This document shows, in pieces, positions 1 through 64,000 of a DNA stretch of 64,000 nt. The notes beneath the pieces were generated by a model that worked only from the letters and a program-made list of their open reading frames with translations, ran no database searches and was not told the origin of the DNA. Made by a program: the position numbers and the translations under genes. The DNA is from Siphlonurus alternatus. Lineage: Eukaryota; Arthropoda; Insecta; Ephemeroptera; Siphlonuridae. Within the stretch, counting starts at the first letter, position 1; each line of letters begins with the position of its first letter. The stretch covers positions 8,295,094-8,359,093 of the forward strand of contig OX463786.1 of the NCBI GenBank assembly GCA_949825025.1, in the 5' to 3' direction.

Positions 1-2877
1 TTATTACTTGTAATGGTTTTATTAAAAATTACAAGTATTATTATTAAAATATTATGAATTGTATAGCAATGTATTATAAAATTTGTTAATAGATTTTTTT
101 AATTTGGTTCTGTTTTATAGTGAATTCGCAAATTTTGATATATAGCGATAAAGAATAATTTCATTTACAAATATTTAATGATATTACACAATATATAAAT
201 TAATGAAAAAGTATAAAATGTTAAAAGGCTAATGAAATATGACATGATATTATTTATATGAACATATAAAATACCTGAAATGATACAAAAAAAAATGTTC
301 TAATTAATTTATTTGACTGCCAAGGACGTAATATTGCGGTAAATATGTTACAATTACTCCGACCTACCGCAATAATAATAATAAAAAACATCTAATTACT
401 TCCCCTCTTATTATCAAAACCTGCAACAATGATAAATGTTCAAGTATCATACCGACATGTCATCGCACTACTTTTTTACATGTTTTAACATCAAGATTTA
501 TTACATCAATTTTATTTAACGTTACTTTTAAAATAATTTTAATGCATTTAATTTATTTTAAATAATAATTTTATTAAATTGAAAATTTTAGTTCTTAAAA
601 TTTTTTTGTAATAAACTTTTTATTTAAAAATGTTATTAAAATAAATTAATTGAAAGCAAAGTATAAATAAATTTTAATTAGGCTTATCTTGAATAAATTT
701 TTCCAAAGAATCTGTACATAATCTTTAGCGGATGTTAAATAAATATACCTTTGCTTCTAGGTGCAATAAATTTTTGATATGATTAATTGAAATTTTTTAA
801 TTTAATAAGTATGTTGGAGTAATTAATTGTTTAAATAATTGTATTAAATTACTATGTACTAAAAAATATTTGTATATTATGTACCAAATTAAACTTACCG
901 TAAAAACAATTCTATTGCCATATTAACACCTGATGTGTTTGATAAAAAGGAAGCATTTATTTTTTTATGATAAACATGAATATAAATTAAAATAACTTAC
1001 TATTTGTGGGCCATAATAGTCATTAAAAAATTATTTATATACCTTTTTTTTTTACTTGTCGCATAGAAAATATGATCGTAAAAATTATAAATAAAATCAT
1101 ATACATGTATAAGTGTCGGTGGATATTACTTTGTTCATTCATTCCGCAAGTATTTTATGACTTTTTTAACACTTAATCACGGTCGATTAATAATCACTTA
1201 TTCACATACATATATAATGTTACTTTGTAGTGAAACTCTTACAAATATTTTGAATTATAAACTTTTTACGATCGTAAAATTATTATTTATATACCTTTAA
1301 AACAATAGCATATAATCCTTCTGAATGTATATTAATGTCAGCTTGATGATTTTTTAGTTGTTTTTATTTTTTTTCTAAATCTTTGCTGTGCATAAATTTA
1401 AAAAGAAAAGAAATTATCTTCGTTACGTCGGTTACGTATCTGTTCTCTGTTTTCGCTGTCTTTCACCATTTTTTGGTTTTTTATTATTATTCGTGTTATA
1501 TTTTTGCTAGCTTTATCTATTATGAACCAAAATGGTATACTAAATACATAAAATTTGAACCTATATGTTGAAAGTATTCTGCGTTGCTATCAAAATAATA
1601 CTCATTTTCAAACTGAAATTAAAATTTTAAAATATTTTAAAAATAGTTATGTAAATATTTAATCAATTTCTCCATATCTTGAAGTATTTTTATAAACAAT
1701 GATTAATATTTTTTAATAAATATTTAAAACTCTTTAATTAGTTTAAAAAATACATTCAAAATCACAGAAATCAGCCAATGACAAGATGCAAAAATATAAC
1801 TTAAGGGTGGGGGAAAAATTTTAGAAGAGCAATAATTTTAAAGTAAGATTCAAATATCTTGTCACTATGAATGTCCGAAACATTTCACATATAATTATTA
1901 TTATTGACAAATACAAATTTTTCTTGCTATATATACAAATTTAATCGGCACATGTAACAATTGTAAAAAATATCATTATAAAATAATTTTTTTCTAGATA
2001 TTATTAATTTTAAAATTTTGCTATACTTAGTAAAATTATTTAAATTTGATTATATACAAACAAACTAAAACAGGATATAAAAATTAGTTTGGAACAGTGC
2101 ATTCTTTGGATTTGAGGAGGGAAGATGTGTTTCTTGCTTGTGCGCTGTAATGATATTGAATTAATTAAAAGTGTTAGTTTTAGTACAATTATGTAAACAA
2201 TGATACAATGTATATAGTATTATGAAATCAGGCAAGTGTGTATTATTCAAAGATCATCTGAAGATGCAAATTCTTCGCATTCTTCAAAATCATAATTCTA
2301 TTTAGGTTGGTAAAAATATCTTATTTTCTCCATTTCTTAACCTTATGACTATAAAACTAGTAATTTGCAATGAATTATTAGTAAAATTTTGCATGATTGA
2401 CATCTAAGGGTGGTGATAAATATTGACACGTGTCCTAGTGAAAATGCATCCATCTTGGTTTCGTATTATTATGATTGTGCTTAAGGCTTGTTTTACTATC
2501 TTTGAATATAGTTTTTGCGGCCTTATTGAAATTTCAATATCAGATTATAGTTTTTACAAAAATTCAGTATGGAATTTATATTAAATATCATTTATTTGTC
2601 ACCTTCTATGATTGTGGAACCCACAACCTGTATGAAATATTGCTTTAAAGTGTGTTTTAGAGTCTATAATTGCTAGAGGCAATAATATGTTATGTGTGTA
2701 GTAAAATTAGCTTATAAAACACTTAATATCCTACAATGATAAAGGCATGCATGGGAATGCTACATTAAAACACATTGTATTATAGTCTGTTTTTGATAAC
2801 ACTAACAGCTTGGTCCAAAAGGCGTGCATTTTTGCATGAGTACTGTATTTTGTTTTAAAACGTGTTCTCTCTTATCT

Positions 2878-2882
<5 letters not shown>
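1..2882. other. AT-rich intergenic stretch, no gene seen
   Basis: This stretch is very AT-rich and has stop codons in every frame at short intervals. The longest open frame (about 62 codons near 1.4-1.6 kb) is low-complexity and hydrophobic, with no family resemblance. I see no repeat family shared with the rest of the window here. Confidence 0.6.
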
Positions 2883-2912
<30 letters not shown>

Positions 2913-3411
2913 TTTATTTCGAAGTTAAAGGTTGCACAAGGCAACATACATCACGTCAAATGTCACAAGATACCAAAATATTAATAACTATACAAAAACA
3001 AATCACATATTATACTAACAAACAAAACAGCCACAAATTTCATCATAAAAAAAAACACAAGCCTAGCATTGAAATTTAAATTATAGATTTAAACAATTCT
3101 CAGACAATTTATTAGCAAAGAAACTTTTAACAGAATAAAATTCTTTATCAATTAACACAGATTTAAGCTTAGCTTTAAAAACAGAATCAGATTCCAGATT
3201 TTTTAAACAAGAAGGAAGAAAATCATAAATTTTTGCACATTGAAAATGAGGATTCCCCTCAGCAAACACTGAACTCTGTTTTCCAACCCGAGGGTTGTTC
3301 CTATTTCTTGTATTATAACAATGGACTGTATCAGCTATTATATGAGGCAGTAATATGCATAATATAGTATCATACAGTAGCTTATTTTTTGTAGTGTGCA
3401 TGTATAATGCT
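2883..3411 (-). mobile_element. 5'-truncated jockey-like LINE, 3' end with (ATT)n tail
   Basis: On the minus strand an open frame (3081-3401) encodes the C-terminal tail typical of jockey-type reverse transcriptases: CYNTRNR, then CAKIYDFLPSC, then EFYSVKSFFANKL. The same order occurs at 39232-39585 and at the end of the longer RT at 52592-53854, so these are one family. The stop is followed by an A-rich 3' UTR and an ATT/AAT trinucleotide run at 2883-2911, which reads as the 3' tail. Everything upstream of the C-terminal 100 residues is missing, so the copy is dead. The 5' junction is not sharp. Confidence 0.75.
3081..3401 (-). pseudogene. Reverse transcriptase C-terminal fragment (LINE)
   Basis: This fragment holds about 100 residues of the C-terminal domain of a non-LTR retrotransposon RT, beyond the palm. 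Recognisable blocks are YNTRN, AKIYDFLPSCLKNLESDS and FYSVKSFFANKL. No catalytic YADD motif is included, so it cannot be active. The apparent start is not a real initiator; it is simply where the truncated copy or a frameshift opens. It is close to the fragment at 39232-39585, which implies a family active in the recent past. Confidence 0.7.
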
Positions 3412-4059
3412 TTTAAAATTTTAATCGATAAAATTTTGATTTATTTTCAATGCGCGCTACCGGTACATTTATTTTTTATAATAGTTCCGTATGTATTTAG
3501 TAATTTCAGTTTACTATCTGTATTTAAATGCGTATTATTTTCAATGCATTTTTTTAAAACTAAAGGGAAAAAAATAACTATTTTAATGTATTTAACAATA
3601 ATATACACATTTGGAGAAGAAAAATTCCATGCTCTTTATATCATACATTTTTTTTTTTATAATAAAAACATACAGTATTATAGATGATAATCTTTTACAG
3701 TCTACACCAACTTTATACTACAAATACTTAATATTCTGCAATGCATCTTTAACATAAAAATATTTAATTTTACTTTCAGTCGAGTTTTTTTTGTTATGAA
3801 TATTATATAATGTTGAAAAGTTTAAGAATTTTAATGTAATAGAAGAGAAATAAGAATATTTTATATGGGAGTGGTTTTGGGACATCGTCAGTTTATTGCA
3901 GTTTTTCACGTTTCTTTATAGTTGACTCAACATAAGATTTTATATATACACACGGATGCAACCGTGTAGGCACGTAAATGGAATTTTATATATTCTTTTT
4001 TTTATTCTAAAGTGTTCTCTGTGTGTGACTATATAGTGTCATATACAAAAAGGTATATT
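3412..4059. other. AT-rich intergenic stretch
   Basis: I see no coding signal or recognised repeat here. A 63-codon minus-strand open frame at 3718-3909 is low complexity and is not credible as a gene. Confidence 0.5.
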
Positions 4060-4335
4060 CCCATAGTGTGTCTCATACTTGAATATTATATAGTATAAAC
4101 AATCTTAGAAGAATATTATGTCATTTGCATAATTATTTACTTTACTGAAAGCTAATTTATTAATAATTTATTAGTCCAGAATGCAATACTTTACTTTATC
4201 CCATAGTGTGTCTCATACTTGAATATTATATAGGATAAACAATCTTAGAAGAATATTATGTCATTTGCATAATTATTTACTTTACTGAAAGCTAATTTAT
4301 TAATAATTTATTAGTCCAGAATGCAATACTTTATC
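4060..4335. repeat. Recent 140-bp direct tandem duplication
   Basis: The segment beginning CCCATAGTGTGTCTC at 4060 is repeated head to tail from 4200. I count one internal substitution (TAGTATAAAC versus TAGGATAAAC) and a small difference at the end of the second copy. The near identity indicates a recent local duplication or replication slippage event. It is only about 200 bp upstream of the tentative first exon of the cytokine gene. Confidence 0.9.
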
Positions 4336-4499
4336 TTCAGTTAATAAGGTTTAGTTTATATTGTCTTAGAGTATGGTTTTAGACATTATCGAGTAATGGA
4401 TATATTTGTAATTTATATAGCTAAAATTATGTCATTTGAGCGTTGGATGAGTGAATTTTTACAGCATATTGTACAATATTATCAGAAATAATCATGCAC

Positions 4500-4870
4500 A
4501 AAGACTATCATAGTGTCTTATGGCAATGAGAGGTAGAGAGGAACCAAGTGCCATAAGCTATCGTCCGGAGATCCCCGCCGTTTTCCTCAGAAACTTATGG
4601 TTAATTTTGTGTGGCTATAAGATTTCTCTTATGGTCTCTGCATCATTAACGCATTATAAAAGAAAGACCATAAGTACGACCTTATCGGGGGAACTAAAAA
4701 CTACAGTCTACACTGGCCGTCATTATTCATTTACATTTTCATCGTGTTTGTAACGACCTCTGTCATTGGTAGTCGGTTTGTAACGAAGGATATCATTGGC
4801 AAACACGAGCCGAATGACTCCCGAACGATTCCGACGAAAACTTAAATGAAGAATATGACTGTAAATGTAG
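4500..4870 (+). promoter_or_regulatory. Possible promoter / 5' UTR region of the cytokine gene
   Basis: This is a GC-richer island in otherwise AT-rich DNA, 1.1-1.5 kb upstream of the first secure exon. The octamer CTTATGGC or its complement GCCATAAG recurs at about 4516, 4549, 4594, 4630, 4668 and 4880 (some copies with one change), so part of it may be a degenerate repeat. It contains the tentative first coding exon. No clear TATA box or initiator was identified; the promoter role is inferred only from position and base composition. Confidence 0.25.
4520..4532 (+). CDS. Tentative first coding exon of the helical cytokine gene
   Basis: The sequence ATGGCAATGAGAG is followed by a GTAGAG donor and ends in phase 1. 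That is the phase required by the acceptor before 6004. Joined, it gives the N-terminus MAMRG-LWDAVVVGICLL, a standard signal peptide shape: a short start with an Arg, then a hydrophobic core. IL-6 and G-CSF also begin with a very short coding exon that ends in phase 1. Weak points are the donor (GTAGAG rather than GTAAGT) and a poor Kozak context at the first ATG; the second ATG has a G at -3. Another unseen exon, upstream or inside the 1.5-kb gap, remains possible. Confidence 0.35.
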
Positions 4871-5743
4871 CGAATCTTTGCCATAAGATGTATGTGCCAT
4901 AATATTTTATTGCTGTGACTTTTTCTCTATTTTGTCGTATGTGAAGTATATTATAAAGATCCGGGGCAAGCCCCTATGAAAAAGCACGTGACTGAAGTAC
5001 ATAAACTTTCTGCGAACCATACATCCTTTTCTTAAAATTTTATAAATCTTTTTGTCTTGAGATCACCGGATGGAATATCTCATACAATTTTTATATCTAA
5101 GAAAAATTTTCTTGTTTTTATATAAAAGATAACAATATATTTTTTTGAAGTTATATTATGAATTTTAATTGAATTTTGAATATACACGTTTTTTTTTTTT
5201 CATATATAATACAGTTCATAAGGTTGTTGTCTGCGAATTATAATATTATGAATATAAAATTATCACGTATTTTTTATTTATATGTCATTCTAAATATAAA
5301 TAAAATTGAATTATTGTAGGTTTATATTTTTATCTTTATATTCCTGTGTTTGATTTATTGGTACAAAATTTTTTCATAGTTAAATTCTTACAATACTGCA
5401 TATTATATTCTATATATTTGACCAGATTTATACTAAAAATATGTTTTTCTTGTGTGGTGTTTTATGTTGATAATGCTGCTGGCTTACCCCGTAAGGGATA
5501 TGGCGTCAAGTTCTGTATTATGTTGTGTATGTTTTATATTTGAAAATTTTAAATTTACTTTTTTATAAAACACCATCAATATAGTTTTGCAGGCGTTGCA
5601 GTTTCTTTTTCTGAAAATGCATTTTTTGTGTCAGTAATTAATTAAAATGTTCATTACAGTTTCAATGCAAATATAAAATAATTAAATTATTTAATTAACT
5701 TAAATTATATTTGGTAATGTTCCGTATTAATAGTCATTAGTAT

Positions 5744-5746
<3 letters not shown>

Positions 5747-5774
<28 letters not shown>

Positions 5775-5777
5775 TTT
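5747..5777. repeat. (TTTA)n microsatellite
   Basis: A short uninterrupted run of the TTTA tetranucleotide lies within the presumed intron 1. Confidence 0.9.
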
Positions 5778-6003
5778 TATCTATGAACTACATGAAAAAA
5801 TGCAGTAAAGTCTTTCCTTTTTATTAAAAAAATAATAACTTCATGACTGAATTAAAATTGATTTTTGTTCTACGTCTGAAAATTATCATCATAGTCTATT
5901 CGTTTTTATCACTGACCATTTTTCGGGACTAAATTATTTTCTGGATGGTGCTGGATAAAAATTAACAATTACAATTACTAATTTAATTTTTTGTGTACTG
6001 TAG

Positions 6004-6305
6004 GACTCTGGGACGCAGTTGTGGTTGGTATTTGTCTCCTGAGCGTCGTTCGACTACCGTGTCCCGCAATGTCTGCTCCTGCAACCGACCGCCACTCCCG
6101 ACCATCCTCGCCAGCCGAGTTTGGTCCCACGGGAGACGCCAAGTGGATCAAACCATGCGGGATGGGAGGTGGAGAAGGAGACGATTCCAGTCTAGGAGGA
6201 GAGTTCGATTCTGAGATGGTCTTTGCAGAAAATGAAGAACTCTCAAATATTGTTCTTCTAGCAAGAACAGCGCAAGGACAAGCAAATAGATTCAGAGATG
6301 AATAT
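6004..6305 (+). CDS. Helical cytokine exon 2: signal peptide, N-terminal extension and helix A
   Basis: The exon begins after a pyrimidine-rich acceptor ending TGTAG and stops at a consensus GTAAGT donor; entry is phase 1 and exit phase 0. It encodes a hydrophobic signal-peptide core (DAVVVGICLLSVV) ending near LPCPA. A linker of about 50 residues rich in Ser, Pro, Gly and Asp follows, with one Cys (about residue 56, IKPCG). Helix A comes next: EELSNIVLLAR, then TAQGQANRFRDE, then Tyr at the exon end. LAR, 12 residues, then YVK (VK from the next exon) reproduces human CNTF spacing as I recall it. The local GC content is clearly higher than the flanks, as expected for a coding exon. If no upstream exon exists, the first in-frame ATG is at 6069 and the protein would lack a signal peptide, as CNTF itself does. 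Confidence 0.8.
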
Positions 6306-6360
6306 GTAAGTACAATTTGTTTAAAAAAAAAAAAAAGTTAAGGGGCGTTAATAAATATTG

Positions 6361-6551
6361 TTAAGGGTGGTCGCAGACAGAATCGCATGATTAATATGAT
6401 AAAAAAAAAATAAGAACTTATGCGATCAGGTGTGTGCGCGCACACAGCTTCGTTCGTATCGCATGCTGTCGTATGATAAGAAATTTAGAACCGGTTCTAA
6501 ATGAGAAACCTACGATCGTAGAAATAAACGTCTGTGTGCAACCCCCCTTAA
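6361..6551. mobile_element. TTAA-flanked short inverted-repeat element (piggyBac-type MITE)
   Basis: TTAA at 6361-6364 and 6548-6551 bounds about 190 bp with related inverted ends: GGGTGGTCGCAGACAG on the left, and the complement of CTGTGTGCAACCCCCC on the right. TTAA target duplication is the hallmark of piggyBac-type transposition. The middle contains an alternating purine-pyrimidine palindrome (TGTGTGCGCGCACACA, 6431-6446). It sits 56 bp inside intron 2. No coding capacity. Confidence 0.6.
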
Positions 6552-6798
6552 CTGCGACAAAGTGAAATACTTATTTTTTATTGTTATAATATAAGATTCA
6601 TTTCTTTTAAATTTCAATTAATTATTCCTATTAATTAATGTTTTCCATTAAAAAATAAAAATAAGTTTCATTAATGCATCAGATAAATTCTCGTGTTTAA
6701 TATTTGTACTATGAATTCAAATATTTTGTAAGTGTTCTGTACCAAAGAGGGATCCGTATAAATATAATTTTAACAGATTAAAATTAAAAGCATTAATA

Positions 6799-7183
6799 GA
6801 CAATAATGGTTGCATTTTTTTATTTCATAATTAGAAAATATACATTAAATTGAGCTTTTCTGAATTTTTTCAGATTTTTTGGAGTGCGGGAACTAATTTT
6901 AAAAAAATATTTAAAATGTCTGAATTTTGGTGGTACACCTGATGGGACAACCGTGACGTCATCGACAGCCAATCACAGCAGCCGTGACATCATCAACAGC
7001 CAATCACAGCACGACAAATGACGTCACGGTTGTCCCATCAGGTGTACCACCCAAATTCAGACATTTTAAATATTTTTTTTAAAATTAGTTCCCGCACTCC
7101 AAAAAATCTGAAAATATTCAGAAAAGCTCAATTTAATGTATATTTTCTAATAATGAAATAAAAAAATGCAACCATTATTGTCC
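6799..7183. mobile_element. Foldback element carrying CRE and CCAAT motifs
   Basis: An inverted repeat with arms of about 150 bp: left end GACAATAATGGTTGCA, right end its complement TGCAACCATTATTGTC. It shares the arm core CTGAATTTTTTCAGATTTTTT with the 320-bp foldback family but has different outer ends. The loop has a near-tandem 30-bp unit containing TGACGTCA or TGACATCA followed by AGCCAATCA, and a third CRE at 7019-7026. Non-coding. Confidence 0.8.
6954..7026. promoter_or_regulatory. CRE x3 / CCAAT x2 cluster in the loop of a foldback
   Basis: TGACGTCA occurs at 6954-6961 and 7019-7026, with TGACATCA at 6985-6992. CCAAT, in the extended form AGCCAATCA, occurs at 6969-6973 and 7000-7004. 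These match CREB/ATF and NF-Y consensus sites. They lie 0.65 kb into intron 2. Whether they act as an enhancer is untested; they are part of a mobile element. Confidence 0.45.
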
Positions 7184-7921
7184 ATTATGAAAAAACTGAT
7201 ACAATGAATTATTTTTAGTAAGCATTTTAAACATGAGTACTTATAATTCCGTTACGCATATAAAAATTAAAAATAAAGATGCACTATGCAGGCGTGTTAA
7301 AGTTTGCCTTATAAATTTAAAAAGCGTAAATTGATATTTAATTAATCTGTCAATAGATAGCACACATATGTTTGTATGTTGTCGAAGTATAGGTATACTG
7401 TATAATAATTTCATTTTTAGCATAATTTAGCAGCGAAATTTCAAAGCGAATCGTTTAATTTTTGAGTAAAACATATTATTATTTAACATTAGATTTACAA
7501 TCTTAAAAATGTTAAACAAACCTTGATAATATCTCATCATTCTTATCTATATCTCATAAAGTCTATAATCTTATATTAAATGTTAGGAATTTCAACTTAA
7601 TTGACTTAAGATTATAAAGTAGCTAAGTTAGGAAGCGCGAGGCCACACATATGGCATTCATTTCCTCTCCACCCCCCTTTCTTGACTATAACACGCGTCA
7701 TTTTATTATAGACTCGATCAGCATTCAACCATATACGCATTAGCCTTTGATAAAGCCGCAAAACTTTTTATTTTTTTTTTTTGTCATCGGATGTTAGATA
7801 TTTTTATTTAGGGAGAATCTAATCGTGATTCATATACCTTAGTGATTACATTGTTTCCCGTTGTTTTGTCATAATATTAGGCAGGGGAATTAATTTGGTG
7901 TTAATATTATTTAACTTTCAA

Positions 7922-8187
7922 TAGAGGTTTCAAGTGTTCCCCGGCGGAAAAATTCTCTCCATAAGCCTCCATGTTAGAAAATTTGAATTTTTTGTCTGTA
8001 ATTATTATTTAAAGCTATTAATTTGTAACCCCCTCCATTTAGGGGTCTAGCGATAATGAATCAAGAACTTATTTTCCACTAAAGAATTTCTTTAATGTCA
8101 AAAAAGTTATTTTAATTAATTTTTTTTTTACATAAGTTTGGATAGGACGGTAAGAACACCGCAAAATCAGCTGACTTGAAGCCTCTA
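7922..8187. mobile_element. MITE with GAGGCTTCAAGT ends (copy 1)
   Basis: Starts TAGAGGTTTCAAGTG and ends with the complement ACTTGAAGCCTCTA. Internal blocks TTCCCCGGCGG, CTCCATGTTAGAAAATTT and AAAATCAGCTGACTTGAAG are shared with the copies at 12867, 25313 and 51825. The inverted ends are short (about 14 bp) and the body is not a hairpin. Non-autonomous, with no coding capacity. The TA/TAATGA flanks do not allow a confident superfamily call. Confidence 0.8.
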
Positions 8188-11100
8188 ATGACAAGTATTA
8201 CATAGAAATATAAAGCGTAATGATTGACAATTTTTTTCAGACGTTTTAAAAATATTTTTACTATTGATTTTATTTACTATAAAAAGAATTTAATTATTAT
8301 TTAATTAATTATAATTATTTAATTATTATTTAAATATTTGAAGTATTTTGCTTGGCGTACATTTTTTTAAATAAACTAAAATATTCTTTATATATTTTTT
8401 TTGTAAACTTTATTCAATTATTAATTTTATGTATTAATATTTTTGGATTTATTAAGATAAATCATAATTAGAAATCATTTAAGATAATCCACTGAAATCA
8501 ATGGTTTTGTCAGAATTTTTTAATAAATATATTAAATTCTATAGAAAATAAACAATATAATAATAAAAAAAAAGAAAATACTTCGACTTACAGACAAAAC
8601 ATTTAATATTATTATAATAAAGTAATGAAAGTAATATTATAATAAAAGTATTGTCGGTGCCACGCTGTCTAGCAAGTTGTGTTAAAAAGTGGGAGGTCTG
8701 TCTCGCCAAGACGATACTTTGCATGCATGAGAGAGAGAGAGAAAGGAGGGGAAGAGCGACTTGAAAAATCTTCTCATATATGCTGAGTTTGCCGAGATAG
8801 CGTGATGTCATATGGACACTTGCAGGTGCAGATATACAACACTTTAAGAATGCAACATATTCTCTACATTATAATATTTATATAACAGGATGATTTATAT
8901 CTTATTTCAAGAAAAATTATTTTTTTTTAATATAATTTTAATTGATAATTTGTGTACAAATTATAAAGGTATTTAACTTTTGTAGTCCAGAAAATTAGTA
9001 ATTATTTTTCGCAAGTGCTAATTTTATTTCTAAGGCTATGGAAAATATAGCATATTCACCAAAGTTGAAATGTATAAAATATTTATAATTTAAAATCATA
9101 ATTTTAATACACCGCGTAATCCGTGTACTGTACGGATAACGAATGACTATAAAGTCATTCGTTCAATTTTAGCTTAATTCGTAAATATCGTAATTTTGCA
9201 AAATATTTTATTTGTAATTTTTGTTGCAAAGTCATATCTCAAATCTGCAAAAAAAAATATATTGACTATTCACTTTACTTATTTTAATTTACGAATAAAG
9301 GTACAGTATTGAGTTATCTCGTTATTAAAAAAAAAAAAAAAATCAGAAATTCTGTATAAGATATTTCTATCGATATATATTATATATTTATCATTCAATA
9401 AATATCAATAAATTTTAAAATTATTTAGTTACTATTTCAAACAAAACTGAAACAATAATAATAATATCCAAACAAATAATGAAAAATACTAGACTAAATA
9501 AAGAGTAAAGTATTTTTATTGTACAGTAAATTAAATAATGTAATATAAATAAGTATTTAAAGAAAACAATAATAGAAAATAACTTATATTTCTTATAATA
9601 TCTTTGCTGCAAGTTAATAATTCAATAAAATTGTTCTTTTTGCGTTTACATATGCATGTCTTTTCAAGTTTTTCAAATTTGAGTTTTTTCAAAATGAAAA
9701 ATGAAAACTGACGGAAAGTAAAACTTATGAAAAAGTCGAAATAGACAATACATGGTATTTTCTCAGGGTACAACCCTGGTATTTTCTTTCCTTTTTGCCG
9801 CGCGTGCGTAATAACGCTTATATGAGTATAATGAGACCAGATATAAAACAAAGCAATTGTTTGTTCTTTCTGATAAGATCTATTTTCCTAATCTAAGTAC
9901 GTTATAAATGACCTTTATTGAAATTGTCCTGCATCTCATATGACTCATATCATGTTCGGCGCGGTAAATATAAAAAGGAACATAATGTCAGGTGTTTGTT
10001 TTTGAAATGTCTTTACAGTCTCTAATTCTGATTAGCTTGGCAAATTATTTCTTATACAGAGTTTGTGGTGATATCATTCATCAGAAATGTGACATATGAA
10101 TCGTGAGAAATTATTAAAGACAACTTGCATGCTTATAATGTTTATGAAAAGTTGATACTTTTTTAGTTATATTTAAATGCGTTCCCTTTTTCTATGATTA
10201 TGTCATGTCATTTTTCCCTTATGTCTATGATTTAATATTAAATTACATTTACTGTAGTGAAGCAAATTAATTTAAAAATATTAGTATACTGTATTTTTTT
10301 GAAGTTGCAGTTTTATTAATAATTACCTTTTATATTTATTGAACATTAAAAATGTGTCAAATGTGTCAAATTAATATTTAATTTTATTTTATTGCGAGTG
10401 ATTTTTTCGAAAAAAAAATATAAGTTTATAATATCTGCATTGTTATTTATCATTATCTATTATTAAACCAATCAATGGCTTTTCTGATGTTTTTTCCTAT
10501 CTTCTTATTCATTTCCAATTTTTAATACGAATTGAAACACTGATTTAATATAATTTAATTTATTTGAAATAATCGCATGATAATTTTAAATTTACTATAA
10601 ATTTTAGTACTTACGACCACTTATATCCAAGAAATTATTATACAGTAAAGACTACTGTACCTTAATAAAGACTAGGAAAATAGTCTCTACAGAAATTTTA
10701 ATGTGTTTTTCTGCACATGCATCATATTGGTATTCTTAATTTTTATCCTAAATTATAAAATTCACAATTTTTTTAATTCATTCATTATTACAACATATTA
10801 TACACACTGACCAATGTTGCAGTTATGAATGGGGTGTTGTCTTGTAGTTTTATGAATGAGATATGACGTCACATGGTTTCTAGTGTCAACGTTATTCCAG
10901 GGAGAGAACACGTGACAGTTTTATCAGAGCATCCTTCTTATAAATGACGTGATGATGACCGTTGTCACACGGCTTACATGTCAAATACCACCACACGAAA
11001 TACACACCTGTTCGTTTCATGTCGTAACTGCAGTCACGACTTTTGTATTTTTATTTTGTATTTATTTTAACTTTAATTTTAAAAAAAAAAAGTTTCTATT

Positions 11101-12866
11101 TTATTTTTAATAATATTTAAATTAATAATTTTTAATTTATTTCTTTTTAATTTTTTTAATAAAAGTAATAATTATAATTTATTTTTTTGTATATTGTTGA
11201 TTAATTTTCAATATTATCATATAATGAAATTATTTAATAAGTTTATTTTCAATTTTATATATTAATATAAATACATTACATGAATTTTGTGGAATGAACT
11301 ATGTTTGCATACTTTGCATAATGAATATCAAATAAAATTGTATATCTATTCAGCTATTTGTAAAATTACAATATAGTGTACATGCGTGAATATAATTATG
11401 AAATTTAGCAAATTAAAATTTTAACCTTGAAAAGATAAAAAAATGCATCATAAATCAAATAAATATATTTGATTTACAGATCGAATAGAGTTTATTTAAA
11501 AGCATGCACGTATTAAAATCGTAATATCCACAAATGATTATTCTTATTCCCCTTAATTACTAAAACATTATTCTTATTTTCCATGTAAAAGTTATATAAC
11601 CTGTCATAGAAATTTGTTTATCATAATTTACTAAGAAAAAAAAATTATCCTAATATTGCATGTTCATATTTCTGACAATCTTAGTAAAAATTTCTAGAAG
11701 TTCTAACTTGGTGACAGATTTTTACTGTCTTTTTCTCATGTAACTTGTCTCGCCCGCTAAACTCACACTCATATCCGGTGAACAACTTGGTTTCCGGAAC
11801 TCTATATAACCAACACGACATACTTAAAAACCGTTCTGTCGCAAAGTTAAAACTTGTATATACCACAGCAATTATTTTTTTTTTATTTACAATTTACCTG
11901 TATATAATGTCAATTATTATTTGTAATTGTTTAAAGTACCTTTTTTTTTTTTAATTATACTCTGAGCAACGATGGAAGTTCATGATTCATTTGCTATACT
12001 ATACTGATGTGTAATGCAAAATTTGTCCTTACAATTATTTTAATGCAATATAAAAAAAATATATTAAAAGATTTAAAAGAATAACATTTTAGATAAGTGT
12101 CAGTTTTGTTGTTTTTTATTTATTTTTTAATGAATTAACTTAAATTTTTATTTTAAATTTATATAATTTCATTATTTTTTACGTTAATTAATTACAGCAA
12201 AATTATTCATATCTATAACACATTTCCATATATTAAATTTGTAAAATTATATTTAATAATATTTATATAATTTCTCATATTAAGGAAATGAGCTTATTTG
12301 CAGTGATTATTAAAATGTCAATGTTTTTGTCAGATGGTGGTGAACAGTCTGAGATATGAATGAGGTGTGACCTGTTTGTTTTTATAATTCACAGTGACGT
12401 GATGTGTCACCTAGGAAACTTTAAATATTTACTTTCTGTCCCTTTCATCTTCTCTAGTTTTTTTTGGTGTCTGAAACAAAAGAAACAAAAAAAAAAAAAA
12501 AAAATAATATTACTTCGCTTTTCAAGTTTATTTAAATATTTAATTTTTATTTTTATTATTAACCCTTGGGCCCCTGCATGGGTTGGGATAATCCATTTTC
12601 AGATTGTAAAGTAATTGTACTGTACTATTTTATCAAACTATGCAAGTGCTGATATTATATATTATATTCCAATTTTAATTTGAGCATGTGCATCAATGCA
12701 TGGTAATTAATAATTAAGATCAATTAATTAAATAATTAACATTTTAATTAATATATTCAATTCACATCAAAACTAATATTTCAAGTAACACATTAAAATC
12801 AAAAAATCATATAATATATATTTGTTAAAAAAAAAGAATACATTTCAAAATATTTTTAGTAACCTA
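8188..12866. other. AT-rich intron 2 interior
   Basis: No exon or recognised mobile element is visible. It contains a short GA run near 8729-8742 and an A run near 9328. A GC-richer islet at about 10800-11050 includes a CRE palindrome (10864-10871) and a nearby AATGACGTGATGATGAC. Around 11745-11830 there is a small GC-richer patch with a TATATAA string. Open frames here are short and low complexity. Confidence 0.5.
10864..10871. promoter_or_regulatory. CRE-like palindrome TGACGTCA
   Basis: A perfect CREB/ATF octamer that lies outside any foldback copy, in a 250-bp GC-richer islet within intron 2. It is a candidate intronic regulatory site by motif only. Confidence 0.3.
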
Positions 12867-13153
12867 TGGAGGCTTCAAGTGATGCGCTTTCGCTGCGCAA
12901 CTGTTTGTCGCTAAGGTCCATCTTGCACTTGAAAATGAAGCAAAGTGTTTTTTTAACTTTTCTCGGTTATAAATCAAGTAAAAAATCTAAATCTTGAATT
13001 ATCTACTTTATTTTTCAGTTTGGACCAAAGCTCCGTAAAGGAATTTTCCCTGAAAAATCTTATTCTTGGTGAAAAAACGAATTCACGTTTTTTTTACATA
13101 GGTTTGGTATAGCGGGTGGGATCACCGAAAAATCAGCTGACTTGAAGCCTCTA
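12867..13153. mobile_element. MITE with GAGGCTTCAAGT ends (copy 2)
   Basis: TGGAGGCTTCAAGTG at the left and ACTTGAAGCCTCTA at the right. The interior TTTGTCGCTAAGGTCCAT and AATTTTCCCT blocks match the 51825 copy more than the 7922 and 25313 copies, so there are at least two subfamilies with common ends. Non-coding. Confidence 0.8.
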
Positions 13154-13983
13154 TTGACGAATTAGTTATATTAGACTATAGAATTTTTTTTTTGTATATA
13201 TAATAATGTTTCACAGGTGGCATGGTTAATGATCTTAGTAGACTATTTTATGACATAGGCCCACCTACCAACCATCATTGACTTTTTAAACTTGTTATAT
13301 ACCGCCAGCTTAGTATATAGCCTAAAGGTTATATATAATATTCTTAAAGATCCTTATATACCCAAAAGAGTTAGACCAATTTTGTGCTTCATTTTTTTCC
13401 CTCTTTTTACTAACTACCTTGAGAAATATATATATATATATTTTTTTTAGTGTTATTATTATTTATTTTTTAACAAAAACTTTAAAGTCGGCGATGATTT
13501 TTTTTTAACCTTTTTATGGTCATATAGTATTATTATATATACTTCACTATACTGACAAAACTTAAGGTAAAAATAATATTGTATATAGAAGTTTTTTGAA
13601 ATATTTTATGCCACACACTAAGATGATATTAATGAGATATTTTTTTTACAAAAAAAAAGAAAAAAAATAATAATAATGAACTCATCCGGGTATAAACAGT
13701 TGAAAAATATAATTAATCAATTATATTTGTCAAAGAATTTTAGAATGAAGAAATTGTAATGGAATTTTTATTGACAAAAATTGGTGAGTAGCACTATATT
13801 ATATTTTTTATATTTTAATATAGAAATGTTTAAATTTCATTTTTTTTTCAGTTTATTTTATTTTATTATACAATTAGACATAAATTTAGTTAAAATTAAA
13901 ATATAGATGACATAGGTCATGAGAAACACAAAAAGAGATATAGAACATAGAAAATAAAACACAATTCAGTACTTGACGAATAC
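13154..13983. other. AT-rich intron 2 interior
   Basis: Contains a short TA run near 13429 and several homopolymer tracts. No coding signal or repeat family was recognised. Confidence 0.5.
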
Positions 13984-14301
13984 AATGGACAATTTACATA
14001 ACACTTTTCTTATTGCTGAAATGGATAGGGGGTACCAAATTATATGCTACTCTGAATTTTTTCAGATTTTTTTGAGAACGGGAACTATTTTTAAAAAATT
14101 ATTGAATGTCAGTTTTATGACGTCACGGGCGTTTAACGCCTATCCTTTTCTAAAAGGACAGACTCCTCGTGACGTCATAAAATTGACTTTCAATAATTTT
14201 TTAAAAATAGTCTCTAAAAAATCTGAAAAAATTCAGAGTAGCATAACTTTGCACGCTCTGTCCATTTCTGCAATAAAAAACGTCATGCAAATTGTCCATT
14301 G
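13984..14301. mobile_element. 320-bp foldback element (copy with CRE loop)
   Basis: Ends CAATGGACAATTT and its complement. The arms run through TTATTGCTGAAATGGATAGG, the GGTACC block and CTGAATTTTTTCAGATTTTTT to TTTTTAAAAAATTATTGAA. The loop is about 75 bp with TGACGTCA on both sides. An RNA copy would fold into a hairpin with a stem of about 120 bp. The open frame through it is an artefact of the palindrome. Confidence 0.85.
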
Positions 14302-14837
14302 CAACTAAAACGATACGTTATATTATATATTAGGAGTTCAACAACAACTCCTTTGGCATATTTATTGACAAATTGGGCAGTTTATTTATTATTGATAATT
14401 AAAATATATTTTAATACATGTGTGAATGTCAACCTTACATTGATTTTTACAATAAACATATTGCATTTCAATGGACATTTAATATTATAATACGATTGCT
14501 GTTATAATTAAGGTTTATTCTAATAAGCATAAATTTTGAAATATAAATAATGTCAATTTAACTATTTTAAATTTTATATTAAATGTAAAATTCAATTTAA
14601 AATAAAACTGATATAATATAAATTTTATTTATTTCAGAGTAAAATTAATATATAGAACATAATATCGGGTACAATATTATTTATATTAAATATTTCATAA
14701 TTGCAATAACATATTTATATATTTGAACGCAGTAAGTAACAAGAAAAAAAGTCCTTGAAAGAGTTTAAAAAAGATTATTACGTTAAAAATACTAATCATT
14801 TTACGTTATAAAGCTCTGTAGAAATAAAGAAAGATTG

Positions 14838-14887
<50 letters not shown>

Positions 14888-15742
14888 ATATATAAATATA
14901 TATATCGTCAAGAGAGTATATTACTAAGGAATTTTTACAACCGACAAAGAGCAAAACTCTTAGCAACTCATTTTTACTCATTTACGCCCAACATGTTGTG
15001 GTAAAAATCTGTTGTATAAATAAATATATCTATATAAAAGCTATATTTTCTCAACAACAGCCATCAGTGAAAAGCAATTATAACAACTAAACATCGAAAC
15101 ACGCTAAAATTTTTGACCACTGTCTGCTAAAATATTGTTGTTAAATAATACTTTTTTTTTATATAATATAATCTTGTCATTAAGTATATCTATATACTTT
15201 TTGAGTAAATTATTATATAATAATTATTAATATATGTTATATAACTGTACATATATAGAACCGTCTTATATAGGATTATATGTCTCGTCATTTTAGTTTA
15301 AAATAATTTTTACTATATGATTAAATTATTATTTTTAGATATTTTAAAATAAACTAGAACAACCAGTATTAAAAAAATATATATACAGTATTATATTATT
15401 TGTAGATTTTTATTATTATGTACAGTTTTTAATGATTTTTTTAAAGCTGTTGAAACAAAAAGTGATATATTTAGAACAAATTTAATACTTAATCTATTTT
15501 CCGTATTTTTGTTACAATAGATTCAGTATAGTCAACTTTTCTTACTTGTATGCGAGGCGTGTTGCATTCTGGTTGATACAAGGGGCAATGAAATTTTAAC
15601 ATACATCTTTTGTATGAAGAATAAAAAAATAGTAAATTAAGTAGATTACAAGTTTTTTTTCCTATTGTAAAAAATAAATAATTTTGATTTCAATATTTAA
15701 TTATGAATTTTTAATTTTATTATGAAATATTGTTATATAGTA
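14302..15742. other. AT-rich intron 2 interior with a GA microsatellite
   Basis: Apart from the (GA)n tract at 14842-14884, I see only AT-rich DNA without coding signal. Confidence 0.5.
14842..14884. repeat. (GA)n microsatellite
   Basis: About 21 uninterrupted GA units. Confidence 0.95.
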
Positions 15743-16066
15743 TAATGGAGTATTGACCTCAAATTTTTTTATTGCAGAAATGGATAGAGGGTGCATAGTT
15801 ATGCTACCCTGAATTTTTTCAGATTTTTTAGAGCCCGGGAACTATTTTTAAAAAATTATTGAAAGTTCTTTTTGTGACGTCACGAGACGCCGCTCTTTAA
15901 GAAAAAGATAGGACTTGACGCCGCGTGACGTCACAAATAGGACTTTCAATAATTTTTTAAAAATACTTCCCGGACTCTAAAAAATCGGAAAAAAATCATG
16001 GTAGCATAACTTTTCACCCTCTATCCATTTCTGCAATAAAAAAAATTGAGGACAATACTCCATTAT
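15743..16066. mobile_element. 320-bp foldback element, ATGGAGTATTG subfamily
   Basis: TA-ATGGAGTATTGACCTCAA at the left and the near complement TTGAGGACAATACTCCAT-TA at the right. Arms contain TTGCAGAAATGGATAGAGGG and AGAGCCCGGGAACTATTTTT. The loop has GTGACGTCACGAGACGCCGC and CGCGTGACGTCAC. Direct TA flanks fit a TA target-site preference (Tc1/mariner type), but other copies have flanks that only extend the palindrome. Confidence 0.85.
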
Positions 16067-18163
16067 GCATATAAATGGACGACCTGCATGATTTTTTTTT
16101 TTTTTACATATTTGGATAAAGCCTTTAGATATTATGTACTGTATTGTATATTTTTTTCTAATTTTTTTGAACCCTCTAATCGTTCTGCAAAATGCTGTGA
16201 CGTCATAGTCATGAAAATATTTAAGACACGAGTATACGGAATTTAAGAATTTACATGACTATTCTAAAAATAAAATAAAAATATATAATATGCAATATAA
16301 TATATATATTGCGTGATATATAAATTATATTATCATATTTTTCTTTTCAAAAATGTAATACTATAAGATATTCCTACGAAATTTAAAGGAAAATTTCATT
16401 AAAATTTAATAAATTGAAATGCGTTTTTGCTATGACACACACGCAAAATAATTTATATAAAAGTTTCCAATTTCTCTTTTTGTTTTACCTTACGTATATA
16501 TACGATTGCGTGTTTGATAAAGTTTTGATTTTCTAAGTTTCAATATCTTCCAGGAAATACAATGATATTTTTTCTAACCTGTTGCATCTATTTCTTTTCC
16601 TTACTGTATGCAAATTTAACAGTGGATGTTGTAGGATAACAATATGATATACCGGTATATATTTTAAAGGGAAATATTTATTTTATATCCTATCTATCTG
16701 ATTTGTGATGTAGATTTAGTTAAATTCAAATGAAATAAAAAAGTTAAAAACAAAAATTTCCTCAACCGTTATTAGTGTTATTACAGTAATTTTGTTGTGT
16801 AATATATAGAGTTTAAATTTTTACACTGAAAAATAATCGAAATATGTACATATATTTGCTATTACCGTTGTAATCATTGACACTATTATGCCATGCTCAG
16901 CCTTAGTTTCAATAAGAGTAATCTCCCTTTTGATAATGTTTAAACGTAAAAATTTAATGTTTATTTAAAGTTTTTGTTTTATAAATAATTTATTTATTTA
17001 TTTTTCCTTTTTTTATAAACAAAGTTATTCTGGGTAAAATTCTTAACTTATTTATGAATTACAGTTAAATACATATTATCAATAAAACTGATACAAAAAT
17101 AATTTGTTTTATAATCATAATATTGACTCACAGATATCTCTATATTATTTGATTTAAGCATTGTCAAATAGCAAACGACCTCGCTTGGTATCAACATTTT
17201 ATAATTGTAAATATTTTGACATATTAGGACTTTGGACGTGCTAAAACGCAGAAGTATAAATATTATGTATTTAGCTTCATATATTTTCATTGTGAAAAAA
17301 ACAATATACAATTAAAGTTATTTTTAAAACAAGTTATATAATATATAACATTGTTTACACCTGTTATTTATAATTTTTCACATCGTATCTCGTAATAAGA
17401 AAAAAATAAATTAGTCATAAAATATGCTAATGGAAAAATACCTAAATTATATAATATTAAATATATATAGTTAAATTATTAAAGAAGTTGTTTTTAATTT
17501 TTATATGACACAAAAATATATATTAAGAGTGGGGAAAAAGCTAGAGGCAAGGTTATCAGGGATCCCCAGCAGTAACAGTAGCAGCCAAGTTGCCAACGTT
17601 CCACGAAGTAGAGTGTTAGTTACGGGAAGGAAACTAGTTACTAGCCAATAGCACCGTAACGATGCATTTCATGGAAATGTTGTCAGAATTCATAGAACAG
17701 AAATGAGATAACGAGAATTAATTGATGGAAAGAAAAACGTTGATTAGTTTTTATCTTATATTGTCTGCAGAAGTTGCAATAAAAAATAATATACTTTAAT
17801 TTATTTAATATAATATTTATTTTATATTTTAAATTAATTTATTATAATTTTATAAATATTGTTTAAAATCATATTGAGTATATTATAATTTGAATTATTA
17901 TGTGTAATTTTAAATTGAAAAATTAAATTTTTTATTAGAAATAGTATAAATATAATTTGATTCATTGTAGAGTTGAAATCATACAGAATACTCGGTTAAA
18001 TTTTAGTTATTGGACTTACGTATTTTATAATTTTGAAATTTGTCTATCAAAGCATGGTAGCTCTATTTACTATGGTTATATAGTGACCCATGTATATAAG
18101 GCACACCCAATCATATGCGTGAAATGCTCTGACATCACAGCAATTTAACGTAAATTCGATAAG
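16067..18163. other. AT-rich intron 2 interior
   Basis: At 16150-16250 it holds a CRE-containing segment that resembles 27110-27230 (listed separately). At 17540-17710 there is a GC-richer islet with no supported open frame on the + strand. Otherwise no gene or repeat was recognised. Confidence 0.45.
16150..16255. repeat. Dispersed CRE-containing repeat, copy 1
   Basis: CCTCTAATCGTTCTGCAAAA, then GTGACGTCATAGTCATG, then AAATATTTAA, then CATGACTAT forms a small stem-loop. The same order appears at 27128-27222. Class unknown. Confidence 0.45.
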
Positions 18164-18365
18164 CAGTTTTCAAACTTTTTGACTCGAAGTCCCAGATAAT
18201 ATTCAATTCAAAGATGATGCCCCATTTTTTTCTTCCCCACTGCTTTCCTATTTCCCTACTTAATTAACCATACAGCCTTGGTCACTATTAACCGATTTTC
18301 ATGAAGTCCCAAACGAAAAATTTCACTGTCCCAAATTTGGGACGCGTCTCATAGTTTGAAAAATT
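18164..18365. mobile_element. hAT-like short element, copy 1
   Basis: Starts CAGTTTTCAAACTTTTTGAC and ends with TCATAGTTTGAAAAATTA, so both ends carry TTTTCAAACT in inverted orientation. A related copy lies in the opposite orientation at 57225-57434. CAG...TTTTCAAACT ends resemble hAT (Charlie-type) non-autonomous elements. No 8-bp target duplication was convincingly found. It ends about 110 bp upstream of exon 3. Confidence 0.6.
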
Positions 18366-18473
18366 ATCGATTTGGAACCATTTACGCAAATTGAAATCCG
18401 TGATAATACCTCTTATTCTTTAATTACCTTGTATCATAGGTGGACTAACGATGTTTTTATTGCGTGTTCTCAG

Positions 18474-18614
18474 GTGAAAAATACATTCAACGTGGACTTC
18501 ACTCAGCATCACGATGAGTGGAAAACACTTCGTTATGAGTGGCTTCCCACCCAGCAAGAAATACCCAAGAATCTCGGGGAGTCAACTCCGGTGGAGCACT
18601 TGCAAAGTTTAGAG
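18474..18614 (+). CDS. Helical cytokine exon 3: end of helix A and AB loop
   Basis: The acceptor TTCTCAG is preceded by a pyrimidine-rich tract and the donor is GAG|GTGACT; both borders are phase 0. It encodes 47 residues beginning VKNTFNVDF, which completes the YVK motif begun in exon 2. They continue through a Trp-containing segment (DEWKTLRYEWLPTQQE) to HLQSLE. In the long-chain helical cytokines this is the position of the AB crossover loop. GC content is above the intron background. A hAT-like element ends just upstream and a 490-bp hairpin begins 59 bp downstream. Confidence 0.8.
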
Positions 18615-18672
18615 GTGACTTTTTAAATATCATGGGAGAAGGGGAAGATAGTACAAAATATAAGCAAATGGA

Positions 18673-19162
18673 TAATGGGGTACTGATAAAAAAAAAAAGT
18701 TTCAAGTTTTTGTCAACATTTTAAAAGGCATGAAAATTTCATGAAGAACAAGCCCTATTACAGCATTCTACGACAATTTCCTGATTTTATATGAATTTTT
18801 AAAACCTCTCAAAAATTACGTCATAGCATTGAATCTTATATGGGAAAATAGATCAGTTAACATTGCCAAATCCCATACTTAATATTGAAATGTAACCAAA
18901 ACTTCATTTGCAAAGTTTTTAGGTGCTAGAATCACGATAATGAAGGTTTTAAATTCGTACTTCAATAACTTTTCATTTTAGCAATGCTAACTGATGCATT
19001 TCCCCATTTAAGATTCAATGTTATGACGTCACCAAAAAGTTTTAAAAATTCATATAAAATCAGCAAATTGTCGTAGAATGCTCTAATAGGGCTAGTTCTT
19101 CATAAAATTCACAGTACTTTTTACTAGTTTTGCTAACTCAAATACCGGTCAGTACCCCATTG
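18673..19162. mobile_element. 490-bp foldback element in intron 3
   Basis: The left end AATGGGGTACTGA is mirrored by TCAGTACCCCATT. Matching internal arm blocks include TTCATGAAGAACAAGCCCTA against TAGGGCTAGTTCTTCAT, GCATTCTACGACAATTT against its complement, and TTTTAAAAATTCATATAAAATC. It is not related to the 320-bp family and I see no second copy in the window. Confidence 0.8.
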
Positions 19163-19200
19163 AAGAAAGTCGATTTAAAAATAATATTTCATTTTCTCGT

Positions 19201-19534
19201 GAATGGACAACATACATGAACAAATTTTATTGCAGAAATAAATAGAGGGTACCAAATTATGCTACTTTGAAATTTTTCAGATTTTTTTGAGATCCGGAAC
19301 TATTTTTAAATAATTATTGAAAGTCCTGTGATTTCAGTTGGCACCCCTGATTTCTTAATAAAAAGGATAGAGACTGGACGCCTATTGATGCCTCCAGGGG
19401 GCATGACCGCACTTTCAATAATTATTTAAAAATAGTTCTGGGTTTCAAAAAAATCTGAAAAAATTCAGAGTAGCATAATTTGGTACCCTCTATTCATTTC
19501 TGCAATAATTTTTTTTCATGTATGTTGTCCATTC
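19201..19534. mobile_element. 320-bp foldback element, ATGGACAACATACATG subfamily
   Basis: GAATGGACAACATACATGAA and its complement bound arms with TTGCAGAAATAAATAGAGGG and GGTACC. The loop lacks the CRE and instead has GGCACCCCTGA and CCTCCAGGGGGC blocks, as do the copies at 43160 and 49047. It lies in intron 3. Confidence 0.85.
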
Positions 19535-19767
19535 CTTAATTTAATTTATTATAAATAATTTATTTCGATAAATATTGAAAAATAAGTATTTATTTACATT
19601 GTTTTAAATAGTATTATATTAAATTTTCTTTCATTGCAATGTATTAATGTAAAATAGCAAACTAAGTATATGAAGGAAGACTATAATATGCATAATTATG
19701 TAAAAATAGCAATAATAAAGAATGTGATTCACCCATAAATGCTAACGTGTCCATGTTTGTGTTAAAG

Positions 19768-19902
19768 CTGTCGCAAGCTCTGAAGGACTGTTACAAGCAC
19801 CTTCAGAAGTTCGCAGTTGGACTCGAGCAAGTGGTCTACGACCAGGATGAGTCCAGTGGCTACAAGCCGGACTTCCAGGCTACGGAGTACAGTCTAAGAT
19901 CT
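19768..19902 (+). CDS. Helical cytokine exon 4: helix B and start of helix C
   Basis: Acceptor TTAAAG (a weak pyrimidine tract) and a consensus GTAAGT donor at 19903; both borders are phase 0. It encodes 45 residues starting LSQALKDCYKHLQKFAVGLE, an amphipathic helix with leucines in heptad-like spacing that corresponds to helix B (CNTF has a similar L..NLQAYR..H.LLARLLED stretch). A short loop (DQDESSGYKPD) and the start of helix C (ATEYSLRS) follow. It contains one Cys (about residue 160). The alternative acceptor CGCAAG ten bases downstream would break the frame. Confidence 0.8.
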
Positions 19903-20811
19903 GTAAGTACAACTCATAACTCATGTACAGTTATGAAAAAATAAAACTGGAACAAATCACAGAGTGTTTTAAATGAGCTCCATCAGTTCATTGTCCTGAG
20001 TGGCAAACGGTGCCAGGTAGACTCTGTAAGTCACCTCCCTTGAACTCCGACAGTGTTGTCACATAAGCAAAGCAAGTGGACTGATGGTGCTTACTTCTAC
20101 ACTCCAGCATGCAACGTGTTCCAGTCTTTTTCACCATAACTGTATAATTTTATTTAAAATTATTTTGAAATAATTTCGAATTTTATACAACAATTTTTTG
20201 CTTTTTGCGCAAATTAAATAACAACCTTTTATTATTTGTTTTCTTGGTGCTTATAACATTCATATATTTCTGTTACTCTAATTTCTTTTTCGTGTTTTAA
20301 TTAATTTATCAAGACAATGCATATACCCAATTATTGTATTAAAAAACTACACCATAAAGGGACATGTTCATTGCAATCTTTTAAAATTATTTTGTATTTT
20401 AAAATAAAAAACTGAATCATTTATGCATTAAAAAATTGCACACATTTACTTTTAATAGATTTATTCAGTTCATTTGGCCGTAAAAATAGCATAGAACAAG
20501 TCATATACATCATAAAACAACACAAGACAAAAATACACACAAAAAAAAACACATACATATATATATGTATATATTATATATACACTAATAAACTATAGTT
20601 AGCCAAGTAGAAAGTTACTCTTTTTGTAAAAAAATCTTTCACATTATAAAACAAATTTTCCATTAAATATTTAAATAATTCCTTTTTAAACATGCAAAAG
20701 ATTCAGAATTTTTTATATGATCAGGTATAAAGCATTAAATATTAGAGGCACAATGTAGCTAGGATTATGATTACATATTGTTATTAACATGTGATTTATG
20801 TTTTGTTACAG
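19903..20811 (+). other. Intron 4 of the cytokine gene
   Basis: 909 bp from GTAAGT to TTACAG. The first part (19960-20130) is moderately GC-rich without an open frame; the second holds a LINE tail on the opposite strand. Confidence 0.75.
20450..20720 (-). mobile_element. LINE 3' end in intron 4, opposite strand
   Basis: On the minus strand a 40-codon frame (20574-20693) reads MFKKELFKYLMENLFYNVKD, then FFTKRV. This parallels VFKAKLKSVLIDKEFYSVKS, then FFANKL of the fragment at 3081-3401 and the end of the RT at 52592. A one-base shift upstream joins it to a KNSES block. It is a short dead remnant of the jockey-like family and had not been obvious because of its length. Coordinates beyond the coding part are approximate. 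Confidence 0.6.
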
Positions 20812-21027
20812 GTACTTTGTGAGATCCAAGCTGCCATGTTGGAACGTAGTGTGAAGCAACATTCAGATGTAACTCGTGATATAATGTCAAGTGACTTTAG
20901 AGACAGGAATGAAGGGAATACGTCTGTAAGAAATTTAAGAGATTGGTTCATATTTAGAGATTATATGAATGGTTTGGAGTACGTAGTTGATGTCTTTGAA
21001 TATTTTATTAATAAAGCTGGATCATGA
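20812..21027 (+). CDS. Helical cytokine exon 5: helices C and D, stop
   Basis: A good acceptor (TTTTGTTACAG) with phase 0 entry; it ends in TGA at 21025-21027. It encodes 71 residues. VLCEIQAAMLERSVKQHSD completes helix C and includes a Cys. A polar CD loop contains one N-glycosylation sequon (NTS, about residues 233-235). Helix D is NLRDWFIFRDYMNGLEYVVD and the chain ends FINKAGS. The helix D pattern parallels CLCF1/cardiotrophin (D-F-W-L-L-K-E-L...W-L...D-F). The FxxK signature used by LIFR-binding members just before helix D is not present; the aligned positions are small or polar. The downstream 3' region is AT-rich with AATAAA candidates at 21059 and 21719. Confidence 0.85.
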   Translation, partial: VLCEIQAAMLERSVKQHSDVTRDIMSSDFRDRNEGNTSVRNLRDWFIFRDYMNGLEYVVDVFEYFINKAGS

Positions 21028-22140
21028 GATTCAAATTTGTCAGATATTTACTTAAAAAAATAAAATCTGACATAACGGTGATTATTTTCATTGTTAAAGA
21101 AAAGAAATTCATTTTTCGTCCCATAGAATACAAACATTTTTTGTATGAGATTTTCTTTGATTTCTTTTTAATATTATTTATTTGCTGTACTATTTTTTTT
21201 TTTTTAAAAATAATGTACTTATTTGTATTTTAATTGTAAATTTAAATTATTTATTTATATTTCTGTATTTTTTATGATATTGTTTATATTATGTGAATAT
21301 GTATGTATAATTTATTACATAATTTATTAAAAAGATTAATTAATTACAGTTAAAATACTGCATTAATGAAATATAAACTATTAGCACAACTTATTTATTA
21401 GTGCCATATTTGTTATTAATTTTCTATAATGTAAATTAATACATTTTCAATTTTTTTTTTCTTAAAAATTATAAAGCCATGTACATCGAATTGAATTTGA
21501 CTTATAATTATGGCTTAATTTTTATTAATTCCTATTTTTTTATGTAATTTATTTAAAAAAATGAAAATTGATGCAGTATAATTTGATGATGTTATATATC
21601 TGTGATTTTAATTTAATGAATGTATTTTTAATTAATGGTTCCTATAACATATTCTTGTATTTTCTTCTATCACAAAATTGTTCTATTAAAAAAAAAATTA
21701 GCACTTTTCTCCACTCATAATAAAATTTAATTAATTAAAAAATATGGTCAGTATATATTTATATAATAATTATGTATTTAAAGAATGGGATGCCCATATA
21801 AGTCAATGTTATTTGACGATTATTTTCTGAAAAAGTTGTAAATTGAAAATTTTGTGGCAGCTTTTAATATTTCTTGGCTTAATGTCTGCAATAGAAAATA
21901 ATATCAATGAAATTACTACAGTGTATTTTAAACACATACACACAAAAATAGCCTAAAAATTCAATGTGCCATGTTATTGGTAAATTAAATGTGTCATAAT
22001 AATTGTAAAAGATGAAGTATACATATTTAAAATAATCATATTGATTTAATCTCCATGTTATTGCAAAATTTTGATTAATTGTGTAAAATTATCGTGCTTG
22101 ATCAGCAAAACTTTAATCTGCCGTTATGTTTTTTTATATA
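21028..22140 (+). other. Presumed 3' UTR and downstream AT-rich DNA
   Basis: Follows the cytokine stop codon. AATAAA strings occur at 21059-21064 and 21719-21724. TTATTTATT nonamers, the core of AU-rich mRNA instability elements, occur at 21174, 21248 and 21391. In DNA this AT-rich such strings arise by chance, so neither the poly(A) site nor the AREs are proven. Confidence 0.4.
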
Positions 22141-22460
22141 ATGGAGTATCGACCTCAATTTTTTTATTGCAGAAATGGATAGAGGGTGAAAAAGTTATAC
22201 TACCCTGATTTTTTTCAGATTTTTTAGAGCCCGGAAACTATTTTTAACAAAATATTGAAAGTTCTTTTTGTGATGTCTCGAGACGCCGCTCCTTAAGAAA
22301 AAGATAGGACTTGCCGCCTCGTGACGTCATAAAACGGACTTTCAATATTTTTTTAAAATACTTCCCGGGCTCTAAAAAATCTGAAAAAAATCAGGGTAGC
22401 ATAGCTTTTCATCCTCTATCCATTTCTGCAATAAAAAGAAATGAGATCGATGCTCCGTTC
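22141..22460. mobile_element. 320-bp foldback element, ATGGAGTAT subfamily
   Basis: ATGGAGTATCGACCTCAATT to GAGATCGATGCTCCGT. The arms share all family blocks; the loop has TGATGTCTCGAGACGCCGC on one side and CGTGACGTCA on the other. It lies about 1.1 kb downstream of the cytokine stop. Confidence 0.85.
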
Positions 22461-23335
22461 TGACATAATAAGATATTTAAGAAATAATACATCAACAATT
22501 GAGCATTTTAATCAATGTAAATTATGATATTTAAGTTAATTAAATTTCATCAATTTACACTTTAAATTAAATAATTTCTCAATTTAATATACAATAATCG
22601 AATCTAATTTGCATTGAAATATATACAAAATAGATCTCAAAGTAATGTATATTTAATTATTTCAAAATATGCAAATATAATCAAAATTTAGTGTTTTAAT
22701 TTGTATTGATTGAATATGAAATTCAAGTAACTAATAAGATTTCTTTTTTTTTTAAGTTATTTACCGTCAATGCAAAAGCTAAAATACATGTCAACTTATA
22801 TCAATTAAAATGTATCAATAATGAAGCTCATTATTATCATTTACATATTTGTTTGGTGTAAGAATTCAATTTCAAACAAATTGATATTTAAGTTCTGTAT
22901 TTCATCAATTTTTGCACATTTTAATTATAAAATTCAACGAAAATACATAAATTAATTAAATAATTTGTATGAAATTCCTAATCTTGTAATTTAATGAATG
23001 TTTTTCATATTACAAAAATCATTGTCTATTATTACTATACATACAGTATAAATGCAGCTATCTATTATAAATGTATTAGTATTAATTAAAAAAAATCAAT
23101 GTTAGAATTAAATATTGTTGTTAATGACATGCAATAATTATGAATCCTATAATATAATATAGTAATTAAAAAATTCAAATCTTAAAAGTTAAATTTTAAT
23201 AATTCAAAAAGTCTTCACTTCTTTTTTTATATGCCCACATGTTGGCGTTTAAGCCATTCTACTTCTAGCAAGTTAATATAAAAAGGATTCTTTCTATTCT
23301 CTTTTCATGTTGTCAAGCAAAAAATCAAGTTCTGC
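22461..23335. other. AT-rich intergenic stretch
   Basis: Almost pure AT-rich sequence with dense stops; no repeat family or gene was recognised. Confidence 0.55.
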
Positions 23336-23398
23336 ATTTAAGGTAGAGATAATATGAATCAGCTGTTTTGACGTAGTCCTCTTTGATTATCTTTATCT
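23336..23398. repeat. Solo arm of a TTAA-type foldback
   Basis: TTTAAGGTAGAGATAAT, CAGCTGTTTTGACGTAGTCC and TCTTTGATTA match the terminal arm of the element at 33012-33394 (complement of TTAATCAAAGAGGAT ... TATCTCTACCTTAA). Only one arm is present here. Confidence 0.6.
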
Positions 23399-23426
23399 TA
23401 ATGCAGAGCATCTAAAATAGATGTCC

Positions 23427-23737
23427 ATGGGAGTAACGACCTCATTTTTTTTTATTGCAGAAATGGATAGAGGGTGAAAAGTTATGCTACCCTGATTTTT
23501 TTCAGATTTTTTAGAGCCCGGCAACCATTTTTTAAAAATTATTGTAAGTGCATTAAAAGTGCCGCCTCTCTTAATAAAAGATAGGACCCAAAAGGGACGT
23601 GGATTCGAACCCGACCTCGCCAAAACTTTTTAGCAATACTTCCCGGTCCCTAAAAAATCTGAAAAAAATCAGAGTAACATAACTTTTCATCCTCTATCCA
23701 TTTCTGCTATAAAAAATTTTGAGGTCGATATTCCATT
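23427..23737. mobile_element. 320-bp foldback element with B-box-like loop
   Basis: ATGGGAGTAACGACCTCA to TTGAGGTCGATATTCCAT with the usual arms. The loop differs from the CRE copies: it has GGGACGTGGATTCGAACCCG, which contains a GATTCGAACCC string like the internal B box of tRNA genes. The same loop type occurs at 24701, 28280, 50130 and 57003. Confidence 0.8.
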
Positions 23738-24261
23738 GTCTTGATGAATATAGGGGGGTGATTTCAGTCGCGTCCGAAACATCGTTTTCTCAAGATCGAA
23801 TCTTTGTTCACGTGCCCCCTGGTTCCGACTAAACGACTGAGAAGAAAATGCCCATGGCAAGCCGTCAAGAGAGAAGAAACTGCCCGACACAAGTTTTATA
23901 ATTCAAAAGTAGTAAAATTTTATCCTCGTTTGAAATAATATTAGAAATATTAATTATAATTATTGTAAATTATTAATTAAGACTGCATTCTTTTTTTTAA
24001 ATGTTGTAAAAAAATTACATAACTATATATTATGAAAATAATAATGTTACATTAAACTAAAAAGCCAAAGCTTTTTCAAATATAAAAAATACCTTCTGTT
24101 TTATTTATTTTTTTTCTTACCCAAATTTAATATAAATCTCAAATTGATTTATGATATTATCGATATAATATAATTCAAGACAGTTAATTCAGAATTAGAG
24201 GCATGATTTTTTTTTTACTACAATAATTAAAAATTTGTTCGACAAAATTAAAAAAATGAAA
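23738..24261. other. GC-richer islet, then AT-rich DNA
   Basis: About 23752-23893 is clearly GC-richer than its surroundings and open on the minus strand for about 60 codons, but the translation resembles no family I know. The rest is AT-rich with no signal. Confidence 0.35.
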
Positions 24262-24597
24262 TTAAGGGCCACCAACACCAATGTTAAAAAAATCCCTCAC
24301 ACAAAAATTATGAAAAAAATTAAAAATGTTCTCCTCAGTAGCTAAAATATCAGGTACACAAATTCGATCTAGTTTTTGAGTTATGAATTTTTAAAGTTGA
24401 CTAATTTAACATGGGATTTCCATTTCTCCATGTTAAAGTAGTCAACTTTAAAAATTCATAACTCAAAAACTAGATTGAATTTGTATACCTGATATTTTAG
24501 CTACTGATAGGGGGTGTAGAGGAGACTATTTTAATTTTTTTTCATAACTTTTGTGAGGGATTTTTTTTAACATTGGTGGCGTTACCTTACCCTTAAA
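24262..24597. mobile_element. TTAA-flanked foldback element, 336 bp
   Basis: TTAAGGGCCACCAACACCAA at the left and CATTGGTGGC...CCCTTAA at the right. The arms are nearly perfect over about 150 bp (for example AAGTTGACTAATTTAACATG against CATGTTAAAGTAGTCAACTT). No coding capacity. Confidence 0.85.
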
Positions 24598-24700
24598 AAA
24601 AAATAATTAGTTTATTCCTATTTTTCTATCAAGGATTTCTTTTAGAGTAATATTTTAAAATTGAAATATTGTTTAATTAACAAAAATTTGAAGAACTATA

Positions 24701-25001
24701 ATAAAGTACCGACGTCAAAATTTTCAAAATGGATATAATAGAGGGTGAAAAGTTATGCTACTCTGAGTTTTTCCAACTTTTTTAGAGCCCGGGAAGTGTT
24801 TTGCTAAAATGTTTTGCCGAAGTCGGGTTCAAACCCACGCCCCTTTAGGTACTATCTTTTTATTAGGAGAAGCGTAACTTTCTCTGTACATTCATTAATT
24901 TTTTAAAAAATAATTCTCGGAGTCTGAAAAATCAAGAGTAGCGTAACTTTGTACGCTCTATCCATTTCTGCAATAAAAATATTTGAGGTCATATACTCCA
25001 T
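24701..25001. mobile_element. 320-bp foldback element with B-box-like loop
   Basis: Degenerate left end (AAAGTACCGACGTCAA) and right end TTTGAGGTCATATACTCCAT. The loop has GGGTTCAAACCCACGCCCCT (B-box-like). The left arm has lost part of the TTGCAGAAATGG block. Confidence 0.75.
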
Positions 25002-25131
25002 TGCAATATTAAAAAAAAAAATCAATGCTAGCTATGAAAAAGTGCCGCATTAATCTCTACATCGAATCTATGTTGCAAAGAAAAAGAGACATACTTTAAA
25101 TTCATTATATTTTAAATTATATTGGGGGGCA

Positions 25132-25302
25132 TTCACAAAGCACTTTAACACCCACTTTAGCGTCAATTTTTATCCCTGGTGCTAAACTATAGGTTAACAG
25201 GTTAGGCTTAACATGGTTAGTTGGTTTAGCACCATGTTTAGCACCAGGGATAAAAATCGAGGCTAAACTGGGAGTTAAAGTGCTTTGTGAATGCCCCCCA
25301 TT
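25132..25302. mobile_element. Short palindromic element, GGGGGGCATTCACAAAG ends
   Basis: TTGGGGGGCATTCACAAAGC at the left is mirrored by GCTTTGTGAATGCCCCCCA. The arms continue through CACTTTAAC and TTTTTATCCCTGGTGCTAAAC. A related copy at 32986 is interrupted by another element. It abuts the MITE that follows. Confidence 0.85.
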
Positions 25303-25312
25303 GTCTTCTGTA

Positions 25313-25584
25313 ATGGAGGCTTCAAGTGTTCCCCGGCGGGAAAATGTTCTCCATAAGTCTCCATGTTAGAAAATTTAAACTTTTTTATCTCAATTAAAGC
25401 AATTGATTTATTGAAAATATCACCTACTTCCTCATTTAGAGATCTTCTGGTAATGAATCAAGAGCTTAATTCTTAATTTTCCACTAAAAAATTTCTTTGT
25501 TGCCAAAAAAGCGATTTCAAGTACTTTTTTTTACATAGGTTTAGATAGGACGGTGGAAACACCGCAAAATCAGCTGGCTCCATT
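25313..25584. mobile_element. MITE with GAGGCTTCAAGT ends (copy 3)
   Basis: TGGAGGCTTCAAGTGTTCCC at the left; the interior matches the 7922 copy (CCCCGGCGGGAAAA, TCTCCATGTTAGAAAATTT, ATAGGACGGT). The right end is degraded (CAGCTGGCTCCATT instead of CAGCTGACTTGAAGCC). Confidence 0.75.
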
Positions 25585-27109
<1,525 letters not shown>

Positions 27110-27110
<1 letters not shown>

Positions 27111-27240
27111 AAAAAAAAAAAAAATTAAAGCCTCTAAATGCACTCTTAAGATCTTGCTGCAAAAACATGTGACGTCATAGTCATGCAAATATTTAGCACT
27201 CAACAAGCTTCATGACTATAATGACGTTACAGCTTCTTTT
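27110..27240. repeat. Dispersed CRE-containing repeat, copy 2
   Basis: AAGCCTCTAAATG, CTGCAAAAACATGTGACGTC, ATAGTCATGCAAATATTTAG, then CATGACTATAATGACGTTA. It has the same order as 16150-16255, including a TGACGTCATAGTCATG / CATGACTATAATGACG inverted pair. Confidence 0.45.
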
Positions 27241-27845
27241 CCCTGAGAGTGTTAATTAAAGACGGAAAAAAAAAATGAACAATTCATAACTAGATATCCT
27301 CTGATTAAAATATAATAAATTTTATTATATTGTAATCATGAATATAACCTTCACTCGTCAAATTATCTTAATAATAGATATCCTCTATTCTATATGTAAT
27401 TACTAATTAAAAATTTCATGTATTTTTGTACATACAGTACGTTTGAGCTATCTGAAAGTTATACAATTAGAATTTTATATAATGCGCCACACATCAAGTT
27501 TTTAGACTTTGTAAAGTTATAAAATATATCAGTTATATTCTAATTTAGCTCTAAAGCTAAGTCCTATATATAAGTAAATTAATGTTTAATAAATAAGTTG
27601 TATTTAAATTTGCTTTATAAAAGTATATCAGATAAAATATTTTTAACATTTTGGAGATGTATATAAGTTGATAATTTTGGTGAAATACTGCATGATCTGT
27701 AACTATTTTTGAAAAGGAATATGTCATTCATTTTAAATATAGCCAAACATTTCTATCCATTAAAATTCTATAATCAATGCCATGGAATCATTGAAGAGGT
27801 TCAGTTATACAGTACGTATATATATTAATTATTTACATTTCATAA
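27241..27845. other. AT-rich intergenic stretch
   Basis: Nothing recognisable was seen here. Confidence 0.5.
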
Positions 27846-28207
27846 CCGGGCACTTGACGCAGTGGTATACGCCTCTGATTCGTAATCGGATGGTCGTGAG
27901 TTCGATCCCAGCCATGCACCGCCAAACTTTTCACAAGTGGCGGTTGCTAATGAACACCCACTCGTGCATCCGGGAGATGATTGATGGCATCCTCCATCAA
28001 TTGCCGACCATCCTGACTGAGGTTTCCATAGTTTCCTCAGTTACAACCAGGCGAATGCTGGGATGGATTGCTTATTAGGCCATGGCCGCCCTGGTTTGGA
28101 AGGGACCCACAAAAGTAGTGTCTAAGAAGAGCCGGGAGGTTAAATTCAGTCACTTAATTGTTACCCTATACTATAATAGGGTTCAGTTGAGAAGCTAAAA
28201 AAAATAA
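27846..28207 (+). mobile_element. tRNA-headed SINE (Thr-like head)
   Basis: The first ~75 bases look like a tRNA: an A-box-like TGACGCAGTGGTATACGCC, an anticodon-loop-like CTGATTCGTAATCGG (CGT, Thr), and the B box GGTCGTGAGTTCGATCCC. A body with CCAAACTTTTCACAAGTGGC and a CCTGACTGAGGTTTCCA...TTTCCTCAGT block follows, then an A-rich tail near 28197. The CTGAGG / CCTCAG central block also occurs in the 5S-headed SINEs of this window. It is a Pol III retroposon rather than a functional tRNA gene: the acceptor stem does not close and a body and tail follow. Confidence 0.8.
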
Positions 28208-28279
28208 TTTATATGTAATAATAAATTTTTAATTTATTACTGCTCTATTATTTTTATAAGATATCCCGCTGGATAACCT

Positions 28280-28590
28280 TATGCAAAGAGGTTACCAAAT
28301 TATGTTATTTTGATTTTTTTTTTTCAGATTTTTTAGAGACCAGAAAGTATTGCTAAAAATTTAAGCAAAGTTCAGGTTTGAACCCACGCCCCTTATAGTT
28401 CTTATCCTTAATAGTTTATTAAGAAATGACGCCTTTAAAGACGCCTGCTCTCTCTGTTCTTTCAATAATTTTTGACAAATAGTTCCCTGATTAAAAATTC
28501 TGAAAAAATCATAGGTCGAGCATTATAAATTTGGTACCCTCCTTTCATTAGTTCTTCTATATTATTTTTTCATTCAGGTTGTCAATTAGA
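28280..28590. mobile_element. Degenerate 320-bp foldback with B-box-like loop
   Basis: GGTTACCAAATTATG and TTCAGATTTTTTAGAGACC arm blocks are mirrored by GGTACCCTCCTTTCATT at the right. The loop has CAGGTTTGAACCCACGCCCC. The outer ends are eroded. Confidence 0.7.
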
Positions 28591-28599
28591 AAAAGGAGA

Positions 28600-28990
28600 A
28601 GGACATTCAATTGGGTTATTATGCACTTTTTATGTATGAATACTTTGGTGTTGAGGGCTGGTTGCCTACCTAAAGGCAATTTAATCGGAGGTCAAAGTTC
28701 AAAGGTCACTCAAGGTCACCCTATGGAACTTTTTTTTGGGTACCGCCGCCAAAAATGATCAAAAAGAGGTTCTGTGCCAGTACTGAAAATTTCAGGATTG
28801 TATCGTTAATAGCCCGTTTTTACTGATATTTGGTCGTTAGTTCCCTAGCTAACCCGCAAGGCGTGGAGATTAACAAGGCTGCAAATGGACACTTCATCGA
28901 GGCAGTTCTACTCTATATAACCCTTGCGTAATGAGGCTGTTGATCACAACAAATATATGTTTGACGTTTTAAAATTTTACAGCAAATTGT
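28600..28990. other. GC-richer segment with a cluster of AGGTCA half-sites
   Basis: Unusually GC-balanced for the window, without a convincing open frame. It contains the AGGTCA cluster described separately and a CTATATAAC string at 28914. It may be an old mobile element or a regulatory segment; I recognise no family. Confidence 0.35.
28689..28718 (+). promoter_or_regulatory. Four nuclear-receptor half-sites (DR1-DR1-DR4)
   Basis: AGGTCA (28689), AGTTCA (28696), AGGTCA (28703) and AGGTCA (28713) lie in the same orientation with spacers of 1, 1 and 4 bases. Such direct repeats match consensus sites of RXR-partnered nuclear receptors. No target gene is nearby. Confidence 0.35.
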
Positions 28991-29327
28991 CCATAAAAAT
29001 TTCCTAGGTACATTATATATTTATATTTTTTTTTTCCCTTAAAAAAAGAGATTTGGATCAACACAACGATTATGTATTGGGTACTACATAATCATTGGAA
29101 TGATATAGATTTAATTACTGATTTTTAACAGGTAGAATTGTATACAATTAAGCTATAGGAAATTTAAAACGAGACTTTGAGGAAATTATCAACAACAAAA
29201 TTTAATCATGCTGAAAAAAAGAAAAGGGTCTCCCTTTTCGTCATTGACACCTTAAGTGTCCCCCCCCCCTCACACACACCTATTAGATTACGCTATTTTT
29301 TTTTTTTTTTTTACAAGGATACACCCC

Positions 29328-29530
29328 TAAGAGCTTATAGCTCGCGGCGGGGTACTGGTTAGGGATAAGGTAGGGAACGGATTAAGCATGGCACATTCAT
29401 ACTCAGACTCTTTGGACATTACCTTGGTCCATTGATAAAAATTAGAGGTCCTAACTGAGAAGTTTTTACGGTTCCCTCAGTCTTACCTCAGTAGCCGTAC
29501 TAGCCGTGCTACTCTTTCCAGTCTTTCCCT
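29328..29530 (-). mobile_element. SINE fragment (5S-SINE family body/tail)
   Basis: AAGAGCTTATAGCTCGCGGC, GGGGTACTGGTTAGGGATAA and the later AGAAGTTTTTACGGTTCCC...CTCAGT block match the minus-strand SINE at 46018-46420 (AAGAGCTTACAGCTCGCGGC ...). The head is missing. Confidence 0.6.
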
Positions 29531-30967
29531 AACTAGCTCTTTTAGTCATAACTATTACACCCCGCCTAGCTCGAGCTCATATATCAAATACACAAAATGT
29601 ACTTGTTCTATATTATGAATGCCAAATATTTTTCACAGTGTAGAAGTTGAGATCTGGTTGAGACAGCGATATATTACTCAAGGTTGTCACCATGTGACGT
29701 CACAAATAAATCTTGTGGTGCTCCAATTAGTTCGTAACTTGCTCGCTAGAGGGAAGCACGTACTTCATTCTGTGAATCAAGTTATGTCTAGCGCGAAACC
29801 AACCTATATTTCTTGGTAATATCTTTGCATATTAAAATACTCATATGTGAAGGTAAAAGAATAAATTATGGTAATCATTTTTCTTGTTCGCTGACTCAAA
29901 AGACAATAGTAAAAAAAAATATATGTATTATAAAAAATGACATAATACTTGCATGGCTTTTTTATAAATATAAACTGACGACTTTTTGTTGGAATTTCTT
30001 TCTTATTTTTTGGAGAAGTATTTAAATTTATGGTTCTAAAAAAATATTATCAATAATTTTTTGTTGATTTTGTATTTCTTTTGGATTGATTTAGTTTCTT
30101 AATAAATTAAAAATTAAACTGCTTCAGAATTATTGAAGTTATCTTTTTAATGTTAATTTAAATATTTTATAAAAAAAAATGTAATTATAACAAGATAATT
30201 GAATTAAAATACAATAAAAATATTTACAACAATTTAATTATATTTTATTTAGTAAAAATATCATTAAAAAGTACATAAAAATATTAAATTATTTTCAAAT
30301 ATTTGGTGTTATTTGCATTAAAAAATTGTAATTTTACTAAACATTTAGTTTTTTTTTAAAAATGTCGATACATTAATTACATAATGTGCTTTTTTTAAAA
30401 AATACTACCTGAAAATGAAATTCTGCTGATTCGTAATTCTTATAATTTTTCTCTATATAACGATAATAATTTGAATTAAGTTTTTGTACAGAGAATTCAG
30501 ATACGAATATTCTATTACTCCCTTTTATAATGAACCCAAAATTATGTAATCAACGCTAATTTTGATGTAACTCCAGAAATCAATTTGAATCAATTTTACA
30601 AAATCTCCATTGTGTTAGTTATTATTGTGAGTGTGACTGTACCACGATACGACAGGAATGATGAAGTGCCGGGATAAAACAATAGGACTCCTAACATAGA
30701 GTGAAAACTTGGAGGACAAAACATGCAGGACGCTGGATAATAACTCAAGAGCCATCTATTGTCAGACATGTGAACTATGGGGAGCAAAATAAAAACGAGA
30801 TGCTGCATTTTAATAAAATTCTGTTTTTTTTTTTTCATTAATTTAGGGAGTTTACATGTAAGGGATGTTACTCGAAGGGAAAATTAATTAGGTGGCCTAT
30901 TAAAAAAAAAGCATTGATTAATTTTTGGTGCTCTACAGTAAAATGTTTATTCTTACAAGCTTAGAAA
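29531..30967. other. AT-rich intergenic stretch
   Basis: A GC-balanced patch at 29640-29815 contains a CRE-like TGACGTCA (about 29695). Another at 30600-30800 is open for 80 codons on the minus strand but has no recognisable product. The rest is AT-rich. Confidence 0.45.
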
Positions 30968-31384
30968 TTAAGGGCATTGGGTGTAGCACCGGTAGTTGGC
31001 AACACTGACGTATCTTCACCATGTTAATTTTTGATCATTGCTCCTCGGAGTAATTTTTATGCTAGAGCTAAGCTGATTGCTGTAGTATCAAGATAATTAG
31101 TAGCCCAAGTGCACAATTTGGCTAAATAAAGCCTGATTTAAAGAAAAGTATTTTTTTATATTTTAGAAAAATGCATGTAAATTTAAAAAAATACTAAAAT
31201 ATACTTTTCTTTAAATCAGGCTTTATTTAGCCAAATTGTGCACTTGGGCTACTAATTATCTTGATACTACAGCAATCAGCTTAGCTCTAGCATAAAAATT
31301 ACTCCGAGGAGCAAGGATAAAAAATTAACATGGTGAAGATACGTCAGTGTTGCCAACTACCGGTGCTACACCCAATGCCCTTAA
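30968..31384. mobile_element. TTAA-flanked near-perfect palindrome, 417 bp
   Basis: TTAAGGGCATTGGGTGTAGC is mirrored by GCTACACCCAATGCCCTTAA. The arms are about 190 bp each with only a few differences (for example GATCATTGCTCC versus the complement of GGAGCAAGGATA). A short AT-rich centre lies around 31160-31192. The near identity implies a recent insertion or ongoing arm correction. Confidence 0.9.
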
Positions 31385-31504
31385 CGCATGACAACTAGAT
31401 GGTTGAAAAAATATAACATTAAAAATTGCGAAAATATCTTCAACAGGAGATTAATAAAATTATTATTTAATAATGGTTTAATTTTTAATTGCAACTAATA
31501 GAAC

Positions 31505-31507
<3 letters not shown>

Positions 31508-31561
<54 letters not shown>
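31508..31561. repeat. (TA)n microsatellite
   Basis: About 26 TA units. Confidence 0.95.
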
Positions 31562-31567
<6 letters not shown>

Positions 31568-32985
31568 CAAAATAATATATAATTCTATTCATAAATTATA
31601 TGCATTGCTTTCAAACCAAGTTCTAGTATTCTTTATTATATGCCAAGTTCCTATATTATAACGTTGTGGAATTAGCTGGCGATCAGGACTCGTTTATATA
31701 CAGTATAGGGCTTTTGTACTTAATTTTCAGGATCCTCCCATAAACGCTGTGGCTTAATTAATAAGGGTCTCACAGGTGCATGATATTAATGTGATTAATG
31801 CACTATTAATTTATGACTATATTATAACGGTATAATATTTACTAATTAATTTTCTATATCTATACGTTGTAAATTTCGTGTTAAAAGTTCAAGTATTCAA
31901 GTTCTTTTTGGAATATTATCAACAAATTCTTAGTGAAAATTAACAAATTAAACAACATTTAATTTAGACATTTTAGATTTTTAAAATTAATACGTGAAAT
32001 ATATGAGCGAAAATTTTGAAAAACAGAACACCGAACATCACATCATTATGAAAGATTTATCTTAAATTGCAAAATGTATTGATGGATGTTACAGGCATTA
32101 TATACGTATTAAGTATATGTAGTGAAATGAACTGTTATTAAACTGTTTAAATAGCTTGATGTTCATCTTCTACATTTATTATATTATTTTATATTTCAAT
32201 ATAGGTAGTCTATATCCATTATACAGTCCATTAAATTTCTTCATTATACGTACGTATGACTATTGTGCCATAAAGAAATGATTTCATAATATGAAGTATA
32301 AAAAAAGAAAAGACAACAACATTGTAATAATATATAGAACAATTATATTTGAATGGATACTCAGATATATACTGGCATCAGGCAATCCTTGCGCACTCTG
32401 AGTAATGTTCGGTTATTGAATGAATATACTGATTAAAAACTTTAATTATTAATATAATTTTCAAAATTGTTTAGCAACAAATGAAACTTGATTTTAACAA
32501 ATTTTTTAAATAAATTATCTATATAGCATATTAATGTGATAAAAACATAAATTATTTTATGCAGCAATTTTTACAAAAAAAAATATAATAAAATAAATTT
32601 AATTAATAGAACTTGTAAATTTTTACGTTTAAAATTAATAGTAATTAATTTATCAGAAAGTTTGTCCGATCTTAATGCTCTAAAAATGAGTCAAGAAAAT
32701 AAAATTACATTATATTATATTATTATCGCCAGCACTTTCTCCTCATGTAGTCTACGTATAATAAACTCGTCTTATGTATAAAAAGGAACATAAATCAGCT
32801 ACAAGTTATATGTCTGCTACACCCTCAAACCATCCGTTACATTAACAGCTTGCCAATGTCTAATATATTGAGAAAATCCCTTGGGCAAATATATTGAGTA
32901 CACTTACTGCCAGAAATATCTGACAGTCTTTTAATTACAATGACAATGAATACATTTTTTTTTTTTTAGCCTGAGACAAAGGGGG
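31562..32985. other. AT-rich intergenic stretch
   Basis: No coding signal or known repeat was seen. Confidence 0.5.
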
Positions 32986-33600
32986 GCATTCACAAATCAC
33001 TTTAGCCCCACTTAAGGTTTTTACCAGCTGTTCGACATAATCCCCTTTGATTAACATGTAAACCTTAGCAAATTGATAAAAATTCTGAAATTTTTTGAGA
33101 GGCAGATATTAGTGCCTAAAAGCCATAGAAAAAATTTCAAAACAATTTAACGAACCGATTTTTGTTAATTAATTTTTTTAATTTTCAGCATAGGGCTTTC
33201 CCATAGAGATTCAAACAGAAAAATTAATTTAAAAAAATCGGCTCGTTTAATTGTTTTGAAATTTTTTCTATGGCTTTTAAGCATTAATATCTGCCTCTAA
33301 AAAAAAAATCAGAATTTTTGTCAATTTGCTAAGGTTTACATGTTAATCAAAGAGGATTACTTCGAACAGCTGTTCGACGTTATCTCTACCTTAAGCCTCG
33401 ATTTTTATCACGGGTAATAAACATGGTGCTAAACCAGGGGCTAAATATGATTCTAAAAAAATTGGTGCTAACAATTTATAATATATCTGCATTGCTTAGA
33501 ACCGATTTAGCCCACATTTTTATATAATAGTACAATAAATAATAAACAAATACCATATTTAGCCCCTGGTTTAGCAGTATTTTAAAATGTTATGCACTGG
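32986..33600. mobile_element. GGGGGGCATTCACAAA palindromic element, interrupted
   Basis: The left arm AAGGGGGGCATTCACAAATC, then CACTTTAGCCCCACTT, stops at 33011. It resumes after 33394 with AAGCCTCGATTTTTATCACG and GGTGCTAAACCAGGGGCTAA. By comparison with the copy at 25132, the block between is an insertion. The right end is eroded (CATATTTAGCCCCTGGTTTA...). Confidence 0.7.
33012..33394. mobile_element. TTAA-flanked foldback nested in another element
   Basis: TTAAGGTTTTTACCAGCTGTTCGAC at the left; GAACAGCTGTTCGACGTTATC...CCTTAA at the right. The arms include CTTTGATTAACATGTAAACC and its complement, and ATTGTTTTGAAATTTTTTCTATGG. TTAA is present at both borders, exactly where the outer element would read CACTTAAGCC. 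Confidence 0.8.
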
Positions 33601-34365
33601 GATAAAAATATTTATATGACTTTGATGGATGATCTAATGAAAACCGTTCAATTAATACACTTCATCGCTTTCTCATAAAATCTGTCACTTTAATATAATT
33701 ATGAATATAATTAATAATAAATTATTTATTGAACACAAAGACAGTGTATAAAATAGTTTATAAAATATAATAATACTCTAAAAAATAAATAAAAATATTT
33801 ATTTTATTATACATACATGTCATATTATACAAACACAAACATATTATACAGTATCAATATAAAATAAGAACACAGTACATATAAATTAATATTAGTATAT
33901 AATTATTATAGTTCCAATTTTTTAAAACATTTCTAAATTATGATACTATAATTAATACGACTGCATTATACAAAATTTCATTATGTATCCTTTAATATAC
34001 TCTGTATAAGCAGCTTATAAGACAGTTTACTACTTTTAAGATTTTAAGTACATAGACTTGAATAAGTAAAATAAACATGAATGAAATTACTACAATATAG
34101 AATTTGTACAAGAGAGAGGTAATAGACAGGAAGCCGAAATGACTCATTCACACTTGGGGTGGCACTTGACAAGACCCCTTAGACGACTTTGACACAGGTA
34201 CCGACACGTTCTTATATACGTGTTTTAACAAGTTACGCTCTCTCCAGCGTCTTATACGTGTGGTCTTTTGAGAAATGAAGACCCTCCACAGATTTTGCTA
34301 AAATAATTTAAACTTCCGCCGGCACGCACGCAAAAAATATAGCAAAAAATATAGCAAAAAATGTC
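33601..34365. other. AT-rich intergenic stretch
   Basis: A GC-balanced patch at 34120-34330 shows no open frame of note. The remainder is AT-rich and featureless. Confidence 0.45.
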
Positions 34366-34369
34366 AAAT

Positions 34370-34546
<177 letters not shown>

Positions 34547-35095
34547 TCTAATATAATGAATTGATTCAATTAGGTATTGAAAAAAGAATTTATATAAAAA
34601 GGCGAGAATCAAAATAAGGCAATTGCTTTTGATGATAGGGAGTTGTTTTCCTTATTTGTGAATGTCGAAAAAAATAACTCTGAAGTGACCTTTCTTACAA
34701 ATTAGATTTTCAGGATTTTGTCCTGTTTTTGACTTTTTATTAATTTATTGACAGCACATTAATTACTTCTTGGCCATCGTTATTTGAATAACAATTGATA
34801 CACTTATAAATTATACTCGTAAATATAAATAGTATTTATATTATGGTTCACTAAAATATAAATTATATAGCAATGTTGCACCAATATATTGCATGATCAT
34901 TGATCATGTATTATAATAATACGTTGATTCGAACGATGATAATGATTTTATTTACTATATAATACAATTTCACCAAATAAATAAATAACTTTTCATTTTC
35001 TTCAGACCCACTTGAAAAAAAAGTGTTGTTGTGTAGATAATAAGTATTAAGAAAACCGGAAATAGATAACATATTTGTGGCTTAGTGCTGAGAAT
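34547..35095. other. AT-rich intergenic stretch
   Basis: Nothing recognisable was seen here. Confidence 0.5.
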
Positions 35096-35750
35096 TTAAA
35101 GTAAAGTGCGCGCTAGAAAAAAAAGTTGAGTTAGTATTTTCTAAAAATAGTTCAAGTAGTCCTCCATATCAAACCAAAATTCAAAAAATTCTATCTCAAA
35201 TAGGTTTGCCAGAAAAAAATTCCAAAGTCAGGGTGAACGCGTCGCTTAACATGGGGCCTTACCTGACAAAGACCCTCGAATATCTCGAAAAAATACACCG
35301 TTAGGTGGTATGAAAAAAATATAGTGATGTTCTATGACCCAAGCTTTAACCAAAAACCGATTAAAAAAAATTTCGCTCGAATCCATTTTTCCGTAAAAAA
35401 ATAATAAAATATCTTATGGGAATTAACATGGTAGATTTTCTTGATTTTTTTACGGAAAAATGGATTCGAGAGAAATTTTTTTTAATCGGTTTTTGGTTAA
35501 AGCTTGGGTCATAGAACATTACTATATTTTTTTCATACCACCTAACGGTGTATTTTTTCGAGATATTCGAGGGGTTTTGTCAGGTAAGGCCCCATGTTAA
35601 GCGACGCGTTCACTCTGACTTTGGAATTTTTTTCTGGCAAACCTATTTGAGATAGAATTTTTTTAATTTTGGTTTGATATGGAAGACTACTTGAACTATT
35701 TTTAGAAAATACTAACTCAACTTTTTTTTCTAGCGCGCACTTTACTTTAA
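35096..35750. mobile_element. TTAA-flanked long palindrome, 655 bp
   Basis: TTAAAGTAAAGTGCGCGCTAG at 35096 is mirrored by CTAGCGCGCACTTTACTTTAA ending 35750. The arms are about 300 bp each and nearly identical, with blocks such as GGGGCCTTACCTGACAAAG and AAGCTTTAACCAAAAACCGA. A centre of about 40 bp lies near 35420. No open frame of note. It is the largest and one of the best preserved members of the TTAA-flanked hairpin group. Confidence 0.9.
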
Positions 35751-36854
35751 GTGTGTTTTGTGTATATCATCATATATATACAAAACAGGTAGAAAAAATA
35801 TATATTATGCCAGTTATATCTTCTTTACAAAGAAATTGGAAACCTATGAGAAAAATTTTATGCGGGTTTAAAAATTCTTGTCGGTGGTCTTTCTATTTTA
35901 TGAATGAAAAAAATACGTACGAGTGAGTTGTCGTGTGACCCAAAAGTAGTGTAAAAAAAAAAAAAAAAACTTTTATTTTTACCGCACGAGCCGTTGTAGA
36001 CAGAATTGATGGAATGTAGTGAACAAGCTTCCTTTTTTTCACCCTTGAGAAAATTGTTACCCTTATTAAGTGAGGGAAGAAAGGGGGTGGTTTGAAAAAG
36101 GTATATATTTTGAGGGAGTTAGAAAATGCCATAACAAAAATACAAAATACTTCACACCGTTTATAAAGTATTATAGTTTATAACAATATATAAGTTGAAC
36201 TTCATAATTTTGAATGAAGACCTTTTTTGAATAATAAAACATTCTTTACATGCTTGACTTCTTTTATAAGTACCGTCAAAAATTGGGTGGTCTTAAAACT
36301 TCTTTGATATTTTCCGAAAATATTTGTATTAGCAGTTAAAATATTTTCTTGTTAAAAAAAAATAATATGATGCAATAGAAACATCAAATTGTCAACTATT
36401 TTTTTTTTAGTGTTTACTCTCCTAATAACAATAATAACTATATACTGTACATAATAACTTTTTATCTATTTGTGTTTGTTGTTGTTCCTATATATTATCC
36501 GTATTTTACGTCTGCTAATTTAATACGACATTAAACACTACTTTTGTTTAATAAAAGATTTATATATAGTAAAAATTATCATCATGCAATATCAAATTTT
36601 GATGACATAATAATATTATAATATATAGCTGTTTCTGACGATTAATATATCACATTGTGGGTATTAGCCTTTTCCAGTATGTACTCCAAAAGTTAATTTT
36701 GTCCCTCCCAATTGATGTAGTCCTTAATAAACATAATTATCAATAATTTACTTTTATCTAAATGCTAATATATAGTTATATTTTATATAAATATAGAACT
36801 TATGATAATTTAGCTTTGATGAAATAAAAATTGAGAGGAAAATATGTTCTCGAT
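35751..36854. other. AT-rich intergenic stretch
   Basis: Contains an A run at 35953-35970. No gene or repeat was recognised. Confidence 0.5.
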
Positions 36855-37162
36855 TCATTGATCAAATTCAAATTCAAATTAATATTTATTTAGCAACGGT
36901 TACATAACCAAGGCACTAAATACAATAAGTCAACCATACACTAAAACAAAGCAAATACTTATTAAACATAAGAGAAATACACAAAAAATAAAACAAAAAT
37001 GATCAAAAGATCTTTAAATGTTGTCTTAGAATGCACTTATTTTAATTCGTAATTTTTCTCCGGATTTTTTCTATATATTTTCTTTAAATTATTTCCAGGC
37101 TTTAATCTAACATTTAAAATTTGTAAACGGTATTTACAGAGACTTGTCTTCCAGTATTTACA
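36855..37162 (-). mobile_element. Probable LINE 3' end with (TTTGAA)n tail
   Basis: On the minus strand a 42-codon frame (37037-37162) ends in a Lys/Asn/Glu-rich tail. It is followed by an A-rich 3' region and a TTTGAA hexamer tail (36863-36882). The RT-bearing LINE at 52415 has the same kind of tail. The coding part is too short to align with confidence. Confidence 0.45.
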
Positions 37163-37395
37163 TTAGCGACCCTATACCACGATATGAACTAATTTTATCA
37201 CATGACCGAGGGTGGACCCTGCGCTCGGTTCTGGAAGGGGCGGTAACATGATTACACAATATTTCGAGTCACTATAGGGGGTGAGATAACACCTACCCAT
37301 TCTGGATATTATAGGGAGGGGTTGCACCCATTCGCTTTTCTCCCTTAGACGTTATACATGATTTGCTATATGACTTAATTGTTTTCATTAATTAT

Positions 37396-37524
37396 GGGGG
37401 CGATTCACAAAAGAGTTATCCAGGTTTTTATCCGCATTTAGCTTAACCACGTTTAACTTATAGGTGGTTTAACACGTAAAACAGATATAGTTTAAACGTG
37501 GTTAAGTTAAACGTGGTATGGTGT
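37396..37524. mobile_element. Short palindromic element, GGGGGCGATTCAC ends
   Basis: GGGGGCGATTCACAAAAGAG, AGCTTAACCACGTTTAACTT and its mirror AACGTGGTTAAGTTAAACGT. It is a degenerate relative of 38864-39022; the right outer arm is missing. Confidence 0.65.
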
Positions 37525-37619
37525 CACTAATGGAGATATAGAATTATTTAAATTCACACATGATTCAGCAGCAAGTACCTGAATTGCATGCATATAAATC
37601 TTCTATACGGTAAAACTTA

Positions 37620-38160
37620 AAGAAGATAGGCGTCTATATTAAATCTGTAAGCAATTCTGTTCATATAGATTCGAATAGTAAAAATAATTCTAAAATAAAT
37701 AAAATCTATTTACTAAATAATTAAATGCCTATAGGGGGGCATACATGACCAAAATGTGTCAATTGTCCCAAAATACCAACCAATCAATCAATCAATCAAA
37801 CGCCTATAGTATTAGAAGAAATTTAAGAAGATTGGTGCCTATATTATTTGTTACTAATTATGAAGTATAGTAACAATGATTCTAAAATAAATTAATCTAT
37901 TTACTAAATAATTAAATGCCTGTAAAAGAATTTTAAGAAGAATGATGCCTATATTATTTGTTACTAATTATTTCTAATTATGAAGTATAGTAACAATGAT
38001 TCTAAAATAAATTAATATATTTACTAAATAATTAAATGCCTGTAAAAGAAATTTAAAGAAGAATGATGCCTATATTATTTGTTACTAATTATTTCTATGA
38101 AGTGTAGTAAAAATAATTCTAAAATAAAGTAATCTATTATAATAAATAATTAATTGCTTG
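37620..38160. repeat. Tandem repeat, unit 110-121 bp
   Basis: At least three consecutive units contain GATTCTAAAATAAATTAAT, TTTACTAAATAATTAAATGC and GAAGAATGATGCCTATATTA, with unit starts about 110 and 121 bp apart. More diverged units flank them. A short CAATCAATCAATCAAT run lies at 37782. Confidence 0.8.
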
Positions 38161-38863
38161 TAAATATTTTTTTATTTGTCTTACCTCTTCATCCAGAAAG
38201 CTTACAGTTGACATTTTATTTTTCAAATATGTTTGTGTTAGATTAAGTTTTAATTTCAATATATTTATATAGAACTTAACTTAAAGTTTTAAGTATATTT
38301 CACATAACTATGGTACATATAGCATTTTCTTGAGACAGAAAGCACGTATGCACAGAAAGATAGTGTCAGAGACAAGTGATTTTGTGAGCACTATGCACTC
38401 AATAATATATATAGTGTGATGTCTAGTCCAGTGTGATATATAGACTTAACAGTTTAAACTTCTGGACTCTTAAGATTTCAATGTTTACTCAATTATTTAG
38501 TAATCGCTTAATATTGGAAAAAAAATTAATAAGACTTTACTCTTTGAGGGTATATGCATAAGGATTTAATAATAAATATTTACAAAAAGATTGATTCAAA
38601 TTCATCAATATTCCATTAAGTCATTTCTTCATAAAAGATTCTAGTAAAGTTTTATATAGCATTAAAATTAAAATTGAGTTACATAAATTAGGATAAAAAT
38701 GCAAACTGTATTTTTTTTTAATTAAATGTCTTTGTTATTAAAAAAAAAATCATTTCATAGAATTAAAAAAAAAAAAAAAAAAACAGGACATGGATTAAAA
38801 AGTAAAAAAAGGTTAATTTTGTTCTTGATTTTAAATTAAAATGTTTTTTTACTGGATTTATTA
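38161..38863. other. AT-rich intergenic stretch
   Basis: Homopolymer-rich (A run at 38767). No coding signal was seen. Confidence 0.5.
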
Positions 38864-39022
38864 TGGGCCCGATTCACGAAGCAGTTAGCCAGGTTTCTAA
38901 CCACATTTAGCTTAACCACGTTTAACTGTACCTAGCTGTTTTACATGTTAAACCACCTAGTTGAACGTGGTTAAGTTAAACGTGGTTAGAAACCTGGCTA
39001 ACTGCTTCGTGAATCGCACCAC
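38864..39022. mobile_element. Perfect-arm palindromic element, 159 bp
   Basis: GGGCCCGATTCACGAAGCAG is mirrored by CTGCTTCGTGAATCGCACC. The arms run through TTAGCCAGGTTTCTAACCAC and CTTAACCACGTTTAACT with almost no mismatch, leaving a loop of about 15 bp. Confidence 0.85.
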
Positions 39023-39224
39023 ATATATTATATTTACTGCTGCATGGTCACAAATGACATATCCAGACATACTATTCTCGCCCTTCCAGGTTTTTTGTGG
39101 ATCCAACCAGAAATTTTGAAGCTCTTTGATCGAACCTATAATATCATGCAGCATAAAAAGTTGCTTCTAGGATTTTGTGGGATTCTCCCAAGCATTAAGA
39201 TCTCCCAAGATTCAAAAAGCGTGA

Positions 39225-39785
39225 TTCATGTGTGACACATTTCAAATCAAATAATATGCTTACATTGCCTTGTATGTACATTGTACAGTGTGCTGTTTTT
39301 AGAAGAAAGCATCCTGATTTGTATCCACAATTTAATTCAATCCACTCTTACAATACTAGAAACAATAATCGTACTTTAGTGGATAAAAAAAATTCAGTGT
39401 TTGCGGACAGAAATCCCCACCATCAATGCGCTAAAATTTACGATTTTCTTCCCTCGTGTGTAAAAAACATCAAGAGTGACTCTCTTTTCAAATCAAAACT
39501 GAAATTAATATTAATTAACAAGGAATTCTATTCTATTAAGATGTTTTTTGCAAATAAATTGCCAGAAAATTGTTTACAATTTTAAATTCATCTGTTTGTT
39601 TTATTGTTATAAATGATTGTTGTTTGTTTTTTCTCTTTGTTAGTGATTTTGTATTGTTTTTGACCAATATCCATATTTATTATATATTGTTTTGTATGTT
39701 TTTGCTATATGTTATATTCTCTGACGTGATCAATGTTGTCTTGTACAACCTATATGTTCAAATAAACAAATAAAATTAAAAAAAT
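39225..39785 (+). mobile_element. 5'-truncated jockey-like LINE, 3' end
   Basis: The coding part (to 39585) carries SYNTRNNNRT, FADRNPHHQCAKIYDFLPSC and EFYSIKMFFANKLPENC. It is the same domain, and nearly the same sequence, as 3081-3401 on the other strand. A T-rich 3' UTR ends in AAATAAACAAATAAAATTAA near 39760. Confidence 0.75.
39232..39585 (+). pseudogene. Reverse transcriptase C-terminal fragment (LINE)
   Basis: 117 codons of the post-palm C-terminal domain of the jockey-like RT, from TLPCMYIVQCAVF (the thumb-end helix) to the natural stop. No catalytic motif is present. The family's last residues (FANKLPENCLQF versus FANKLSENCLNL at 3081) show that the two copies share a recent parent. 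Confidence 0.7.
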
Positions 39786-39869
39786 CACTAAATCAGGATG
39801 GTATAACAGCAGTCAGCTACGAGTTTCCTTTTTTCACCCCCTTCGCAATGCTACAGGATAGGAGAATCA

Positions 39870-40310
39870 CGGACCAAATACCCCCGGACGAAATACCCCC
39901 GGACCAAATATCCCCGCCCGGACCGGACGAAATACCCCCGGACGAAATACCCCCGGACGAAATATCCCCGGACGAAATACTCCCGGACGAAATACCCCCG
40001 GACGAAATACCCCCTTGTAAATGGAGAGGGGCGGGCGACCAACACGGGAGGGGAAGTTGACTTTATTTATAAAATTTTCACAACAAATATATATCATATA
40101 TAATACGGTAAGCGGACCAAATACCCCCGGACGAAATACCCCCGGACCAAATATCCCCGCCCGGACCGGACGAAATACCCCCGGACGAAATACTCCCGGA
40201 CGAAATATCCCCGGACGAAATACTCCCGGACGAAATACCCCCGGACGAAATACCCCCTTGTAAGTGGAGAGGGGCGGGTGACCAACACGGGAGGGGAAGT
40301 TGATTTTATT
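39870..40310. repeat. 15-bp GC-rich minisatellite in a 243-bp duplication
   Basis: The unit GGACGAAATACCCCC (variants with TATCC or TACTC) runs at 39871-40015 and again at 40114-40256. Each block is interrupted by the same GCCCGGACC spacer and followed by the same CTTGTAAATGGAGAGGGGCG, then GACCAACACGGGAGGGG. The whole segment is therefore duplicated with a period of 243 bp. The frames give PDEIPPDEIPP on one strand and RGYFVRGYFVRG on the other; I regard these as artefacts. Confidence 0.9.
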
Positions 40311-40792
40311 TATAAAGTCTGTTTTTCTGTCGTTTGTCTGACGTCACACGCGTCGTATTAAAGAAGGAAGTTAGTAACGTTAGGCCAATACATTTTACAT
40401 TAATGTATCATATATCATTCATATCAAATTAAAATTAATGTGTAATATATTTTGATACGATACATTTTATGCATGTTAATTATAATTGTTTATATTGCAT
40501 TTTATCCGGTAGGATAGGAATATGAGCCTTACGGACGAAACTCGTAGCTGATGCGTGATTAAGCACGTATTTCAACATATAATATAGTTGTATACGCAAT
40601 ACAATATATTTACTGTACATTTTTTTTTAATATATAAATTTGAATTTTGACATATTTAGCTATATTTACTCAAGACAGAAAAAACACATTATATATTACG
40701 ATCAAATATTGGATTAGATTTTTCATTATTAAAAGTATAAATTACCAAATCTATATTTGTTAAAAAATTACTATACCTTTAAGTTTTATTAA
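40311..40792. other. AT-rich intergenic stretch
   Basis: A CRE-like CTGACGTCACACG occurs near 40340. No gene was recognised. Confidence 0.45.
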
Positions 40793-40913
40793 GGGTAAGG
40801 TAACACGGATCATCTGATCGACGTAGTCCCATTTGATTCAAATTTCAAAACAATTAAGAACCATTTCTTTCTTTTTTTTTATTTTTATTTTTTATTATAT
40901 ATATATGTATATA

Positions 40914-41001
<88 letters not shown>

Positions 41002-41228
41002 TATAGCTTTCTATGGGAATGCTTTATACTGAAAACTTAAAAACTGAATTAAAAAAATCGGCTCTTACAATAAAATTGTTTAAAAAAATTTTCTGCTACT
41101 TTTTGGTGCTAAGGTCTGATGTCTCTTAAAAAAAATCAGAATATTTATGACGTTGCTACGGCTTACATTTACATATTAATCAAATGGAACCATGGCAATC
41201 AGCTGCTCTATGTTATCTTCCCTTTAAA
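40793..41228. mobile_element. Degenerate TTAA-type foldback expanded by (TA)n
   Basis: TTAAGGGTAAGGTAACACGG, GATCGACGTAGTCCCATTTG and ATTTCAAAACAATTAAGAACC at the left; CGGCTCTTACAATAAAATTG, TTAATCAAATGGAACCATGG and ATCTTCCCTTTAA at the right. These blocks correspond to the arms of 33012-33394. The centre is a (TA)n array (about 40917-40998). Confidence 0.65.
40917..40998. repeat. (TA)n microsatellite
   Basis: About 38 TA units following TATATATG variants; it lies inside a foldback element. Confidence 0.95.
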
Positions 41229-41950
41229 ATGTTATAAATTAACTATTGATTACTGATTATCGAATGTTTATTAATAATAAATAATTATATTCAAGAGATG
41301 ATCCTATTTTTTCCTAAATAATTTTTTTTTTTTTTAACTTTCAGTAAAAATTACAATATACAAACAAAAATAAATTTTGGTGCAGTACATATTATAAAAA
41401 TCTGTACTAACCATAAAACTAATCTTATACATGTTTTGACAAGATTTTTACAAGTTAAAAGGTGCTAAAATTCGATTTTTTGTTATCTTATAAAATAGAT
41501 CTTCAGACAAGTGGCGCCAAAGTTGATACAAAAGATTGCGGTATTACAAAGAAACAGACAGCGCGTCACATATAATTCAAGCGTGTCACCATACTAGAAA
41601 ATACGAAACAAAAAATGCACCGCTAAAAAAATAAAAACGCCTTCTTTGTTAGTAATCCCTCTTGACAGCTTGTAAAATCTGTGTTATATGATATAAGAAA
41701 ATATACAGGTAAGAAATCTTTTATTCAATAGTATTTTGGTTCCCTCTCTTCGTTTTTATGAATGAGAAAAAAAGGTGTATGAAGTCACTGTGGTATACAC
41801 TTCTATGAATAAGAAAGGTATATAGCACTATATATACTATACGCTTTTACAAACGGTACAATATGAATGAGTCAATCTTTCCATCTGTATTATGGTATTT
41901 TAGAAAAGTTAGGCTTCTTCTTCAGAATCTTTTTACAATATATTGTTATA
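41229..41950. other. AT-rich intergenic stretch
   Basis: No feature was supported here. Confidence 0.5.
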
Positions 41951-42275
41951 ATGGAGTATCGTCCTCAACTTTTTTTATTGCAGAAATGGATAGAGGGTGC
42001 AAAGTTATGCTACCATGCATTATGATTTTTTACAGATTTTTTTGAGACCTGGAACTATTTTTAAAAAATTATTGAAATTACTTTTTGTGACGTCACGCGG
42101 CGGCAAGTCCTATCTTTTTCTTAAGGAGCGGCGTCTCGTGACGTCACGAAAAGGACATTCAATAATTTTTTGACAATAATTCCCGGGCTCTAAAAAATCT
42201 GAAAAAAATCAGGGTAACATAACTTTGCACCCTCTATCCATTTCTGCAATAAAAAAAATTGAGGACAATACACTA
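41951..42275. mobile_element. 320-bp foldback element, ATGGAGTAT subfamily with CRE loop
   Basis: ATGGAGTATCGTCCTCAACT to TTGAGGACAATACACTATT. The arms are standard and the loop has GTGACGTCACGCGGCGGCAA and CTCGTGACGTCACG. The loop is inverted relative to the copy at 15743. Confidence 0.85.
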
Positions 42276-43159
42276 TTTTACCTTTTTAATGCACCGCAAG
42301 GAAAAGAGGGAAAGCTTAGTAAAAAAAAAATTGCATATAATTATGTAAAAGTAAAATTTTGTGTTTATTTTCATCAGGTATTTTGTTATTATTTAAATTT
42401 TTTTAATTTAAAAAAATATTATTATTTATTATTATTAATAGTATTATATTATTTTTTTTATTATTTCAGTAACTATTTACAAGATGTCATTTATTATTGA
42501 CATTTTTTATTAAAAAAAATTATATAACAACATATAAATAAAAAACAATTTTGGAAAAACAAAATTTGTTTAAGAAAAGCAATCTTGTTTTTAAGCAATT
42601 TTGAAACAAAAGTTGATATGATCTAAATAATATAACCAACACATATCATTCTATATTAATTAAAACCAGTTATAATAAATGAAACAAGATTTTGAAGCTA
42701 AATTGCTGTTTTTTTTATCTCGTATTAATTAAAAAATGAGAAAATACAACAATAATTAACTGCACTTATATCCGTTGGTGATGAAACAATTCCTTAACCG
42801 CTTTAAACTTTAAATACTGCGTTGTTGTGAACTTCATTTATTATGGTTTGCATTATAATTACATGGGCATATTACTAATCGCAACCAAAAAGGTGTGCCC
42901 CTGAATAACACATAACTCCCATAAGGAGAGGAGCACACCTTTTTGGTTCCGATAGTAGTTTTACAATATTACATTTCAGTCCTATATACTTGGTGTATTT
43001 ATAATACGCTCTTTCCCTATTTCCATATTCCACAGAAATTTTATAAAACAACAACCCACCCTTTTACAATGCTTATAATAATAATGCTTATTATATTCAT
43101 TTTAAGAAAATAATTTTTTTTTTCTCAACTAAATCCTGTTGTATAGGTTACTGTGGTTA
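42276..43159. other. AT-rich stretch with a 77-bp hairpin
   Basis: CAACCAAAAAGGTGTGCCCC (42879) is mirrored by GAGCACACCTTTTTGGTTCC (to 42950) with a loop of about 30 bp containing ACATAACTCCCATAAGG. A strong isolated stem of unknown origin. Nothing else was recognised. Confidence 0.6.
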
Positions 43160-43493
43160 CAATGGACAACATACATGAAAAAAATTTATTGCAGAAATGA
43201 ATAGAAGGCACCAAATTATGCTATTCTGGATTTTTTCAGATTTTTTTGAGACCCGGAACTATTTTTAAATAATTATTGAAAGTCCTGTGATTTCAGTTGG
43301 CACCTCTAAATTCTTAATAAAAAGGATAGAGACTCGACGACTATTGACGCCTCTAGGGGGCGTGGCCGCACTTTTAATAATTATTTAAAAATAGTTCTGG
43401 GTCTCAAAAAAATCTGAAAAAATTCAGAGTAGCATAATTTGGTACCCTCTATTCATTTCTGCAATAAAAACATTTCATGTATGTTGTCCATTG
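43160..43493. mobile_element. 320-bp foldback element, ATGGACAACATACATG subfamily
   Basis: CAATGGACAACATACATGAA and its complement at the ends. The loop has GGCACCTCTAA and CCTCTAGGGGGCGTGGCCGC. It is the closest relative of 19201-19534. Confidence 0.85.
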
Positions 43494-44594
43494 AATTTAA
43501 CTTTCCAGGTCTTCGTGGATTTGACCCAGAATTAACCTATATGTGACTGAGGGAATTATGGAAACTTTAGTCATTATGGTCGTTAATTTATAGAGGATAC
43601 CATCATTTTCTTCCTGGATACATTAGTGTTCTTTGCAAGTTCATAGTGTGTATAATTGTTTGCATTTTTATTTTTTAAATGAAGAAAAATTAAGTTTTCG
43701 AATATTTTTATTCATTGTTTATTTTTAATTTTTTAGGTCAATTTATAATCGGAAGTTATAAATTAAATTAATAAACATACCATACAATCCTTACAACATT
43801 CTTTATTGAAGATGGGCCACATTTAATTGGCATAGAATGCAAGCGCTTCCTTAATCAAATTATATTTGCCAACCTGTGATTACATGATAATAAATTCCCC
43901 CTCTCTCTCTCTAACCCTTAGGCATGTCTAGTCTGGCCGTTGAGACAATCTAATTTCCTCAACTATGTGTGAATACATTTTTTATATTATTAATGGACCA
44001 TCTGTATTCATTTTTTTCTTCATTACAAAAAAAATATAGAACAAACAATAGGTCAGATGATTCATTTATTGTATATAGCTTATATATTGCTTATATTGTA
44101 TAATTTAGTTTTTTTGCATGCAAATTTTTAACTTTTTAACTGTAAGAAATTTACTTCAATATGTCTGTTATTGCATAAAAAAAGAGTATGCTTAATTAAT
44201 ATTAATTTACTTTTAAAGGTGTAATATAAATGAAATGATATATTAGTGAAATAAGATTATATAATAAGTGCTATTTTTTCAAATTTTGATAAAATGCTAA
44301 AATCACCAAACATTTTATATATAGAATGCAAAAGAGTATCAAAAAATTTATAAGAAAAAAAAAGTCGTGCAGAAATGAAATGATGGTCACATATTTATTA
44401 TTATTTTATTGCTATTATGAAGTATGAAGTTTTACAATATTGCATACGTTATACCTGAAATAAATTACGTAAAACATCATAACGCCATATATAATAATAT
44501 AAACCAGAAGTGTAAGATTTTTGGTCTCCTTATGATATTATTTATTATATATAAAAAAAAAATCACGTTTCCCATACCCATCAGATACTCTTTT
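43494..44594. other. AT-rich intergenic stretch
   Basis: No coding signal or known repeat; a short CT run occurs at 43901-43912. Confidence 0.5.
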
Positions 44595-44785
44595 CCACTA
44601 TCATTGGTTCTCCTGGCTTTAGACCATTGCACTTAATATTGCAGTTCATTTAAAAAATGCTTTAGCGTCCATCCTTTAGGTTTCCACGTTTCCCTCAGTC
44701 ACATCAGATAAATGCTTGGTTGAATTGCAAGGCCGTGGCTGCCTCCGTTCCCTGATCCCTCGACACACTGAAACTCCCTATCAAA
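44595..44785 (+). mobile_element. SINE fragment (5S-SINE body)
   Basis: GACCATTGCACTT, TTTAGCGTCCATCCTTTAGG, TTTCCACGTTTCCCTCAGTC, GCAAGGCCGTGGCTGCC and CCCTCGACACACTGAAACTC are body blocks that match 61870-62025 and the complement of 56060-56230. The 5S head is missing. Confidence 0.65.
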
Positions 44786-46017
44786 GTCTCAAAAAATAAA
44801 TATAATAATACAAATCACAATAATTCTATCAATAATATATTTGAGTTGTGACAATAGGACACTTCTTTATTTATAGGAAATTCCAGCACAGTGAGAATGA
44901 CGTAAATCACGTCCATATCCACGTCACACTTCACACGACTCCTGAGAATTTACAGGTGGTGGTACTTTGTCATGTATTTATAATATTAACATGTACTAAG
45001 ATATTTTTGTAACTACACAATGAAATTTGTTCAAAAATTAATACTATATAAGGATATATCATGCATGATCCATATTATATGCTTAGCTTGAAGGGTGGTA
45101 AAATTCACTCTATTATAGTATTTAATTATCATATTTTATCATGATTTCAATGTTTTGCATTTTTATAGTAAATTTCACTCTTTTTTCAATATCCAAATAT
45201 AATAAATTAACATGAAAATAAGATATGTATTATTTGCAAGTTATATAAAATTAATTAGGTTAATTATAAGTTATATAATATATTCAAAATAGAATTTTTA
45301 CATTTCATTTTTTTAAAAAAAATAGTTGGAAAAATTCCTGGAATGTATTAATTGTTAAAAAAATAATTACTTAATTTTAATAAGCAATACAATATTCACT
45401 AATTAGTGTACATGGAAAAGAATCAACTTTTTTGACATGTAAAATCATAATTACCAATTTTAAATTTTAAGTTACTTGTTATTATGTAGTAATAATTTTG
45501 TATATTCCTAATTACTAATTTAACTGATACATAAAAATGCACGTTTCATAAATCCCAAATTTAAAAATTATTATATAAAATGTTTTTAAATCCACGAATA
45601 TTTGTTTATCTTTCTTTTTTTAGTACAAATTTCTATGCCCGTGTATAAAATTGTACATCATGTTTATTAATTTCCACATTTTTTTAAACATCTGTTGCAA
45701 GTGTAATCGGAAATTTGAACCAGTTTATCATCCCTATAATTAACATACTTGAAATATTTCGCAAGTCAAGTATTTAAAAAAATTGACCTTTTTTTTTTGT
45801 GTTATAAAATGAACTATGAAATACCTGAACCTGTAATTTACTGTAATAATGATATGTTATTTTCTTTATTGAATTATTAAAATTAAATAAAAAAAAAAAA
45901 AAAAAAATACATGTAAATATATGCTTGCATTTTATTACCATAAAAATATTAATATACCGTTAACAAAATCAGACAATAAATGTAATAAATAGAATCATAC
46001 GTAATATCATATACAAC
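44786..46017. other. AT-rich intergenic stretch
   Basis: No gene or repeat was recognised; there is an A run at 45888-45906. Confidence 0.5.
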
Positions 46018-46420
46018 TCTTAAAGAGCTTACAGCTCGCGGCGGGGTATAATGGGTATATTTGGGATAAGGTATATAAAAGGATGGTAGCCACGGCCTGT
46101 TACGCGTCCCAGCATTCGCTGAGGTGAGACTGAGGGAACCGTGGAAAACCTCAGTCAGGACGGACACCTCTAATATTTTTTTATCCATGTACCAAAGTGA
46201 TGTCCGAAGTCTGAGGAACCACACACAAGTGCATCACTACACTGGGTGGAAAGCGAAATGAATTTACCCCAGGGAGGGAGAAACGCGATTTTTACATGAA
46301 ATGGTCACCTATCCAAGTATTAACCACACTCGACGTTGCTTGACTTCGGTGATCTAACGAGAACCGGTCAATGCACTGCGCAACGCTTGACCTCAGGTAA
46401 AAGTAGGTACGTAGAAGTAT
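46018..46420 (-). mobile_element. 5S rRNA-headed SINE, full-length type
   Basis: Read on the minus strand, the head (about 46400 down to 46290) aligns by eye with 5S rRNA: GACCGGTTCTCGTTAGATCA, then CCGAAGTCAAGCAACGTCGA (box A region), then GGTTAATACTTGGATAGGTG and ACC (box C region). The body has the CGTTTCTCCCTCCCTGGGGT, CCTCAGTCTCACCTCAG and GGCCGTGGCTACC blocks. It ends with CCCGCCGCGAGCTGTAAGCT. The internal 5S promoter is diverged, so activity is uncertain. This is the SINE3 type of architecture. Confidence 0.8.
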
Positions 46421-47928
46421 GGTGACGTCACATTAATTTCACGTGACTTGGACTGTAGATCGAGAGTTTGCACTAACAGCGATCGCAAAATGATAAAAAG
46501 CATGAACTTTATAGTCGATGCTATGCGACTGATGGTTAGTTGATAGTCTGAAGCTTTGCCAAGTTCTTCGTTAAATTTAAAAGCTTAATGATAAGTGTAT
46601 ATAATCAATGTAGTGAAAATATCTTGTATATAATGGTCATTTTTATATAAGATAACATAGTAAACTAATTAAAGTTTATGTTAAATTTGCATGATTTTGA
46701 TTATATCTATTCTACCTCATTATGAAAAACTCGACTCTTATAGTTGAAAATTTAAATAAATCTCATCAAGTGTATTATACGTTTTTTTTTTTTTTTTTGT
46801 ATCATGAGAATGTTAAGAGTGTTCCAATTAATTCGATTATATAAAAAATTGTTTTATTTATTTTTTGTACTTTATAAAAGTGAAAGCATGTGAAAAAGTA
46901 TTTATTGTAATTGGGAGCCCATTGATTCAAAATTTACAAACAAGAAATAAAAATATATTGTTTGAATAATATCCTTTTTTATTAATTATTCTGAAGCTCC
47001 CTGTTGCATGATTTGTTTTTATAATATGTTAAGTGAATTCTAGTATAAAGCCATATTTAAATTCATAAATATCCGTTATTGCAGCTAGAATGTGATTGTT
47101 AATTAAACTTTTCTTTATACTTTGAATTGTCTCAATAAAAGTTTAAAATTAATTCAATATTTTTAATTTTCTAAAACACTCCCTGTTTACTGGGAAGGTA
47201 GATTCTAATTAAGAATAACGTGTAATTAGAGAGGCAAAATTAAATTTATATAAATTTTAATTAAAACAAATTTTTAAAAAGTAAAATTTGAAGTAACATT
47301 TTTACTATGCAATGATATGATAACTGTAACAAACATACAATTTATTATTAAACAATTATCGTTTTTTATTGTATTTTATTAAAATATATAAAAATTAAAT
47401 AATAAAAAAAAAAAATGATGAAAAATATTTACAAATAATAGAACTAAAAATATCATTGAAGTTAAAAAAAAAAAAAAAAAAAAAAAAGAAAACATAAACG
47501 TAAATATTTATTTTAAAAAATGGCATATCTTATAGGTTTATATTTAAAAATCATATTTTATTATTATTTAATTTGTTATAATGGTTAATGAGTAACCAAC
47601 ATTATCAATGGAGACAGGCCCTTTATAATGTGGGTGATAAGGTTAATAATCTCTTTCTGCAAGCAATTTATAGTACGAGCGTCATCACTCATTCATAAAT
47701 GAGAATTTACCATGCAGAGGGTTGTATAGGGGGGAGGGATAGAGGGGGTTTAAGGTGAGGAGGAGGAGGGGCAAAATTTTTATTTCAAGCACGTCATTCA
47801 AAACGCAAGTAGTGTAATATCAAGGAGAGAAAATAATAAAGATAAGACCTAAAAAGTTGTTTTTTAATTATGATTTTATATCGTGTGAACTATAATTAAT
47901 ATAATATAGAATTATTATTAACAAAAAA
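46421..47928. other. AT-rich intergenic stretch
   Basis: No coding signal was seen. Homopolymer A runs occur at 47405 and 47465, and a purine-rich GGAGGAGGAGGGG patch at 47758. Confidence 0.5.
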
Positions 47929-48065
47929 TGTAGCGTCCATCTTGATAAGTTTCCACGTATCCCTCAGTCATTAGGTAAATCGCCAAGAGCATTTGCAAGG
48001 CTATGGCTAACCCCGTTCTATAGATAAACCCCACGAAACAGAAGTTATGTCGGAAGGGTCGCGTT
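47929..48065 (+). mobile_element. SINE 3' fragment
   Basis: TAGCGTCCATCTTGATAAGT, TTCCACGTATCCCTCAGTCA, GCAAGGCTATGGCTAACCCC and CCCACGAAACAGAAG match the body of the 5S-SINE family. It lies tail to tail with the next, inverted copy. Confidence 0.65.
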
Positions 48066-48079
48066 GTTTTGATAATTAC

Positions 48080-48475
48080 TTTTATTTTTTTTAATCAAAC
48101 CCTATTGGTACTTCTACTTACTAATTACTAAGTTTGAAACCCCGAACCTTCCGAAACCCTAACTTAAGCGTTTCGCGGGCTTTTCCGGAACGGGGGCGGC
48201 CACGACCTTCCATCCCGGCATTTGCCTGCAACTGAGGAAAACGTGGAAACCTCAGCCAGGATGACGCTACAGCTTTTGTCAATGAACCGGAAGGGCAATT
48301 ACTCAAAGCCAGGGGAACTATAAGGTGGAAAAGCGCAACGATTTACCCCCGATTTGGTGGGAAACGTGATTTTTGATGAAAATGGTCACCCATCCAAACA
48401 CGCTCGGCGTTGCTTGACTTCGGTGATCTGACGAGACCCTGTCAAGCGCGCACTGCGCCACACCTCATATGGTAA
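48080..48475 (-). mobile_element. 5S rRNA-headed SINE
   Basis: The minus-strand head (48470 to about 48375) carries GACAGGGTCTCGTCAGATCA, CCGAAGTCAAGCAACGCCGA and GGATGGGTGACC, all 5S-like. The body contains CCAGGATGACGCTACAGC and the AACGTGGAAACCTCAGCCAG block (as read on +), and the end is GGGTTTGATT plus A-rich. The open frame at 48121-48306 is part of this SINE and not a gene. Confidence 0.8.
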
Positions 48476-49046
48476 TTATTAATAAGCAGAGGCATTCAAA
48501 ATTGTGTTTTGATATAAAAAAATACTACCTTGTAACATCTAACTACTATGGACGATTCTATTTGGCGCCAATATTATTGACATTACCGTATAAGCCTTTA
48601 CCTGTAATCTGTTAACTTGTTCCCTTATAAGATAAGACTGTACGTCAATGAAGTCTCTCAATTCCTGGAATATCAAATTATCTCGTACATAGTATTATTT
48701 TTAGCAAACGTAGAGGTAGCGATAGGTTATGTTTATACACTTTTAAGGCGCCAGGAAATGATGCATTGCATTCTGTGTATTTTTAATTTAAACAGGAACT
48801 GAGTAATAAATTATATATTTATATAATTTTCGATAATCATGAAAAGGTGAGGAATTATTTATTTGAGGAGTAATAGCCGTTTCACGTCAATAAGTATATT
48901 ATAAAATATACGTTTCAATTTTGCGTTGTATTTTAGCCATGTTTATGCAACTATTTATGTATTTTTTTACGTGTTCATAATGTTATATATTACTAAAATT
49001 ATTATTGATTGATTATTGATGTATTAATTGAGAAAATTATATACAG
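48476..49046. other. AT-rich intergenic stretch
   Basis: Nothing was supported here. Confidence 0.5.
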
Positions 49047-49353
49047 AATGGACAACAAACATGAAAAATTTTTACTACAGAAATGAATAGAGGGTATGAA
49101 ATTATGCTACTCTGAATTTTTTTTCAGATTTTTTTGAGACCCAGAACTATTTTTAAATAATTATTGAAAGTGCGGCCACGCCCCTTGAAGGCGTCCAGTC
49201 TCTATCCTTTTTATTAAGAATTCAGGGGTGCCAACTTAACTTACAGAACTTAGAACTCGGGTCTCAAAAAAATCTGGAAAAATTCAGAGTAGCATAATTT
49301 GGTACCCTCTATTCAATTCTGCATTAATTTTTTTTCATGTATGTTGTCCATTA
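49047..49353. mobile_element. 320-bp foldback element, partly deleted loop side
   Basis: GAATGGACAACAAACATGAA and TTCATGTATGTTGTCCATT ends. The loop has GTGCGGCCACGCCCCTTGAA and GGGGTGCCAACTTAAC, and the right inner arm is deleted (ATTTAAAAATAGTT missing). Confidence 0.8.
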
Positions 49354-49386
49354 AGATGTTTGCGTTAAAGGTTACTTTCATTGTTG

Positions 49387-50032
49387 GTGGATAAGAAAAA
49401 AAGGGAGATCGTCCAAAATGGCTGAGTGCTTGCAACACTGTCGTCCGACGCTCCGCTCAAATTGTCTGTCCTCATCCTGGTAACTATCCCCATCCTATCT
49501 ATTTATTAATCATCTTGATCTCTATCCTTTTCCTCAGCCAATTTGATTCATAATTATCACTTTTCGCCTCACCGCACCCCCATAATCACTACTCTTGATC
49601 CTGCTCACGGTTGCATGGGCTACAGGTCCCAACACGTTGAGAATTTCAAACTACCTGTGACATCCTTCATGTTGGCGCCACATCATCAACCAACATTATC
49701 CCACCCCACACCACATAGTCAACGGCCAACAAATTCATCCAATTCCCAGCGTGGTCTTGGTTGTTCCACGGTAAAACGTGGTCGGCGGCAAGAAGTGGCA
49801 CGCTGTCCCGCTTCCCATTATCACCTTGCGTCCCTCGTCCCATAATCACCCTCTCCATTGTTCATCCATTTTCAACCCTTTTACCTTTTTTAAATTCTTA
49901 ACCACATGAACAATTTACATAAGTATTACCACAACATAGTCCAAACTTACTTAGTACCTGGGTGTATAGCTGTTTAACAACGGCTTATTCTCAAAAACGA
50001 AACAAGAAACAAGAAGAAGTGGATAAGAAAAA
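49387..50032 (+). mobile_element. Unclassified 0.6-kb retroposon with 14-bp target-site duplications
   Basis: GTGGATAAGAAAAA occurs at 49387-49400 and again at 50019-50032, flanking about 618 bp. The insert is markedly C-rich and GC-balanced compared with its surroundings and ends in an AAACAAGAAACAAGAAGAA simple tail. Target-site duplication plus an A-rich tail is the signature of L1-type retroposition. Near its 5' end ATGGCTGAGTGCTTGCAAC resembles a tRNA A box, but I see no matching B box. The 100-codon open frame inside shows no known domain. It could be a SINE, a LINE 3' end or a retrocopy of a host RNA. Confidence 0.7.
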
Positions 50033-50129
50033 GAGCTTTATCAGTCCTGCAAGAGGATTGTATAATTTACATTACAATATTATATAATAAAACGAATACA
50101 ACCTTTTCCCACTTAATTATTTTTGAAAT

Positions 50130-50303
50130 TGCCAAACTGCATGAAATTTATTTATTGAAATAGATTACAGGGTGCAAACTGTTAAGGTATGCAACTCTGA
50201 TTTTATTTTTCCATATTTTTTTCAAGCACGGGAGCTATTTTTAAAAAAAAGTGAAAGTAAAGACAGTAAAGACAAGTTTCCTTTACTTATAGTAAAGGGA
50301 ACT

Positions 50304-50368
<65 letters not shown>

Positions 50369-50451
50369 AGGGAGAGGGAGAGGGAGAGGGAGAGGGAGAG
50401 GGAGAGGGAGAGGGAGAGGGAGAGGGAGAGGGAGAGGGAGAGGGAGAGGGA

Positions 50452-50502
<51 letters not shown>

Positions 50503-50781
50503 AGGGAGAGGGAGAGGGAGAGGGAGAGGGAGAGGGAGAGGGAGAGGGAGAGGGAGAGAGAGAGAGAGAGATGCACGTTAATTATCTTATACTATTATAT
50601 TAATATACTTTATAAAAGGATGTGTAGGACTTAAAAGGGGCGTGGGTTCAAAATCTGATTTTTTGATTAACTTTTTAGCAATATTTCCTAGTCTTTAAAA
50701 AAATCTACGTATCAGAGAAAAATAATTTGGCGCACTTTATTTATTTCTGCAATAAAAAACTTTCATGCAGTTTGTCCATTC
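50130..50781. mobile_element. Foldback element invaded by a purine microsatellite
   Basis: The left arm (CTGCATGAAATTTATTTATTG, GGTGCAAACTGTTAAGG, AGCTATTTTTAAAAAA) and right arm (TTATTTCTGCAATAAAAAAC, TTTCATGCAGTTTGTCCATT) belong to the 320-bp family, B-box loop type (AGGGGCGTGGGTTCAAAATC). The loop side now contains a 265-bp GA/GGGAGA array. Confidence 0.75.
50306..50570. repeat. Compound (GA)n / (GGGAGA)n array
   Basis: A pure purine strand over about 265 bp, with alternating blocks of GA and GGGAGA hexamers arranged GA, hexamer, GA, hexamer, GA. It gives spurious Arg-Glu and Gly-Arg frames. A polypurine tract of this length with mirror symmetry could form triplex (H-) DNA. Confidence 0.95.
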
Positions 50782-51824
50782 TAAAAACTAAGAAAGTTGC
50801 ACAGAGAATATTATAAGAATAATAATTATAGAATAATAAGAGAACTCTTTTCAAAATTTCAAAACTAAGACATGAACTAGAAGAGCACAGAAAAGTATTA
50901 TAATACAGCGATGAGCTGAACATTCATATATAAATAAATATCATACATAATTATACAATAATATATTCCAATTGGAATTAAATGTATGTATATATAAATA
51001 TATCAACAACCCACAACAGTTTTCAACGCATTTACAGTAGGCGAACAAGTTGCATTTTATTACACTAATTTTCCCACTTAACATGTTGAAGATGTTCAAG
51101 AATTAAATTATTATATTCCGTGGTAGCCATAATGTTACCATGGTAATAAATTTAATTTACTGGTACAAGGTAATTTAGGCGTAACAATTTAATTTTATTG
51201 CTACACCTTTATGTTGTAGTGAATTAATCTTTTATGTATATACTATATTAGGTTTAATAGGTTTATCATATCATTTTGAAATATAAAAATGCAATTTAAG
51301 AAATCAATTAACGATATATTTTTTTAATTTGATGGAAGTTTTTCTTATAATTATATGATTGACATGAAATTCATTATTTTGAATTTGATATTCTGGAATT
51401 TCATTGTCATGTATTTTAGTGAAAACATTAAATTTTTGTTATATAAGCTACCTCAATATAACATCTATATTAACATTAGACTGAGGGAGTTTTTTAAGCT
51501 CTGATCTAATTGCCTTTAAATAAATTTTTATATATATAAATTTATTCACTGATTTCTTTACAATTATCATACACACGCCAAACAGGTCCCAGGAACTATT
51601 TTTTTTTAAACAACTGTACACATTAAGTTGCACAAAATTTATTTTATTTATTTTTGAACTAAAAAAATAACAATTAAGTTATTAATAATAATTAATATTT
51701 AAAAAATGTAATAAAATAAATTTAAAAAATTAAAATTATTTTTAATTAAACAAAATATATACGTTTTTTTTATATGTATTTAAATTTTGTTTAAAGTGAT
51801 TAATTTATTTACATTTTTTTTATC
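50782..51824. other. AT-rich intergenic stretch
   Basis: No gene or repeat was recognised. Confidence 0.5.
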
Positions 51825-52083
51825 ACCATAGCGATTTTAAATAGCGTTGCTCATTTGTCGCTAAGGTCCATATTACATTTGAAAATGGAGCAAAGTATCT
51901 TTTTTTTTTACTTTTCTTGGTTATAAATTACTTAAAAAGTCCAAATCTTTATATTATGGTATGGACTGAAGTTAAATTCGCTAAAGAATTTTCCCTAAAA
52001 ATATTAAGTGAGGAAATGAATTCACATTTTTATTTTAAGAGGACGGTGGGAACAAAAATCATCAGCTGATTTGAAGCCTCTAT
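51825..52083. mobile_element. MITE with GAGGCTTCAAGT ends (copy 4)
   Basis: The interior TTTGTCGCTAAGGTCCATAT and AAGAATTTTCCCTAAAA match copy 2; the right end is CATCAGCTGATTTGAAGCCT. The left terminal repeat is lost. Confidence 0.7.
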
Positions 52084-52414
52084 ATTTGTTAATATGTGAT
52101 ATCATAACAGTGATTCATTCATTTGAAAATGCAGCATCCTTTAATGAAACTATAAATGAAAGAATTCACACATTAGCATAGTGATTTAACAGATTAGTGC
52201 CATGCTTGTTTGGAAAGTTTATTTTTGCAATTAGTCTTTGTCTTTAGTATAATTTTTATCATATACCAAACAGTCGGTCAATACGTATTGTGACTCATAA
52301 TTATAAATAACCATAATTTAATTATAATAATTAATAATAATAATTATATAATATTATATATACAAACAGCATTGACCAATAAAATAATTCGCTCATTTAT
52401 TCTATTACTTATGT

Positions 52415-53857
52415 CAAATTCAAAATTCAAATTCAAATTCAAATTCAAAATTCTTTATTCAATCCATTTCTCCTACAATCAATATATCAAGATAGATATT
52501 TGTTGAGGTTAGTAGGACAGGTCATGTAGGCAAGTTAATTAGCCAGAGGAGTAATTAATTATTTACATTAATAGTTTAAACAGACAATAATTTATGTTAA
52601 TTCAAAGTTATAGTCCATGTAGCTCTTCACGCTATAAAAACATTTTTTAAGTAACATATCCTTGACACTTGCGTGGAATAACTTATCACTTTCGATGCAC
52701 TTTATAACACTTGGGAGCTTATTGAAGAGTCGTAAACAACTCATAAATGGACCACTTCTATACATATTAAGTCTGCACCATATAGGGGTTATTACACTCT
52801 TCACATTCCTTGTATTATACTTATGATTTACAACATGTTCTCTAAAAAAAGACATATTTTTTTTAACTTTAAGTACACATTCTAAAATATAGATACAAGG
52901 AAGGGGTAATATACTATGCTCCTTAAATAGTTTTACACATGTTGCCCTTTTTTTAACAAAACACATTAAACGTATTACCCTTTTTTGTAGGATAAACAGT
53001 CGATGAGACTCGAGAGAATCACCCCAACAAATTATTCCATATTTAAGCAATGAATAGAAATTTGCGTAATACAGTATTTTCAAAGATTCAAATTCGGTTT
53101 CATACCGTAATTCGTTTATAGCAAATATCACTGATGCTAATTTTTTACATATATACTGAATATGATCTACCCAGCGCAAATTTGAATCTATGATTAATCC
53201 TAAAAATTTAGTTGAATTATGTAATGGAATATTTTGTGTTTCTAATTGTACTGATTGGATTGTTTGATTTTTATTTTTAATATTTTGAAATTGTAGAATC
53301 TCAGTTTTATTTACATTAAGCAGTAAACCAATATTATTAAAATGTGCTCTTACCTTTGTTAATGATTTTTCAATATTTTTAGAAAGTTGTTCGTTATTTT
53401 CACCCGTAACTTTTAAGTTAGAGTCGTCAGCATATTGCACAAACAAACAATTATTATCATTCAAAATTAAGGGTAGATCATTTATATAAATAAGAAATAA
53501 TGCTGGTGCTGTACAAGTACCCTGTGGCAAGCCGTATTTAAGGGTAGTTTTATCTGAATAATGTTTTTCATTTAATTTACATGATATTTCAACAGTTTGA
53601 GTTCTATTACTTAAAAAAGATTTAAGCCAATCCAAACATTTACCTCTTATTCCATATCTAAACAATTTATTAAACAAAATATTATGATCAACCATGTCGA
53701 AAGCTTTTGACAAATCCAAAAATACTCCAGCTGTTTTTTGTTTTTTATCTATACTATCAATGATGCTATCAATTAATTGGAACATTGCAGTTTCTGTGGA
53801 TTTATTTTTACGGAAGCCGTGCTGAAATTTTGATAGTGTGTCTATATACTCTTTTTA
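52415..53857 (-). mobile_element. 5'-truncated jockey-like LINE with most of the RT
   Basis: On the minus strand, the open RT frame is followed by a 3' UTR of about 130 bp and a tail of TTTGAA/GAATTTGAATTTG repeats (52415-52462). ORF1, the endonuclease and the N-terminal fingers of the RT are missing: the frame is closed by a stop at 53855-53857. It is the best preserved LINE of the window. Confidence 0.85.
52592..53854 (-). CDS. Reverse transcriptase (non-LTR, jockey-like), 5'-truncated
   Basis: About 420 codons are open without a frameshift. Starting from the upstream stop, the order is: KFQHGFRKNKST (RT motif 2 region), GVFLDLSKAFDMVDH (motif A with the catalytic Asp), the GIRGKCLDWLKSFLSNR segment, GLPQGTCTAPALFLIYINDL (motif B), FVQYADDSNL (motif C with the catalytic Asp pair), LLLNVNKTE (motif D) and KFLGLIIDSNLRWVDHI (motif E/thumb). 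The C-terminal YNTRN and FYSVKSY domain is last. All catalytic aspartates are present, but the endonuclease half and ORF1 are absent, so it cannot move alone. The first ATG is at 53785, but the true reading continues through it. No host gene role is implied. Confidence 0.85.
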   Translation of the reverse strand, partial: KEYIDTLSKFQHGFRKNKSTETAMFQLIDSIIDSIDKKQKTAGVFLDLSKAFDMVDHNILFNKLFRYGIRGKCLDWLKSFLSNRTQTVEISCKLNEKHYSDKTTLKYGLPQGTCTAPALFLIYINDLPLILNDNNCLFVQYADDSNLKVTGENNEQLSKNIEKSLTKVRAHFNNIGLLLNVNKTEILQFQNIKNKNQTIQSVQLETQNIPLHNSTKFLGLIIDSNLRWVDHIQYICKKLASVIFAINELRYETEFESLKILYYANFYSLLKYGIICWGDSLESHRLFILQKRVIRLMCFVKKRATCVKLFKEHSILPLPCIYILECVLKVKKNMSFFREHVVNHKYNTRNVKSVITPIWCRLNMYRSGPFMSCLRLFNKLPSVIKCIESDKLFHASVKDMLLKKCFYSVKSYMDYNFELT

Positions 53858-54011
53858 ATTTTTATATTAAACCAGAATTGGTAGGGTTAATTATTAAATA
53901 GAAAAACTAGGGGTAAAGTTTAGATTAATTTGACATGATGCTTAGTTATTTAAAAAAATATATATTTTCTTATATAAAAGAAATATTAAAAATAGAAATG
54001 CTTTAACAGCT

Positions 54012-54192
54012 AGGGGCGGATCAAGCGCGTGGCTCTGGGGGGGGGGAGGAGCAATGTTCTATCCCGCAATGTTAAATTTGGAGTGGTAGGGTAGGGCGAC
54101 GGGTGGGGGGTGGTAACACCTTCAATGTATTTTGCGACCTTTTATTGTGGGAGGGGCGATCGTCCCCATCGCCCCCCCCCCCCTTGGATCCG
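54012..54192. mobile_element. G-rich short element, GGGGCGGATC ends (copy 1)
   Basis: AGGGGCGGATCAAGCGCGTG at the left and CCCTTGGATCCGTGC at the right. The interior GGGTGGTAACACCTTCAATG (and TATTTT) matches 55768-55916. Ends of the CAGGGGCGGATCCAAG type are seen in hAT-like non-autonomous elements. The G and C homopolymers at both sides are part of it. Confidence 0.65.
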
Positions 54193-54728
54193 TGCATACA
54201 AACATTTATAATATTGCATGGCATACTGATGTTTATTGAAATTTATAGCTAAATCTCTTGATTCTGCTGTAAGACTTAAAAAAATTGGAATTTTATCAAT
54301 AAGATAGTTGTTAATGCAAATTGATATTGTTTTTCTAAAGAGATGTATGGGTAACAAATGTTTTCTACGACCTTTAAATGTAATTTTGAGAAGCTTCAAC
54401 ATTGACGACACAATTCTCTCAGCCAATGAAAATCTAGCGCGCGAACTGCGCGCGACGACATGTTCTATCAAGCTTCCTATCCTTTAACCCAGCGGTACCT
54501 GGTTTTTTAATTTTTTCCGACGGTTCTTATGAAGGGCAAGATTAATAATTCATTTGAGCCACGGGAAAGATCACTTTACACGACATAAAAAATATTCGAG
54601 ATTTTGTGCAGCATAGAATTTGAATGAAAAAATAAATAAGATTTTTCTCCTAACAAACCTTATGGAGCGATGGTCAGAATGCGGCGCTGCGGCATTTTTA
54701 CGTTGAAGCTTGTCAATGGAAGACGTAA
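54193..54728. other. Unassigned region with an open minus-strand frame
   Basis: On the minus strand about 90 codons are open down from 54471, with a basic, hydrophobic product (RKHLLPIHLFRKTISICI...). I do not recognise it. The frame runs into the G-rich MITE at its end, so it is not an intact gene. It may be a fragment of an unknown mobile element. Confidence 0.3.
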
Positions 54729-55115
54729 GAAGCGTGGCCTCCTTTTGTTAGCTCGGATGCTCATCAAAGGTCATTTTATGTAAGGGTTTGTTCTCTTTGG
54801 AATTCTTTGCCTATTGATATTAGATCTTTGAATGGATCTTTATTTTATACTAAATTAAAAGCTCATATGCTTAGTTTGTAAATAGGACAAATGTAAAACG
54901 ATATATATGCTTATTTATTTTATCTGGTTTGTTAACTATTATATGTTATTTATCTAACTTTTTTTTTTTAATTTTTTTCCTTATTTTTGCATGTTTACAG
55001 GGATTCACTACACAACCTTCGGGATGTGAATTTTTCTTATTGGACTGTTTGTGAGTTTTCTGCCTCTGACTTGTTATTTATGTAATAATAAGGGAAATAA
55101 AATAAAATAAAAATT
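54729..55115 (+). mobile_element. 5'-truncated LINE of a second family, with (AAATA)n tail
   Basis: A 51-codon frame (54729-54881) ends SFYVRVCSLWNSLPIDIRSL, then NGSLFYTKLKAHMLSL and stop. This is the common C-terminal signature of CR1/L2/jockey-superclade reverse transcriptases (S-F-x-V-R-x-x-x-L-W-N-S-L-P). A 3' UTR and an AAATA tail (about 55088-55112) follow. It differs from the YNTRN family. Confidence 0.75.
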
Positions 55116-55767
55116 GAATTTAATAGTCTAATTGATGCGTGGATCAGGGGGGGGGGGAGAGAAGACTGAGGGAGCTGTGTTTCAGATCAGCTTTCTTTTA
55201 GATTTATGTTTACATGCAGATATACATCTGAAAATTAGTTTTTGAAAAGGTCCTAGGTCTACTGAAATGAGAGGGGACTTCAATTTAATTATAATAATTC
55301 ATCATCTGAAACATTTTTTGATATTTTTTCAATTAAAGAAAGCTGCATGCAGGCTAATTTCAAAATAACCTTGTAAGGCCATGCAATTAAATTAAATATT
55401 ATTTAATGTATGCGTCAGTAGGATCTCTCTTTCTCATCTATATCTCCGAATCTCTGAAGTTAATAATTATTAAAATAAATATATAAACAACTTTTTTAAA
55501 AAATTATTTACATAGCCCCTGCCATAATAGAACATTATTTAATTTAATAAGTAAATAGATTAAACTTCATTCATATAGGTTTCTGAATGAATCCATTCTT
55601 ATTTTATCAATAGATCATGTTTATATTTACGACTTCAGTTGACGGGAGTCCCCATGCAGATACTAAAACATTTTGTGCAAACTTTGAGAGATCGCACGGA
55701 TGCTGGACCATTGCATGCTGGAATCTCCAACATTCGTCATCTCATCGAGTCATGACTATCTAATTAA
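55116..55767. other. AT-rich stretch with a small MITE remnant
   Basis: GATGCGTGGATCAGGGGGGG at about 55133-55157 is a solo end of the G-rich element family. The rest has no supported feature. Confidence 0.45.
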
Positions 55768-55916
55768 CAGGGCTGGGTGGGAGGGGGGCGGTGACCTATC
55801 ACTCAAATTTAAATTTGGAGTGGGAGGTGGGATGACGGGTGGGGGTAACACCTTCAATGTATTTTATGACCTTCGGCCCCCCCTCCCCTTCCCCTCGTCC
55901 CTTGGATCCGCACCTG
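55768..55916. mobile_element. G-rich short element, GGGGCGGATC family (copy 2)
   Basis: CAGGGCTGGGTGGGAGG at the left and CCCTTGGATCCGCACCTG at the right, with the shared core GGGGGTAACACCTTCAATGT. Non-coding; the open frame through it is spurious. Confidence 0.65.
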
Positions 55917-56019
55917 TTATTTTGTAAATCTTCCAATTATCATATAATTATTACTTATTTCTTATGCATATAAAATATAATATAAAGCTGAACAAACTCT
56001 ATGCAAAGAGATCTTGTTT

Positions 56020-56400
56020 GAACCATTTTTTTTTTTTTTTAATCAAACCCTAACTGGGTACTCACTAAGTTTGAAACCCCGAATATTCCGAAATCCTATA
56101 AACTTAGCGTTTAGCGGGCTCTTCCGGAACGGGGGCGGCCACGGCCTTGCAATCCATCCCGGCATTTGCCTGCGACTAAGGGAAACGTGGAAACCTCAGC
56201 CAGGATGGACGCTACAGCTTTGGTCAATGAACGGGAAGTGCAATGGTCCATCCAAAGCCAGGGGAATCACATAGTGGAAAAGTGCAACGATTTACCACCG
56301 TCACAATCGTCCTTCCGCAAGGAAGACTTTTTCCCATCAACTTCACCATACATCCCGAGAAGGTGTCTTGGCAGGCCCAGGATATTTTTTTAAAAATCGT
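56020..56400 (-). mobile_element. SINE of the 5S-SINE family, head missing
   Basis: On the + strand, AATCAAACCCTAACTGGGTA, GGGCTCTTCCGGAACGGGGG, CGGCCACGGCCTTGCAA, GAAACGTGGAAACCTCAGCC and AGGATGGACGCTACAGC match 48090-48300. Beyond about 56300 the sequence diverges and no 5S head is visible. The open frames of 75-86 codons here belong to the SINE. Confidence 0.75.
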
Positions 56401-57002
56401 GTCAAGGGACACACATTACATCGGGACCTGTAACTCAAATATCAATCAGTATATAGTGACTGACAATGAGTGCCACTATAAAATTTGATACTAATTGCAT
56501 ATAATTGTTTCACATTTTGTTGATTTAATTTATAAAAATAAATTCATGAACCTTGAAGTTATAATAGTATACAGTGTGACGATGGAAGTTCAGTGAGAAC
56601 GGACATGATAAATAATGAATATTAAAACCAATACAAATAGATTACGTTTGCAGTGATTGTTTTATGATTGAATATTACTAGAACCAATACAATTACATTA
56701 CGTTGATAGTGATTATTTATATAATTAACATACACATTATAAAGATAAAAATAATTATGACGATAAAAAAACAATACGTGTCTCTCTGTGATAGATTATA
56801 ATATCTGTATTAATTTCAATGTGTTTTTGTGCTATAGGCTGCTTTATTAATTACATTTTTTTTCGACACAAAATTTAAGTATTTTTAAATCTTGTCTCAT
56901 TGTTTTATTATGATGTGAAAATGTGCAACAGAATTAGCAAACTTTATGCAACATTATATTTTGTATCTCTTTTTTTCTTTGAGGTGCTAGATTTTTTAAT
57001 AC
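56401..57002. other. AT-rich intergenic stretch
   Basis: A pair of imperfect repeats with ACCAATACAA and ATTACGTT (56628 and 56692) is visible. Nothing else was seen. Confidence 0.4.
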
Positions 57003-57533
57003 ACAATTTGAAAATTTTTATTGAAGAAATGAATAGAAGGCACCAAATTATCTTGCTCTGATTTGTTCAGATATATTCGAACCCGGGAAGTATTACTAAA
57101 TATTTTGGCAAAGTTCAGGTTTGAACCCACGCCTTTATTTTCCATATCCTTTTTATTAAGAAGTGAATCCTATTGACGCTTTCCTCCGATGTATTTTTTT
57201 TTAAATAGGTTCCGATAGTAGTTTTTAAACTATCATAACTATGGGACGCGTCCCAAATTTGGGACACTGAGATTTTTCGTCTGGGACTTCATGAAAATCG
57301 GGTAATGACGATCAAGGCTATATGGTTATAATAAGGTAGGGAAATAGGAAAGCAGTGGGGGAAGAAAAAAATGGGACATCATCTTTGAATTGAATATTAT
57401 CTAGGACTCGAGTCAAAAAGTTTGAAAATCGCTGGCATCATTAAAATATATAAACAAAATCAGAATATAGCATAAGTTTGCACCCTCGAACTATGATTTC
57501 TGTAATAATTTCTTTTTATGTAAGTTGTCCATT
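57003..57533. mobile_element. Foldback element (B-box loop) interrupted by a hAT-like element
   Basis: The left arm (TTGAAGAAATGAATAGAAGG, GGCACCAAATTAT), the loop CAGGTTTGAACCCACGCC, and the right arm (AGCATAAGTTTGCACCCTC, TTATGTAAGTTGTCCATTT) are separated by an insertion at 57225-57434. Confidence 0.7.
57225..57434. mobile_element. hAT-like short element, copy 2 (inverted, nested)
   Basis: The complement of the element at 18164-18365: GGGACGCGTCCCAAATTTGG, TCTGGGACTTCATGAAAATC, GGGAAATAGGAAAGCAGTGG, and the end TTTTTGAAAATCGCTG-type sequence. It lies within a foldback copy, which gives the relative age order. Confidence 0.65.
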
Positions 57534-57638
57534 TATATATTAAAACCACAGACTGAAAGACTAAATAAAATAGAATATAATTATATGTGTGTAAATATAT
57601 ACACATATGTATTATTTGATTATCAAATATGTGGCATT

Positions 57639-57639
<1 letters not shown>

Positions 57640-57737
<98 letters not shown>

Positions 57738-57759
57738 GAGAGGGAGAGAGAGAGAGAGA
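57640..57759. repeat. (GA)n microsatellite with a GGGGAGAGGG interruption
   Basis: About 120 bp of polypurine; it yields spurious Arg-Glu or Leu-Ser frames. Confidence 0.95.
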
Positions 57760-58389
57760 TTGCAGCCGATATACGAGTAATAAGGCATACATCAAAATAA
57801 TTTTTATATATCACTTAATAAATAAATTTTGCTTAATTTGATTTGTTCTAATCAAATAGCTGTGAAACTTGCAATGCATATATTTGAAAATTAATTTAAA
57901 ACAATACAAATAATATCAAATATACATAATATAATTATGGTTTTGAACCCTCTAACTCCCTTAAAATTGTGCTGAAAATAGCCGTGAGAAATTAACATAC
58001 ACAAATCAGGAAAGGTGTTACATGAATTTTATTTTAATTTTTTGGTTGTTGAAGGGTTCACAGCAATGAAGAAAAAAAATCGAGGTGTTCTATCCAAAAA
58101 TGCAATAAAAAAAATCTGGCATCGGAGCATAAAAAATGGAAATAACGACCTTTTTACGCTAATTTCTTTAACTGACACCTATTATATATTATATGCTGAC
58201 ACTTTCCTCTTTTACGTCATACTGAAATGATCTTTTATCTTTTTTACGTAGAAAAACATGTAAAATTAGCTTTTCCATCAGTGCACTAGCTTTAAATACT
58301 GGATATGCAGTGCCTATATATAGACATACGGATACAAGATAAAAATATTAACTGTGAATGTAGTAGGTTACAAATATTTGCTTTTTCAA

Positions 58390-58431
<42 letters not shown>

Positions 58432-59168
58432 CGCATGCACTGCCATGACTTGCTAAATTATTATTTACACTATTTAATTGATCTTTTTTATATATTTATA
58501 TTAGTATGTTTCACATGTTTTCTATTCTGGATTTGTAATTATTATTAGATTTAGGGCTAACAATAAAAAAATACTTATTTGAATTTTTATTTCCATTTCA
58601 TTATAATAATTTCCCAAACAACTTTCGTGAATTTTTTGTTGCATACTTGGATAATGCCTCAAGTTATTTTTGGAGTGCGGAATATTAATCCAACCCATAC
58701 TCGTCAATTATGATGTAAACTAAGATTGCATCACAAATACGTACTGTATTCTTACTGTGTAATGAACATTCTTTAGTCATATATGGCACTATTGGGATTA
58801 TAAAATCTATTGATGGTGACAAGATTCGAACACACGCACAACCGATTACAAAAGTTAGATGCAATAATAATATAAAAATGTACACACGTAAATTTCAATT
58901 TAATTAGACTTAAATTATATAAATTACGTCAAAACACTTAAGCTTCTTGCATTGCAATTTTTTTTAAAATAAGTAAAATATTACCGTATTAAATTAATCA
59001 TTGAATTGATAAAAATATGTAATAAAATTTCTATATTCAATTGATATCATATTACGTTCTTATCAATAAAATAATAGTCTATGAATGCAGGAAATTAGAA
59101 ATTTATAAAAAAAAAAGAGGAATTTAATTTTATCTTTGCATAAGACACTCTTAAACGTTAATAGAACC
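57760..59168. other. AT-rich intergenic stretch
   Basis: Contains a T homopolymer of about 39 bases (58393-58431), unusually long and possibly a poly(A) tail on the minus strand. No gene was recognised. Confidence 0.5.
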
Positions 59169-59493
59169 AATGGAGTATTGACCTCAATTTTTTTTATTGC
59201 AGAAATGGAAAGACGGGGAAAAGTTATACTACCCTGATTTTTTTTTCAGATTTTTTAGAGCCCGAGAAGTATTTTTAAAAAAATATTGAAAGTTCTTTTT
59301 GTGACGTCACGTGGCGGCAAGTCCTATCTTTTTCTTAGAAAGCATCGCCTCGTGACGTCACAAAAAGAACTTTCAATAATTTTTTAAAAATAGATCCCGG
59401 ACTCTAAAAAATGTGAAAAAAATCAGGGTAGTATAACTTTTTCACCCTCTATCCAATTCTGCAATAAAAAAAAATGAGATCGATACTCCATTC
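59169..59493. mobile_element. 320-bp foldback element, ATGGAGTATTG subfamily with CRE loop
   Basis: AATGGAGTATTGACCTCAAT to GAGATCGATACTCCATT. The loop has GTGACGTCACGTGGCGGCAA and CCTCGTGACGTCAC. The arms retain near-complete complementarity. Confidence 0.85.
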
Positions 59494-60335
59494 AATCTTA
59501 CGATAAATTGTTTTAAAATAAATGTACAGGTTAATAAATATTTTACCACATTTGTAATAATATGGTTACTGACATTAAAACTTCAAGTATTATTCAAATT
59601 CTAAAATTCTTTAGAAGAGATTTTTTTTTTCCTTAATAAATATAATGTACGTTATCACATGGTATTTAAGATAAGGTATATGATAAGGTATGGAAAGAGG
59701 AGTTTATCTTCCATCTAGCATCTGGCCAAAATTAGAATACATAATTAATTATTAATTAAATGACCTGTACACTATATAGGGAAGCTGTGACCTTGACGTC
59801 ATGCAACCTTTGTCCTACCATTTACTTACAAGAAAAGATTGGGCGCACGTAAGATCCTATACGGAGCAATTTTTCGATCTTGAATTTTTAATTTTTTACA
59901 CAAGTTCTGTTTCCGAATTTAAAATCACGTATTGTCACTAACCTTTTACAATTGCCACTATTAAAATATTATTTTGCAACCCCAGCTCAGTTTAAGTATA
60001 AAAGAGACTCTAAAAAAAAAATCACGGTACATTCTGATTTTGGAGCAAGTAATCTGCGCAGAAACGTTGCGCAATGGTATCAAAATCTGCTGTTCTTCAA
60101 CGTACGAATATCGTCGAGTTAGAATATGGCGACCAAATCGGCAGGTCAAAGCTTTCCAATAATGGATAAACGCAGAAAGTGCTCTGGGTAATACAGAATA
60201 ATAATTTAATGATACGGATTTTTAATATTAACTATTATAACGAGTTAAAGTACAAAATATTAGCTTGAATTAAAATAATAAAAATAAAACCTTTATTCTC
60301 AATAACATATTATATTAAGCATAAATAATATTATA
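59494..60335. other. AT-rich intergenic stretch
   Basis: A GC-balanced patch at 59990-60170 is open for about 60 codons on both strands without a recognisable product. The rest is AT-rich. Confidence 0.4.
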
Positions 60336-61063
60336 CAGGGTGTCCACAGGAATTCCCACGAATTGACAGGCAAATTAAAGTATGAAGCAGGATGGTAACA
60401 TGAACATGTTATATACATCAAAATAAAGCTCAACATTTTTAAAATTGTAAGCAAAAAAGCATTATGTGGAATTGTTTTCTTTTGAAATAAAAATGGCCGT
60501 TTCTGAGCTCCAAACTCCGCAGAATCAGCTGTCTTCTCAAAGAGATTGTCCCTATTTAATTATTCGCTTGAATAAAAATTTACCCTTACAATTTACCACA
60601 AGGCTTCTCCGCATGAGCACCGACCGTTGGTAAACCCGGCACACGCCCAAACGGGCCTCCAGTTCTCGCCACACGTTGCCAGAATTGCCGGCGTGATTAA
60701 TCTGATTATTGTGGTGATAAGAACTGGAGGCCCGTCCGGACGTGTGCCGGGGTACCAACGATGCTCATGTGGAGAACCCTTGTGGTAAATTGTGGGGGTA
60801 AATTTTTATTCAAGCGAATAATTAAATAGAGACAATCTCTTTGAGATGACAACAGCTGATTCTGCGGAGTTTGGAGCTCTGAAACGGCCATTTTTATTCA
60901 TTTTCGTTTCAAAAGAAAATAAGTCTAAACAATGCTTTTTTGCTTACAATTTTGAAAATGTTGATTGTTGAGCTTTAATTTGATGTATAACATGTTCATG
61001 TTACCATCCTGCTTCATACTTTAATTTGCCTGTCAATTCGTTCGAGTTCCTGTGGACACTCTG
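60336..61063. mobile_element. TA-flanked 728-bp long-inverted-repeat element, CAGGGTGTCC ends
   Basis: TA-CAGGGTGTCCACAGGAATTC at the left and GAGTTCCTGTGGACACTCTG-TA at the right. The complementary arms of about 330 bp include GGCCGTTTCTGAGCTCCAAA, CTCCGCAGAATCAGCTG and CGGCACACG blocks. A centre of about 60 bp lies near 60690. The TA duplication and palindromic design suggest a Tc1/mariner-type non-autonomous element. The arms show scattered mismatches, so it is somewhat older than 35096-35750. Confidence 0.85.
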
Positions 61064-61724
61064 TATAATATCATATTTACATTATTTTTACATATTTGGA
61101 GAAACTCTTATTTATATACTAAAAAAAGCGGGCTATAGAAATATCATAACCAAAAATTTAACATGTTTTACATACACAATAATTAATAATTATAATTTAA
61201 TTAATCAACAATGGTTATGAAGTCAGGACACACGTGAATATGCATGAGTAATGAGACCACAAGGAAATCTGAGTAACATAAGGGTCATATTCCCATTATA
61301 TTAACAAGTAAATATAGATCTTATCATAATTCACGGTCGTATGTTGAGATAATGCTGAAGGAATTTAGCTAGGATTATCTTGATATGAGATAACAGAATG
61401 AATGAGGGGAAGTCTCTAGAAATTATAAAAATAGTTTGTTGATATCATTATCATTGTAATAAAATACATCGTCATTATATTGTTATCAGACAATACAACA
61501 ATGAAAATGTAATAAAAGATAGAGTATGTATTCGCGTTGCAGGAAGTTATATAATCGTTGTAATTATTAAATCGTAAAATTAAAATTATATTTGCCAATA
61601 AAAAAATAAAATAAAATAAAAAAATAAAATAAAAAAATATGTGTCAAATATTAAAAACTTTTTTATATTCATATTATACCAAAAATGATTATTTTATATA
61701 TAAATTATTAATTAAAATAGCAGT
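61064..61724. other. AT-rich intergenic stretch
   Basis: An AAAATAAAATA run occurs near 61602-61636. No gene was recognised. Confidence 0.5.
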
Positions 61725-62045
61725 GTGGAGCACAATATTGACCAGTTTTCGACAACATATCACCCAAGTCAAGTAACGCCACGTGTTGCTAGTAATTGGA
61801 TGGGTGACCATTATGGACAGAAAAAAAACGCCTCCTCACCCAGGGGTAAATCATTACGCTTTTTCTCCGTGTGTTTTGGGTTTGAACCATTGCACTTTTC
61901 AGTTCATTGACAAATAAGCCATATCTTGCATGATTGAGGTTTCCACGTTTCCCTCAGTCACAGGTAAAATTTCAAGATAGATCGCAAAGCCGTGGCTGGC
62001 TCCATTCTGGGAGAGTCCGCGAAACATATAATATAAATTAGGAGA
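61725..62045 (+). mobile_element. 5S rRNA-headed SINE
   Basis: The head at 61740-61815 reads TTGACCAGTTTTCG, CACCCAAGTCAAGTAACGCC and TAGTAATTGGATGGGTGACC, aligning with the 5S promoter region. The body has ACCCAGGGGTAAATCATTAC, GGTTTCCACGTTTCCCTCAG and CAAAGCCGTGGCTGGC. The opposite-strand copies are at 46018 and 48080. Confidence 0.8.
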
Positions 62046-62329
62046 TTGAGAAGGTTCAGATTGTAAATTTTATTGAGTAATTATTATAGTTTATAGGTAG
62101 GTATTATGAATTCTGGTTTCATAAAATAACAAAAATAAAATCATTTTTTATAAATATTGTTAAATATTATTTTGTAATTAACTTTATATTTCAGCAGATT
62201 TTATTGATGCAATATGTGTAATATTAAATGTATAACGTTATCAATATTTATAATACACATACATATTTGTTATATTTACAGAGTATATTATAATAATTAA
62301 AGTACACTGCAGTATTTATTAACACAATA

Positions 62330-62604
62330 ATATATGAGAAGTGATCCTAAAAATAAAATAAACGTATGATGAATTTTACGCATAATTTAATTTGAATCAT
62401 TATATCTAGACATGCGAATAAAAAAAGATATTATTGTGATTAATAACTTAAAAAATATATAAATATGTGAGGAATTTTATCAGCTAATATATAGAATTTA
62501 GATCAAAATTAATATATTATATTTGTGATTTATTATATAGCTATGTGGCTATGTGAACAAGTATTCAGAATATGAAAAAAAAAAAATATATATATATAAT
62601 AATA

Positions 62605-62650
<46 letters not shown>

Positions 62651-63630
62651 AATATTAAGCCCTCATTGCCCGCAGCTGAGTAGGAGACGCTGGATCGTAA
62701 CATCACCAACAGGATCAGGGGGCGCCTTCATCTTGGCCCAATTGGGTCCGGTGCTGGCGCTTAACACCCCAACTAGGTTGGGAGTTAAAAACACAAATAA
62801 TAATAATAATAATAATAATCATACGATCAATTTTATCATGTACATTAGAAAATGTGAATCATTCATTATTACACAGTATACAGTATAGTTTTGAATAAAG
62901 AAAAGTAAAGTGTTTCTAAATAATAACTAAAAAATATTTTTAAAGAAATACGTGATAAATTGTATGAGGAATAATATATAATAGAATTCAAATCAGATAA
63001 TTATGAGCTATATAATATAAATATTTCAACTAATATTATATTGAAGTACTTAGGAACAAATGAAGAAAAAATAATCAAACGATTAATAAAAATGTGAATA
63101 AAAAATGTGATTCTGAATTATAACTATAAAAAAAAATTTAAAAATGCGAAGAATTTTATCAGATAATATAATTTATATCATAATATGATTGTATTATTAA
63201 AAAGTATTGATTTTGCGTATAGAGGAAAAAAAAAATATTTTATCAGTATAAAATTTGCATCATTATAATAAATGCGTATAAAAAATTCAAGTGATTCTGA
63301 ATATAACTTAAAAAAATATATTAAAAATGCAAAGAATTTCAATAGATAATATTATTATATAGATTACATAGTATAAATAATTTGCATATATTATAATTAT
63401 TGATTATGAATAAAAAGAAAAAAAATATATATATTAAAAATGCAAAGAATTTCAATAGATAATATATCTATAGATTAAATAGTAATAATTTGCTTATAGA
63501 TATTAACTATGAATAAAAAGTTAAAAAAAATATTAAAAATGCAAAGAATTTCAATAGATAATATATATAGATTACATTGTAATAATTTGCTTATAGATAT
63601 TAATTATGAATAAAAATTAAAAAAAAAAAG
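62330..63630. repeat. Degenerate AT-rich tandem array, unit about 100-120 bp
   Basis: The block AATGCAAAGAATTTCAATAG followed by ATAATAT recurs at about 63326, 63439 and 63538. More diverged versions (GAATTTTATCAG, then TAATATA) occur near 62473 and 63150. Units share TTGCTTATAGATATTAA and TATGAATAAAAA blocks. The array is interrupted by the retroposon remnant at 62606-62815. Confidence 0.65.
62606..62815 (+). mobile_element. Retroposon 3' remnant with (AAT)n tail
   Basis: A GC-balanced stretch of about 130 bp (GCCCGCAGCTGAGTAGGAGA ... CCCCAACTAGGTTGGGAGTT) in AT-rich DNA ends in AACACAAATAATAATAAT. It is preceded by another AAT/ATT run. This is probably the 3' end of a LINE or SINE of a third family. 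The open frame through it is not a gene. Confidence 0.55.
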
Positions 63631-63765
63631 ACCGCATTCTATATGACTTTATCAATGAACTCAAGAAGAATGGGGTGATACGATCATACGATTTTATTTC
63701 AATTCAATTGGTCAAATTCAGATGGCACGTGTGGATTTCATTTAAACGTCATAATATTTCATTAG

Positions 63766-63925
63766 AACACTTGATACAGAGGTATGTACATCCGATTCGT
63801 AATGGTCGTGAGTTCGAACTCAAGCATTGCCAAACTTTTCATAAGTGGCGGCTGCTAAATAATACCCACTTGTTCATGCGGTGGTGATGACATAATCAAT
63901 ACTGAATAAGATTTCCAATGAGATA
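63766..63925 (+). mobile_element. tRNA-headed SINE, diverged copy
   Basis: GATACAGAGGTATGTACATC, CGATTCGTAATGGTCGTGAG, TTCGAACTCAAGC, then CCAAACTTTTCATAAGTGGC and GGCTGCTAAATAATACCCAC parallel the first 150 bp of the SINE at 27846. The 3' half is missing. Confidence 0.7.
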
Positions 63926-63965
63926 TTAGAATGTGAAATTTTTAGTGTTTTAATCGAAAGAAGGG

Positions 63966-64000
63966 GTAAAAATATGGTAATGTGAATTTTTTCAGATTTT
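63966..64000. mobile_element. Start of another foldback copy, cut by the window end
   Basis: ATATGGTAATGTGAATTTTTTCAGATTTT resembles the arm core (TATGCTACTCTGAATTTTTTCAG) of the 320-bp family. Only the first 35 bases are in the window. Confidence 0.4.

What the first reader, a model, noticed from the sequence alone, without database searches (positions are those of the whole stretch)
6004..21027. Candidate invertebrate helical cytokine of the IL-6/CNTF/CLCF1 superfamily
Seen: four separate exons with consensus borders join in phase and give a secreted-looking protein with four amphipathic helical segments in up-up-down-down order and length. LAR-x12-YVK in helix A and DWFIFRDYMNGLEYV in helix D resemble CNTF and CLCF1/CT-1. 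Known: gp130-family ligands are hard to find outside vertebrates because of fast sequence drift; the insect Unpaired proteins are the main accepted relatives. Inferred: this would be a JAK-STAT ligand in a repeat-rich AT-rich invertebrate.
Basis: partly seen in the sequence, partly recalled or inferred. Interest (0 to 1): 0.88.

Follow-up and report, generated by a model that had tools for sequence, protein, structure and literature searches.

The report
Mayfly relative of fly Unpaired cytokine
This mayfly gene encodes a conserved helical signalling protein, shaped like human IL-6-type cytokines and related to the fruit-fly signal Unpaired; its relatives sit unnamed in bees, beetles, cockroaches and copepods, groups in some of which this signal has been reported missing.

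The parts
6004..6305 (+). Exon 1 of the joined model (residues 1-100): hydrophobic segment, linker, KWIKPCG motif and most of helix A; begins 2 bases into a codon (upstream intron phase 1)
   Evidence: P0001 aligns through it, P0002 from MSAP on
6006..6065 (+). Hydrophobic segment LWDAVVVGICLLSVVRLPCP, signal peptide or internal signal-anchor
   Evidence: highest Kyte-Doolittle 15-residue mean of the protein (2.37) at residue 1; secretion itself not shown
6141..6161 (+). KWIKPCG motif with Cys51, before helix A
   Evidence: Cys51 in 115 of 118 rows of A3, the other 3 are gaps; PF15972 matches of P0163, P0158 and three consensuses begin at or just before this motif
6216..6305 (+). Helix A, residues 71-100 (continues as 101-105 in exon 2)
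6306..18473 (+). Intron, phase 0, 12,168 bases
   Evidence: same junction Y|V read in 10 of 11 read-through ORFs
18474..18614 (+). Exon 2 (residues 101-147): end of helix A, short helix 109-116, A-B loop with near-invariant W123 L124 P125 and P131 K132
18615..19767 (+). Intron, phase 0, 1,153 bases
   Evidence: junction after EL[QE] in 6 of 6 read-through ORFs
19768..19902 (+). Exon 3 (residues 148-192): helix B (148-172, with LQKFAVGLEQVVYDQ) and first half of helix C (180-192)
19903..20811 (+). Intron, phase 0, 909 bases
   Evidence: junction before [VT]LCE in 5 of 5 read-through ORFs
20812..21027 (+). Exon 4 (residues 193-263 and stop): rest of helix C with invariant Cys195, C-D loop, helix D (229-262, RNLRDWFIFRDYMNGLEYVVDVFEYF)
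21059..21064 (+). AATAAA polyadenylation-type signal shortly after the stop codon
   Evidence: function not shown

Best explanation
The gene encodes the mayfly member of an arthropod family of long-chain, four-helix class-I cytokines to which PF15972-positive (Unpaired) proteins belong. Most likely the protein enters the secretory pathway through the hydrophobic segment encoded at the start of exon 1 and is released as a roughly 200-residue up-up-down-down helical cytokine, with an N-terminal Cys motif that may pair with the invariant Cys of helix C. It then binds the gp130-like receptor Domeless and activates JAK (Hopscotch) and STAT. Shown: gene structure, deep conservation, predicted fold, sequence link of the family to PF15972, a STAT gene in the same genome. 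Inferred: secretion, disulfide, Domeless binding, JAK-STAT activation.
Against: The window protein alone has no PF15972 match. In A1 only 1 of 42 members matched it at E <= 1 (0.14). 9 of 12 consensuses gave none: all-family, two beetles, copepod-like (twice), hemimetabolous, bees, ants, 55 Hymenoptera, mayflies. The PF15972 alignments end at profile 168-177 of 273, so helix D is not covered. No fly Unpaired sequence was compared directly. The start codon was not found, and the Neocloeon record P0002 starts at MSAP, after the hydrophobic segment. In 51 long gene models that segment starts only at residue 81-365, which suits a signal-anchor as well as a signal peptide. No JAK was identified (PF17887 gave nothing, but its controls did not ring); receptor and paralog searches did not complete.
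Confidence: 0.85

Rival explanations
1. A conserved secreted helical cytokine or hormone of the long-chain class-I fold, but not a Domeless ligand: it signals through some other receptor, as prolactin- or growth-hormone-like hormones do.
Against: CNTF, IL-11 and CLCF1, gp130-type ligands, lead the ranking in both models, though rows within 1 Z are tied. Unpaired is the one Pfam family matched by several members with a best E-value below 0.001.
Confidence: 0.1
2. A distinct helical-cytokine family parallel to Unpaired: both descend from one ancestor, and flies may keep both. This differs from the best explanation in orthology only and could share its mechanism, so the odds are not exclusive.
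For: The window protein itself does not match PF15972. The PF15972 alignments leave out helix D.
Against: A member that groups with other beetles of the family (with Zophobas 94/92; five beetles together 85/90) passes the PF15972 cut-off. No dipteran or lepidopteran name appears in the rows shown, as expected if their copies are the divergent Unpaired proteins; but many rows are unnamed and 67 of 187 rows were not shown.
Confidence: 0.15
3. A helical bundle of unrelated function whose resemblance to cytokines is convergence.
Confidence: 0.03
4. The four exons are not one gene.
For: A 12 kb intron full of repeats; no RNA-seq at hand.
Against: Single annotated proteins of other mayflies run through all three junctions; the junctions recur at the same positions in other arthropods.
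Confidence: 0.01

Closest known systems
Unpaired family (Pfam PF15972; Drosophila Upd1-3)
   Same: Family members are homologous in sequence to PF15972 over the KW..PCG motif and helices A-C; predicted four-helix fold the same in a PF15972-positive beetle member and in the window protein.
   Different: The window protein alone shows no PF15972 match and helix D lies outside the matches; no tested function. Drosophila has three ligands (PMC9195186, passages); copy number here could not be tested.
Vertebrate IL-6-family cytokines (IL-11, CNTF, CLCF1, IL-6, IL-27, LIF, OSM)
   Different: No sequence-level signal to human CNTF; Pfam IL11 reached by 3 of 118 members at best E 0.01 only. Conserved Cys51 and Cys195 mark the arthropod family.
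Other proposed arthropod JAK-STAT activators (shrimp peroxiredoxin 4, CC-CL C-type lectin)
   Same: Reported ligands of Domeless in shrimp (PMC9195186, PMC12316391; abstracts and passages).
   Different: An enzyme and a lectin, not helical cytokines.

Membership tests
Unpaired (PF15972) | Sequence homology to the PF15972 profile within the family | tested here: met
   P0163 29.1 bits, cut-off 27, E 9.3e-7; P0158 19.4 bits; P0142 16.2 bits; the other 7 of 10 proteins of that call none; 14 of 118 members at E <= 1; P0163 aligns to the window protein at 36% over 263 residues, E 3e-53. Helix D not covered.
Unpaired (PF15972) | The window protein by itself reaches the Pfam gathering score (a detection threshold rather than a biological feature) | tested here: not met
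   No PF15972 match at E <= 10; mayfly consensus none. Placement therefore rests on homology through relatives.
Unpaired (PF15972) | Secreted protein with N-terminal signal | tested here: inconclusive
   Hydrophobic segment residues 1-20, but start codon not found; P0002 starts after it, P0001 before it
Unpaired (PF15972) | Binds Domeless and activates JAK-STAT | not testable with these tools
   STAT gene present in the genome; JAK search uninformative; receptor search not answered
Long-chain class-I four-helix cytokines (IL-6 superfamily) | Four-helix up-up-down-down bundle with long helices and long A-B and C-D connections | tested here: met
CNTF/CLCF1 branch in particular | Sequence similarity to CNTF beyond chance | tested here: not met
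   hhalign Probab 0.03 of 100; PSSM score 4.8, 115 of 150 shuffles as high or higher. CLCF1 was not compared by sequence.

The most novel reading that the evidence does not exclude
Unpaired is not a fly invention. It is the fast-diverged tip of a slowly evolving IL-6-type cytokine that has been in arthropods since at least the common ancestor of copepods and insects, and it is the missing Domeless ligand of bees, beetles, locusts and bugs. In many neopteran insects the gene models carry a conserved N-terminal (M/L)LDRDQRT-type motif upstream of an internal hydrophobic segment, so the cytokine may be made as a membrane-anchored precursor with a conserved cytosolic tail. That form would be a new way to present an IL-6-type ligand.
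Probability: 0.35. Interest if true: 0.88.

Novelty: new member of a known kind. Interest (0 to 1): 0.78.

Why it matters
[quoted passage not shown] all seen as passages. A 2026 survey finds IL-6-family cytokines only in vertebrates, with Upd in insects and a lectin ligand in a crustacean (PMC13203501, passages). The family found here has named members in Apis cerana, a bumblebee, a cricket, beetles and a whitefly, called uncharacterized, hypothetical or unnamed. If it is the ligand, JAK-STAT control of immunity, gut repair and growth becomes testable in bees, pests and crustaceans, and the link between arthropod and vertebrate IL-6-type cytokines gains slowly evolving intermediates.

Tried and rejected
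Tried without result: Pfam scan of the window protein (only COA2 at E 0.11); PDB sequence searches with the protein (one match, E 0.17, peptide deformylase) and with the 42-row profile (none); Rfam and tRNA scans (none). The 5' exon: I looked for ATG-started exons of the right phase in the 86 kb that end at 6003; 132 candidates at donor score 5 of 8 or better, and the best by likeness to the Cloeon N-terminus was serine-rich and not convincing; one search had printed none at score 6 or better in the window's first 6 kb. The LDRDQRT motif, up to 2 mismatches: none in the window; two matches with 2 mismatches in 186 kb ending at 6003, one across a stop codon, both judged chance. A sequence link to CNTF was rejected as no better than chance. 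JAK search with PF17887 gave nothing, but the control genomes did not ring either, so it says nothing; the same holds for the six-frame search with PF15972. The paralog search, the PF01110 (CNTF) search and the receptor search (PF09240) in the host genome did not complete, so copy number and Domeless are open. A chelicerate or decapod member could not be named. No listing or passage that I saw names this family; subscription journals and bioRxiv are not held. Lasius niger P0075 is named 'unpaired-like' in a database record, so someone or some pipeline has met the link before; P0138 bears the name 'HutI_0'.

Considered and rejected: that the exons are chance ORFs; that the fold match is a generic helical bundle.
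Full report
What is there. The window lies at G000:C9:8295094-8359093 of a 455.7 Mb genome. The four proposed exons exist with GT-AG borders and join in one frame into 263 codons plus stop: 6004-6305, 18474-18614, 19768-19902 and 20812-21027. The internal introns are all in phase 0, and the first exon starts two bases into a codon, so an upstream phase-1 intron is implied. Exon G+C (0.35-0.53) stands out from the flanks (0.17-0.34).

The splice model is right. A protein search returned 80 hits. The two best are Cloeon dipterum (72% identity over all of the query, E 1e-126) and Neocloeon triangulifer (75%, 92% covered), the latter of the mayfly family Baetidae. In a tree of 36 hand-picked proteins the window falls in a clade with Cloeon, Neocloeon and Ephemera (support 100/99), beside Cloeon and Neocloeon (98/86). 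So the host is a mayfly, likely close to Baetidae. ORFs that read through from exon into intron on other contigs show the same junctions: Y|V in 10 of the 11 printed (the eleventh, P0118, was cut elsewhere by my pattern, though its sequence ends in EDYVSTLH), the acceptor before VK[KN]TF in 4 of 5, the donor after EL[QE] in 6 of 6, and the acceptor before [VT]LCE in 5 of 5. Most of these ORFs are unnamed, and several are near-copies of one another.

Reach of the family. Searches found it in cockroach, termite, katydid, cricket, stick insects, whitefly, spittlebug, louse, many Hymenoptera, beetles and the copepods Eurytemora and Tigriopus. No fly, moth, decapod or chelicerate is named in the rows shown; many rows are unnamed, and 67 of 187 rows were not shown. 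Over 118 rows, 8 positions are invariant (Q160 A163 F183 L194 C195 R235 R241 L247). Cys195 is present in 118 of 118, Cys51 in 115 of 118 with 3 gaps, and Trp237 in 111 of 118. Named rows are called uncharacterized, hypothetical or unnamed, except P0075 of Lasius niger ('unpaired-like') and P0138 ('HutI_0').

Sequence kinship to CNTF is not shown. LAR-x12-YVK occurs in both, and the first aligned pair for 8d74_D (72 with 10) would place these motifs on each other if helix A has no gap; for 1cnt_3 the start (74 with 11) is one residue off, and alignments are not printed. hhalign of the 118-row profile with human CNTF gave Probab 0.03 of 100. A semi-global PSSM alignment scored 4.8, while 150 shuffles averaged 9.3 (sd 5.5) and 115 of them reached the real score or more.

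How it most likely works. A secreted helical cytokine that bridges chains of a gp130-like receptor; in insects that receptor is Domeless (PMC9195186, passages), acting through JAK and STAT. A STAT gene is present on the same contig, 2.9 Mb away (three exons over the cut-off). Receptor binding, secretion and signalling are inferred.

A feature that I did not expect. Of 80 fetched proteins that start 60 or more residues before the PC motif, 51 carry R[DN][QE]RT near the N-terminus, within GMLDRDQRT (GMLDRDERT in the firefly P0050) or GLLDRDQRT in beetles, cockroach, termite and katydid and typically MEAILxRDQRT in Hymenoptera; the hydrophobic peak begins 55-134 residues later in 49 of the 51, and 175 and 261 later in P0081 and P0137. 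Most of the 51 are Hymenoptera, so the count is not 51 independent cases. Conservation across orders suggests that this region is translated. If so, the hydrophobic segment is internal, and the precursor may be a type II membrane protein. No exact or one-mismatch copy was found in 186 kb ending at the mayfly exon.

Novelty and interest. The kind is known (helical cytokine, Unpaired). The surprise is that the ligand reported missing in honey bee (PMC1847501), Tribolium (PMC2375007), locust (PMC4624584), triatomines and other hemipterans (PMC5778769), soft scales (PMC11084805), planthopper (PMC10069781) and Varroa (PMC12027997) belongs to a well conserved gene family that sits unnamed in databases for near relatives of several of these (Apis cerana, Bombus, beetles, a cricket, a whitefly). 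No mite member is named. One paper reports a putative upd in Halyomorpha but glosses it as uroporphyrinogen decarboxylase (PMC7071726). All papers were seen as passages only. That I know of no naming of this family in print rests on searches of the open-access library.

Noticed in passing
14013-14273, 15772-16036, 19230-19505, 22167-22431, 23455-23709, 41978-42249, 43189-43464, 49075-49324, 59197-59464 (and a single end at 24953-24973): A family of 250-276-base MITE-like elements bounded by inverted TTGCAGAAATGGATAGAGGGT: 19 hits with up to 3 mismatches, nine facing pairs and one single, mean 0.00 in 100 shuffles. Two sit in this gene's 12 kb intron and one in the next intron.
   Followed up: partly
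52592-53854 (-): A 420-residue open frame matching reverse transcriptase RVT_1 (E 1.2e-27), part of a retrotransposon of non-LTR look; 39199-39585 (+) and 3081-3440 (-) encode similar C-terminal remnants by eye.
   Followed up: partly
Family members such as P0003, P0005, P0008, P0016, P0050, P0163 (N-termini): Conserved RDQRT-type motif upstream of an internal hydrophobic segment in 51 of 80 long gene models; possible membrane-anchored precursor form.
   Followed up: partly
39725-40343: Short-period repeats that read as PRTKYPRTKYP / SSGGISSGG in ORFs of both strands (by eye).
   Followed up: no
P0088, P0089, P0104-P0107, P0109, P0112, P0116 and P0091 (metagenome proteins): Divergent members with WHDPCGLKH (P0091 WHNPCG) in place of KWVNPCG, hosts unknown; P0088 and P0091 branch beside the copepods (100/99), so the family may reach further in arthropods than the named rows show.
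   Followed up: no
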